From Posidonia oceanica (taxonomy: Eukaryota > Streptophyta > Magnoliopsida > Alismatales > Posidoniaceae): a stretch of DNA of 64,000 nucleotides. Below are positions 1-64,000 of the stretch, in pieces. Position 1 is the stretch's first letter, and the number at the start of each line of letters is the position of its first letter. The DNA lies in contig JAZBRS010000035.1 in NCBI GenBank assembly GCA_037176725.1, forward strand, positions 49,424,001-49,488,000, given 5' to 3'. The translations under genes were made by a program, and so were the position numbers. Under the pieces are notes generated by a model. It saw nothing but the letters and a program-made list of their open reading frames with translations, did not search any database and was not told the origin of the DNA.

Positions 1-189
1 CTATCCCCATGACGCCAGGAACGTCATAGGGGAAAGAGGGAAAGAATGATACCACGGGGCGATCAAAAGATGCCCCTGGTGTCGGGATGACACCAGGGGT
101 TGGCCAGCGCGTCCATGGCATCGAAAGCAGAGAGTGATGACAAGAGTGTCGTGCTTGTCAGACGAGTAGTTTGGGGTACCAGCCTGCAA
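1..189 (-). other. Element A 3' UTR module with 11-bp perfect hairpin
   Basis: An 11-bp perfect inverted repeat sits at 73-83 and 89-99, with a 5-nt loop that reads ATCCC on the sense (minus) strand. The same module, with related flanks (a 'GCCAGGGGCGCTTCG'-like stretch before it and 'GGGGCATCTTTT' after it), occurs in element B (about 32080-32165) and twice in element E (about 50800-50870 and 51080-51165). Stem bases differ in a compensatory way between copies. It lies between the 113-bp array and the missing 3' LTR. Confidence 0.6.
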
Positions 190-690
190 GGGACTCAGCT
201 GAGGGCGATCAGCTGGGGACTCAGCTGGGGATGACCAGCTGAGAAGAGTGTCAGGTTGACGGACCTTTCGCCGAGCAGTTTGGGGTGCCAGCCCGTAGAG
301 ATAATGATCCAGCTGGGGGCGACCAACTGGGGACTCGACTGGGGTGATCAGCCGAGAGGAGTGTCAGGTTGACGGACCTTTCGCCGGGCAGTTTGAGGTG
401 CCGGCCTGCAGAGATAAGGATCCAGCTGGGGGCGACCAACTGGGGACTCGACTGGGGTGATCAGCCGAGAGGAGTGTCAGGTTGACGGACCTTTCGCCGG
501 GCAGTTTGGGGTGCCGGCCCGCAGAGATAAGGATCCAGCTGGGGGCGACCAACTGGGGACTCGACTGGGATGACCAGTCGAGAAGAGTGTCAGGTTGACG
601 GACCTTTCGCCGGGCAGTTTGGGGTGCCAGCCCGCGGAGGACAGCGGTCCAGCCGGGGATGACCAGCTGGGGACGCCGGACAGCGGAGCT
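190..690 (-). repeat. 113-bp tandem array in element A 3' UTR
   Basis: About four copies of a 113-bp unit (equivalent points at about 251, 364, 477 and 590) lie downstream of the DUF7745-like gene. Each unit contains 'GACGGACCTTTCGCCG' and several CAGCTG/CGACTGG inverted repeats. Perfect or near-perfect hairpins lie at 196-215, 221-242, 309-330, 335-355, 561-581 and 649-670. Tandem arrays at this position are known in Tat/Ogre elements, where the hypervariable 3' UTR can seed satellite DNA. Short open frames crossing the array are by-products of the 113-bp period and are not genes. Confidence 0.85.
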
Positions 691-947
691 GAGTGTCGCG
701 GGCCTGCAAATGCTCTAGGCTCCGGATTGGGTGCTGAGGACTTCGCCGCGTTGGGATGTCTGCAAGTCTGATTAGAGGGCCCAAGATAATGATGATGATG
801 ATATGCAATGCAGCAAAGAGTCTTGATGTGCAAGCAGAAAGCAGAAATAGTTTCCATTGATATGATCTTGGTGAGTACAATGCCTGCGGCAGGCCAGAAA
901 TGTACAGCACAATTTGAAAGAGGACCACATGATGGTCGCACAAGGGC
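691..947 (-). other. Spacer between DUF7745-like gene and 3' array of element A
   Basis: This is a non-coding stretch downstream of the accessory gene. It aligns by eye with element B 31740-31990, sharing the small palindrome GCCTGCCGCAGGC (GCCTGCCACAGGC in B) and the text around 'CCAGACTTGC'. It is probably the 3' UTR of the accessory gene transcript. I could not identify a polyadenylation signal with confidence. Confidence 0.5.
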
Positions 948-2148
948 CTAGTCAACCCGGGCCTTCTTTGGCTGCCTGGAGTCGGGGAATAAGGGGCCGC
1001 CTGGCAGGACTTCAGTGATTGGCCAGAGCTGTCAGACTTCAGCTTCATAATCAGGAGTGCATCCAGTACCTCTCACAGCTGCAACGTCTGTAGATTGGAC
1101 CCCATGCTGCATCAGACTAGCAAGCTTCTTGGTTGGGGCAGTGGTGCTGAGAGGATAAGTCTGTAGAAGCTCGGGCGCTGTACTGTCAATGAAGGCGCCC
1201 TGGTGGAAGCCGAACTGGCGCATGACCCTGATTGGATGGTACTCTACGCCTGCTGTGAAGCCCGGAAGAATGATCAGCCGCGTGTCACGTGCGCTGAAGA
1301 AGATTGTGAATGGCTCTGCTGCAGAGGGAACGATGCGCCAGATCACAGCGTCGTCAGTCAGTGCTGACAGCCTCTCGTACTCGTCTTTGATGCTCTTGTC
1401 TGCTCTGGTACGGGCGCTGCTGCAGTAGGCTTCGAAAGCATGCACTTGAGGGTGCAGAAGGTCCATCTCTAAGTGCACGGTTAGCCAGACTTGTATGAGT
1501 GCTCCGCAACCGTGGAAGTGGCGGCAGCGATGAGAAATGCGGTCCAGCCCGCGATAAGTCTCTGCCAAGACAACTGGTGCCAGATCTATATGCTGGGTCA
1601 CCACAGCTAGTGCAATCTCTGCGACCTCGATGGCCACTGTCAGTCGGCCATGAGTGAAGATTTCACCCAGAAAGCGGATGACAAACCCTCGGAGCCACAG
1701 CTCATCTCCGAGGTCAGCACGCTTGTTCAAGATATCATCAAAGTGTGCAAGGCGAAGCATAGGCTCTGGTCCATTGGTGCAGATTAGCTTCTGTTGGCAG
1801 TCTTGAGTGGAAGAGCCCAGTCAGTTGGCTCAGGACCCGGAGATATCCGTCGCGCCTCATGAAAACAGGCGGCCCCAATATCTTTGAAAAGCCGCAGATC
1901 CGACGCACCTCTTCCAGTGTAGGTGTCAGCTCAGTCTTGTTGAAGCGGAAGACATGGTGCGCCGGCTTCCAGAATCTCGCGGCGGCACACAGAAGGTGGC
2001 GGCTGACCTCCACATCAGCAGCCTTTAGCAGCTTGGTTGGTATACCCCACAGGCGCAACTGTTCACGGTCAACTTGAGTGAGCCTGCCGATCCATTCTCG
2101 CAGGGTTTCCGAGCAATGTGCGGGAGTCAGCGGAGTAGGAAAACCCAT
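948..2148 (-). pseudogene. DUF7745-like accessory gene of element A, frameshifted
   Basis: This gene lies downstream of integrase, in sense orientation. Its start is ATG at 2148, with residues MGFPTPLTP. Recognisable stretches are 'CAAARFWKPAHHVFRF', 'ELTPTLEEVRRICGF', 'LAPVVLAETYRGLDR' and 'PIRVMRQFGF'. These match the general pattern of the plant DUF7745 / plant-mobile-domain-related family (recognised from memory; function unknown). The frame shifts by one base near 1800-1815: element B has one base fewer there and reads straight through. A TGA at about 1032-1034 cuts off the last 28 or so codons, which are open again to a TAG at 948-950 and match the C-terminus in B. The intact protein would be about 400 residues. 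No membrane segment or signal peptide is evident, so an envelope role is not supported. Its presence in two elements at the same place argues for a real, once-selected gene. Confidence 0.7.
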
Positions 2149-3577
2149 TATACTGGTTGCAGAAGACAGGCTGATTACTGCAAGGCTTGAAGGTACCTGC
2201 TATCAATAAACAGTCAGATCTCGCAGGTATGTAATCACTGACAACAAGCAGAATCTGAGACTGAAAATGTAGTTCCAATATGCATCTAGGCAAAGTGATA
2301 ACAGAACATAGCAATTAAGCACTGATAAGCAAGGGGATTCTGCAGCAGTCTTGCGGGCACGGGGGCGAGGGTTGGCAGGAAATCTGGACCAGCGCAGCTT
2401 GAGTGTCGTCGACGTGCCTCTGCCGGGGAGAAGTACTGCCTCAGGGCCTGAGCGTGTTGCAGAGCGGGAGAAATTGGCGGAAGGGGAAAGGAAAGAAGGA
2501 AGATGCATGAATGCAAGATGCTAGTGATATGCTCATGAGGATGAATATTACCGGATGAATAAGTATGCTTGAATGGATGGGTATGCTTGGGTGGATGGGT
2601 ATGCTAGGGTGCCCTCAGCATACGGAGTGCTTTGGTGCCTGCTGCAGAGGAAGGGAGTGGTCCTTGACTCACTGGGCCCTACTCAAACTCTCGGCTTATT
2701 GGTGGCGCTCCGGAACAGGTTGTTGGCATTATACAGGTGGTGATGTGGTGAGGACAGGCTACTGGCTGCACTCTCAGGACCTACACCTATTCTTTCAGCT
2801 CTCTTTTTTTTTGAAAGGTTTCTCCCTCATAGGTATGCAGTCTTTCTCTGCCCCTAGTTAGGAGAAGGTATGTGTTTGCTCTTGGGAGGATGTGGTAGAC
2901 CCCTTTTTCAGGCTTGACATGCTGGAGATCTCTAGTAAAGCATGGGGGATAGCGGTGCCTGTGTTTTTCGGGCTACCTTTGCCTTTTTCTTCTTCTTTTT
3001 TTTGTTTTGCTTGCTTTTCTCCTTTTTTTGTTTTTGTTTTTGTTGTATCTCTTTTTTTCCTCTCTTTTTTTTTTTGCTTGATCTTTTTCCTCTTTTTTTT
3101 TTTAGGCTTTTGCTATCCCCATTCTGGTGGCAAAAGAAGGGTGCTTGAATTGTAATGGATTCAGGTTTTGGGTCTGCTGTGTGATGGGTAGAAGGAGCAG
3201 GGTTAGACTGCACACCCCTATCTCTAGGGCCGGCTTCTGTCTTCGTCTTCTGTTCCTTGGAGGTGCCCAAACCTAGATGTCTATTCTCACTTTTTTCAAG
3301 CTCACAACCTAACATTTTTTTCTCCCTCAGAGGTGTATGTCCTTGTGAGATTGGGCAGTTCGCCTGTCCTTATTGGTGGTGGCTCCCTCACTTGCTAAGA
3401 CATCTAAGTAGTGCCAGTTGAGGCAGGGTGACTCTTTCCAGAGCAGGCAAGCACTTCCGGTTGTCATCACCGGGCAGAAGATGCGATGTTTGAGATGACG
3501 ATGATGATGATTTGAAAAGAAAGAGTGCAAGAGCTGAGAGGATGATGCTGATGATTTGAAATGAAAGAGTGCAAGAG
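2149..3577 (-). other. INT to accessory-gene spacer with polypurine tract
   Basis: Non-coding spacer of about 1.4 kb. On the sense strand it carries a long A/G-rich run (plus-strand pyrimidines at about 2981-3105), matched in position by a purine tract in element B (about 29557-29800). The part at 3310-3510 aligns with B at 29320-29480 and shares 'GGAAGTGCTT' and 'GAGGGAGCCACCA'-type text. Just before the accessory ATG, A and B share 'CAGGTACCT' (sense) and a TTGCAG or TCTGCAG, which could serve splicing of a subgenomic RNA; that is inference. Confidence 0.55.
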
Positions 3578-3690
3578 CTTCAAATGGTCATCGTTACATT
3601 CTGGCAGCGGTGACTGTCTTGTAAGAAGCCGCTTCCACCCACTTGGTAAAGTAATCGATCGCTACCAGAATGTAACGATGACCATTTGAA
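3578..3690. repeat. Inverted duplication at broken integrase end
   Basis: About 27 bp at 3578-3604 recur as the reverse complement at 3664-3690. The right arm is normal integrase coding sequence (HRYILVA on the minus strand); the left arm is an extra inverted copy that ends the frame at a TAA. Beyond it the sequence resumes in the post-INT spacer, so roughly 1 kb of integrase, present in element B, is missing. Confidence 0.85.
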
Positions 3691-5315
3691 GCAGTCGGGT
3701 GGATGGCGCCGATGACATCGATCCCCCAGGTGGAGAAAGGCCATGGCGAAGACATGTTGTGCAGCTGATGCGGAGGGGCTTTGATGAAGTTACCATGGAT
3801 TTGACAGTTGTGGCATCTACGCACGAACCGGCAGCAGTCGACTTCCATGGTCTGCCAGAAATAACCTTGCAGCATGATCTTCTTGGCCAGGAGGACGCCG
3901 TTCATGTGCGGGCCACAGGTCCCCGCATGCACTTGAAGCATCAGCGTGTCAGCCTCCGATTTGTTTAGGCAGCGCAGTAGCATCTGATTGTATGACCTTC
4001 TGTACAGCTGCCCGGCCCCTAGCACATACTTTGACGCCAGGCGCGCCAAAGTCCTCTTGTCTGTTGCTGTGGTATCAGGAGGAAAGCTACCAGACTCCAG
4101 GAAAGATTTTATGTCTTGATACCAGGGCTGCCCCTCTGCGGGATCCGCTTCCTCTATGCTCATGCAGTATGCAGGCTGTTCAATGCGAGTGACTGATACA
4201 TCCACAGTGCTGTCTTCTGAAATGGTGAGCCAGGATGCCAGAGTTGCTAGTGCGTCTGCATACGCGTTCTTTGCTCTGTTCAGGTACGTGAAGCGGATGC
4301 TCTTGAACTCTTCCATCAGCCTCAGTAGGTGTTCGTGATACGGCACAAGCTTGGGATCTTTTGTCTTCCATTCGCCGTTCACTTGAGAAATCACCAGCAT
4401 GGCATCGCCGTGCACATGCAGCTTTTGCGCCTCATGCTCGAGGGCGACTTTCAACCTCAGGATGCACGCTTCGTATTCTGCTTCATTGTTCGTGCAGGTG
4501 AAAGTCAGCTTCCTTGCAAAAGGAGTCATCTGTCCTTGGGGCGTGGTCAGCACTGCGCCTACGCCTCGGCCCTTCTTGTTGACTGCACCATCAAAGTAGA
4601 GCTGCCATTCCTCTGCTTCTTCAGGATCTTTCTGCTCAGAGTCCTCCATTGCAAAAAGAATGTCTTCATCAGGGAACTGCGTCTGGAGGGGTTGGTATTC
4701 AGGCAGAGGGAGGTCAGCAAGATGGTCTGCCATTGCTTGACCCTTCATGGACTTCTGTGTGACGAAGGTGATGTCGTACTGGGACAATAACACCTGCCAC
4801 TTGGCACATCTGCCCACCATGGCCGGCTTCTGAAAGAGGAACTTGATAGGATCATGTCGGCATAAGAGCTGCACTGGGTATGCCATCAGGTAGTGCCTTA
4901 GCTTCTGTGCAGCCCAGACAAGTGACAAGCAAGTCTTCTCTAGTGTTGTGTACTTGGCTTCACATTCATTAAATTTCTTGCTCAGGTAGTAGATGGCGCG
5001 CTCCTTCCTACCAGATTCGTCATGTTGGCCCAAGACGGCGCCCATGGAATGCTGCGTGGTAGAAAGGTAGAGAAGTAAGGATCTTCCTGGCGTAGGCGGG
5101 ACCAGGACAGGAGGTTTGATCAACAGCTGCTTGATCTTGGCAAATGCAGCCTGACACTCCTCGCTCCAGTGAATCTGCGCATTCTTCCTCAAGAGCTTGA
5201 ATATGGGTTCGCAGATGGGCGTAAGCTGTGCAATGAAGCGACTGATATATTGTAAACGCCCAAGCAGACTTCTGACTTCTTTTTCAGTCCTAGGGGGTGG
5301 CATGTCCACGATGGC
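3594..5315 (-). pseudogene. Element A RNase H, archaeal-type RNase H and truncated integrase
   Basis: This is the C-terminal part of the gag-pol frame, read in phase after a TAA at 5316-5318. The order is: the RT thumb/connection end; a gypsy RNase H ('TTQHSMGAVLGQ', 'EKTCLSLVWAAQKLRHYL'), which looks degenerate because a catalytic Asp is not evident; then a second, archaeal-type RNase H at about 4600-4190 with likely catalytic Asp in YFDGA, Glu in NNEAEYEA and Asp in HGDAML. The dual RNase H is a hallmark of Tat-lineage elements. The integrase follows with an HHCC zinc finger (VHAGTCGPH ... CHNC, about 3945-3795) and the first catalytic Asp in WGIDVIG (about 3725). The frame stops about 40 residues later at the inverted duplication, so the second Asp and the Glu are lost and the enzyme is dead. 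Confidence 0.9.
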
Positions 5316-6356
5316 TTATGCTTTCAACGGGTCCACCTCAATCCCCCTTTGGCTAACAATGTAGCCGAGCAATTTGCCAGAAGATACCCCGAATATGCAC
5401 TTCTTGGGATTCAGGCGCAGCTTGTATTTCCGTAGACGGTCAAAGAGCTTTCTGAGACAGGCAAGATGATCCTCGGGCTCTTTGGTTTTGGCAATCATAT
5501 CGTCTACATAGACCTCCACTTCTTGGTGCATGAGGTCGTGGAATAGCGCAGTCATGGCCCTCTGATAGGTTGCACCAGCATTTTTCAGGCCGAACGGCAT
5601 GACTTGGTAGCAGAAGACTCCCCAAGGGGTGATGAATGAAGTCTTTTCCATGTCTTCTTCTGCCATTTTGATTTGATTGTATCCAGAAAAGCCGTCCATG
5701 AAGGAGAGCATCTTGTGGCCCGCTGTATTGTCGACTAGGACGTCAATGTGAGGCAACGGAAAGTCGTCCTTGGGACTCCCCTTGTTCAGGTCCCTGTAGT
5801 CGATGCAGATCCGGATTCGGCCATCTTTCTTGGGCACAGGTACAATGTTTGCCAGCCATTCAGGATAAAGAACGACCTTCAAAAAGTTGACTCCAAGCTG
5901 TTTCATTATCTCTTCTTTGATCATGAGCAGCCACTGCGGTTGCCATCTTCTTAGCTTCTGCTTTACTGGCTTGGCATCCGGATTTAAGGGCAGATTGTGC
6001 ACCACTATCTCTATGTCGAGGCCGACCATATCTTCATAACTCCAGGCGAAGACATCCGCATATTCCCTCAGGAATGCGATGAATTCTGCTCGAGCCTGGG
6101 AGGACAGCTGGGCACTGATGCAAACTTCTCTGACTTCCTCAGCCGTGCCAATGTTAACAACCTCCGTTTCTTCTTCAACATGGAGGTTGGGGCCTTCTGG
6201 GTCGTCGCCATAGGGCCGGAACTCGGGCAAAGGTTCGTCAGTCTCATCCATGCCCGTATCATCCTCTTCTCCATAAGCAACAAGTTCTGAGAGGATCTCT
6301 TTCTCAAAAGAAGGACTTGCAATGTTGAAAGAGTGTATGTGTTCCGCTGCTTGGCC
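5316..6356 (-). pseudogene. Element A reverse transcriptase
   Basis: RNA-dependent DNA polymerase domain. From the N-terminus it has 'ADVFAWSYEDM' (pre-RT), 'VPVPKKDGRIRICIDYRDLN' (fingers), 'FPLPHIDVLVDNTAG', 'FSGYNQIKM', 'MPFGLKNAGATYQRAM', and the catalytic YVDDM at about 5500-5512. The Ty3/gypsy signature order is intact. It is in the same frame as gag, PR, RNase H and INT. It is bounded by an in-frame TAG at 6357-6359 and a TAA at 5316-5318; at the latter, element D has a Lys codon. The RT domain itself has no internal stop, so the break is recent or mild. The nearest family is Tat/Ogre, judged by the dual RNase H downstream. Confidence 0.92.
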
Positions 6357-8522
6357 CTAGTGACGCTTCAGGATGGTCACGCTCACTCGAGTATTCTTGT
6401 AGCCTCGGTGCGCGACCTCCGTCCCAGCAACTCCTTCTGCTGTTTGCTCTGGCCTAACTAATTCTGCTAAGTGCTCTGCTGATTCTGCTGAGGGCCTTGC
6501 TGACTCTGCTGTTGATGCTGCTGATTGTTCTGCTGCTGAGGCTGCTGACAGTTCTGTTACTGATTCTGCTTTCTGCTCTGTTACTGCTGCTGCTTGCACT
6601 GCTGATGCTTCCCCCTCTGGGTCTTCCAGTGTGCTTGGGGAGGGTATGCCGGACTGGCGGCTGATTTGGGCATTGCCGCTCGCTATGCTGCTCAAATGAG
6701 GCATGTGTTGCACAAACCACCTAGACCCGCCTTCTGATTGGAGAGTAATGAGCTCATCTGGTCTAGGGGAGTCCGGCGCTGCTGAGTCTTCTTCCAGGAC
6801 CATGATAGAGGCATGGTCTTCTTGCAGAGGAGGGTCCGTAACCACGGCTTTCCCTTTCCTTTCTGCGGCTTGATGCTCTGCCAGGTCTTCTGCTATCGAC
6901 TTGATTTGTTCTTGATAGAGTAGCTCTAAGTCAGACATCCAAGAATCGACCTGGGCTTCTATCGCCACTCCTTCTTCCTCGTCTAAGGGGGAGTCGACGT
7001 AGTAGGCGCCGGGGGCCTGCGGCACTGGCCCGGCTGCAAGATGGATCGCCGCCCTTGGAGTCTGTATGATCTGGTTCACGGGCGCGTCCGCTGATGGCAG
7101 TTCAGATGTAGAAGGCCCAAATAGACAGGCCAGCGGTGCTACTGATGAATAAGCTTCCAGGGTCACTGTGGAAGAGTAAGCAGGGGTGCTCTTCAGAGGG
7201 CTCAAGGGTCCGGAGAGTGTAGTGCTCAGTTGGCCTTTTGTATCGGGCCGTAACTGAGAGAGCGCAGCCTCTGACGCCATGGGGTCTTGCCATGAGAGCT
7301 GCTGCAGGTCGTCAGGAGAATGTGGAGCAGACTGCGCCAGCTGCATTCCTGAAGATAATGCTGAGGGAGCGGGCTGAGCCACGCTGCCGACTGAGTTGAT
7401 GGACTGCCCTTCCAGAGATGGGGGCAGTGGCACTGATGTGTCTGTGACCGCTAGTAGCATGCTTGGTTCTGCCAAGAGGAGTGTCTCTGACTCCTGCACT
7501 GCTGCTGGCTGTTCTTGAGGAGCTGATGTGGCCACTGAAGGATGAGAACTTGCATCTGCCACAGGGCCTGCTGAGCTGCCTGCTGTTTTTGCCAGAGGAA
7601 GAGCTGAATAAACTGACTGTGGGGCCTCTGCTCTGACCACTGTTTCTGCTGAGTTGATTGGGACTGCCTCTGTTGCATCAGACTGCTCCTCATCCGAGTA
7701 GTAGTCCTCGATACACACCCAATCCTCTGCCGGCGCTGTGGCTTGGTAGTCGGTTGATCCCAGAATTCCTGCACTGGTAAAGTTAGTGAGGTCTCTGGGA
7801 ATGGCTGGCACACGATCTCTGAGCTGGAAGCAGTGATCTTCGTTGAGCTTTGGTTCGTAGCCGAGACCTTCAGATTTCCTTCGCTCCACTGCTACGATCG
7901 GCTCTGCGATCCCTTGGCCGTGACGCCCGAGCGGCGTACCCTTTGTGTAACCCCACCTGTGACATACATTCTCGACCATTCGAAAGGGGTTATTGTGAAC
8001 GGTCAAGGAGTTGACGCGTTCAAGATCAGGAACGAAGTTAACTGGCTCGCACCGGTTAACGCGATAGAGGGCTTCGGAAGTCTCGGGGTCAAATGGGATG
8101 GATTGCGAAGACACGGGAGAGACTGCTTCAATCCGCTCCTTCTCAAAGTTCTCCGCCATGACGACAATGACATCATCGCCACGACGGTACTTTATCATTC
8201 GATGGAGGGTCGAAGGAAGGACCTGATGCTTGTGAAGCCAAGGGCGCCCAAGTAGAAGATTGAAGTTAGGCTTCAAGTCGACGACATAGAATTCTACGTC
8301 GAAGACGACCGGACCGATAGCCAGAGGGATAATCAGAATCCCTAGAGCGTCATGGTGAGTGTTGTCAAAAGCAGTCATTCCCTTCACGGCTGGCGTGATA
8401 TCCTCGGCTTTGAATCCGAGCTTGGTTGCTGTACGCAAGGGGCAGACGTTAAGGCCTGACCCATTATCAACCAGCGTTAGGGGAATGTGGAAGCTTTTGA
8501 ACTGCACCGTGACGAATAGGGG
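6357..8522 (-). pseudogene. Element A protease, G-patch-like motif and variable linker
   Basis: This is an open stretch of the gag-pol frame of about 720 codons. An aspartic protease comes first: LVDNGSGLNVCP at about 8470 carries the catalytic Asp in the D-N-G-S form seen in this lineage, and 'LLLGRPWLHKH' follows. At about 7955-7840 is a glycine-patterned segment (WGYTKGTPLGRHGQGI ... EGLGYEP) that resembles a G-patch. The remaining 450 or so residues are a low-complexity linker rich in Ala, Ser, Glu and Pro ('AESARPSAESAEHLAEL'). It leads into RT and is poorly conserved with D. The frame ends at a TAG at 6357-6359 where D, in the same region, has a TAG at a different codon, so this is not a conserved regulatory stop. 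Confidence 0.85.
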
Positions 8523-9299
8523 CTAGTTGTGATTAATCCCCGCCGGAGGCAGCTCATCACTCGTGAAAGAGATGACCTGGGGCTCCGCGATTAACCCAAC
8601 CATGCTCTCCAAGGCAGAAGGCTCAATGGACTGGGACACACGAGCAGCCTGGAACACGCGAAGAAAAGCTTCGCGGTGCTCGGCAGAAGTGTGGATCAAA
8701 TCCCAGATGGAGATGTCGGCTTTAACCTTCTTAAGCTGGGAAGTTAGGTCTGCTTTAGGTTGGCTTCTCCTAGCAGCTGGAGGGGTGATTCTAGCAGGTT
8801 CTAAAGGGGTAGTGGCAGGAAGCTGGGTTACTACAGGCTGGCTAGGGGCTTGGCTAGCTACGAGCTGATCTGGAGTTGGATATGCTAAGGGTTGGCCCGA
8901 GGGTGGGGGTATAACAGGTCCAGGGTGAGTTGGCCTAGTTGCCGGTATTGGGGGCCTGTAAACCCTCCCCGATCGCATTACTTCCGCGCACATTTCTGTG
9001 GCGTAGCTGTAAGGGACGCGATGGGTGTCCAAGGTCAAGTCAATGACGACTGGAGCATGTGCTGCGAGCACAGGAGGGGTTACAGGGAGACCTACAGGAT
9101 GTTGAGGTCTATTTAGGGGATATGGTTGTTGGGGTGGGAAGGCTGGGGCAGGTTGAGGTCTGCCTAGAAGGTGTAGCTGAGGCTGCCCTAAAAGGTGAAT
9201 GGGAGAACTAGGCTGGGCTCTAGCTAAGAGGTGTACAGGAGATTGAGCCTGAGGGAGCATGGTGGGAGGCGCGAGAGGGCGCTCCGGCCTGGCACGCGG
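8523..9299 (-). pseudogene. Element A gag-protease linker
   Basis: Continuation of the same frame between two nonsense codons. The upstream one is a TGA at 9300-9302, where D has CGA; the downstream one is a TAG at 8523-8525, where D has CAA. The N-terminal half is Pro/Gln/His/Leu-rich with a short repeated pattern ('IHLLGQPQLHLLGRPQ'). The C-terminal half ('ADISIWDLIHTSAEHREAF', 'QVISFTSDELPPAGINHN') is better conserved with D and directly precedes the protease. I do not recognise a separate enzyme here; it is probably the spacer or pre-protease region of the polyprotein. Confidence 0.75.
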
Positions 9300-11837
9300 T
9301 CAGATCAAATGGATTCCCGACTCGGAGCCGGCAACTGCCGCGAGATAGAGACTAACTGGGAAAGGCTCGGAGATGTCAGAGATGAGATCAGAAGGGTCTA
9401 CTACAGAAGTAGCAGGCCCAGAAGGAAAGACAGAGTGGACGCCTGAGGTTCCCGCCCCTCCCGGATAAGAGTGCTCCGGTAAAGGTTGGCGGACGATGCC
9501 AGAATGCGGGGGAACAGCTGGAGATGCAGATGCATGAGTGCGTGCTTGAGTGGAAGCCTCGTGCGTGTCGATCACAATCGTTCCCGATTCGATCAGGTCC
9601 TGAATTGCGTTCTGCAAGGAGAAGCAATTATCCGTCGAATGCCCGACGCTTCGATGGAAATTGCAGAAGAGGTCCGGCCTAAACCAATGCGGCAGAGGGC
9701 TTGGCGGCGGACGAACCTCCGGGAACTTCAGGAGCGATGCCACCTTCGGCAAGATGTCCGTGAGTGGTTCCACCAGTGGGGTGAAATTCCTCCTCTCAGC
9801 GGGTGGTCTTCTTTGCCTTGGGTGTGAGCCTTGCTGGACCGGTGCGGCAGGATAGACCGGTCTAGCGGTGGTAGTGATGTGCGGTGTGTGCGGGTTCCTA
9901 GGTGCAGGAGCGTACACCATCTGAGCTGGGGCAGGCCGAGACGGCAAGCGAACAGGCACAGCAGGAGAATCAACGAATGCAACAGCGGGTTTCGGCGAGT
10001 CCTTCTTCTTCGGGCGGTTGTTGTTGCTGCCGCTGTTGTTGTTGTTGAAGGTGCTGTTGTTGACACTGTTGCTGCTGATCGCTGCCTGCTTAGCGAACGC
10101 AGAGAGAGCTGGGAAGTTGCCACTCCGCAAAGAACTCTCTACGCGCGCTCCAGCTCTGATGAGTGCCGCAAAAGTAGTGACTGGTTGAATGCTAAGCAGA
10201 GCCCTGAGATACGGCTGCGCCCCTTTGATGACGATTTCGATAGATTCCTCGTCAGAGGGTCTATCTCGAACCTGAGAGGCAAGGGCGCGCCAGCGGCCGA
10301 CGTACTCCCCGAACGGCTCGCCAGAGTTCTGCTTGATGGCGATCAAGTCCGCCCTCTTTGGGACAAGATCGAGGTTGAAGGAGTATTGCTCCAGGAACGC
10401 CTGACTGAGGTCGTTCCAAGTCTTGATGGCTAACATATCGAGTGATGTGAACCACTTGAGTGCCGGCCCGGTCAAACTCTTCTGGAACAAGCGGATCAGC
10501 AACCTCTCGTCAGCCTGAAGCTGAGCGAGATCACCGCAATACGCCTTCAGGTGTGCTACGGGACAGCCCCTACCATTATACTTCTCGAAGTCTGGGATTT
10601 TGAACTTCGGAGGGAGTACCGCCTCTGGAAAGCAACAGAGGTCCCGAAATTGGTAGGTCTGGTGCTCAGTACCCTGCACTAGTCGTAGTGCCTTCTCCAA
10701 GACGTCCATCCGGTTATTGATGGGGTCTGGAATTGCTGCTGTAGGAGAGGGATCAGCAGGGGTAGTGAGCACATACGCCGAATGGGTCGCACCTAAGTGC
10801 TCCTCTGGATCTACCATAGCGTCGCCTGGTGGAGCAACGGGATGGCCGGCGTATCCGTGCTGGGGGATAGTGTATGCAGGAGTGTATGCAGGATGCTGGA
10901 CCTGATGAAGAGGAGAAGAATAAATGCCATGCTGTGCTGGGATAGGGGGAGGATGACGGAGCACCAGTTGCTGTACAGGCGGAGTGCCAGACAGCGAGCC
11001 AGTGAGGTACTGGGCTCCAGCCGGTCCAAAAGACTAACCACCAGAAGGAAGTGGAGCATGCTGTGCCAAGTGTTGTACAGGGGGAGGCAGTAAACGAGCC
11101 CCCATCGTCGGAACCGTGAGCAGTTGCGACGATGGTCGAGGTGGAGGTGCAGAGGTTGATGCATGAAATGCAGGAACTGGCCTCGGAGGAACCTCAGGGA
11201 CGACAGAGACAGAAGAAGGACGAACTGATAGAGCCATGCCCTGCAGTCTCTGGGCAAGCTCCATCAGGTGCTGGTACTGCGCTTCGGGCGTCTCGGCAGT
11301 GGGGACGCTGAAGTGCAGTGCCGGCGGGGATTGAGAAGCAAGGGGCACGGACACAGATGGTCCGGGAAGGAAGGTTTCTACAGAAAAGGTCGCAGCAGCG
11401 GTGGAAGGGATGTCGAAAGCGACGTATCCCTGGGACGGAGGGGGCAATGGCGTCTCCGGAACGCGAGTAACGGTCGTCAAGATAGACTCGGCGACTGGAT
11501 CCGGAGGAAGGGAGGCTTGCCACTGCCCCGGGGTGTACTGAGAACCTAGAGACGTCAGAGGGGGAAACCCTGGCGTCGGAGGGGGAACAAGGGGGACAGA
11601 AAGAGCAACTGGAGGGGCCAGAACGGAAACACCCTCCGTGACAGGAGTAAAAGAGGACTCACTAACGTACTGGGCCATCGCTGACCTAGAGCGTGTGAGA
11701 ACAGGACTGCGACGAGTATTCAAGCGGTGCTTCCTAGGAGGAGCTATCGTCGCAAGTGCGGATAGCTCGGAAGGGGAATGGTCGCGAACTAAGTCGCAAA
11801 AGGGCGTCAACGAGGGTCGATACTCGAGTTCTGGCAA
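9300..11837 (-). pseudogene. Element A gag (capsid, nucleocapsid)
   Basis: Structural protein that packages the element RNA. The N-terminal part is Pro/Ser-rich and ends at a TAG at 11034-11036, where D and E have CAG. The frame then continues in phase. The retrotransposon gag domain is recognisable ('GPALKWFTSLDMLAIKTW', 'DLSQAFLEQYSFNLDLVPKR', 'GEYVGRWRALASQV'). A C-x2-H-x4-H-x4-C zinc knuckle (CNFHRSVGHSTDNC) lies at about 9640-9670. The frame ends at a TGA at 9300-9302. The most upstream possible codon of the open frame is TTG, not ATG. The first conserved ATG (residues MAQ, about 11678) is shared with D and E, but homology with D continues upstream to about 11830, where a TTTGCCAG acceptor-like site lies. 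A spliced 5' exon may therefore supply the true start. Confidence 0.88.
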
Positions 11838-12992
11838 AGGGAGACTCGCTTACCGATCATGCTGACACAACAGAAGGAAATTAGGGTTAGAAACTAAAAG
11901 ATGAATGCAAATGAGTTAGTTAAGTGGCGTGAATGATGTGCATGCTTTCTAGTATGCCCCCCTTTACCTAACTAGTGTTTCCTAGCAAGGCTGTCTACTC
12001 CGGGTATCCCTTGGATGTACGGGTCACCGACTCAGGTTAGAAAAAGTAGGTCCCCTGTCTAACTCCCGGCCCAAAGCTCAGGTAATGACAGGGTGGTGCG
12101 TTGGTGGCCTCTACCCCGCCAAAGCGTGGGTGGTACCCTCTACTAACACCGACACGACCCCCGGACAAGGAGGGGGCGGACCGACCAACTTATGCCACGC
12201 CCAAAGCAGTGGAAAAAGAGGCCGGAACCGTCCTTCGCAGACTAGTAGGTGGACTCAGAGGAGAAGAATGCATGCCCTATATGATGCTTATGCAAAATGA
12301 TTAGAGTTTTTTATCTTGCACATTTTATTAACCAAAGGGAGTGAAGGATTGTTTGTAGTCTCTAGTTACCCCTAGAAGTTCTTTTTACTTGCATTTTTTA
12401 GTTAACCATGGGGGAAGCAGACAAGTCTCTACTATCCTAAGCATGGCAAGTGCAAAAGGGAAGAAAATCAGTCAAAATGGCAAGCAACCATCATACAGCA
12501 CAACAAAAGGCATGTTCATGGCATGTGCGAGTGTTTGTGAATATGATGGTGAAAAAGAAACATTCATCAAGTCAAAAGGCATGTAAGCATAGTATGTGCG
12601 TGTGTAGTGGCATAGCAAGGGTGTAAAAGAAGCATTCAACATCCAAAAAGCATGTATTTTAGCCAAACAAAGTATGTAGACATGTAATGTGCAAGAATTA
12701 AAGCAATAATGAGCAAATAAGATAAGACAAGGTAAAAGTAAGCAGACTGTAAAGGAAATAAGAGCATAAGCAAGACAAGAAGTAAATAAACAAGCAAAGG
12801 AGCAAAGCCAAGCAAAAGAAAGCGCAAATCGAGGCAAAAGAGGTGCAAAAACCTAAGCGAAGTAGCCACAAAGCGACTTGCTAGGAGTTTGCACAGAAAA
12901 GCGAGCAAAACAGGCGAAGAAGGCACACAAGGCAGACAAAGCTGCAAAACAAGCGAGCGAAAAGCCGGGAATGAAAGCCGGAGTCTAGTCAG
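11838..12992 (-). other. Element A 5' leader between PBS and gag
   Basis: Non-coding leader of about 1.15 kb. It contains blocks shared with D (40201-40450) and E (about 55670-55980). One is the stretch around 'CTACTTTTTCTAACCTGAGT' (sense), near 12030-12060. Another is the region naming a run of Cs and 'CCACCACCCTG', near 12080-12200. The part at 12300-12960 is A-rich with repeated 'GCATG'/'GCAAA' words. It probably holds packaging signals and, if the proposed LTR donor is used, is part of a 5' intron. Confidence 0.6.
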
Positions 12993-13011
12993 ATCCCCAG
13001 CAGAGTCGCCA
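12993..13011 (-). promoter_or_regulatory. Primer-binding site of element A (tRNA-Arg type)
   Basis: The sense strand reads TGGCGACTCTGCTGGGGAT, one base after the LTR terminus. It matches, with two differences in the middle, the complement of the 3' end of a plant tRNA-Arg (the type ending GGAGTCGCCA; recalled, not searched). Ogre elements are known to use tRNA-Arg. It fixes both the orientation and the inner LTR boundary. Confidence 0.8.
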
Positions 13012-13012
13012 C

Positions 13013-16000
13013 TGTAGCGATCCCGATCGGAATCAGGCTCGCTATATTCAGCGGCGATTGAGATCCGAGGAAGAGGCTCAACTCGAAAACACTTGAAATT
13101 GAGGAGAAAAAGGAAAGATAAGACAAATCAGAGTCGCCACCATGTCTATTAACGGGAGACAAGGAAAACCGGGGAAATGCGTAAATTAACACGCAAAACC
13201 GAGCAAAAAATGCAAAGCAAAGCAATGCAAAGGAAAACAAATGCAAACAAATGCAAATGAGATGACTCTAGCCTAGGATAAGGGTAGTACGGTCATTGCG
13301 GGCCGAAAGACAGGGTAAGGACTCCTGTTACGTGCGGGGAAGGTGTTAGGCACCCCCGACACGCCCGAAAATCGGTCTTTCTAGGCTTACGCTCGCATAC
13401 GCAGAAAAATGCAGGATTGAATGCCTATGTGCCTATAAATGCCTGAATGAATGCTCAAGGTGTGCTCTAAGTGGGAAGAGACAAAGCAAAGAAGTAAACG
13501 TGCTCTCTAAGTGCTCAGCTGCGCTGTCCGTGTTCCGAATTAGGCGAAACCTAGCTCGTGAGAACTCCAGACAGTAAGCATCACAGCCCTATATGCAAAT
13601 GCAGGCGAGAAAGCAAAACAACGAGAAAACCATGCAATGCAGTCGGCATGCAAGGGAAAACGGCGTAAAACACGCAAAACTAGACGAAAAAAGAGCAAGG
13701 CACGCAGAACGGAGCAAAAGAACAAAACCGGCACGCAAAACGAGCGAGAAAGCAAGGTAGCACGCAAAACGAGACAAGAAAACAGAAGGGCACGCGAAAC
13801 GGTGCAAAAGAACGAAACCGGCACGCAAAACAAGCGGGAAAACAAGGCAGCGCACAAAACAAGGCAAGAAAACAGAAGGGCACGCGAAACGGTGCAAAAG
13901 CGAGAGCGGGTACGCGAAACGGTGCCAAAACAGCGAAGCAAAAACCTCAGAAAAGCCATGCGAAATGCAAGAATGCAGAAAAGATCAAAAGAGGCCAAAG
14001 GGGGGCAAAACAACGTGTGTGTAAGAACAGACGTCGTTTAGGACCACTCGGAGTAGGTGTGAAGACCTACAGAGGGGAGAGTGTGCAAATGGAGGGATTA
14101 CCACTTCTTAGCGACTGTTTCCCACTAAACCGTTCCACGGTGTGTCTCGCATGCTGCCCAAAGCTCGCGATGCGATCGGATCGTGGAAAAGGGAGAAGAA
14201 AGCCACATTAAGTGATAGATCCAGGGAAAACTCAACACAAAACACTCAGGGGTACGCGAAATGGGGATTGGAAGATACAAGCAGAAAGGGGAGGCCCTAT
14301 TCTACATGCTCAAAGAGACAGAAAGCGAAAACAAGGAAAACTTGTGCAAATGGTATGCAAATGAATGCAATGCAGGGGTTCAGGAGGACATACCTGGAAA
14401 TCCGGGAGCCTGATCTGAAATCTGTCTAGTCCATGCTGAAGAACGCTTCGCTGCGGTCGCCTGGGCAGCTTACTTGAGAAGATCCAACGGCCGGATTGAA
14501 AGATATCGCGGCTTCAAGGCTGAAGGGCCAGAACAGGGGAGAAGAACAGATCTAGGTGTTCAGGAGGTCCTAGGGATGTGCAAAAGGTCCTCCCAAGTGA
14601 AAGGGAGCTAAAAGTGCTTGGTGTGTGCAAGAAGATGCTAAAATGCAAGACTAGATGAGTGCAGGATGCATGCAAAAGCAAGAAAAAGCAATGATAAGAA
14701 ACTGGGAAAAGCCAGGAGTTCAGAAGGCATTTTGAAAATGAAAAGGGGCTAAAAATGCAAATTTCCCAGAAAACAGGGTTCCATGGGAAAGGATTTTGAA
14801 AACAGGGGAAGACAGAGGTCTATTTGGCAAAAAACTAGGCTCAGAAAGTTGTTTTGAAAAGAGGGTATGCATTAAAAGAGGTTTTGAAACCAAAAAGGGA
14901 TCAGAAAGCAATTTTAAGAAAACTGGGGTCTAAAATGCAAATTTCCCAGAAAACAAGGTTCTGGGGAGTCTGGGAATACTAGTGGAAGGTCTATATGCAA
15001 TTTGGTAGGCAGAGGAGCTAGAATGCAACCTAGGGGCAAAATGGTCTTTTCACATGATTTTTTAAGAGATGCAAGGACCTATGTGTGATTTTGAAATCAT
15101 GCAGGGGCCAAAAATGCAATTTAGTATGGAAAACATGCTCTGAAAATCAAATAACAGGACTGTAGTGTAATTTTTAGAAAGAACAGGATTGAAAATGCAA
15201 TATAATAAGCTAAAATTCATGCAGCACAGTTACTGTCCATTTAAAATGGACCCAACTGCAAAAATGCAAAACTAGAAGGCAAAATATGCAATGCAGTATG
15301 CAAAAATTAAAAATAAAAGCTAAGTTCCTACAGTGCATGGACCTACATGCAAAATCAGAAACATGCAGGGACTTAGAATGCAATGCAGTATGGTAAAATA
15401 TATGTAAATAAATGAACTGATTTAGTGCAGGACTTATATGCAAAAAATGAAAACAGAGGGGCTAAAATGCAAAATATTATAACAGCACAGCACAGTAAAT
15501 GGACCAAATTGCAAATAATGAAAACCATAAACAGATCATGCAATTTAGTATGATTTTGATTCAAAAATACGGCAGATTAAATGAAATAAGGACTGGAATG
15601 TAAAATGACAGAAACTTAAACCAAATATGCAATATTTACCTAAAAACTTTAGCTAGAACAAAATAAACGCACAGTAACTGGTCGACGGCGACGAGTACTG
15701 TAGCAGAACGCCGGCAGTACTCGTGGCCGCCGACAGGGGAGGCTGAGGAGGCGCGGGAGGGCGGAGCTTGATGCTGGCATTCGTGCGGAGCTTCGGAGAC
15801 TGCCGGAGCGGCATTCTGTTGGTCGGAGCGTCCGGAGGATCAGCAGCCGGCGCCGGAGAAGGAAAGGTGACCGGCGAGTTGAGGACGGAGCAGAAGGACT
15901 GGAAAACCTATTCTAAAGGCTGGGGAAGCAAGAGAAGAGGAAGAGGAGGCTAAGGGAAGCAAGGTCTTTCTTTTTCCCGCGCCTGAGTCGTTCCCCCGAC

Positions 16001-18821
16001 GTCAGTGGTTCCTGAGGTCGCCGGTGGAGTCCGTCTGATAGCTGCGGGTGCTGTCGGCTGCTCGCGAGGGCTGGAGTCGATTCAGGATGATCCTCCGGAG
16101 CTTCCCAGACGTCCGGACTGGAGCTCTACAGCTCGGAGGAGGATTCGGCACTTTTGTGTTCAGGGGATACTGCCGGAGGTGGGGAGAAGTTGTTGTTGCT
16201 CGTCTGGTAGAGCGAAGCCCTCCGAGAGGTTGCTGGAGGTGCGGGGAGTGGATTTGGATGACTGGCTTAGGTTTCTAGAAGGTGTGGAGTGGAATTGGAG
16301 CTGGGTCGAATTTCTGGTCAGTGGCTGATGCAGGTGTTTCTTATGTTGTTTGGGATCTGTGGTGGGAGTTAGGGCCGGAGGTTAGGGGCTCTGGAGAGGT
16401 GGATGTATGGTGAACTTCTGGGTAGAATTTGGGAGAAGGTGGTGGGCTGGAGTGGAGGAAATTGCAAAGGGAGTTAGGTCGGGTTGCAGTTGGCTTCAGA
16501 TGGTGTTTCATAGCGGTTTAGGTGGTGGAATGGCTGGGGAATGATGCTGGGAAATGGCTGGGTTTTGGGTGAACTTTGGGGGAGTATTTGGGAGAAAGAT
16601 GGGGGTCTGAAGTGGAGTTGGGGGATTGGAAAAGAAAGAAGGACGTTTGCTGAATTTTTCAGAGAAGGAAAGAGGACTGGGTGGGGGGATTGGGCTCTGA
16701 TGAGGGCTTCTCTCCGGGATGTCGAAGACTCACAAACACTCTCTTCTCCTCTCTCTTTTCTCTGGAATTGAAAGAAGTGCAGAGGAGAAGGAAGGCCGCA
16801 CAGGTGGAAGGAAAATCTGGATTTTGGTCTCTCTCTGGGTTTACTCTGATTGCTCTGGATTGCTCTGGATTGCTCACTCTGGCTCGCTCACACTGGCACT
16901 GGCAACTGGCACACTACTCATTGAAAGGAAGGAGCGGGAGGCTTATATCCGGAGCTGCTGCTGCTGGGCGCGAGCTGGGAATTCAAACTCGACCGGCGAT
17001 TACTGCAGCGGAGGGGACGGGGCGACCGGCTCCGGATTTGGTGCTGAGATGGAGGAGACGGCGGGCTGCTGTAGACTGAAATGATGGAGCTTTAAAATTC
17101 AAATGGGAGGAGGGAATGGTAGCCGGCCGTCGCGGGAAGAACTGCAGAAGAAGTTTGCAGAAGGAGAAGGAGGAAGACGGAGTGCGTGGGCCGGACTGCT
17201 GCGGGCCGAGAAAAAAGAAAGAAAAAAGAAAAAGAAGAAACGAGCCGGATTGAGCCCAGTAAGGAAAGAAAGAAAGAAAGAAAGAAGGAAGAAAGAAAGA
17301 GAGGGTAGAATGGGGAAATAAAATAGGTAAAAATAAACTAAAAATAAGTAAAAATATTAGAAGAGTTGTGCTGTAGATTAGGATTTTAATTAAGATTTTT
17401 AATGGTTATTTTGAGTTGATTAATGTGTTTTGGGCTTGATTAGGGTTTTAGGGCTTTGGTTTTGTTTTTAATTGATTTTCACTTGATTAAATGTTTGTTA
17501 AACCTTTTTTAAATTGTTTTAAAAACTGTATTTCCCTTGTTGGACACTTAGGATGTTAATTAGGATTTTTTAGGATTTATTTTCCTATTAATCAGGGTTG
17601 GTTTTAGGTTTTTAAGTTGTAGTCCTCTTAGGGTTTTTCCTTCTTAAGTCTTTTAAGTTATGTTTTGATTTTTATTTTGTTGATTTTTCTTGAAGTTTTT
17701 AGTTAGATTTTTCTGGTTTGATAGGGTGTCTTTTAGGTCTTTCAGATGTGTTTTTCTTTTCTTTTTTAATTAAGCTTTTAACTTGTTTTTCTTATGTTTA
17801 CTAGGTTAAGTCTTTTGCCTTCCTTAATTACTTGTTTTAATATTTGATTTTTTAATTCTTCTTTTTGGGTTTGTTTTTTAATTCTTCTGATGGGTTTTTA
17901 CCTTTGGTGGGTTTTGATTTTATTTTAGCTTTTTCCTTGATTTTTCAGTGTTTTCTTTTGATTTGTTTTGCATTTTTTAGTTTGCATGCTTGGTTTTCTT
18001 TTTAGCTTGCTTAAGTTAAGTTTAAGTTGTTAATTGCTTGTTTAACATTTTTTGATTGTTTTTCTTAGGGTTCTGATTTGTTTCTTTTGTGTTTTGAGAT
18101 TTTACAGATTTTTATGGGTTTTTGTGGATTTTTGCAAAATGGGGAAAAGTAAAAGAGAAGGAGTAAAGAAATGGAAAAAGAGGGAAATAAAAGGGAAAGA
18201 GATAGGTTGGAAGAAAATGATTTTTTAAAATTCAGAAAAAATATTAAAAATGAAGTAAAAATAGGGATAAGATAGAGGAAGGATAGAAGCACAGAGGGGG
18301 CCCACAGCCAGACCAGAAAAAGGATAAGAAAGGGATGGAAAGAGAGATGATAATCAGGAGAGAGAGAGAGGAGAGAGAAAATGATAATCCCGGAGAGAGA
18401 AAAGGATAATTTGGGTGAAAGAGGGTCTTAATGGTCTTGGAATGGGGTGAGAATTGGTGAGTGGGTAGTCTAGGGTTTGAAGTCTTGGTTCTAAAGTTTT
18501 GGTTTGATTTTAAGGGGGTTTGGAGGGGTTTCAAGGTGTAGAAAAAAGGTAGTTTCACCTAGGTTTTCTAGGGTTTTTGGGAATGGGTCAGGTTTGGAAA
18601 TTTCTAGGTTTTTGGGTAAGTTTGTTGAGTGGATAGTGGTGGGTTTTCCTATGGTTTTTGGTTAGGTTTTGAGGTTGGGAAGGGGGGCAAAGGTCTGGGC
18701 CAGGACAGGCTGATTTTGGAGGGTAGAGAGGAGGGTTAGGGTTAGGGTTTGGTCGAGGTTTGATCCAGCAATCACCAAGAGGGCTCCAAGGGTCCGGGCC
18801 TGCCAAGATGGGGTGTCAACA
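13013..18821 (-). repeat. 5' LTR of element A (5809 bp)
   Basis: It runs on the minus strand from TGTTGACACCCC (18821) to CTACA (13013), TG...CA ended. It has the same internal order as LTR C: an A/T-skewed zone (about 17330-18300), a GA/CT-rich 'GATAATC' zone near 18340-18410, a GC-rich zone (about 15690-17200), degenerate 'TTGCATTTTAGTCC' repeats (about 14640-15650), a splice-donor-like site (14393), a 30-bp minisatellite (13640-13945), a conserved GGTGCCTAACACC block (13337-13400) and a PBS-like copy (13129-13141). No real gene is seen; short frames are by-products of these repeats. Confidence 0.9.
13640..13945 (-). repeat. 30-bp minisatellite in LTR A
   Basis: About ten degenerate 30-bp units containing the sense core CACCGTTTTGCGTGCC. 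The same array is in LTR C (26095-26440), B (37735-37985) and both LTRs of E. Open frames across it give Arg/Lys-rich or Phe/Cys-rich repeat peptides in all frames, which is expected from a 30-bp period (a multiple of three) and is not evidence of coding. Confidence 0.85.
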
Positions 18822-19605
18822 CCGATAAGTCCGATATCTTATCATTCTATTCTTTTATTCATTTGCCGGCCGATAAGTCCGATATCTTATCATCTCTTTC
18901 CCTTTGCCGGCCGATAAGTCCGATATCTTATCATCTCTTTCCCTTTGCCGGCCGATAAGTCCGATATCTTATCATCTCTTTCCCTTTGCCGGCCGATAAG
19001 TCTGATATCTTATCATCCCTTCATCCCCTCTTTGCCGGCCGATAAGTCCGATATCTTATCATTCTATTCTTTTATTCATTTGCCGGCCAATAAGTTCGAT
19101 ATCTTATCATCTCTTTCCCTTTGCCGACCGATAAGTCCGATATCTTATCATCCCTTCATCCCCTCTTTGCCGGCCGATAAGTCCGATATCTTATCATTCT
19201 ATTCTTTTATTCATTTGCCGGCCGATAAGTCCGATATCTTATCATCTCTTTCCCTTTGCCGGTCGATAAGTCCGATATCTTATCATTCCTTCATCCCCTC
19301 TTTGCCGGCCGATAAGTCCGATATCTTATCATCTCTTTCCCTCTTTGCCGGCCGATAAGTCCGATATCTTATCATCTCTTTCCCTCTTTGCCAGTCGATA
19401 AGTCCAATATCTTATCATTCCTTCTTTCCCTTTGCCGGCCGATAAGTCCGATATCTTATCAGTCCTTCATCCTCCCTTTGCCGGCCGATAAGTCCGATAT
19501 CTTATCATTCTATTCTTTTATTCATTTGCCGGTCGATAAGTCCGATATCTTATCACCCCTTTCCCTTTGCCTGCTGATAAGTCCGATATCTTATCAATTC
19601 CTCTT
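18822..19605 (+). repeat. GATAAG/CTTATC hairpin array of element C (18 units)
   Basis: Eighteen units of about 40-48 bp, each with the core GATAAG-TCCGATAT-CTTATC, a 6-bp stem with an 8-nt loop, preceded by GCCGGCC and separated by pyrimidine-rich spacers. Spacer types recur in order ('TCTATTCTTTTATTCATTTG', 'TCTCTTTCCCTTTG', 'CCCTTCATCCCCTCTTTG'), so amplification also happened in blocks of several units. It looks superficially like a CRISPR array but is the 3' UTR of a retrotransposon. Confidence 0.9.
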
Positions 19606-19775
19606 TTTCTTATCAATATCAATCATCAATCTCCTCTTTTTCTTATCAATATCAATCATCAATCTCTCCCTTTTCGTATCAATATCAATCATCAATCTCT
19701 CCTTTTTCTTATCAATATCAATCATCAATCTCTCCTTTTTCTTATCAATCAATCAATCAATCACTGCTCTTTTCG
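19606..19775 (+). repeat. Short tandem repeat, TATCAATATCAATCATCAATC units
   Basis: About five units of 34-37 bp, built from 'CTTATCAATATCAATCATC' with a pyrimidine spacer, ending in an (ATCA)n run. It joins the two hairpin arrays of element C and may derive from decayed units of the first array. Confidence 0.8.
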
Positions 19776-20790
19776 GTTGATAGGACCGTAAACTATCATC
19801 TTGGGCCGATCCCCGATTTGGCTCGCAGTTGTGTTATACGGCTGACATCCAGTAACTGTCCCTCGTAATTGCACCTTCCAGTTGATAGGACTGTAAACTA
19901 TCATTCTCTGGCTGATGATCCAAAACTCATCCTTAGCTGATACCCAAAACTATCACTTGCAATTACGTTATACAGCAGACATCCAGTAACTGTCCCTTGC
20001 ATTTGCAGCTTCCAGTTGATAGGACTGTAAACTATCGCTCCAGTTGATAGGACTATAAACTATCGTTCCAGTTGATAGGACTGTAAACTATCGTTCCAGT
20101 TGATAGGACCGTAAACTATCACCTGCAATTGCATTATACGGCTGATATCCAGTAACTATCCCTCATGATTGTGCTTTCCAGTTAATAGGACTGTAAACTA
20201 TCGCTTCAGTTGATAGGACTGTAAACTATCATTCCAGTTGATAGGACTGTAAACTATCGCTTCAGTTGATAGGACTGTAAACTATCACTCGCAATCGTGT
20301 TATATGGCTGATATCCAGTAACTATCCCTCGCAAATGCCCTTTCCAGTTGATAGGACTGTAAACTATCGCTCCAGTTGATAGGACTGTAAACTATCGTTC
20401 CAGTTGATAGGACTGTAAACTATCGCTCCGGTTGATAGGACCGTAAACTATCATTCTCTGGCATTTGCGTTATACGGCTGATATCCAGTAACTATCCCTC
20501 ATGGTTTGTGCTTTCCAGTTGATAGGACTGTAAACTATCGCTTCCAGTTGATAGGACTGTAAACTATCGCTCCAGTTGATAGGTCTGTAAACTATCGTTC
20601 CGGTTGATAGGACCGTAAACTATCCCGCACAACCATGTTATACGGCTGATATCCAGTAACTATCACTCACAACTGCCTCCGGTTGATAGGACCGTAAACT
20701 ATCGCTTCCAGTTGATAGGACTGTAAACTATCACTCTCGGTTGATAGGACCGTAAACTATCCGGCCGATAAGCCCGACACCTTATCAACT
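19776..20790 (+). repeat. GATAG/CTATC hairpin array of element C
   Basis: More than 20 units of about 23-27 bp with core GATAG-GACTGTAAA-CTATC, or GACCGTAAA in the loop. They are interspersed with a longer block containing 'GGCTGATATCCAGTAACTATC'-type units and 'TGCAATTGC' text at roughly 150-180 bp intervals. The array ends with one GATAAG-type unit near 20765-20786 that has changed (AAGCCCGACACCTTATC), linking the two array types of this element. Confidence 0.88.
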
Positions 20791-21319
20791 TCTTCGCGTG
20801 ACCTTGTCCCAAGAAGGCAAAGTCCAGCATCCCTTTGCGATAGGAGAGTTGGCCTCTCTCCCCTCGCACCCCTTTTTGCTAGCTTGCTCCCTGGGCAGGG
20901 ACAAGCTGCACCTTTTCTTCCCTGCCTTGTCGCGCAAGTTTGGCCTACCCGCCAGATCTTTGCGCCACATCGCGCCTTTCCTTTAGCATTTCTTTTGCAT
21001 CATCTCTGCACCTTCTTTGCTAGCATTGCATACTAGTCTAACATCATCAGTATCATCTGCACCACATCAGCATTCTAACTGCACTAGCTTTTGTACTAAC
21101 ATCTGCATTGCATTTGCAATAGCATGCATTGCATACTTTGCACATCATCCATCTGCACCTGCATTTTGCGTTGTGGCAACGGGCTACGATTTTTGGTGCA
21201 TCCGCCGAATAAGTAGCTCACGCCCATAGCAAACCTCTGCTCCCGTCGGTCAGATGGGGTGTCTTGTCAACCCTGAGCAGCGGCCTCGCTTCGCTTGACC
21301 TTGCTCAGGAAGGGGCATC
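20787..21319 (+). other. Conserved 3'-terminal block and PPT of element C
   Basis: About 530 bp shared with element B (33220-33742). It includes the text near 'GCGCAAGTTTGG', a 'GCATTGCATA'-rich low-complexity part (20990-21170), then 'GGTGCATCCGCCGAATAAGT'. It ends in the purine tract AGGAAGGGGCATC at 21307-21319, directly before the 3' LTR, which is the plus-strand primer. The 80 bp around the PPT can fold: an upstream TGGGGTGTCTTGTCAAC faces GTTGACACCCCA of the LTR start, with CCTGAGCA facing TGCTCAGG inside. Confidence 0.75.
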
Positions 21320-24300
21320 TGTTGACACCCCATTTTGACAGGCTTGAACCAATTGGGACCTTCTGGTGACTTTTGGATCTAAACCTAGGTCAAAACAACC
21401 ACAACCTTTTTCATCTTTCTCTTCAAATCAAGCCTAAACTTGACCTAAGCCTACACCTATTTCCCAAGCCCAAAACTTACCCAAAAACCATAGGAAAACC
21501 TATCACTCCCAACTTAGCAAACCTACCCAAACACTTAGAAATTTTCAACCCGAAACCATTCCCAAAAACCCTAGAAAACCTAGGTAAAACTACCCCCTTT
21601 CTACACCTCAAAACCCTTCCAAAACTTTCTCAAAACTAAACCAAAGCCCTAGAACCAACACTAGAAACCCTAGGATACACATTCCCCAATTTTCACCCCT
21701 TTTCAAGACCTTTAAGCCCTCCATTATCCTTTTCTCTCTCTTGGATTATTCTTTTTTCTCTCCTCTCTCTCTCCTGATTATCCTCCTTCTTTGCATCCCC
21801 TTTTCTCCTTTTTTCTTACCTGGCTGTGGGCCCCCCTTGTGCTTCTATCTCTTCTCAATCTTATTCCTATTTTTATCCTATTTTTAGCATTTTTTCTAAC
21901 TTTCAAAAAATTATTCTCTTTCAACTCCTCTCTTTCCCCTTTATTCCTCATTTTTTCCCTTTTCTTCTTCCTTCTCCTTTTCTTTTTTTCTCTTTTGCTA
22001 AATCCCTAAAAATCCTTAAAAACCTCTAAAACTCTAAAACAAAAGGGAAACAAACCAAAACCCTAAGAAAAATAATTAAAAAACATTAAACAAACAATTA
22101 AAAACCTAAACCTAACCAAATCTAGCTAAAATAGAAAACTAAGAGTGCAACTGAAAAAATACAAAATAAACAAAAGAAAATGCTGTAAAATCAAGAAAAA
22201 AACCAAAATACAATCAAAACCAACCAAAAGTGAAAACCCTATCAAAAATAATCAAAAAGCAAACCCTAAGAAGAAGTAAAACAATCAAAAACACTAAGAC
22301 AAATAATTAATGAAAAACTTAACTTAACAAATCTAAAAAGGAACAATTTAAAAACTTAATTAAAAAGGAAAAGAGAAACAATTAAAGACTTAAAAACACT
22401 TAATTAAACAAGAAGAAACTTAACTAAAAAACATCAAGAGAGCTTAACAAACAAAAATCAAAAAACAAATCAAAGACGACTTAAGAAAGAAAGGCTAAAA
22501 TCCAAAGATCTAAAACCCACTCTAATTAATTTAAAAACAAACTTTAAAAAAATCCTAATTAACATCCCAAGTACTTAACAAGAAAAAACATAATTAAAAA
22601 ACAAGTTAAAAGGCTTAACAAACATTTAATCAAAATAAAAAACAAATCAAAAACAAAGAAAACCCTTAAAACCCTAATCAAAACCAAAATCCCTCTAAAC
22701 CTAATTAACTAACCAAAAACAATCATTAAAAAAACTTAATCAAGGTCCTAACTTAAAACACAATCATTCTAATAATTTTATCTATTTTTATTTTATTTTT
22801 ATCTAATTTATTTCTCCTCTTTTTCCCTTCTATTTCTCCCTTTTTTCCTATTTCTTTTTCTTTTTCTCCTGCTGGGCTCAGTCCAGCCCGTTCCCACCTT
22901 CCTTCTTTCTTTTCTTTCTTTCTTTTTCTTTTTCGGCTCGCGGCCCGGCCCGCGCCTTCCACCCGCCTTCTTCCCTTCTGCTTCTTCTTCCTTCTTCAGT
23001 TCCTCCTCCCGCGAACAAACTCCCTCCTCTTCTTTCAAATTCAACTTCTTCCCTCTACGTCCAGTCGGCCTACAGATCGCCTTTCCTCTCTCAGCACTCA
23101 GCGGATCTTCCGGGAAGGCATTTACTGCCCGTCTTCTCGCCGACCGCCTCTCCATCAGCAGCAGTGCTCCCGCTGGTGGGGATTTGAATCCCAGCGCGCG
23201 TCTGTCCTCCCCAGCTGCTTAAAAACTTCCAAGTCTTCTCCTCCTTCGACTCTTCGCATCGTCCTGAGAGAGAAAGCGTCCAGCACCCAGAATCCTTGCA
23301 ATTCTCCTCCCTTTCCTCTGCAAAATTCAGACCTTTTCCTCCTCTTTCTCCTTGCTGAAACCAACAACGGTTCCAGACCATAAATCGCACCCAATTCCTC
23401 CCCCAACCTCACCCAGAATCCCAGCATCGCAGCCCCTCCATCCCTCAGCCTTTCCACTCCAGAAACTGCCCCCGAACACCCAAAATTCTCAGCAGAACCC
23501 AACTCCTTTCCTTCCAGAAATTCCCGACACCACAGGCCCCCATTTCGTCCCAAACTCCACCCCCTAATCCACCAGATCACCACCTTCCTAAACCACCCAA
23601 GCCTTCAGCCCAACTCTCACCACAGACCAAGCCTACCACCACAAACACCTACGCCTTTTTTCTGCCCGAAACCACCACACCCGCAAACTCCATCCTCAGA
23701 CCTCCAAAGTCCAATTTAACCACCCAGAACCCTTCACCCAAGCTCCAGCAAGTCGCCGGCATCCTCCAACTGATCCAGAGAGCAGCAGACATCCATCCCC
23801 ACCTCCGGTGACCAGCTGTGAACCCACTGAACCCATTTATCGTGCCGGTCATCGCAGCTGCCCTCCGATCATTCAGCAAGCTCCGGAGCAACGCACTGAG
23901 TAGAACCAGATGCCCAAAAGCCATCGGAGACGCCCGCAGCAGCCAGGCCGAGCTCACCGCCGACCTCTGGATCAACCGACGTCGGGAGGACGCTCCAGCA
24001 ACGGGAATAGGTATTTCTCTTCATCCCTAGGTTAGTCTCCCTCTTCTCTTGCTTTTCCGCCCATCAGCCTAGGATTTCTCTCTCTCCTGTGCCGAGTCAA
24101 CGCCGGGTCAACTCTGTCTTCTCCGGTGAGCTTCGAGCTCGTCCCGCCGCTCCGGTCTGCAGAACGCCGCTCCAGCAGGCGCCCTTGCTCCGCACGGACC
24201 CCAGAAGCATGTCCCTGCCGTCAGAACTCGCCGACGCCGCGCTGATCGGCCGGCCTGCCTCCGAGCAGGTCTGCAGACCTCCGGTGACTCCTCCGGCTTG

Positions 24301-27093
24301 CTCCAGGCAGCGTCGCTGCTCGCCGATGCTGCTCTGGCCTCCGTCGAGCTCTGGTGAAGCCCGCCCGCCAGTCTATGCCGCACCAGCACCCCCTTTGCTC
24401 CCTCTGTCGGCCACTGGTAGCAACTGCTACAGTGGTCGACGATCTGTTGTTATTGTGCCTTTATTTTTTGCTATCTATGCTATTTTACCATATATTGCAT
24501 TATTGGTCTCAGTTCTTGCTTTATTGCTCTCAGGTCTTTCATCTGTTTAAATCCAATTAATTCTGAATTAAAATCATATAAAATTGCATGAAAAATATGT
24601 AGTTCTTTTTATTTGCATGTCAGTCCTTTTACTGTGCTTTCCTTCAGTAATAAATTTGATTCTGGCCCTCCAGCTTTGCATTATTACATGTTAGTCCTGC
24701 AGTTAAATAATCTGATTTAATCCTCTAAGTTTGCCATATAAAATTGCATTTTAGGTCCTTACTGTTTTCCATAATTGCAATTTAGTCCTCTGTCTTGTTA
24801 ACTTAGCTTTTATTTTCCAATTTTTGCTTACTACATTGCATCATTTCCCCCATGTTTTTTGATTTTTGCATATAGGACCTTCCTCAATGCACAGTAGTCA
24901 TTTTAATGCATATTTTCCTTATAAAATTGCATTTTTAACCCTGCATGATTTGAAAATTGCATATTAGCCCTCTGTCTGTCATTTAAATGCATATTCTGCT
25001 TATAAAATTGCATTTTAGCCCCCACATGTTTGGAAAATTGCATATAGGTCCCCCATCTGCATTCCTAGACCCACTAGATCCCTGTTTTGCTGGAAAAATT
25101 GCATTTTGGACCCTAATGATTTCAAAATTGCATTCTAACTTGCCACATGATTTCAAAAGTTTGTCCTGATGCATGCTCATCTTGGAAAATTGCATTTTAA
25201 ACCTTGTCTTTTGTAAAATTGCATGCAGACTCTCCTTTTTCCAAAACCCTTGCATAAAAGCCCCAAACTTTTCAAAATCTTTGCATTTAGACCCCCATCC
25301 TTTCAAAAATTGCATTTAAGTCCCCAATTTTCTGAAAAATCACCCCTAAGTCTTTTCTTGCATTCTACATGCATTGCACTCATGCATTCTTGCATTTGGC
25401 ATCCTTTGCACACACTTAAGCACTCCTAGCTCCCATTTACATGGGAGGACCTGTTTTGCACACCCCTAGGACCCCCTGTACACTTAGATCAATTCTTCTC
25501 CCCTGTTTTGGCTCTTCTGCCTTGAAGCTGGGATATCTTCCAATCCGACCGTTGGATCTTCTCAAATAAGCTACCCGGACGACCCCAGTGGAGCGCTCTT
25601 CAGCATGGACTAAGCAGATCTCAGATCAGGCCTCAGATTTTCCAGGTAAGTCCTTCTGAACCCCTGCACAGCATTCGTTTGCATACCATTTGCATTGCAT
25701 GCATCATTTTCGCTTTTTGTTTCCTCGAACATGTAGAATAGGACTTCCTCTTCTTATCTATCAATTCTGCTCCCCCTTTCATGTATTCCCAAGTGTTTTG
25801 TGTCGTGTTTCCCCTGGATTCACCACTTATTGCGACTTTCTTCCCCCTTTTCCACGATCCGATCGCACCGCGAGCTTTGGGCAGCGTGCGAGACACATCG
25901 TGGGGCGGTTCAGTGGGAAACAGTCACAAAGCGGTGGTAATCCCTCCACTTGCTTATTTTACCCATTGTAGGTCTTCACACCTACTCTACGTGGCCCTTA
26001 AACAGTGTCTGTTCTCACACACGCACTGTTTGCTTCTCCTTTCGCTTCTCTTGTCCTCTCTCCTTGCATTTGCATCTGCGTGGTTTTACCGATGTTTTAT
26101 TTCGCCGTCTTTGGCACCGTTTTGCTTGCCTGCTTTGTTTTTGGCACCGTTTCGCGTGCCCGCTTCGTTTTTGGCACCGTTTTGCATGCCCACTTTGTTT
26201 TTCGCACCGTTTTGCGTGCCCGCTTCGTCTTTGGCACCGTTTCGCTTGCCCGCTTTGTTTTTGGCACCGTTTTGCGTGCCTGCTTCGCTTTTGGCACCAT
26301 TTTGCGTGCCGCTTCGCTTTCTCGCACCGTTTTGCGTGCCGCTCCACTTTCTCGCACTGTTTTGCATGCTGCTCTCGTTTTCTTGCACCGTTTCGCGTGC
26401 TGCTCTCATTTCTTGCATTGTTTCACGTGTTTTACGCCATTTTCTCTTGCATGTCGCCTGCATTGCTTGGTTTTACCGTCGTTTTGCTTTTTCGCTTGCA
26501 TTTGCATATAGGGCAGTGATGCTTACTGCCTGGAGTTCTCACGAGCTAGGTTTCGCCCGGTTCGGAACACAGACAGCGCTGCTGAGCATTTAGACTGCAC
26601 GTTTACTTTCCTTGCATTGCATCCCACCACTTAGAGCACACCTTTGAGCATTCATTCAGGCATTCATTGGCATTTAGGCATTTAAATCTGCATTCCCTTG
26701 CATATGCGAGCGTAAGCCTAGAAAGACCGATTCTCGGGCGTGTCGGGGGTGCCTAACACCTTCCCCACGCGTAACAGGTGTCCTTGCCCAGTCTTTTGGC
26801 CCGCAATGACCATATCGCCCTTATCCTAGGCATGAGTCATCTCATTTGCATGTATTTGCATTTGTTTCCCATTGCATAGCTTTGCTTTGCATTTCTTGCT
26901 TGGTTTTGCGTGTTAGTCCATGCATTTCCCCGATTTTCCTTGTCTCCCGATAATGGACACGGTGGCGACTCTGATTTGTCTTATCTTCTTCCTTTCTTAC
27001 CTTTTCTCCTCTATTTTAAGTGTTTTCGAGTTGAGCCCTCCTCCTCGGACATCGTCGCCAATAGTAAGCCTGATTCTGATTGGGATTACTACA
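21320..27093 (+). repeat. 3' LTR of element C (5774 bp)
   Basis: Starts TGTTGACACCCC and ends GGGATTACTACA, the same termini as LTR A, so A and C are one subfamily. Zones are in order: CT-rich with 'GATTATCC' words (21720-21990), extremely A-rich (22010-22750), GC-rich (22860-24540), 'TTGCATTTTAG' degenerate repeats (24560-25430), a CAG-GTAAGT donor-like site (25643-25651), the 30-bp minisatellite (26095-26440), the conserved block (26703-26850), and a PBS-like GGTGGCGACTCTG (about 26961-26973). No gene is seen. Confidence 0.9.
26095..26440 (+). repeat. 30-bp minisatellite in LTR C
   Basis: About eleven units of 29-31 bp with the core GGCACCGTTTTGCGTGCC. Many units can form a GGCAC/GTGCC stem, but others (for example GCACCGTTTTGCTTGCC) cannot, and the mismatches are not compensated, so a structural role is not supported here. 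Confidence 0.85.
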
Positions 27094-29124
27094 GCACTGC
27101 ATAGAAATTAAGGCATTATATGATGGCATTCCCAGTTCAGCTCTTGTACTAGCATGATCCTATCAAGTTCCTCTTTTAGAAGCCGACTATGGTGGGCAGA
27201 TGTGTCAAGTGGCAGGTGTTGTTATCTCAGTACGACATCACCTTCGTCACACTGAAATCCATGAAGGGCCACGCCATGGCAGATCCCTTTGCTGATTTTC
27301 CTCTGCCTGAGTACCAGCCTCTCCAGACACAGTTCCCTGACGAGGATATCCTTTTTGCAATGGAGGACTCTAAGGAGAAAGACCTTGAGGACCAAGAGGA
27401 ATGGCAGCTATACTTTGATGGAACTGTCAACAAGAAGGGCCGAGGCGTAGGCACAGTGTTGACCACACCCCAAGGACAGATGATTCCTTTTGCAAGGAAG
27501 CTGACTTTCACATGCACAAACAATGAAGCAGAATATGAAGCGTGCATCCTAGGATTGAAAGTCGCCCTCGAGCATAAGGCGCAGAAGCTACATGTGCACG
27601 GCAATGCCATGCTGGTGATCTCTCAAGTGAATGGCAATTAGAAGACAAAAGATCCAAAACTTGTGCCATATCACGAACACCTGTTGAAGCTAATCGAAGA
27701 ATTTGGGAGCATCTGCTTCACATACATGAACAGAGCAAAGAACGCATATGCAGACGCACTAGCAACCCTAGCATCCTGGCTCCGTATACCTGAAGACAGT
27801 GCAGTAGATGTATCAGTTACCTGCATAGAGCAGCCCGCGCATTGCATGAACATAGAGGAGGTAGATCCAGCAGAAGAGCGGCCGTGGTATCATGACATTA
27901 AGGCTTTCCTGGAGTCCGGCAGCTTTCCGCCTAGCACCACAACAGCAGATAAGAGAACTTTGGCACGTCTGGCGTCGAAGTATGTGTTAGGGGTAGGGCA
28001 GCTATATAGAAGATCATACAATCAGATGCTATTACGTTGCCTGAACAAGTCAAAGGCTGACATGCTGATGCTTCAAGTGCATGCAGGGACCTGTGGCCCG
28101 CACATGAACGGCGTCCTCCTAGCCAAGAAGATCATACTCCAAGGCTATTTCTGGTTGACCATGGAAGTGGACTGCTGCCGCTTTGTGTGTAAATGCCACA
28201 ACTGCCAGATCCATGGTAACTTTATCTAGCTCCCCCACAACAGCTGCATAACATGTCATCGCCATGGCCTTTCTCCACCTGGGGGATCGATGTCATTGGC
28301 ACAATTCACCCTACTGCTTTGAACAGTCATCGCTTCATCCTAGTGGCAATGACTACTTTACTAGGTGGGTGGATGTAGCCTCTTATAAGACAGTCACCGC
28401 TGTGGTGACAGAAAAGTTTATCATGAACAATATCATTGCCCGATATGGGGTCTCGTACTCCATCATCTCTGATAATAGCACGAACTTCATTGCCAAAAGG
28501 ACCGAAGAGTACCTGCAGAGTCTCAAGATCAAGCATCACAGGTCCTCGCCTTATCGGCCACAAATGAATGGAGTAGTGGAGTTTGCCAACAACAACATTG
28601 TCAAAATCATGAAGAAGATGGCAGAAACCCATAAGGATTGGCATGACAAGCTCCCGTACGCGCTCTGGGCGTACAGGACATCAATTCGGACCTCGACAGG
28701 AGTTACCCCGTACTCTCTGGTGTACGGCATGGAGGCGGTGTTACCTGTCGAAATGGAGATCCCCTCACTGTGGATCCTACGAGAAGCTGAGTTGGAAGAG
28801 GCAGAATGGGTCGAAGACCGATGCGTCCAACTGAATCTGATTGATGAGCACCGACTACAAGCCATGCACAATGCTCACTATTACCAGAAGCAGATGGCTC
28901 GAGTATTCTTGAAGAAAGTCCATCCCAAAAGCTTCCAGCCAGGAGATCTCGTTCTGCGTGCCATTCATTTACCTAACGGTCGAGGCAAATTCTGACCTAA
29001 TTGGCATGGCCCATTTGTGGTCAAGCAGATCGTCTTGTGCGGCGCTGTAACTCTTGAGGACATGGACCAGGTCGAACAGTCCGAGCTGATCAACCTGTGC
29101 TACCTCAAAAAGTACTATCAGTAG
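27094..29124 (+). pseudogene. Element B RNase H, archaeal-type RNase H and integrase
   Basis: The first bases encode the end of the gypsy RNase H ('KLRHYMMAFPVQLL' with stops). The archaeal-type RNase H follows, with YFDGT, NNEAEYEA and HGNAML; the last has Asn where A has the catalytic Asp, a likely inactivation. The integrase has its HHCC finger (VHAGTCGPH ... CHNC). Its core has Asp in SDNSTNF and Glu in NGVVEFANNN; the first catalytic Asp region (GDRCH in the shifted frame) is disturbed by a 1-base deletion near 28227. Further breaks are a TAG at about 27640 (a Trp codon in A) and a TGA at 28993-28995 within 'GRGKF*PNWHGPF'. The frame ends in KKYYQ, TAG at 29122-29124. Element A lacks about 1 kb of this region, so B is the only full integrase C-terminus in the window. 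Confidence 0.9.
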
Positions 29125-30518
29125 CCTGCGGCAACCATTGTAGATCCTTCTTCTCCGTCTCTCCTCTTGCATTCCCACCCCTTGCACACTTCCGTACCTC
29201 TTTTCGTCCTATCTCCCACATCTTTACCCCTATACATCTTCATGCATCGCTTTGGCCTACCTTCTGCATTTTCATCACTACATTCCCATACATTCCGTCC
29301 TTTATCCCTTTCATAATCATCATCGTCATCCTCATAAAATCACGCATATCATTCAGCCCGGTGATGAAAACCGGAAGTGCTTTCCTGCTCTGGAAGGAAT
29401 CTATCCGACCTCACCTGACACTACTTAGATGTCTTAGCTAGTGAGGGAGCCACTACTCAGTGAACACGGGCGAAATGCCCAACCACCTAAGGACTTACAC
29501 TCCCAGAAAAATGCTAGGCGTTAACCAGAAAAGAACACATGTCTAGGCTTGGATGCACAAAAAAAGAAAAAAAGAGAAAGCCAAAGTTCACACCCGAAGA
29601 TCCAAGCCCTACAATGCCTAGCCCCCGTGTCTCAAAAAGCCAGGCACCCATTTTCTCTAGGGTGGGGATAATAGAGACCTGCAAGCCTAAAAAAGAAAAG
29701 AAGAAAAGAAGAAGGAGAAAGAGAAACAACAAGAAGAAAAAAGAATGATAGAAAAGAAAAAAAAGAGAATGATAGAAATGAAAAAAAGGGAAAACAAAAG
29801 TCAACTCCAAAAATGAAGGCAAGTAGAGTAATCCTGCAACTTTCACCTACCCCAGAGAAGAATCAAAATACAAGACAGGTCCTCCTTGTCTCCAAGACAG
29901 GAATAGGGAGAGCCTCGCACACCTATATAGAAGCAAAAGAGACAAGAAAAAGGAAAAGAGTAAGTGTAAGTCCTTGAGAGTTTGGCATGGAGCCTAGCCT
30001 CTCTACACCACCACCAAGCACTACCAACATCCTTTTTTAGAGCGCCACCAATAAGTTAGGAGTCTGAGTAGAGTCCAGTGAGTCAGGAACCGCTCCCTTC
30101 CTATACAGCAGGCACCAAAGCACTCCGTATGTTGAGGGCAAACCACACCAATCATAAATCATGCATACATCTGCATCTCCAATCATCTCCTCTCCCTCTA
30201 ATCATTCTGCCTTGCAAAACTTGCTCTAGCGCTGAGACAGTACTCCTACCCAGCACACGTTGGCATCATTGAGCTGCGCTGGCCCAGAACTCCTACCAGT
30301 CCCCGCCCCAGTGCCAACAGAATCTCCTCTACTTATATGTGCTTAATTGCTATGTTCTGAATGTTAACTGCTGAATATGTTGAACTGCTTTACCAACTTT
30401 AGAATCTGCTTTCAGTCAGTGATTATGTGCCTGTGTGAAATCTAATGATCTACAGTCTTGGTAACAGGTACCTGAAGATTCTGCAGCAGCCATCTGCCTA
30501 CATTTTGCGGCCTACGCA
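29125..30518 (+). other. INT to accessory-gene spacer of element B
   Basis: A non-coding 1.4 kb. It has a pyrimidine-rich part (29145-29320), a block shared with A (29320-29480), an A/G-only tract of about 240 bp (29557-29800), then text ending in 'CAGGTACCTG' (about 30465-30475) and TTCTGCAG before the DUF7745-like ATG. The purine tract occupies the same place as in A and, as a smaller version, in E (about 51968-52020, minus). Confidence 0.6.
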
Positions 30519-31723
30519 ATGGATTTCCCTACTCTAGTGACCCTAGTGCAGAATCTTCAGAGACCCAGCGAGAATGGATCGGTAAGCTCACCAAAGATGA
30601 CTGCGAAAAGCTGTGCCTATGGGGCATTCCAACCAAACTGCTGAAGGCCGCTAATGTAGAAATGAGCCACCATCTTCTGTGCGCCGCTGCAAGGTTCTGG
30701 AAACCGGCGCACCACGTCTTCTGCTTTAGCAGAACTGAACTGACACCCACACTGGAAGAAGTACGCTGGATATGCGGCTTCTCCAAGATTATGGGACCGC
30801 CAATCTTCATGAGGCATGATGGATACATCGCAGTCTTGAGCCAGTTGACTGGGCTCTCTACTCAATGCTGCCAGCAAAGACTGATCTGTACCAGTGGGCC
30901 CACACCCCTGCTTCGCTTAGCGTACTTTGATGATACTATGGGAAAGCGTGTTGAACTCAGAGACGAGCTATGGCTTCGGGGATTTGTCACCCGCTTCCTA
31001 AGCGAGCTGATCTTTACTCATGGTCGAATGACAGTGGCCATCGAGATCACTAAAATAGCACTTGCTATGGTGACCCGGCAGATAGACCTAGCACCGGTCG
31101 TCCTGGCAGAGACATATCGTGGGCTGGACCGCGTCTCGCATTGCTGCCGCCACTTCCATGGCTACGGAGCACTTATACAGGTCTGGCTAGTCGCACACTT
31201 AGAGATGGACCTTCTACGCCCCTAGGTGCATGCTTTTGAAGCCTACTACAATAGCAGCCATGCCAAGACAATCAAGAGCGTCAAGGAAGAATATGAGAAG
31301 CTATCAGAGCTGACGAATGACCCAATAACCTGGCGTATCATCCCCTCTGCAGCTGAACCATTCACTGTCTTCTTCAACACACACGACATGCGACTGGTCA
31401 TGCTACCAGGATTCACTGTGGGTGTCGAATACCAACCTATCAGGGTCATGTGACAGTTTGGCTTCCGGCAGGGCACCTTCATCGACAGCACAGTGCCCAA
31501 GCTTCTTCAGACATATCCCCTCAGCACAACTACTGCAACAAAAGAGTTGGCCAATCTAATGCAGCATGGAGTGCGATCGACAGATATCGCAGCTGCGAGA
31601 GGCATAGGATGCACTCCTGAGTACGTGACCGAGGTGCAAGAGCTCTGGCCCATCAATGAAATCCTGCCAGGAGGATCCCTGTTCCCTAACTCCAGGAAAT
31701 TAAAGAAGGCCCGAACCAACTAG
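30519..31723 (+). pseudogene. DUF7745-like accessory gene of element B
   Basis: Homologous along its length to the gene at 948-2148 in element A. ATG is at 30519 (MDFPT), then a 2-base shift relative to A before 'REWIGKLT'. From there one frame runs to 31225 with 'CAAARFWKPAHHVFCF', 'ELTPTLEEVRWICGF' and 'LAPVVLAETYRGLDR'. A TAG at 31223-31225 stands where A has CAG (Gln), and a TGA at 31451-31453 where A has an Arg codon. The end 'PGGSLFPNSRKLKKARTN' is intact with a TAG at 31721-31723. It lies in sense orientation behind integrase. Function is unknown; it resembles plant DUF7745 proteins, which are often retrotransposon-borne. Confidence 0.7.
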
Positions 31724-32204
31724 GGCACTTATGCAGCTGCTAGTTTAGTTTCCTTTCAAGTTATGTTGTATCTTTTGGCCTGCCACAGGCATGTAATCAA
31801 TAGTTCTATCAATGCAAAAGTGTTTTGTACCGTCCGCTTGCACTTCAAAACTGCTTAATGCATTTCATAATCCTTGCCAACTGCATCTTGAGGCTCCTAG
31901 CCAGACTTGCTGCCAAAGTGATGCAGGAAAGTCCTCAGCAATCAATCCAGACGCCAAAATCTCTGTAGACCCACGCTGTCAACTCAAGCCATCAAGCGCA
32001 CCTGGCCGAGTCACCGTAGGGCTGGTACCCCAAACTACTCGTTTGACAAACACGTCAGTTTTGTCTATCCTTCGCTTTTCAATGCCAGGGGCGCTTCGAC
32101 TGTCTCCTGGTATCATCCTGATACCAGGGGCATCTTTTTTAGATGTCCTGTGGTATCATGCCTTATCGTTCCCCATCGATATACTTGGATGTCATGGCCT
32201 CCAA
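31724..32204 (+). other. 3' UTR proximal block of element B with conserved hairpin
   Basis: Non-coding. It shares short blocks with A (GCCTGCC-ACAGGC, 'GGTACCCCAAACTACTCG'). A hairpin at 32106-32128 has the stem CCTGGTATC / GATACCAGG and loop ATCCT. It is followed by a weaker second stem built from GGGCATC and GATGTCC (about 32127-32148). The module recurs in A and E with compensating stem changes. Confidence 0.6.
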
Positions 32205-33215
32205 TCTTCCTGGCTGATAAGTCCGTCATCTTATCAATCAATCACCTTTCCGGCTGATGGCCGTTAAACATCACCTTTTCGGCTGATGGCCGTTAAATAT
32301 CACCTTTCAGGCTGATGGCCGTTAAACATCTCCTTTCTGGCTGATGGCCATTAAACATCTCCTTTCCGGCTGATGGCCGTTAAACATCTCCTTTCCGACT
32401 GATGGTCGTTAAACATCACCTTTCCGGCTGATGGCCGTCCGGTTGATGGCCGTTAAGCATCACCCTTTCGGCTGATGGCCGTTAAACATCGCTTCCGGTT
32501 GATAGGACCGTAAACTATTGCTTCCGGTTGATAGGACCGTAAACTATCGCTTCCGGTTGATGACCGTTAATCATCACTTCCTGGCTAATAAGTCCGACAT
32601 CTTATCAATTCATCCCTCTTCGGCTGATGATCCGAAACTCATCACTCTTCGGCTGATGATCCGAAACTCATCACCCTTTCGGCTGATATCTAGTAACTAT
32701 CACTCGCAATTGCACCTTTTTAGTTGATAGGACCGTAAACTATCGCTTTCGGTTGATAGGACCATAAACTATCGCTCTTCGGCTAATGATCCGAAACTCA
32801 TCGCTCTTTCGGCTGATATCTAGAAACTATCACTTGCAATTGCGTTTTCCGACTGATATCCAGTAACTATCACTTACAACTGCACCTTTCCGGTTGATAG
32901 GACCGTAAACTATCGCTTCCAGTTGATAGGACCGTAAACTATCGCTTCCGGTTGATAGGACCGTAAACTATTGCTCTTCGGCTGATGATCCGAAACTCAT
33001 CACCCTTTCGACTGATATCCAGTTACTATCGCGTGCAGTTGTGTTTTCCGGCTGATATCCAGTAACTATCACCCTTCCGGTTTGATGATCCGTAAAACAT
33101 CGCTTTCCGATTGATAGGACCGTAAACTATCGCCTCCAGTTGATAGGACCGTAAACTATCGGTCCTGGCTGATGATCCGAAACTCATCTCGTTCGGTCGA
33201 TAAGTCCGATAACTT
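32205..33215 (+). repeat. Mixed hairpin array in element B 3' UTR
   Basis: About 40 short units, almost all foldable, with at least five stem types in one array: GATAAG/CTTATC, GATAG/CTATC, GATGA/TCATC, GATG/CATC and GATA/TATC. The loops share the TCCG or CCGTTAA/CCGTAAA theme. Successive units keep the leading 'GGYTGATR' word but swap the stem. The array sits between the accessory gene and the 3'-terminal block, as in A, C and E. Confidence 0.85.
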
Positions 33216-33742
33216 ATCACTTCCTTTGCGCGACTTTGTTCTAGGAAGACGAAGTCCCGCATCTCTCCATAGCAGGAGAGGGTGCCCCTCTCCCTTCGCG
33301 CCTCTTTTGTTTCGGTTTCCCCTTTTATGCGCGGCTCCAGCCGCCTTGCTTGCTTGCTCCCTCGGGCAGGGGCAGGCTGCCCCTTTTTCCCCTCTCTGTT
33401 GCGCAAGTTTGGACTAGCTGTCAAATTTTCGCGTTGCATCGCAGTTTCTCTTAGCATCCTTTTGCATCAATTCTACACTTCATTTTTATAACATTGCATG
33501 CTAGACTAATTGCATTGCATCATCAGCATTGCACCGCATTAGCATACATTGCATACATTGCATTCCATCAACATTTGCATCCGCATCCACATCTAGCATT
33601 TCGGCATTGGGTCGCGATTTTCGGTGCATCCGCCGAATAAGTGGCTCACACCAAAAGCATTCGGCTCTCTAGTCAATTGGGGTGTCTTGTCAACCCTAAG
33701 TAGTGGCCTTGGTCCCCTTGACCTCGCTCAGGGAGGGGCATC
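33216..33742 (+). other. Conserved 3'-terminal block and PPT of element B
   Basis: Alignable by eye with element C 20787-21319. It contains GGGGCAGGCTGCCCC (7-bp stem, about 33370-33384), 'TTGCGCAAGTTTGGAC', a 'GCATTGCATA'-rich part, and 'GGTGCATCCGCCGAATAAGT'. The purine tract CAGGGAGGGGCATC (33729-33742) is directly before the LTR. The upstream TTGGGGTGTCTTGTCAAC (33677 onward) is partly complementary to the LTR start. Confidence 0.75.
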
Positions 33743-36700
33743 TGTTGACACCCCATTTTGACAGGCTGAATTAGTGGATCTCTCTCTGGTGGCTTCAAAA
33801 CCAAAACCCATTTCAAACCTAAACCCTAAATCCTTCCAAAACCCTACAAAAATTCCATTTAAAAACCTAGATTAAACCTTAGATCAAACCCTAGAAACCA
33901 TAGGTCACACACCCACCCAAAACCCCTCCAAATTCAAGTCATTATCCTCTCTATCTCTCCTCATTATCCTTTTCTCTCTCCTCATTATCCTCCTTCTTCA
34001 AACTCATCATCAACCCCCATTCAACACTCTTAAAAACAACTAAAGAGAAAAATCCAACCAGAGAAATAAATCAAACACTTAAAAGAAAACAATTCAAAAG
34101 AAAACCTAATTTTAAAAAAAACCTAATTAAAGAACCTAAGGAAAAAACCAAGAAAAACCTAATCAAAAACCTAGAAAATCCCATTCAAAATCTAAGAAAA
34201 CAGATTAAAAATCCAAGAAAACAAATTAAAATCTAAGAAAACAAATCAAAACCTTGGAAAACATTTCAAATAAACTAAAAAAAAAACAATTCAAGGAATT
34301 AGAAAACTTTAAAGAAAACAAAGTAAAAGTCCAAGAAAAAAAAGAAAAGAAGAAAAGAAAAAGACAATAAAAAAAACTCAGAGAAGAATCAGAAACAAAC
34401 AAACAAAAACAATTAAAAAAGAAAAGCATAAGAAAAACAATCAAAAACCCTAATTAAAATTTTTTAACAAAGAAACAATTAATCAAAGAAAAAAACACAT
34501 AAGGATAAAACCAATTAAAAAACTTAAACAAATTAACAAACTTAAAAACAATTAACAATTAAAATCAAAAGGGAAAAACTTAATCAAATTAAAAAAACTT
34601 AAAAACAATTAACAAACTTAAAATTGAAAAGAAAAACTTAAAATCAAAAGACAAACCAAAATCAAGAGGAAATTTTAAATAATTAAAACAATCAGCAAAA
34701 AAAACTTAAAAAACTATTAAGAAACTTAAAAGAACGATTAAAAGGAAAACCTAAAAAATAACTACTTAAAATTCTAAAACAAATCCAAAAAAAACCAAAA
34801 CCCAATTTCCTTTTTTTTTTCTCCTTTTTCTCCCTTCCTTATTCTTCTTTTTCTCCTTCATTTCCTCCTTCTTTCCCTTTCCTTTTTATCTTTTCTTTCT
34901 TTCTCCACCAAGGCTTGACCCACTCTCCTTCCTCCTCTTCTTTTACTTTTTTTTCTTTCTTTTTCACTATGCAGCCGGCCCAACCCATCTCTTCCCTTCC
35001 TTCTTCTTCTTCCTCCTTCTTCTCTTCTCCCTCTCACAGCCAGCAAATGACAGCCTCCCCCCTCCTTTTTTTCAAACCTCATCTGACACCACCAAGACTT
35101 CCGACCTCCACACCCATTCCCTGTGGCCAAAGACCAAGACCACCATCACCTCCATGCCTTGCCATTGGTGGTAGAAGACCAAGACTTTCATCCCCACTGC
35201 CCTCACTCACACACAGAGAGAAGGGGGAGAGAACAAAACCAAAATCCACCCAAAACGACCCAGAGAACACACACTCACACTCCCAGAATTCCCACCTAGA
35301 GAGACACCCAATTCCAGAGCAAAACCCACCCAGAAATCCTCCTCAAAACGCCCATTTTCTCCTCACCTCACAGAGCACCCTTCCACCTGGGAATTCACCT
35401 CCCACGGCCATCGGAAACCTCCCAGACTTCCCCAGCAAACTCACCGCACAACCACCTCCCCGATCCAACCCTCACTTTGGCCCCAGACCCACCACAACTC
35501 CCAGGATCCACCACAAACACTTTGCACAGCCAACTGCCTAGAAATCTCCAAAAATCCACACCGCACTCCTCAGGCCTTGCCAACCCAATTGAACCCCTCC
35601 ACCACCTTTCTGCAACCTCCAGCAACCCAGAGCAACTGCCACCAATGTCCAGAGAGCTACACACCACCGGCTCGACCTCAACACCACTGCCGGCACCCAA
35701 AAAATCCCAGATTTCACTCCAGCCTTCGCAATCAGCTTCTGAGCGCACATGGAGCACCACCTGCACGTGTGCAACTCACCGGCATCGTCCGCTTGCTCTC
35801 CCAGCCCTCCGAGCGCTGCAGCAACCCACCGCCAGACCAGCGTTGGCCATCGACGTTGCCAGCCCTCTTCAACCGTCGTCACAGGTAAATCAATACATAT
35901 TTAGTTTCCTTGTATGCATGCCATGCTTTACAGCATTTTAGATAAAATTTTGCTGCATTATATCGATTTTTGAGCCTCGCCGGAGTCCTCTTCTTCCCCG
36001 GCAACGACCGTTGCTGCCGCTGCTCGTCGCACGCATCGAACCACCGCGCCGCCTCCAAGCTGCCTCCGGACCCTCTCCGGAGCTCCAGCAGACCCTCTGC
36101 ACCTTCGCACGCCGCCCGCTGGAGCCGCCGCACCTCTGCTAGCACAGTGGCTGGACGCGTGGGGAAGAAGCAACTGTAGCATTATTTGTTCTGTTTTAAA
36201 ACTTTAGTATAGTTTAGAGCTTGCATTAAAATAAATTCTATTAGTTTATTTTTATTACGTTTAGGTCCAGAATCAGTTTAAGAATCATTTAATGTCTGAA
36301 TAAAACTATATTACATTGCTTTTAATTTCTGTCATTTCTTTTTATTACATTTCAGTCCTTCTATAGTTTAAAAAAGGTTTGATGCCATTTACTTTCAGTC
36401 TAGTAGCTTACTTTATTCACATTCAAGTCTTTCAGTTGTTAGAAATCATTTAAATGTTTGTTTTTATCTTATTACATTACATTTAACTCCAGCAATTTAT
36501 TTTATTTACACTTGAGTCCTCTATTAATACATAGAAATCATTTAATCTGCATTTTATCATATTGCATTGCATTTAGGCCCTCTGATTTATTTTATTTGCA
36601 CTTTAGTCCATCTTCAGTTGTTAAAAATCATTTAAATCACATGTTTATCATATTACATTGCATTTTAGACTCTATCTTTTATTTTATTTACTTTCAGGTC

Positions 36701-38641
36701 CTATGGTTGATTGAAAATCATTTAAATCTTGCTTTGAATCTTACTGTATTACATTTTAGCTCCTGTACTTATTTTATTTGCATATTAGTCCTCCACAGTT
36801 CTTGCATTTCATTTAATCAGCATTTAAAACTATATTGCATTGCAGAAAAACCCATAAAAATAGTTTAATTGCATATCAGTCCTCCACAGTTCATGCATTT
36901 CATTTAAATCAGCATTTAAACTATATTGCATTAATAAAAAGCCCAGAAGCATGTTTTAAATGCATTCCAGTCCTCAGTTCAATCATTCATCATTTAAATC
37001 ATGTTTTAAAACCTTATTGCATTGCTAAAAAACCCAAAAAACTTGTTTTATTTGCATTTTAGTCGTCCCTGTATTTAAATACCATGTTAGTTGCATTTCA
37101 AACCACATTGCATTGTTAAAAAGTCCAATAGTTTTCTGAAATTGCACATAAGTCCATGTTTTCAACTTTTACAATTTTGCATGCTTCCTTTGCATTGCAT
37201 TTAGGCCCTGTAAGTTTTCAAAAACTGCATTTAGGTCCTTTTCTTGCATTTTTGCATGCATTCATCCTAATTAGCATTGCATTTAGCTCATGCACCACTG
37301 CATTAGCATTCATGCATACATTTGCACCATTTTGCACACACTTAGGGGCATTTTGCACAAAGGACCTTGTAGTTTTTCTAAATTACACTTAGGTCCCTGC
37401 ATTGCACTTCTGCATGCATTTGCATTCCCATATCATCAGTCATTGCACTCCTGCATTCATTCAAACATCCTCGGCATTCTTTCATACCTTTGCCCTGTTC
37501 TGCACACCCTTAGGGACTATTTGTACTTAGATCCCTACCTTTTCTGGCCCTTGAGCCTTCTGACTTGAAACCTGAATAACTTTTGATTGGACCGTTGGAT
37601 TTCCACGATCTGACTGTCCAGGTCTTCCTGGTTGAATGATCTTCCATTCTAACCAAAGTTATCTCAGATCAGGCCTCAGATTCTCAAGATAAGTCCATCA
37701 GAAGCACAACACATCATTCATTTGCATTGCTGCATCGTTTCGCGTGCCCACATTTGGTTTTGCTCGTTTTCACACCGTTTTGCGTACCTGCTATCGCTTT
37801 TGCACCGTTTTGCGTGCCAGCATCTGTTTTCACCTGTTTTCGTAATGTTTTGCGTGCCCATTTTCTTTTTCGCTTGTTGTTGCACTATTTTGCGTGCCTA
37901 CTTTCATTTCTTGCACCGTTTTGCGTGCCTGCTTTCGTTTCTCGCACCGTTTTGTGTGTTTGCTCCTATTTTCCTTTGCATGCCACCTCACATTGCATGG
38001 TTTTTCCACTGTTTTGTTTTATCGCCTGCATTTGCATTTAGGGTAGTGATGCTTACTGCCTGAAGTTCTCACGGACCAGGGTTCGCTCAGTTCGGAACAC
38101 AGACAGCGCTACTGAGCACTTAGATTGCACGTTTAATTCCTTGCACGCATTCTATCACTTAGAACACACATTTGAGCATCTAATTAGGCATTCATGGCAC
38201 TTAGGCAATCAAAGTATACATTTCCCTGCGTATGCGAGCGTAAGCCTAGAAAGACCGATTCTCGGGCGTGTCGGGGGTGCCTAACACCTTCCCTGCACGT
38301 AATGAGAGTCCTTGCCCTTTCTCATGGCCCGCAATGACCATATTGCCCCTATCCTAGGCACGAGTCACATCATTGCATCTCATTTCATTTGCATTGCAAT
38401 GCATTGCAGCTTTTGCTTGGTTTTGCTTGTTTATTCACGCATTTCCCTAGTTTTCCTTGTCTCCCGACTTAATAGACATGGTGGCGACTCTGATTTGACT
38501 TATCTTTTCTTTTTCTTGCTCTTTTTTCCCTTTTTTGGTGTTTTCGAGTCAAGTCTTCCTTCTCGGATACACCCGCTAATAGTGAACCTGATTCTGATCA
38601 GTGCACGCGAGCTTTGGCATCGTGCATGGACGATCCGAACA
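33743..38641 (+). repeat. 3' LTR of element B (4899 bp)
   Basis: Starts TGTTGACACCCC and ends GATCCGAACA. Zones: A-rich (34020-34800), CT- then GC-rich (34805-36180), degenerate 'TTGCATTTTAGTCC' repeats (36230-37420), a mutated splice-donor-like AAG-ATAAGT (37686-37694), minisatellite (37735-37985), the conserved GGTGCCTAACACC block (38230-38360), and a PBS-like GGTGGCGACTCTG (38480-38492). It is shorter than LTRs A and C and has a different end, so it is a separate subfamily. No gene is seen. Confidence 0.87.
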
Positions 38642-40200
38642 TAGGTGCCATAGAGGCTAGACATCACTAAGCATGCATAAGTTGTAGATATAACCCAAAA
38701 ATAAGCAATATGCAAGCATGGCAGTAGATGTAAGCAAGCAGGGAAGTAGACGCTGGATGAATCAGCATCCAACGTTGGACGTGACTCACTCCAGCATCCA
38801 ACGTAGGCAAGCAGCACAATGATCTAAAGCATGAAGCACTGATCCAAGCAAGGATCAAAACAAGATACTAAGCATGCAAAGGCATCAAGGAACATGTAAG
38901 GAAGCATATACCAAAAGCTCATGAAGATGTAAGCAAAGCATGGCAAGCATGAAAGAAAATAATAGAGCAAAGGAAAATAGTGAACAGTTGGGTGTTGGAC
39001 ACTGCACTATGGCACGTCCAACGTTGGATGCACCAGGCTGTGCGTCCAACAAGTTGGGAACTTTCCCGGCCAAGGACAGTGGCCAAATTGGCTAAAAAGC
39101 TTAAATTAACTTGCTAGGAAGCAAGAGTGGCCGACGACGAGCATGTCCATATGCTCGGTGCTGGAAATAGGCGGGTGGATTGCTCCACCCACCTCCTCCT
39201 CCTCGCGATTGGAAAGCCAAGGTGGGGAGGGGTGTGTGCTCTGCTATAGTGTGGGCAAAACAAGCTAGGAACTTTACCACATGCATGCACGAGCTATGGG
39301 GATCGAAAGCCTACCTTGGCGCGGCCTGAAATGGCGTATCAGCTCTCGACCGGTCGGCGTGAAAGGTTGCGGCAGGCCAACTCCGGCGAGCTTGCTCGGC
39401 ATGTAGGAGGCACGGGAAAGGGAGCTGGAGGTCTGGGGATGATCGTGGGAGTTCGCTCTTGGTCGCTCAAGCTCTCAATTCCCTCTGGAATGGGTGTGGT
39501 GGTCTAAATTGGGCGGTGAAGTTGCTGTTTTGGTATTGGGTGCATGGGTTCAAGTGTTGGGTTGTAGGGGTTTTGCAGGTGTGGCAGAGGTGTGGCAGAG
39601 GTTGTGGCAGGCCGCTGTGTGTGGGGAGTCCCGAAGGGATGTCAGGTGGAGGCGTAGGGCTTATCAGAAGGGTGAGAAAGTCTCAGTGGTGGCAAGACGA
39701 GGCGGCCGAAGTCAGTGACTTGCTGTGAGAGCAGAAAAGGTGCTAGGGAGGAGGGGATGGCTTGGCAGGGTAGTTACTCACGCTTGGAGGCTAGTGGGTG
39801 GCTGTAGTGGGCTGAGGGGATGGCGAGTAAGTGTGTATGGGTGGTGGAGGGGACGGGAGGTGAGCCAGAGGTGGCGGAGCAGCCGCTGCAACTCCCAGGA
39901 CATTGGACGCTGGTGCATAGTGCGTCCAATGTTGGACGCTGCCCGTGCCAGCGTCCAACACGCCTAGGAGGCCAAAGGCTGAAATGGGCTTGGGCCTTGG
40001 TTTAAAAAGTTTTAAAAAGGTGTAAAAGACTTAGGTTGAGGTTTTGGGGTTTAGGTGGGGTTTTGGGTTGGTTTAGGAATGGGATTTGGTTTTTAGGTCA
40101 AAATAGGTTAGTCTGAAAAAAAGGAGAGCCATCCTAGAGTCCAAGCAAGCTTTCCAGAGTAGTCCACCATCTTCCAAGCAGTCAAAATGGGGTGTCAACA
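38642..40200 (-). mobile_element. Fragment F: partial LTR of a related element
   Basis: On the minus strand it begins TGTTGACACCCCATTTTGAC at 40200, identical to the LTR starts of the other elements, and runs to the B insertion at 38641/38642. It has no minisatellite and no coding sequence that I recognise. It carries repeated copies of the palindrome around CCAACGTTGG (38766-38781, 39015-39030, 39922-39939) plus half copies ('GCGTCCAAC'). The right flank is the leader of element D. It is most simply the first 1.56 kb of an LTR into which B was inserted, the rest lying left of B outside the window. Confidence 0.65.
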
Positions 40201-40552
40201 ATCGGTCTATCCCCCCTTGTCCAAGGTCACGTCAGTGTTAGTAGCGGGTACAGCCCATGCTATTGGCAAAGCCAAGGCTCCTAAAGCACCACCTAATCAC
40301 TGTTTGAGCCTCGGCCAGGATTTAGACGTGGGACCTACTTTTTTCTGACCTAAGTCGGTGACCTGTACACTTGTGAGTGTCTGAAGTAGACTACCTACTA
40401 GGATACACTAGATTGGTGAGGGAGAGCTTGCTAGAGAGCATACATGTCACTCATGCCATAAATAAATGCACTTACATTTCATTTTTAGGTTCCAACCCCA
40501 GTTTCTGTTGTGTTGTGTCCCATAGAGGTCAGTGAGCGAGTTCCCTAGCTAG
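40201..40552 (+). other. Leader of element D, 3' part
   Basis: Non-coding. Aligns with the leaders of A and E (for example 'GGGACCTACTTTTTTCTGACC' text near 40330-40350, and a CCCCCCTTGTCC run near 40210-40225). It ends in 'TTCCCTAGCTAG' (40541-40552), in the same place as acceptor-like sites in A (11831) and E (55577). Confidence 0.6.
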
Positions 40553-43500
40553 AGCTCAAGTCTTTCCTCTTACTGACACCCCTGCTGAGACACCTGCTCT
40601 CGATCATCCTCTTCTGAGCTATCTGCTTTTGCGACGATAGCTCCTCCTAGGACTTGTCCTCTCTCTCCTCGTCGTAGCCCTCTTTTAACTCTCTCTCGGT
40701 CAGCAATGGCCCAATGCCCCATTGAACCTCTACTTACTGCTGTCTCGGAGGGTATTTCCGCTTTGTTCCCTTCGACTCTCACTTCCACTCCCTTTGTGCC
40801 CCTTGTGACACTAGGGTTTCTCCCTCTGTCGCCTAGGGCACCCCAGTATGCTACGGGGTATTGGCAGACCTACGCCCCTTCGGATCCAATCGTCGAGTCT
40901 ATCTTAATGACCACCACTCACGTTCCGGAGGTGCCTCTAACCCCACTATCCCAGGGCTACGTCCCTCTCAACACCTCTGCTGCTGCAGCAACCCTTGCTG
41001 TAGGACTTCAATCTCCTGGACAGTCTGTGCCTTTTGGCTCTGGTCCCCCACCGACACTGCACCTCAGCATTCCCACGAACGGGACACCTGATGAACAGTA
41101 TCAGCACCTGATAGAGACTACCTAGAGGCTGCAGGGCATGGCTCTATCGGTTCATCCTTCTTTCATTCCTACTAGTCCCGAGGTTCCTGTGCGGCCTGCT
41201 CCTGCATATCATGCATTCCCCTTCTGCACTTCCGCCTAGACCATCGCCTCAACTGCTCACGGCTCCAGCGATGGGGGCTCGGTTTCCGCCTCCTGCATTT
41301 GCACAACACTATGCACAGCATGCACCTCTGCCACCTGGTGGCCAGTCCTTCGGGCTGGTTGGAGCACAGTACCCCACAGGCCTGCTGCCCGGCATCGCGT
41401 TGGTACGGCCACTGTTGTTCCAGCACTCTGCACCCACTACACAACATGTCATCTATCCGCCCCCTTGCATCAGGTTCAGACTTCATCATGCATCCCCTCT
41501 TACACTACACCTGTGCACGGGTACACTGGCCATCACGTCGCATCACCAGGCGACGCAATGGTAGATCTGGAGGAGCACCTCGGTGCAACCTAATTGGCGT
41601 ACGTGGTCTCTACCCCTGTTGCCCCAACACCTCCGACAGTCAAGCCAAACCACATCAATAATACGGTGGATGTTCTGGAGAAGGCACTACGTCTAGTGCA
41701 GGGTACTAACCACTAGTCCTACCAGTTCTGGGACCACTGCTACTTCCCAGAGGCGGTACTCCCACTGAAGTTCAAAATCTCAGACTTTGACAAATACAAT
41801 GGTAGGGGCTGCCCATAGCCCATCTGAAGGAGTACTGCGGTGATCTCGCTCAGCTTCAGGCTGACGAGAGGTTGCTGATCTGCCTGTTCCAAAAAAGTGT
41901 GACGGGCCCGGCCCTCAAGTGGTTCACATTGCTTGACATGACCACCATCAAGACTTGGAATGACCTAAGCTAGGCGTTCCTGGAACAATACTACTTCAAC
42001 CTCGACCTGGTCCCAAAGCACACGAACCTGGTCGCAACCAAGTAGAATCTCGACGAGCCGTTCGGGGAGTACGTCGACTGTTGGCGTACCCTTGCATCAC
42101 AGGTTCAAGATAGGCCCTCTAACGAGGAGTCTATCGAGATCCTAATCAAAGGGGTGCAGCCATCTACCGGGGCTCTGCATAGCATCCAACCCGTCACGAC
42201 CTTTGTTGCACTCATCCGAGCTGGCGCTCGCTTAGAGAGTTTGTTGCAGAGCGGCAACTTCCCCGCACTCTCTGTGTTCACCAAGTAGGCCTCTGCCAGC
42301 AACAAGAGCGGCAGCAGTAGCGCCACCAACAATAGTAGCGGTTGCAGCAGTAGCCACCCTAGGAAGAAAGATTCTCCGAAGCCCGCTGTTGCATACGTCG
42401 ACTCTCCTACACGCCTATTCATATGGCATCTCATCCTGCCCCTGCTCAGATGATTTATGCACCAGCACCTAGGGCACACCCCACACCACAGATCACCACC
42501 ACCGCTCGACCGGTCTACTCGGCCGCACCGGTCCAGCAAGGACAATACCAAAGGCAGGAACGGCCTGCAAATCGACAGAAGTTCGCCCCACTGGCAGAAC
42601 CACTGGGTGCTGTTCCCCCCAAGGTTGCGTCGCTCCTGAACTTTCCGACGGTTCGCCTGCTGCCAAACCCACTGCCGCATTGGCATAAGGCGAAACTCCT
42701 CTGCAATTTCCATCGAAATACCGGGCATTCGATGGATAATTGCTTCACCCTGCGGAATGCTATTCAGGACCTGATCGAATCGGGAATGATTGTGATCGAC
42801 ACGCACGAGGCTTCCACTTCTGCACCTCCTCATACATCAGCCCCTGCATTAGCTTCAGCATCATCCCCTGCCAATATCGTCCGCCAACCTCTACCGGAGC
42901 ACTCCTATCCAAGAGGTGCGGGAATCTCGGGAATTCACTCTCTTTTCCCCTCCAGGACTGCCACCTCTATGGTAGACACCTCCGAGCTCATCCATGACAT
43001 TTCTGAGCCCTTTCTAGTCTCTCTTTACCTTGCGGCTGTCGCCGGCTCCGAGTCGGGCATTCATATGATCCGACCATGCGCTAGGCCGGAGCACTCTTCC
43101 GCGCCACCCACCATGCTTCCTCAGGCTCGAGCCCCTGTGCACCTTGTAGGTATGCCTCAGCTAGGATCCCCTGTACACCTCCCAAGTAGGCCTTAGCTAG
43201 GATCCCCTATCCATCTGTTAGGTAGGCCTCAGTCTCCACCTGCCCTACCTTCCCAACAACCTCATCCATCCCACCAACCAATAAACACCCCTACAGCCCC
43301 TCTTGTGCCCACAGCACATGCTCTCGTGGTTATCAACCTAACCTAGGACACCCATCGCGTACCTTACAGCTATGCCACAGAAATGTGTGCGGAAGTGACG
43401 CGATCGGGGAGGGTCTACAAGCCTCCAGCACCAGCGGTTAGGCCTAGCCGTCCAGAACCTGTAGTACTTCCACCCTCAAGTCAATCGACAACACCTCTAC

Positions 43501-43630
43501 CATCAGGCCTACGCCCTGTACCCACCACATTAGAGCCTGCTGCCAAAACCCCTTCTCCTACCACCAAAAAAGGCCAACCCAAGGATGACATCACTTTCCA
43601 ACTGAAGAAGGTTAGAGTTGACATTTCCAT
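40553..43630 (+). pseudogene. Element D gag and gag-protease linker
   Basis: Homologue of A 11830-8640. Coding similarity starts at the acceptor-like site, before the conserved ATG (MAQ) at 40706. It has the Pro-rich N-terminus, the gag domain (about 41880-42110, for example 'GPALKWFT', 'YVDCWRTLASQVQDRPS' region), a zinc knuckle CNFHRNTGHSMDNC (about 42703-42745), and a Pro/Leu/His linker ending 'ISIWDLIHTSAEHHEAF'. It is broken by stops replacing Gln near 41123, 41714, 41971, 42043, 42286 and 43194 (all CAG in A or E, TAG here) and by several frameshifts. No product is expected. Confidence 0.88.
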
Positions 43631-45006
43631 TTGGGACCTGATACACACATCCGCCGAACACCACGAGGCTTTTCTCTACATGTTCCAAGCTACCATGTGT
43701 CCCAAACCATAGAACATGCAGCTTTAGAAAGCATGGTAAGGATGATTGCAGAGCCCCAGGTCATCTCTTTCACAAGTGATGAGCTGCCTCTAGCAGGGAT
43801 TAATCACAATCAACCCTTGTTCGTCACGGTACAATTCAAAAACTTCCGCATTCCCCATGCGCTAGTCAATAACGGGTCAGGCCTTAACGTCTGTCCCTTG
43901 CGTACAGCAACAAAGCTTGGATTTAAAGCCGAGGATATCACCCTAGCAATAAAGGGAATGATAGCTTTTGACAATACCCACCATGACGCTCTAGGGATTT
44001 TGATTATTCCTCTCATTATTGGCCCGGTCACATTCGATGTGGAATTCTACGTCGTCGACCTGGTGCCTAACTTCAATTTTCTGCTTGGACGCCCTTAGCT
44101 CCACAAGCATCAGGTCATCCCCTCGACCCTCCATCGCATGATCAAGTTTCACCGAGGCGACGATGTCATCATCGTCATGGCAGAAAATTTTGAGAAGGAG
44201 CGGATCGAGGCGGTCTCCTATGTCTCTTCACAGACTGTCCCCTTTGACCTTGAGCTTTCAGATGCTTTATACCATGTCAGCCGGTGCGAGCCGGTTAACT
44301 TTATTCCCGATCTTGAACGTGTCAACACCTTGGCCATTCACAATAACCCTTTCTAGATGGTCGAAAATGTCTGCCACAGGTGGGGTTACGTCAAAGGGAC
44401 GTCGCTCGGGCGATATGACTAGGGAATCGTTGAGCCGATCGTGGTAGAGGAGCAAAGAGACACCGAGGGTCTCGGATACGACCTGCAGGCCGATGAAGAC
44501 AGACTCCCGCAGCCAAAGAATCGGTAGATGATCATTCCCCAGGACCTCACTAACTTCACCAGTATAGGTACCCTGGGTCCAGGCAGTGGTCAAGCCATAG
44601 CACAACTGGAGATGTGCCAGAGCCCTTCGCTGCCAACGGAAGAATGGGTTTACATTGAGGACTACTACTCGGATGAGGAGCAGTCTGGCACAGTAGGGGC
44701 AGCTCGGACCTGCAACGAGATCCAGCTCAGCACGGCAACTTCTCGGTCAGTTTGTTTGGCCCTTCCCTCCATAGATAAGGCAGCAGATTTGGCAGGCCAT
44801 CTGGCAGAATTGACAATCTCTAATCTTTCTGCAATTTTATCAGCATTACCGACAGCAGTAGCAGCGGCTCCGAAGTCAGGAGCACCTCTTCAAGCACAGT
44901 TAGTCGATCTACCTGCAGCCACAGTCGCATCAGTACAACTGTCACCCTCTAGTGCTGGTCAGTCACTCAGTTCTGCTGGCAACGCGACTCGGTGTAGTAA
45001 TCCCGG
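43631..45006 (+). pseudogene. Element D protease, G-patch-like region, linker (interrupted by E)
   Basis: The protease is recognisable from 'FVTVQFKNFRIPHALV' and 'GLNVCPLRTATKLGF'. The catalytic motif reads LVNNGSG; the Asp present in A (LVDNGSG) is Asn here, so the protease would be inactive even without stops. Further breaks are TAG for Trp in 'LLGRP*LHKH' (about 44095), a TAG at about 44354, and a TAG for Gln in the G-patch-like part (about 44418). The acidic linker follows ('EEWVYIEDYYSDEEQS'). Element E is inserted at 45006/45007 and the same linker resumes at 61175. Confidence 0.87.
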
Positions 45007-48000
45007 TGTTCAGATCATGCACATTGCCAAAGTTCGTGTACACCAATCAGAATCAAGCTTACTATTAGCGGCTATGTCCGAGAAGGAAGACTTAACTCGA
45101 AAACATTTAAAAAAGGGAAAAAGGGGAAGAAAAGAAGAGGATAAGACAAATCGGAGTTGCCACCAGGTCTATTAGGTCGGGAGATAAGGAAAACCGGAGA
45201 AGTGCGTGAACGATCATGCAAAACCAAGCAAAAGATGCAGTGCAGGGCAATGCAAAAGAAATGAGATGCAAATGAATGCAAATGATGTGACTTGTGCCTA
45301 GGATAAGGGCAATATGGTCATTGCGGGCCAAGAGAGAGGGCAAGGACTCTAGTTACGTGCGGGGAAGGTGTTAGGCACCCCCGACACGCCCGAGAATCGG
45401 TCTTTCTAGGCTTACGCTCGCATACACAGGGAAATGCAGACTTTGAATGCCTAAGTGCCAATGAATGCCTAATTAAATGCCCATAGGTGTGCTCCAAGTG
45501 ATGAAAATGCGTGCAAGGAATTAAACGTGCTATCTAAGTGCTCAGTAGCGCTGTCTGTGTTCCGAATCGGGCGAAACCTGGTTTGTGAGAACTCCAAGCA
45601 GTAAGCATCACTGCCCTATATGCAAATGCAGGCGATAAAACAAAACCATGGTAAAAACAGGCAATGCGGGCGACATGCAAGAGGAAACAACGTAAAACAC
45701 GCAAAACGGTGCGAGAAGCGAAGTCGACATGCAAAACGATGCAAGAAATGAGGCAAGAACGTAAAACAGTGCGAGAAACAAAGCAAGAACGCAAAATAGT
45801 GCGAGAAACAAAGTCGGCACGCAAAACGGTGCAAGAAACAAAGTCGGCACGCAAAACAGTGCAAGAAACAAAGCGGGCACGCAAAACGGTGCAAGAAATG
45901 AAGCAAGAACGTAAAACAATGCGAGAAACCAAGTCAGCACACAAAATGGTGCAAGAAACGAAGCGAAATAGAGCGTCTAAAAGCCATGCAATGCAAATGA
46001 TATGCAAAAGATGCTGCAGAAGTTCAGGAGGACTTACCTCGAAGATCTGAAGCCTGATCTGAGAAATGTTTGGTCTGTATCGAAGTGCGCTCCACCGGGG
46101 TCGTTCAGGTATCTTGGTTACGAAGATCCGGCGGTCCGATCAAAAGATATTCAGACTTCAAGGCAGAAGGCCAGAGCTGGGGAGAAGATAGGATCTAAGT
46201 GTAAAAGGGGGCCCAAGGGTGTGCAAAACAGGTCCTCCCATATTCAGGGGAGCTAGACATACTTAAGTGTGTGAAAAGGGTGCTAAATGCAATGATGCAT
46301 GAGTGCAATGCATAAAAAAAACGGAAAAGGACCTAAGAGTAATAAACTAAGTTGTAGGACTTAACTTAAAAGAAAGTAAAAAAAATGAACTGCAACCGGA
46401 CTGATGTGTAAATAAACAGAACTATAGATATTTAATGCAATTTCATACGGTTCTAATGTGGATTCAAATGATTCTTAAATCGTGGCAGGACCTAAGTGTA
46501 ATATTAAAAAACCTAAATGACAACATTACAATGCACATGCAAAATACCTAAGCTAATGCAAAAATAAAAGCAAAACAAAAAACAAGTATTTCTATCTACA
46601 GGAATGGTGGCTGGAGCTCGCCGGTGGTCCTGCTGGAATGGCGGAGGAGGCGACGACGCGGCCTGGGCGGAGTGCGGGGGAGCTTAGTGCGGTGCGGCGG
46701 AGGCAGGGGTGGCGTCCGGTGGCGTGCGGGGGGCGCTAGACGGCGAGCTGCGGCTGGAGTCGCCGACACCGGGGAAGAAGGGGATTTCGGTGGCTTCGTG
46801 CGGGCGGCACAGGCGATGAAAAACCTCAGGGAAAGGTTGAGAAGCAAGAGGGGAAAGAGAGGAAGCTAGAGGAGAGGTTTCTTACCTCCTTCGTGCGCTG
46901 GAGAAGGCCACCCACCTAGGTGGTTTTCGGCCGGCTGAGAGGAGGTTGTGGCGGCATGCGGCAGTGTGCTGGGTGGTTGGGGCGGTTCGGGGGTGTTCCT
47001 TGGTCTCCAGGGAAGGTGACGACGCTTCCAAAAGCGAGTTTGGTCGCCTAGAGGAAGTTCTAGTTCAGCCGAGCTCCGCCTGTGGTGGCTGAGGTGGGTG
47101 CGGCATTGTGCGGCGTTCCAGGCCGAGGAAACGGCACGGGCAGCTAGGTGGTTAGCTGGGGAACGTGTAGGAAGAAACAGAAGTGGATTCTACTGGGTGT
47201 GGAGAGAGTTATGGGTGTTTGAAGTTTTTGAAAAAAAAGGGGGTGAAGGTGTTTGTAGTGGAATGCCCGAAGCGTGGGTGGCCTCGGGGGGAGATCTTGG
47301 GTGCTCTGTGAAGGTGGTTGTTGGGTGAATCCAGTGGCCAAGTTTGGGGATTTTAGGAAGCTCGTGGTGGAGGTTCTGCAATGGAGGAGGTGTGTTGTGC
47401 TTGGGGAGGAAGAAAACGGTCTGAAAATGGCTTCTGTGGGTGAATTTTCTGGGTTTCTTGGGCTGGTTTCTTGCTCTCTTCTCTTGGGAAAGTCCACACG
47501 GGAGAGAGGGAGGTCCGGATGTCTGAGGATCTGTTCTGGGTTGTTCCTACTAGTTTTTTTTTGGTTTTCTGGTTGGAGGTTTGCACTTGAGTGCTAAGGG
47601 AAGGGTGGTGGCAGGCTTCTGATGGCACGGCCGCGGCGGGCGGCGCATGCCAATCTGGCCTGGGGGTAGAGGTCGTGTAGGTGTGAAGGACGGCAGGAGG
47701 ATGGGTGATGTGTCGATTGGCAAGGAAGGTGGTTGAGAAAAAAGGAAAGAAAACAGAGAGGAGAAGGAGAGGAGAAGAACTGCTGTGACAGAAGGAGGGA
47801 AAGAAAATAAAATAAAAAAGAAGAAGAAGAAATAAGAAAGAAAAAGAAAGAAGAAAAGAAAGAAAGAAAAGATTAAGTTTTGGATTTGTTTCAAGGCAAA
47901 TTGTTTTTTAATTTTCTTTTTTTTTTAAATTACTCTTTTGAATTTGCCAATGGTTTCTTCTTTTAAGTTTTTTTTTTCCTTTTTTTTTGATTGTTTTAAT

Positions 48001-49436
48001 TGTTTAAATTTCTCTTTTGATTTAAGCTTTTAGGATTTAAGTTTTCTTTAAATTGTTTTTTGATTTTGTTTAAATGTTTGTTAAGTTTTTTAATTGTTTT
48101 TTAGTTAAGTTTTTCTTGTTACGTTGGGATTTTTTAATTAGGGTTCTTTAATGGATTTCTTTTTAATTAGTTAGGAGGAGTTTTAGTTTTTTAGTTTTTT
48201 GGATTTTTTCCTTAAGTCTTTTTTAAATTGCTTTTGATTTTGTTTGTTAAATTCTTTTAATATTTTTTTAGTTAAGTTTTCTTATTGAGTTTTTAATTAA
48301 GTGTTTTTAAATTGTTTCAAGTTTTTTGATTGTTTCTTTTAGATTTGTTATGTGTTTTTTAATTAATTACTTGTGTTAAGGTTTTTAATTGTTTTCTTCT
48401 TTTTTAGGATTTGTTTTTGATTATTTTTAATGAGGTTTTTACTTTTGTTTTGTTTTGATTATATTTTGGTTTTTTACTTGATTTTATAACATTTTTCTTT
48501 TGTTTGTTTTGTATTTTTTAGATGGCATTCTTAATTTCCCCTTTTTAGTCAGATTTAGTTAGGTTTTTGTTTTTAATTGTTAGTTTAAGTTTTTAATTAT
48601 TTCTTTTTAGGATTTTGATTTGTTTCTCTTTTGTTTTAGAATTTTAAAGGTTTTCAAAGGTTTTTAAAGGTTTTTTAAGGATTTAGTGGAAGAAAAGAAA
48701 AGAAAGGGACAAGGAGAAAGAAAAGGAGGAAATGGAGGAGGAAAGGAGAAAGAGAGGAGTGGAAGGAAAATAAATATTAGAAAATCAAGGAATAAGCTAA
48801 AAATAGAATAAAAATGCAATTACAATACGGAAGAGAGAGATGCACAAGGTTGGTCCACAGCCAGGCAGGAAGAAGGGAGAGAAGGGAATGAAAAGAGGGA
48901 GGATAATCCAGAGAGAGAGAGAGAGGAGAGAGAAAAGAATAATCCAGGAGAGAGAAAAGATAATTTGGGTAAATGGAGGGTTTAGAGGTTTTAAAAAGGG
49001 GTGAAATTTGGTGGGTGTGTGGCCTATGGTCTCTAGTGTTGGACCAAGGGTTTGTATTTGGATTTTGGAAGGTTTTTGCAGGGGTTTTGAGGTGTAGAAA
49101 AAGGGGAGTTTTACCTAGGTTTTCTAGGGTTTTTGGGAGTAGTTTTGGTTTGAAATTTTAAGAGCTTTTTGGTAGGCTTGCTAAGTTGGGAAGGGTGAGT
49201 TTCCCTATAGTTTTTGGATAGTTTTTGGGTTCGGGAGATGGGTGTGATCCTAGGTTGAGTTTGGGCTTGTTTTGAGGAGAAGGATGAAGAGAACGGTGTA
49301 GGTTTGGGCCTAGATTTGGATGGTTTTAGGTTAAGGTTTTGGATGGTTTTAGGTTGAAAGGGAGGGTGTGGTTTTAGGTTTTTCCTAGCCAGGCGAGAGA
49401 TCCATTAATTCAGCCTGTCAAAATGGAGTGTCAACA
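45007..49436 (-). repeat. 3' LTR of element E (4430 bp)
   Basis: Runs on the minus strand from TGTTGACACTCC (49436) to GATCTGAACA (45007). Same zone order as the other LTRs: T-rich on plus (47880-48700), GC-rich (46600-47200), 'CTAAGTGTAAT'-type degenerate repeats (46260-46560), donor-like GAG-GTAAGT (46037), minisatellite (45660-45960), conserved block (45357-45425), and a decayed PBS-like copy (45153-45164, GGTGGCAACTCC). It is nearly identical to the 5' LTR in A/T-rich parts but has many transitions in the GC-rich part and two fewer minisatellite units. Confidence 0.92.
45660..45960 (-). repeat. 30-bp minisatellite in 3' LTR of E
   Basis: About nine to ten units with the sense core GCACCGTTTTGCGTGCC. 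Between the same flanking anchors it is about 60 bp, or two units, shorter than the copy in the 5' LTR (57367-57726). LTRs are identical at insertion, so this is a later gain or loss of two units. Confidence 0.85.
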
Positions 49437-49506
49437 GATGTCCCTCCCTGAGTGAGGTCAAGGGGACCGAGGCCACTGCTCAGGGTCGACAAGACACCCC
49501 ATTTGA
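49437..49506 (-). promoter_or_regulatory. PPT and folded flank of element E
   Basis: The sense strand has CTCAGGGAGGGACATC ending directly at the 3' LTR, the plus-strand primer. About 45 nt upstream is ATGGGGTGTCTTGTCGAC, largely complementary to the LTR start, with CCCTGAG / CTCAGGG inside. The same arrangement is seen in B and C. Confidence 0.75.
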
Positions 49507-50540
49507 CCAGAGAGCCAAATGTTGTTGTAGACGTAAGTCACTTATTCGATGGATGCACCGAAATTCATGACTCGTTGCCGAATGCGGATGAATGTAGATG
49601 TAATGCTTACGCTAATGCAAATGTGATGCCTACGCTAATGCCCATTGCGCTATACTCCTCTGGGGGGGAAACGGGTGATGCATGCACGCGGAAAAGGCGA
49701 GAATTCAATGCAGGATCGCCGAACAATACTTCGGGAGAGCCAGACGAGGGGGTGCCGTTTGCCAAGCTTCTGCTGTAGGCATAGGCGTTGCAAGTGCTGA
49801 AAGTAAAAGGCTGAATGTAAAGATGCTGAAAGTAAAGTACTGCAAGGAAAGTGCTGAAAATAAAGGCTAAAAGTAAGTGCTGAAAATAAAGGCTGAAAAG
49901 TAAAGATGCTGTGGATGTGCATGCGATGGTGGGCACGTAATGCCTAGGAAAGTGGAATGCGGAAGTTGGTGTAAGGACCATAGAGGAGTAGCAATGCAAT
50001 AAGGGTGCAATGTTATGCAATGTTATGTAGTGGAATGCAGGGTATAAACAGTGGAGCGCCGGGCATACAGAACCGGGAAAACGATCCCAAGGCCGCATAC
50101 TATTGCAAGTATCATCCAAAGCTAGCCAGCTGCGAAAGTCTTGCGGGTGCTGAGGATGATACCTTAGGCAATACGCGAGCCAGGGGTTCGAATCCTAAGC
50201 ACGCCATGTCCGTGCAATGATGGAACGCAGTACTAGGACTGACTCTACAGAGGACACAAGGAAGCTATATGATGTCATGCAATGAAATGCTAATGTTATG
50301 CAGTGGAATGCAGTGTATAAACAATGGAACGTCGGACATGCGAAACTGAAAAAACGATCCCAAGGCCGCGCACTACTGCGAGTATCATCCAAAGCCGGCA
50401 AGCTGCAAAAGTCTTGCGGGTGCCGAGGATGATACCTTAGGTAATACGCTAGTCAAGGGTTGAATCCTAAGCACGCCATGTTCGTGCGATGATGCGGTGC
50501 TAATGCCATGCAACACAATGCTATTAAACTATGACGAAAG
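49507..50540 (-). repeat. 3' UTR distal part of E, with 273-bp tandem duplication
   Basis: Contains the conserved 'GGTGCATCCATCGAATAAGT' (sense, near 49545-49565), an A/G-rich stretch of 'GTGCTGAAAATAAAGGCTGAAAG' type words (49790-49910), and two copies of a segment around 'ACGATCCCAAGGCCGC' (50081 and 50354, 273 bp apart) that each include 'ATCCTAAGCACGCCATGT'. The first copy has GGTTCGAATCC, a tRNA B-box look-alike, but no cloverleaf forms. No gene is seen. Confidence 0.7.
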
Positions 50541-51345
50541 GGGTGATAAGTTAACGGACTTATCGCCGGATAGTTAGGGGGTATCGGCCCTCTGAAGAGT
50601 TGACGGACTCACCACCGGATAGTTAGGGCTATCAGCCTGAATGAGGAGTTAACGGACTCATCACCGGATAGTTTAGGGCTATCAGCCCAAATGAGGGTGG
50701 AAAGGGGGCGGGATACCAAACCAGAAGGTGCGGTAGAGGTCCAGAGACGCTCCCGCGACAATTGGGGATGTCAGCGCAATGCAGATGGAAGTGGGATACC
50801 AAGGGGCAGCAAAAAAAATGCCGCTGGTATCAGAATGATACCAGAGGACAGTCGAAGCGCTCCTGGCATCGAAATGCGAGGATGGATAGATGAATGGATG
50901 ATAGGTTGACAAACCTATCGCCGAGCAGTTAGGGGTGCCAGCCCGGGAGTGATAGGCTGGGGATGTTTGGTGGCTTGACTTGATGGTGTGGGGAATGCAA
51001 TGGAACAAAGAATGCAAGGTGATAGGTTGACGGACCCATCGCCGAGCAGTTTAGGGCTACCAACCCGATCAGGTGAGGGGGACGATACCATAGGGCAGCC
51101 AAAAAAGATGCCCCTAGTATCAGGATGATACCAGGGGACAGCCGAAGCGCCCCTGGCACCAGAATGCAAGGGTGGATGAATGGGCGGATGGATGATAGGT
51201 TGACGAACCCATCGTCGAGCAGTTAGGGGTGCAAGCCTGGATGCAAAGAATGAGGAATGCAGACGGATACATAGAAAACAGGAAACTCCCCGTGGTGGGT
51301 GTGTAATGGTCTCAGCGCGGGCATGCTTCGTAGCATCACGAGGTG
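50541..51345 (-). repeat. Hairpin array of element E, distal part
   Basis: Irregular repeats in which the text GATAGG-TTGACGGA-CCTATC (plus strand) and its variants recur, for example at 50545-50564 (GATAAG/CTTATC), 50900-50919 (GATAGG/CCTATC) and 51021-51040 (GATAGG/CCCATC, a G-U pair on the sense strand). A second type is GATAG-TTAGGG-CTATC at 50618-50633. The larger GGTATC/GATACC module appears near 50800-50870 and 51080-51165. Confidence 0.8.
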
Positions 51346-52780
51346 ACAAATGAGGGACATGCCGGTCATCAAGGACCTACCCAACGTGGTGGGCGGCAAA
51401 ACTTTGAAAAACGCAGAGCCTCTGAGTGAGGTCAGGCAAAGAGTGCTCATCCTTGGCTCCGATTTTCGAAAACAGGGTGAAGAGAAGGTAACTTATTACA
51501 GCATGCATTTTTTGGTGGCTTTGGACTCAAAAGCAACTGTGCTAAAAGGGTGCTTCTGCACTTCCTGACTCAGGAGACTCGATCCTCGAGCAACGCCATG
51601 CCGAGTTGTGGTCGGTGGCTCTCTTTCTCACTCTTGGCTCAGGATGAGGCTTTGGCTTCGCAGAGAATAGCCTTTGGCTATAGGTAGGTAGCAGAAGCAT
51701 TGGATGCAGCTTCACGGCCTCCGTCTTAATTCCTCGGGGACCGACTACCGCTTTTGACGCTCACAGGATGATGTTTCTTTTCCCCTCATGAGTGATTGGA
51801 TCTGCATCTAGCCTTCTTGGAAATAAGTGTTGTCTGCACAGGGGTTGGAGCGTGCTGCTGCACTCGGAGGGTGGGGCCAGGTCCTCCAGATATGATGTCT
51901 TGTGCAGTTGCCAGTGTGGCACTTGATGTTGATAACTGAGGTGGCTTTGACGCTCGTCTGAATCACTCCTCTCATGAGCGCCTTCTTTCTTCAACTTCTT
52001 TCTTCATTTTTCTTTTGCGCTCAGCATGCATATCAAGTTATCATATTCTTTTGCTCACATGATCTCTATTCTTTTGGGATATGCATGTCCTCGCCCTCTT
52101 GGGGTAGCGGTCCCTGATGAGGCATTAAGAGTTCGGCTGATCAGCGGACACCCTCAGCCTCTACGATGTGTGCTTACAGCCTCTGGCTATGCTCCGCTCT
52201 ACTTCAGTCCTCTCCATGTTCGGTGGACTCTCTTAATAAGGTGGATTTCGCTTGTAGTGTTCTAAAACTCAGCGAGATGCTCTATTCTGCTCTCAATCTC
52301 ACTTTGTAGCCACATGCAAGAGATGGCGTTGTTCGGGTGAGTTCTGCCTGAGATTGTCACTGCTTGACATCCTCCAGGCTCTGCTTGTTTGTCCGTGGCC
52401 AGGTTTCTGATTATACAAATGTTTATGGGTTTTGTATTTTTTAGAAGGGAAGGGACAAGCATGTTTTAAGGTTTTTGCATCGGTTTTGTATTTTTTATGG
52501 TTTTTTAGGTTTAAGAAAACATAAAAGGGAAAACCAACAGCAATGCGAGAAAATATTTTTCCGTTTTTTTATTTTTTTTGGCATTTTTGTGCTTTATAGG
52601 ATGCAAGAAATGGCATGTATGTGCAGAAGGTGATATGCATGATGACAGATATGTGCAAGATGAACGTGCAGAGTGATAAATATGTGCAGGATGGTGTGAA
52701 TGTGCAGAGGAATGTGTAGAGTGATAAATGAGATGATATGTGCAAAAAGTGGCAAATGTGTACAGCAGAATATGCAGAGT
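51346..52780 (-). other. Unclassified segment in element E 3' region
   Basis: About 1.4 kb without close counterpart in the other elements here. On the sense strand it includes a purine tract (51968-52020), in the place where A and B have one, and a T/A-rich part with 'GGTTTTGCATT'-like words (52430-52600). An open stretch of 77 codons (51994-51761) has no recognised domain. It may be post-pol spacer left after loss of pol, or filler captured by the element. I see no gene. Confidence 0.4.
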
Positions 52781-52880
52781 GATAGGTTAACGGACCTATC
52801 GCCGAATAGTTAAGGATATCAGCCCAAGGATGACAGGTTAACGGACCTATCGCCGAGCAGTTAGGGTTGCCAGCCCGATG
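52781..52880 (-). repeat. Hairpin array of element E, proximal units
   Basis: Two adjacent units. At 52781-52800 is a perfect GATAGG-TTAACGGA-CCTATC. At about 52833-52852 is GACAGG-TTAACGGA-CCTATC, a T-G wobble on the sense strand. Each is followed by a 'GCCGARYAGTTARGG' linker and a GATATC or CCAGCC word, as in the distal part of the array. Confidence 0.8.
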
Positions 52881-53244
52881 CTGGGAATGAATGCAGGAAG
52901 CAGAAGGGAATGCATGTTTTTGATGGGTTTTGTTGATTTTATGCTTTTTATGATTTTCAGGCAAGGTGAAAAACCGCAAAAACAAAACAAAACGAAAAGA
53001 AAAGACAATGCAGGGAACGAAAGAGAGGTAAAAAGGGCTTACCTATCAGCAACCTCGGGAGGGAGGCGCTGGGTTCGCTCCTACGCTGTTGATGTTGTCG
53101 GTGGGGTCCACTGTCGGCAGTGGGGGGAGCACTGGGGCTGCAAAAGTTGGAGAAGAACTTAGCTGGATGACGCTGCGCCTGGTCTTGCTGTCGACGCTGC
53201 CGTTGCATCTCCAAGCATCCCTCGGACGAGATAGGGAGGGCGGA
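52881..53244 (-). other. Junction between E gag and 3' UTR, donor-like site
   Basis: Sequence similarity to gag of A and D stops at about 53245; pol is absent. On the sense strand a strong donor-like GATAG-GTAAGC lies at about 53042, and a TTTTGCGGTTTTTCACC stretch follows. This could be a deletion scar plus remnants of an intron; neither is proven. Confidence 0.4.
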
Positions 53245-55576
53245 AGAAGGGGATCGCACCGATGGGATCAGAAGGATCCATTGGAGCAGAGCGGGATTCA
53301 GAAAAGACTGGGGTAGCCCCCCAGGGTTCCGACGGAGGAAGGATTGGCTACACTAAGGTGTGCAAGTGCATGTGCAGGTGTATGTGTATGTGCAGGCTCC
53401 TGCTCGCCAACGTTGATGATCCTACAGTCGATCAAGCATTGAACGGCATCTCGGAGAGCGAGGCAGTTGTCCGTCGAGTGCCCGGTGGCCCGATGGAAAC
53501 TACAGAACTGATCCGTATCATGCCACCACGGAGGGAGATTTGGTGACGGCCGAACAGCCGGGAGCCTCAGGAGTGACTCAACTTGAGGGAAGATGACGCT
53601 CAGTGGTTCAGGGAGAGGCGTGTAATCACACTCAGCCCGACGAGGTCGTCTTTGCCCTGGATGGAGTCCTTGTCGAGCGGGTGCGACGTGATGCATGGGC
53701 TCGACAGTGGTAGTGTGCTCAGTGGGTGCAAAATTAGGTGCGTGCTCTAGCGGAAAAGGGTCTAGTTGACTCTTTGCATAGGCAGGCTCTTCAGGAAGAT
53801 CGACACGTGCTTCAGTGCGCTGTTCGGAGCAGTCAGGAGCGGAGTTGTTATTATTGCTGTTGTGGCGATTGCTGGAGGTGTTGGCCTGCCTAGCCAATGC
53901 AGAAAGTACGGGGAAATGCCCACTTCGCAGCGAGCTTTCCACGCGGACACCAGCCCTAATCAGCGATGCATGACTAGTGATGTGCTGAATGCAAAGCAGA
54001 GTCCCAATCGCTGGCAGCGCCCCTTTAACGATCATCTCGATAGAATCCTCCTCAAAGGGTTTATCTTTGACTTGGGCGGCTAAGGAGCGCCAACGACTGA
54101 CATACTCCCCGAATGGCTCTTGGGGTCTCTGTTGGATGGCGACAAGATCCTCCCTCTTGGGGATCAAGTCGAGGTTGAAAGCATACTGCTTAAGGAAGGC
54201 CTGAGAAAGATCAGTCCAAGTTCGAACCGCTGCCATGTCAAGGGAAGTGAACCACTTGAGCGCAGGGCCGGTCAAACTCTTCTGAAACAGGTGGATAAGG
54301 AGCCTTTCATCAGCCTGAAGCTAGGCAAGGTCCCCGCAGTACATTTTCAGATGCGAAATAGGACAACCTTTATCATTGTATTTATCGAAGACCGGGATAC
54401 GGAACTTCGAAGGGAGTGCGGCCTCGGGAAAGAGACAAAGGTTGCAAAACTGGTAAGACTGGTGGTCCTTGCCTTGCACTAGACCTAGTGCTTTCTCCAG
54501 AACGTCCATCCTGTCATTGATGGAGTCTGGATTAGCTACTGTAGGGGATGGTGCAGCAGGGGTAGGAACCACATACGCCGAGTGGGTCGCACCTAAGTGC
54601 TCCTCTGGATCCACCATCACGTCGCTTGGTGGAGCAACAGAATGGCCGGCGTATCCATGCGTGCGTGTAGTGTAGGTAGGAAAGTATGCTGGGTTCTAAA
54701 CCTGATGCAAGGGGGATGGGTAGGTAACATGCTGTGTGGTGCGAGGTACAGATCGTTGGAGCAACAGTTGCTGCACAGGCGCAATGCTGGGCAGCGAACT
54801 AGTGGGATACTGTGCTCCAACCAGCCCGAAAGACTGATCACCAGGAAAGGGAGTTGTATGTAGTGTATAGTGTTGTGCAGAAGCAGGAGACAGATGCCGT
54901 GCCCCCATCACTGGAGCATTGTGTAGCTCAGGCGATGGTCTAGGCGGGAGTGCAATGTGTGCAACAACAGGTTGCAGAGGAACCTCAGGGGCAACAGGAA
55001 TGTAAGAGGGTCGAACTGATAGAGCCATACCTTGCAATGTGTGGGCAAGCTCCATCAGGTGCCGATACCGCACTGCAGGAGACCCGTGAGTGGAAACACT
55101 GAATTGCAGAACCGGTCGAGAGGTGGACTCAAGAGATTGAGAACCTAAAGCAAAGGTCGTCGCAGTAGAAGGGATGTCGGGAGCGACATATCCCAAGGAC
55201 GAAGGGGTCAGAGGCGCCTCTGAAATGCGAGGGGAGGTCATCGAGACAGATTCGACGATCGGATCCGGAGTGGTGTAAGTTTGCCAAAGACCCGCAGCAG
55301 AAGGGAGTGCCCTAGAGGCCTGAGGATGGGATCCTGGTGTCATAGAGGGCACAGAGCGAACGGAAGTGAAATCCGGAGGGACCCAAGTGGTAAACCCCTC
55401 CGAATCAACGGTAAAGTGGAGCCCACCAACAGACTGGGCCATTGCTGACTGAGTCTAAGTGAGCAGAAGCTGCGACGAGAGAGAAGGAAGTAAAGCCTAA
55501 GGAAAACTACTGCTAGAAGCGACAAGTAGCTCAGAGGAAGGATGCTCAGAGTCCGGGCAGCAGATCCCGCACGTAC
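53245..55576 (-). pseudogene. Element E gag
   Basis: Only gene of element E. The first conserved ATG (MAQS) is at 55442; an acceptor-like TTTTGCAG-GTACG lies upstream at 55577, in the place equivalent to those in A and D. The Pro/Ser-rich N-terminus leads to a TAG at 54696 (CAG in A), then a TAG at about 54321 (CAG in A, in 'GDLA*LQADE'). An open part from 54275 holds the gag domain ('GPALKWFTSLDMAAVRTW', 'YVSRWRSLAAQVKDKP') and the C-x2-H-x4-H-x4-C knuckle CSFHRATGHSTDNC. All segments are in one frame down to about 53300, where a frameshift and then loss of homology occur. It is about 715 codons. The protein would encapsidate element RNA for enzymes supplied in trans. Confidence 0.87.
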
Positions 55577-56710
55577 CTGCAAAAGAGTAAAGATGTTAGA
55601 GGTTGTATGCAATAAAGAGTTATTAGGGGTGGCATGAATGGCACACATGCAAATGAATGTCCTAAGATGCACTCTCTCACCATGCATGTCTTGAGTAGAT
55701 GACCTACTAGGACGCACTCATGGGCAGTGGGTTTAGACAGACTCCAGGTCAGAAAAAGCAGGTCCCCTATCTAACTCCTGGCCCAAAGCTCAGGTAATAA
55801 CAGGGTGGTGCATTGGTGGCCTCGACCCTGCCGAAGCATGGGCGGTACCCTCCACTAACATCGACACGACCCCTGGACAAGGGGGGACAGACCGACTGAC
55901 TTGTACCATGCCAAAAGCAGTGGAACAAGGGGTCGGGACCATCCTTCGCAGACTGTGGGTGGACTCAGAAGAGAGAATGCATGCTTTCTAAGATGAATCA
56001 ATCATGCAAAATGCTTTAGAGTCTTTTACTTACGTTTTATTAACCAGAAAGGGGGGAAAATTGCAAGTTATTGGCTCTAGTTGTGCTTAGATGTTATTGC
56101 TTGACTTTATTGCTGCTTTTAGATTAAACAGAGGGGAAGCAAGCATGTTTCTACTATCCTAGGCATGGCATATGCAAAGGGGAAAGAGACAGACAAACAT
56201 GGCATGCAATCAATCACACAACAAAGCAAAAGGCATGCGCATGGCATGTGCAAGTGTTCGTGGACATAATAGTGAAAGGAAAAGCACTTATCAGATCAAA
56301 AGGCATATATACAGGGCATGTGCGTGCGTAGTGGCATAGCAAGTGTGTAAAAGAAGCATTCATCACTCAAAAAGCATGTATCGTTGCCAAACAAGTATGT
56401 AGACATGCATTATGCGAGAAATAAAGCGGTAATAAGCAAGCAAGATAAAGAAAGGTAAAGACAGGTAAGCTGTAAGGCAAATAAGAGCTGAAGCAAGGGA
56501 ATAAGCAAGTAAACAAGCAGTAGAGGCAAAGTAGAGCAAAACAGTGCGCAAACCAAGGCAAAGGAGGTGCAAAACCTAAGCGGAGTAGCCACGAGACGAC
56601 TTGCCAGGAGTTTGCACAGAAACGCGAGCAAAACAGGCAAAGGAGGCACAAAAGGCAGACAAAACAGCAAAAGCGGCGAGCGAAAAGCTAGAAACGAAAG
56701 TCGGAGTCTA
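55577..56710 (-). other. 5' leader of element E
   Basis: Non-coding leader of about 1.1 kb. Homologous to the leader of A (11838-12992) in the same order: the block with 'AGGTAATAACAGGGTGGTGC' (plus strand, 55791-55810), then A-rich text with 'GGCATGTGC' words (56160-56410), then 'GCGAGCAAAACAGGC' and 'GGAGTCTAGC' before the PBS. No gene is seen. Confidence 0.65.
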
Positions 56711-56724
56711 GCATCCCCAGCGGA
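56711..56724 (-). promoter_or_regulatory. Truncated primer-binding site of element E
   Basis: The sense strand reads ...GATCTGAAC then TCCGCTGGGGATGC. Compared with A (CTACA-G-TGGCGACTCTGCTGGGGAT), the last LTR base, the spacer and TGGCGAC, the part that pairs with the tRNA CCA end, are missing: about 9 bp. The short direct AC at both breakpoints suggests a small deletion after insertion. Confidence 0.75.
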
Positions 56725-59700
56725 GTTCAGATCAAGCACATTGCCAAAGCTCGTGTACACCAATCAGAATTAGGCTTACTATTAGCGGCTATGTCCGAGA
56801 AGGAAGACTTAACTCGAAACATTTAAAAAAGGGAAAAAGGGGAAGAAAAGAAGAGGATAAGACAAATCAAAGTCGCCACCAGGTCTATTAGGTCGGGAGA
56901 CAAGGAAAACCGGGGAAGTGCATGAACGATCACGCAAAACCAAGCAAAAGATGCAGTGTAGGGCAATGCAAAAGAAATAAGATGTAAATGATGTGACTCG
57001 TGCCTAGGATAAGGGCAATATGGTCATTGCAGGCCAAGAGAGAGGGCAAGGACTCCTGTTACTTGCGGGGAAGGTGTTAGGCACCCCCGACACGCCTGAG
57101 AATCGGTCTTTCTAGGCTTACGCTTGCATACGCAGGGAAATGCAGACTTTGAATGCCTAAGTGCCAATGAATGCCTAATTAAATGCTCATAGGTGAGCTC
57201 TAAGTGATGAAAATGCGTGCAAGGAATTAAACGTGCTATCTAAGTGCTCAGCAGCGCTGTCTGTGTTCCGAATCGGGCGAAACCTGGTTCATGAGAACTC
57301 CAGGCAGTAAGCATCACTGCCCTATATGCAAATGCAGGTGATAAAACAAAACCCCGGTAAAAACAGGAAATGTGGGCGACATGCAAGAGGAAACAACGTA
57401 AAACACGCAAAACGGTGCGAGAAGCGAAGTCGACATGCAAAACGATGCAAGAAACGAGGCAAGAACGTAAAACAGTGCGAGAAACAAAGCAAGAACGCAA
57501 AATAGTGCGAGAAACAAAGTCGGCACGCAAAACGGTGCAAGAAACAAAGTCGTCACGCAAAATGGTGCAAGAAACAAAGCGGGCATGCAAAACGGTGTGA
57601 GAAACAAAGTCGGCACGCAAAATGGTGCAAGAAACAAAGCGGGCACGCAAAACGGTGCAAGAAATGAAGCAAGAACGTAAAACAATGCGAGAAACCAAGT
57701 CAGCACACAAAACGGTGCAAGAAACGAAGCGAAATAGAGCGTCTAAAAGCCATGCAATGCAAATGATATGCAAAAGATGCTGCAGAAGTTCAGGAGGACT
57801 TACCTCGAAGATCTGAAGCCTGATCTGAGAAATGTTTGGTCTGTATCGAAGTGTGCTCCACCGGGGTCGTTCAGGTATCTTGGTTACGAAGATCCGGCAG
57901 TCCGATCAAAAGATATTTAGACTTCAAGGCAGAAGGCCAGAGCAGGGGAGAAGATAGGATCTAAGTGTAAAAGGGGGCCCAAGGGTGTGCAAAACAGGTC
58001 CTCCCATATTCAGGGGAGCTAGACATACTTAAGTGTGTGAAAAGGGTGCTAAATGCAATGATGCATGAGTGCAATGCATAAAAAAAAACGGAAAAGGACC
58101 TAAGAGTAATAAACTAAGTTGCAGGACTTAACTTAAAAGAAAGTAAAAAAAATGAACTGCAAACGGACTGATGTGTAAATAAACAGAACTATAGATATTT
58201 AATGCAATTTCATATGGTTCTAATGTGGATTTAAATGATTCTTAAATCGTGGCAGGACCTAAGTGTAATATTAAAAAACCTAAATGACAACATTGCAATG
58301 CACATGCAAAATACCTAAGCTAATGCAAAAATAAAAGCGAAACAAAAAACAAGTATTTCTATCTACAGGAATGGTGGCTGGAGCTCGCCGGCGGTCCTGC
58401 TGGAATGGCGGAGGAGGGGACGACGCGGCCCGAGCGGAGTGTGGGGGAGCTCGGTGCGGTGCGACGGAGGCAAGGGTGGCGTCCGGCGGCGTGCGGGGGG
58501 CGCTGGACGGCGAGCTGCGGCTGCTGCTGGAGTCGCTGGCGCCAGGGAAGAAGGGGATTCCGGCAGCTTCGTGCGGGCGGCACAGGTGATGAAAAACCTC
58601 AGGGAAAGGTCGAGAAGCAAGAGGGGAAAGAGAGGAAGCTAGAGGAGAGGTTTCTTACCTCCTTCGCACGCTGGAGAAGGCCACCCACCTAGGTGGTTTT
58701 CGGCCGGCTGGGAGGAGGTTGTGGCGGCGTGCGGCGGCGTGCTGGGTGGTTGGGGCGGTTCGGGGGAGTTCCTTGGTCTCTAGGGAAGGTGACGACGCTT
58801 CCAAAAGCGAGTTTGGTCGCCCGGAGGAAGATCTGGTCCGGTCGAGCTCCACCTGTGGTGGCTGAGATGGGTGCGGCATTGTGCGGCGTTCCAGGCCTAG
58901 GAAAGGGCACGGGCAGCTAGGTGGTTAGCTGGGGAACGTGTAGGAAGAAACAGAAGTGGATTCTACTGGGTGTGGAGAGAGTTATGGGTGTTTGAAGTTT
59001 TTGAAAAAAAAGGGGGTGAAGGTGTTTGTAGTGGAATGCCCGAAGCGTGGGTGGCCTCGGGGGGAGATCTTGGGTGCTCTGTGAAGGTGGTTGTTGGGTG
59101 AATCCAGTGGCCAAGTTTGGGGATTTTAGGAAGCTCGTGGTGGAGGTTCTGCAATGGAGGAGGTGTGTTGTGCTTGGGGAGGAAGAAAACGGTCTGAAAA
59201 TGGCTTCTGTGGGTGAATTTTCTGGGTTTCTTGGGCTGGTTTCTTGCTCTCTTCTCTTGGGAAAGTCCACACGGGAGAGAGGGAGGTCCGGATGTCTGAG
59301 GATCTGTTCTGGTTTGTTCCTGCTGGTTTTTTTTGGTTTTCTGGTTGGAGGTTTGCACTTGAGTGCTAAGGGAAGGGTGGTGGCAGGCTTCTGATGGCAC
59401 GGCCGCGGCGGGCGGCGCATGCCGGTCTGGCCTGGGGGCAGAGGTCGTGTAGGTGTGAAGGACGGCAGGAGGATGGGTGATGTGTCATTTGGCAAGGAAG
59501 GTGGTTGAAAAAAAAGGAAAGAAAACAGAGAGGAGAAGGAGAGGAGAAGAACTGTTGTGACAGAAGGAGGGAAAGAAAATAAAATAAAAAAGAAGAAGAA
59601 GAAATAAGAAAGAAAAAGAAAGAAGAAAAGAAAGAAAGAAAAGATTAAGTTTTGGATTTGTTTCAAGGCAAATTGTTTTTTAATTTTCTTTTTTTTTTAA

Positions 59701-61174
59701 ATTACTCTTTTGAATTTGTCAATGGTTTCTTCTTTTAAGTTTTCTTTTTCCTTTTTTTTTTGATTGTTTTAATTGTTTAAATTTCTCTTTTGATTTAAGC
59801 TTTTAGGATTTAAGTTTTCTTTAAATTGTTTTTTGATTTTGTTTAAATGTTTGTTAAGTTTTTTAATTGTTTTTTAGTTAAGTTTTTCTTGTTACGTTGG
59901 GATTTTTTAATTAGGGTTCTTTAATGGATTGCTTTTTAATTAGTTAGGAGGAGTTTTAGTTTTTTAGTTTTTTGGATTTTTTCCTTAAGTCTTTTTTAAA
60001 TTGCTTTTGATTTTGTTTGTTAAATTCTTTTAATATTTTTTAGTTAAGTTTTCTTATTGAGTTTTTAATTAAGTGTTTTTAAATTGTTTCAAGTTTTTTT
60101 ATTGTTTCTTTTAGATTTGTTATGTGTTTTTTAATTAATTACTTGTGTTAAGGTTTTTAATTGTTTTCTTCTTTTTCAGGATTTGTTTTTGATTATTTTT
60201 AATGAGGTTTTTACTTTTGTTTTGTTTTGATTATATTTTGGTTTTTTACTTGATTTTATAACATTTTTCTTTTGTTTGTTTTGTATTTTTTAGATGGCAT
60301 TCTTAATTTCCCCTTTTTAGTCAGATTTAGTTAGGTTTTTGTTTTTAATTGTTAGTTTAAGTTTTTAATTATTTCTTTTTAGGATTTTGATTTGTTTCTC
60401 TTTTGTTTTAGAATTTTAAAGGTTTTTAAAGGTTTTTTAAGGATTTAGTGGAAGAAAAGAAAAGAAAGGGACAAGGAGAAAGAAAAGGAGGAAATGGAGG
60501 AGGAAAGGAGAAAGAGAGGAGTGGAAGGAAAATAAATATTAGAAAATCAAGGAATAAGCTAAAAATAGAATAAAAATGCAATTACAATACGGAAGAGAGA
60601 GATGCACAAGGTTGGCCCACAGTCAGGCAGGAAGAAGGGAGAGAAGGGAGTGAAAAGAGGGAGGATAATCAGGAGAGAGAGAGAGAGGAGAGAGAAAAGA
60701 ATAATCCAAGAGAGAGAAAAGGATAATTTGGGTAAATGGAGGGTTTAGAGGTTTTGAAAAGGGGTGAAATTTGGTGGGTGTGTGGCCTATGGTCTCTAGT
60801 GTTAGACCAAGGGTTTGGATTTGGATTTTGGAAGGTTTTTGGAGGGGTTTTGAGGTGTAGAAAAAGGGGAGTTTTACCTAGGTTTTCTAGGGTTTTTGGG
60901 AGTAGTTTTGGTTTGAAATTTTAAGAGCTTTTTGGTAGGCTTGCTAAGTTGGGAAGGGTGAGTTTCCCTATAGTTTTTGGATAGTTTTTGGGTTCGGGAG
61001 ATGGGTGTGATCCTAGGTTGAGTTTGGGCTTGTTTTGAGGAGAAGGATGAAGAGAACGGTGTAGGTTTGGGCCTAGATTTGGATGGTTTTAGGTTAAGGT
61101 TTTGGATGGTTTTAGGTTTTTCCTAGCCACGCGAGAGATCCATTAATTCAACCTGTCAAAATGGGGTGTCAACA
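56725..61174 (-). repeat. 5' LTR of element E (4450 bp)
   Basis: Starts TGTTGACACCCC at 61174 and ends GATCTGAAC at 56725. Colinear with the 3' LTR (45007-49436). It has a 30-bp minisatellite at 57367-57726 with two extra units, a donor-like site at 57803, the conserved block at 57065-57130 and a PBS-like copy near 56870-56880. A 249-codon open stretch (59666-58917) is low in complexity and is broken in the other LTR, so it is not considered a gene. Confidence 0.92.
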
Positions 61175-61179
61175 CTCGG

Positions 61180-62120
61180 CCCATTTCAGTTGCCACATCA
61201 CAAGCAACGCCGCTGGCTTAGTCAGTCACACATCCTCCTGCCTCAAAACATCAACCCTCGTGGTAGGCCCCCATGGTGCCTGTGGCCGTGCAGTCACCAT
61301 CACCACCTGATACAGAGGTCCCATCGAGCCGCACAACCTCCCAGTCATTGGCCCTCTAGAAGGGCATCTGTGCCTCCCCTCCAATTGCAGCGGTGACTTT
61401 AGTAGTGCACCCGTCTGCGGCACCGCTGACCAATCTATTTGGATCTCTGATCACTAGGCCGTCGAAATCAATCGTGCCCGCAGGATGGCCAGAGCAAACA
61501 CCCAGAGCAGTCGTACATCTAGCAGCCAGGCCAGAGCCAGAGGCCCCCGGCGCCTACTACGTCGACACACCATCGGATGAGGAGGCAGGAGCTGTAGTAG
61601 AGGCCCAGGTTGACTCATTGATGGGAGACCTGGAGCTGCTGTTCTAGGAACAGCTTGCATCACTGACGGAGGACCTTGCAGAATACCAAGCGATAAGGAA
61701 AGGGAAAGCTATGGCTACCGATCCCTCCCCGTAGAAGGACCATGCCTCTATCATGGTCATAGAAGGAGTCTCAGCAGCAGCAGCCCCTACTAGACCAGAT
61801 GAGCTAATCTCTCTACAGCCACAAGATGGGTCTAGGTGGTTTGTGCGGCACATGCCCCGTTCAGACAGTGTAGCAAGCGGCAGTACCCTGAGCAGCCACC
61901 AGTCTGATATACCCTCCGCGTGCACCACCGAAAATGCGGAAGAAGAAGCATCAGCAGCACAGACAGTAACAGAGCCAGTGGTACAGTCGGTGACAGGGTC
62001 AGCAGTAGCAGGGCCAGTAGAGTCAGTAACAGCGGAACAAGCAGAGGAAGTTGCCAAGACAGAGGTCACGCACTGAGGATATAGAAACCCTCGGGTGAGC
62101 GTGACCATCCTATAGCATCA
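61180..62120 (+). pseudogene. Element D polyprotein linker before RT
   Basis: Acidic and Ala/Ser-rich linker, homologous in its better-conserved islands to A (8507-6357): 'EAPGAYYVDTPSDEEAGA' (A has 'QAPGAYYVDSPLDEEEGV'), 'RPDELISLQ' and 'GSRWFVRHMPRSDSVASG'. TAG replaces Gln near 61645 ('LF*EQLAS') and 61731. One frame is kept from about 61393 to 63183. The last part (YRNPRVSVTIL) leads into the pre-RT region. Confidence 0.82.
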
Positions 62121-63183
62121 ACAGCGCCAAGAAGCGGAACATATACACTCCTTTGGTATAACGGACCCCACCTTAGAGAAGGAGATCCTCTAGGAACTTA
62201 TTGCATATGGAGAGGAGGATGATACAGGTGAAGTTGAGAATGATGAACCAATGCTTGAATTCTGGCCCTATGACGACGATCCAGAAGGCCCCAACCTCCA
62301 TGTCGAAGAGGAAACGGTGGTTGTCAACATCGGCATAGCCGAAGAAGCCAGAGAGATTCACATCAGTGCCCAACTGTCGCACTAGGCCAGAGCAGAGTTC
62401 ATTGCATTCTTGAGAGAGTATGCAGATGTCTTCGCTTGGAGCTATGAAGACATGCCCTTGAATCCAGACGCCAAGCCAGTAAAGTAGAAGCTAAGAAGAT
62501 GGCGACCGCAGTGGCTGCTCATGATCAAAGAAGAGATAATGAAGCAGCATAATTTCAATTTTCTAAAGGTCATCCTTTACTCTGAATGGCTTGCGAATGT
62601 TGTGCCAGTGCCCAAGAAGGATGGTAGAGTCCAGATGTGCATCGACTATAGGGACTTGAACAAGGCGAGTCCCAAGGATGATTTCCCATTGCCTCACATT
62701 GACGTCCTAGTTGACAATACTGCAAGCCACATGATACTCTCCTTTATGGACGGCTTCTTCGGCTATAACCAAATCAAAATGGCAGAAGAAGACATGGAGA
62801 TGACATCATTTATCACCCCCCGGGGGGTCTTCTGCTACCAAGTTATGCCGTTTGGGCTCAAGAATGCTGTCACAACCTATTAGAGGGCGATGACAGCACT
62901 TTTCCACGACCTCATGCACCAAGAAGTTGAGGTTTACGTGGACGACATGATTGCCAAGACCAAAGAGCCCGAGGATCACCTCGCCTGTCTGAAGAAGCTC
63001 TTTGACCGCTTGAGGAAGTACAAGCTATGGCTTAACCCCAGTAAATGTATATTCGGGGTGTCATCCCGAAAACTCCTGGGATACATTGTCAGCCAGAGGG
63101 GGATTGAGGTGGACCCGAGCAAGGTGAAACCCATCATGGAGATGCCCCCCCGAGGACTGAAAAGGAGGTCTGAGGCTTGCTAG
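62121..63183 (+). pseudogene. Element D reverse transcriptase
   Basis: Same motif order as A: 'ADVFAWSYEDM', 'VPVPKKDGRVQMCIDYRDLN', 'FFGYNQIKM', 'MPFGLKNAVTTY', and YVDDM (about 62935-62950). A segment of about 14 residues between 'SYEDM' and 'PLNPDAKP' that A has is missing. In-frame stops are TAG at about 62190, 62382 (Gln in A), 62484 (Gln in A) and 62881 (Gln in A, within 'TY*RAM'). The frame is lost just after 63160 by a small indel. The enzyme is dead. Confidence 0.9.
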
Positions 63184-64000
63184 GGCATTTACAGTATATC
63201 AGCTAGTTCATTGCACAGCTTACGCCCATCTGCGAACCTATATTCAAGCTCCTGAAGAAGAATGCACAGATCAACTAGAGCAAGGAGTGCCAGGCTACAT
63301 TTGACAAAATCAAGCAGCTACTGATCAAGCCTCCTGTCTTGGTTCCTCCCACGCCAGAGAGACCTCTACTTCTCTACCTTTCTACCACGCAGCATTCCAT
63401 GGATGCCATCTTGGGCCAGCATGATGAATCGAGTAGGAAGGAGCGTGCCATTTATTACCTAAGCAAGAAGTTCAATGAATGTGAAGCCAAGTATAGCACA
63501 ATAGAGAAGACCTGCCTATCTCTTGTCTGGGCTGCACAGAAGCTAAGGCACTATATGATGGCGTACCCAGTTCAGCTCTTATGCCGGTATGACCCCATCA
63601 AGTTCCTCTTCCAGAAGCCGACCATGGTGGACAGATGTTATTGTCTCAGTACGACATCACCTTTGTCACACAGAAATCCATGAAAGGTCAAGCCATGGTA
63701 GATCATCTTGCTGACTTTCCTCTACCTAAGTACCATCCTCTCCAGACGCAGTTCTCAGACGAGGATATCCTCTTTGCGATGGAGGACTTTGAAGAGAAAG
63801 ACCCTAAGGACCAAGAGCAGTGGCAGCTGTACTTTGATGGCGCTGTCAACAAAAAGGGCTAAGGCGTAGACGCAGTGCTAACAGCGCCACAAGGACAGAT
63901 GATTCCTTTTGCGAGGAAGCTGACTTTCAAATGCACCAACAACGAAGCAGAATATGAAGCGTGCATCCTAGGATTGAAGGTTGCCCTTGAGCATAAGGCG
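63184..64000 (+). pseudogene. Element D RNase H domains (partial)
   Basis: Continues the RT connection ('EPIFKLLKKNAQI'; TAG for Trp near 63278). The gypsy-type RNase H follows ('TTQHSMDAILGQ', 'EKTCLSLVWAAQKLRHYMM'), then a small deletion near 63635 that removes part of the 'GRCAKWQVL' segment present in A and shifts the frame. The archaeal-type RNase H then begins (YFDGAVNKKG; TAA near 63858 at an Arg codon of A; 'NNEAEYEA' near 63940). It runs off the window at 64000. Confidence 0.88.

Follow-up and report, generated by a model that had tools for sequence, protein, structure and literature searches.

Tandem hairpin units with linked arm changes in the 3' regions of nested Tat-clade retrotransposons from Posidonia oceanica

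In this study, we asked what is shared by tandem repeats that look unrelated as sequence and lie at the same place in several retrotransposons, and how such a shared feature could be kept. The window, that is, the whole stretch of 64,000 nucleotides of Posidonia oceanica DNA that was analyzed, consists of nested LTR elements, four of which (A, B, C and E) have repeat arrays near their 3' ends. Their LTRs, of up to ~5.8 kb, start with TGTTGACACC, on the plus strand at 21320 and 33743 and on the minus strand at 18821 and 61174. Positions 40191–40200, immediately before the internal region of element D, carry a further LTR start motif of the minus strand, GGTGTCAACA, and LTRs have a 30-bp tandem array of their own (CACGCAAAACGGTGC type) at 45697–45963, 57403–57729, 13671–13900 and 26106–26400.

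Element A (minus strand) encodes gag, protease, G-patch, reverse transcriptase (RT), RNase H, a second RNase H and an integrase zinc domain. One of its ORFs contains RT_RNaseH and RVT_3 together, in the order RNase H (75–178), RVT_3 (239–357) and Integrase_H2C2 (449–505). An additional, archaeal-type RNase H besides that of the RT is given as a mark of the Tat clade of Ty3/gypsy elements in the accessible part of PMC6317226; therefore, by its domain set including the second RNase H, element A is a Tat element, as the elements here are in general. The location of the additional RNase H between RNase H and integrase is that of the Ogre/Retand subclades. In addition, an extra ORF encodes a plant mobile domain (PMD; 30476–31222 in B, 1035–1820 in A), a feature which, according to the same portion of that source (Neumann et al. 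2019, PMC6317226), occurs in 57% of Ogre elements and is typical of them, not required. By these criteria and that figure, a sense PMD ORF after pol points to Ogre, and the sequence suggests that the elements probably belong to this subclade within Tat. Protein relatives of the RT reach up to ~70% identity, the named ones among the best 120 listed being from plants, e.g., Vitis and Trifolium; no relatives were found in viral_contigs, searched with the RT protein and two hairpin patterns, or in genome_contigs, searched with the RT protein. Element E has gag alone among ORFs of at least 250 aa, and no stretch of at least 250 bp in it is similar to the pol of A, so that E may be non-autonomous. 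Its gag ORF lies at 53298–54275 (minus strand) in an internal region of 49.5–56.7 kb which, with no pol seen, retains two long hairpins besides units of classes VI and VII. The features of the window are as follows.

18822..19596, plus strand: class I array of element C, GATAAG-TCCGATAT-CTTATC units with a period of ~41 (tandem repeats, unit list, hairpin counts)
19779..20786, plus strand: class II/III/IV units of element C (GATAG..CTATC, GATA/GACA..TATC/TGTC, GATGA..TCATC; unit list)
20767–20786, plus strand: last class I unit of element C (unit list)
20787..21319, plus strand: region from the C array to the LTR, with the polypurine tract GGAAGGGGCATC at its end
21320..27094, plus strand: LTR downstream of the C array, starting with TGTTGACACC
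30476..31222, plus strand: sense ORF with a plant mobile domain (PF10536, E 6.3e-16), upstream of the B array
32024..32039, plus strand: class VII unit of element B, GGTACCCCAAACTACT
32103..32164, plus strand: long hairpin of element B (CCTGGTATC-ATCCT-GATACCAGG), then an alternative hairpin
32216..33218, plus strand: mixed array of element B, class I, II, III, IV and V units
33731..33742, plus strand: polypurine tract GGGAGGGGCATC preceding the LTR at 33743
39..100, minus strand: long hairpin of element A (CCCCTGGTGTC-ATCCC-GACACCAGGGG)
165..628, minus strand: class VII units of element A (GGCA..TGC[CT], GGTA..TACT) and partly broken class VI units (GAAAGG..CCTGAC)
1035..2199, minus strand: two sense PMD/DUF7745 frames of element A, 1035–1820 and 1741–2199, the latter stretch under the PMD cut-off and over that of DUF7745
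50545..51233, minus strand: class VI and VII units and one class I unit of element E
50787..50848, minus strand: long hairpin of element E, second copy in the sense direction
51077..51138, minus strand: long hairpin of element E, first copy in the sense direction
52781..52871, minus strand: upstream group of element E, class VI and VII units

The arrays sit between the sense PMD ORF and the polypurine tract, the position of the tandem repeats of Tat 3' UTRs, and those of C and B stop ~530 bp short of the tract and the LTR start. Domains, PMD ORF and position relative to tract and LTR thus bear out a preliminary description of this DNA, which had taken them for 3'-UTR arrays of Tat/Ogre elements. 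At one locus, L014, the end of the PMD ORF is followed by class VII/VI units, the long hairpin, a class I array, an AATC-rich linker, a class II/III/IV array, a last class I unit, ~540 bp, the tract and the LTR. Since unit types are side by side in this one element, we rejected the idea of four separately invented arrays. Within the window, A has the first segments, up to the window edge, and C the later ones; B has most types (no class VI unit was found), and E has class VI/VII units, two long hairpins and one class I unit. That the arrays are unlike as sequence, as had been reported, is therefore true, in part because nesting and the window edge show different segments of one composite 3' region. 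The LTR of A interrupts the C array at 18821/18822, cutting its 5' side, and the LTR start falls exactly within the hairpin array (18812–18824); LTR elements are reported to target palindromes in the available portion of PMC6911290.

Pattern counts over the genome, which are lower bounds, gave at least 25,873 exact tract-LTR junctions, at least 28,496 matches to the long-hairpin pattern and, for one hairpin core, at least 151,533 exact copies in 2.96 Gb (reversed control, 0). Among the 18 first-listed junctions of contig C1, 17 had a class III unit on the same strand no more than 1.1 kb upstream, and the remaining one had a long hairpin at 1.9 kb.

Comparison with 40 dinucleotide shuffles confirmed that the hairpin arrays are real. 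Perfect hairpins (stem of at least 5, loop of 4–12) numbered 41 in C against 13.7 ± 3.0 in shuffled sequence (~3-fold), with 18 against 5.3 ± 1.8 in its class I array and 23 against 6.9 ± 2.5 in 19770–20790. The counts were 22 against 5.8 ± 1.9 in B 32200–33215 (3.8-fold) and 10 against 3.7 ± 1.5 in the main array of E, 50540–51240 (2.7-fold), and the excess was weak in the short E group at 52770–52885 (2 against 0.7 ± 0.7) and in A (7 against 4.5 ± 1.5). Controls from pol (29 against 36.1) and LTR (25 against 29.8) had no excess. Chance inverted repeats were accordingly rejected for C, B and the main array of E, the excess in A being weak. The stems were where they had been described: GATAAG...CTTATC occurs 18 times in C, as 15 identical cores and three loop variants, and the E units lie at 50545–50564, 50900–50919, 51021–51040, 52781–52800 and, for the one placed at about 52833, 52832–52851; B units were confirmed at 32216 and 33199.

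For pairing, we assembled 107 units (48 from C, 33 from B, 17 from E and nine from A) with 53 distinct cores. Units were selected visually among regex matches, many of which were left out in E, so that the choice favors hairpins, most in E; the register was set by loop class in 88 units and by hand in 19. In the 96 distinct units-with-flanks, the four outer pairs were standard in 371 of 384 cells, against 41–198 when the register was slid by 1–3. A single fold common to the elements, as had been proposed, is supported, with A as the weak member: its four GAAAGG/CCTGAC units are without two of the six pairs, while its GGCA/TGC[CT] units do pair. Some class IV matches (core GATGCACCGAAAATCGTA, 11 loci) proved to be the reverse strand of a near-LTR stretch and were discarded as units.

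In 120-nt windows, sense-strand folding had mean z values of −1.25 in C, −1.23 in B, −2.33 in the main array of E and −2.65 in A, and the antisense strand likewise folded better than shuffled sequence (−1.00, −0.84, −1.96 and −1.20, respectively). The short E group had a z of +0.29 (one window), and the means for pol and LTR were between −0.34 and +0.08, with certain LTR windows as low as any array window. Most unit types are weak when folded singly: only one of ten cores lies under −4.0 kcal/mol, and the value for class III is 0.0 kcal/mol. Rfam had no match at gathering score in the window.

Did the two arms change together? In the window, this was evaluated with a tree built from 92 distinct units, on whose branches the substitutions were placed anew 400 times as a simple phylogeny-aware null. 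The G statistic exceeded the null at pairs 2–5 (p = 0.0075, 0.022, 0.005 and 0.005), that is, at four of five pairs, and was within it at pair 1 (p = 0.46), whereas a count of paired units exceeded it at pair 4 only (p = 0.010; 0.15, 0.39, 0.10 and 0.39 for the others). Stem pairs ranked 2, 6, 8 and 19 among all column pairs, the top rank being a non-stem pair. By our reading of a genome sample (2,002 units from 63 sources), there are about four within-class double changes, at pair 4 of class I, pair 3 of classes III and VII and one pair of the long hairpin, against 0.49 expected (P = 0.00017, in a rough simulation with hand-set inputs). By the G statistic, linked changes exceed the simple null, and they are very abundant in copies, but the earlier claim that the arms changed together many times reduces to double changes on six branches in the window and these four or so in the sample.

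With so few independent events, and with single pairs reaching only p = 0.005–0.022 in 400 simulations, the pattern could be one of founder effects only: an ancestral array had hairpin types that were amplified, and many copies inherited a few chance doubles without constraint. The class I pair 4 double, found in much alike sequence context at the loci read, fits such an account. We nonetheless regard it as improbable, since four of the five pairs jointly exceed the null and the excess of within-class doubles, subject to the same roughness of simulation and inputs, is difficult to reconcile with it. Class I pair 4 is A-T in all 136 units from 13 loci not chosen for a variant, and an amplified A.C variant exists as one core in 60 units of 11 loci. 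Genome counts gave 400 G.U and 268 A.C copies, which are not independent, and the double was seen 236 times against ~0.7 expected from those singles; as the 20 copies read share similar contexts, we dropped this independence estimate as evidence.

Class III pair 3 in the 2,002-unit sample was T-A in 183 units, C-G in 53, C.A in three and U.G in one, and genome-wide (lower bounds) T-A in 86,860, C-G in 49,589, C.A in 1,102 and U.G in 314. The 1,416 intermediates are 1.0% of exact cores and possibly share descent among themselves, and there was no intermediate among the class III cores present in three or more loci. Class VII pair 3 was similarly divided in the sample (C-G 45, T-A 28, others 7). 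Over the 54 cores found in three or more loci, pair states were standard in 255 cases, G.U in 12, A.C in 11 and other in five. Sense-strand G.U is common at class VII pair 1 (64 of 80 units, 31 loci) and class VI pair 3 (35 of 53 units, 19 loci, with nine more units A-G), and the common states include one A.C, that of class I pair 4.

These states also bear on the possibility that the units are dyads acting in DNA, as inverted half-sites for a DNA-binding protein, such as a host GATA-type factor or the PMD protein, in an enhancer or insulator. Arms do begin with GATA or GATG in most classes, and the absence of strand bias described below fits double-stranded DNA. In DNA, however, the two common sense G.U states would be mispaired, and the spacing of the outer arms differs among cores, from 16 to 20 nt, whereas loops are 8–9 nt and stems 4–6 bp in the defined classes (partly by definition). 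We consider this explanation very improbable.

Copies resident in the genome gave a different picture from the propagated types. Counted over the pairs of classes I–III other than I-4 and III-3, they had two compensated doubles beside 195 singles, with 0.44 doubles expected by chance. Correction of one arm by the other on chromosomal DNA was therefore not visible, and the near-absence of doubles in resident copies indicates that the coordination arose in propagating lineages. Single transitions, split over the same pairs other than pair 1, were without strand bias (45 G.U and 45 A.C; 32 and 35 locus-events). The G-U pairs reported earlier on the sense strand of E are real, but without a general bias the argument for RNA drawn from them fails as a general test, and cells of the long hairpin were no more favorable (15 G.U, 24 A.C); G.U bias was thus rejected as proof of RNA. 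The preliminary description had itself named equal numbers of G-U type pairs on both strands as evidence against its proposal, and 45 to 45 is such an equality. The test has little power since most copies are probably dead insertions, and if the resident single changes are mostly post-insertion decay, as we infer, equal numbers are expected under any hypothesis.

Sparing of stems by shared non-deamination changes depended on the threshold (p = 0.019–1.0). When a change had to be shared by five loci, five of 26 loop positions and one of 30 stem positions were affected (p = 0.086), or none of 29 stem positions with the searched position removed (p = 0.019). Avoidance of stems was less clear at eight loci (p = 0.17 and 0.044) and was not seen at three (p = 1.0 and 0.74).

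The restriction of linked changes to shared, propagated types, with hardly any in resident copies, would be expected if the hairpins were a by-product of replication. Short inverted repeats would make reverse transcriptase pause and switch, so that hairpin units multiply and one arm is copied from the other, with no need of an RNA function. In addition, the accessible part of PMC7004042 ascribes tandem repeats at this place to abnormal strand transfer, and the number of class I units varies widely, from three to 37 per locus in 40 loci. This is the strongest rival because linked changes occur where reverse transcription acts, although we judge it on the unlikely side. It does not readily explain why both class III pair 3 states are present within the same arrays and yet chimeric arms make up only 1.0% of exact cores, or why the long hairpin, which is outside any tandem array, is still kept and has a compensated pair.

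In the long hairpin, that compensated pair was A-T in 65, G-C in 34 and A.C in one of the first 100 places listed, and it distinguishes 12 of the 53 aligned distinct copies. It is one of 11 pairs; among the other ten, one is invariant, seven change in one arm only and two deviate by unpaired cells only. One slid register gave a higher covariation value than the register used (0.148 versus 0.106).

The best reading of these results, which we hold tentatively and with a little less than even confidence, is that of a conserved RNA stem-loop platform, its function being inferred. The units would act as a multi-copy platform in the sense RNA of the element, whose loops and stems a protein of the element or of the host would bind. 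Candidates are Gag, the PMD protein and a factor for export or packaging; a role in stability would be a further possibility. Pairing would be maintained while elements are active, presumably by selection, and the number of units altered by strand transfer in reverse transcription. We favor such a platform because the non-tandem long hairpin also has a compensated change, because two two-arm states are abundant without an abundant intermediate, and because two common states are sense-strand G.U. Element E, in which pol was unseen, retains units, which is a further point for it. Against it are the good folding of the antisense strand, the weakness of single hairpins, the amplified A.C variant and the broken class VI units of A, and the evidence does not separate it well from a by-product of replication.

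Tandem repeats in the 3' UTR of Ogre/Tat elements were reportedly described by Macas et al. in 2009. In Tat-clade elements, such repeats follow pol, ahead of the 3' LTR, and vary in unit and length (Vondrak et al. 2020, PMC7004042); they occupy the same place as those reported here, whereas the present arrays have unrelated-looking units with a common stem-loop and linked arm changes, and the accessible part of that paper has no description of a fold. In Retand elements, a long region separates pol from the 3' LTR; it contains tandem arrays as well as extra ORFs, and its function is said to be unknown (Vicient 2025, PMC11963269, available text). The extra ORF is antisense TRP28 there and sense PMD here. 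In soybean, a minisatellite is located between the coding region and the LTR of the Ogre element Gmr9/GmOgre (PMC3305785), again the same place, and the main text, as far as accessible, is without any of six structure terms. The words hairpin and secondary structure do not occur in the accessible parts of PMC7004042, PMC11963269, PMC3305785 and PMC6317226, and in the literature searched, with subscription papers mostly outside it, we found no paper that describes hairpins covarying in the 3' regions of Tat elements. What is known, therefore, is the presence of tandem repeats at this Tat position; for a shared stem-loop with linked arm changes we found no earlier description.

Retroviral packaging or export elements are likewise structured RNA close to the 3' end of a retroelement. 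So are the 3' stem-loops of LINEs and SINEs (PMC5135761, in the portion available), a comparison of how things work and not of membership. Those systems usually have a single structure or a few, whereas here there are dozens of short units of changing number. It is conceivable, though unlikely, that few-copy and tandem stem-loops together form a multi-copy recognition platform whose loops bind the element's own PMD protein or Gag, and that such an Ogre platform would be a plant analogue of the retroviral elements. If a platform exists, Tat 3'-UTR repeats would be a functional module and not hypervariable filler. If the units are selected stem-loops, their function could be tested directly, and a structured-RNA origin would follow for satellites that arise from repeats of this kind.

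In the long hairpin, two arms, one upstream and one downstream, are alternative partners for the middle arm (32103–32164, plus strand; 39–100, minus strand; 60 copies tabulated), so this stretch could be bistable. In 94.1% of cells the alternative pairing is intact, and RNAalifold prefers it, but no double change was seen in it. Elements mismatched in the first pairing often retain the second. Some elements (G000:C1 matches) seem to have two long hairpins 0.2–0.8 kb apart, one A-T and one G-C.
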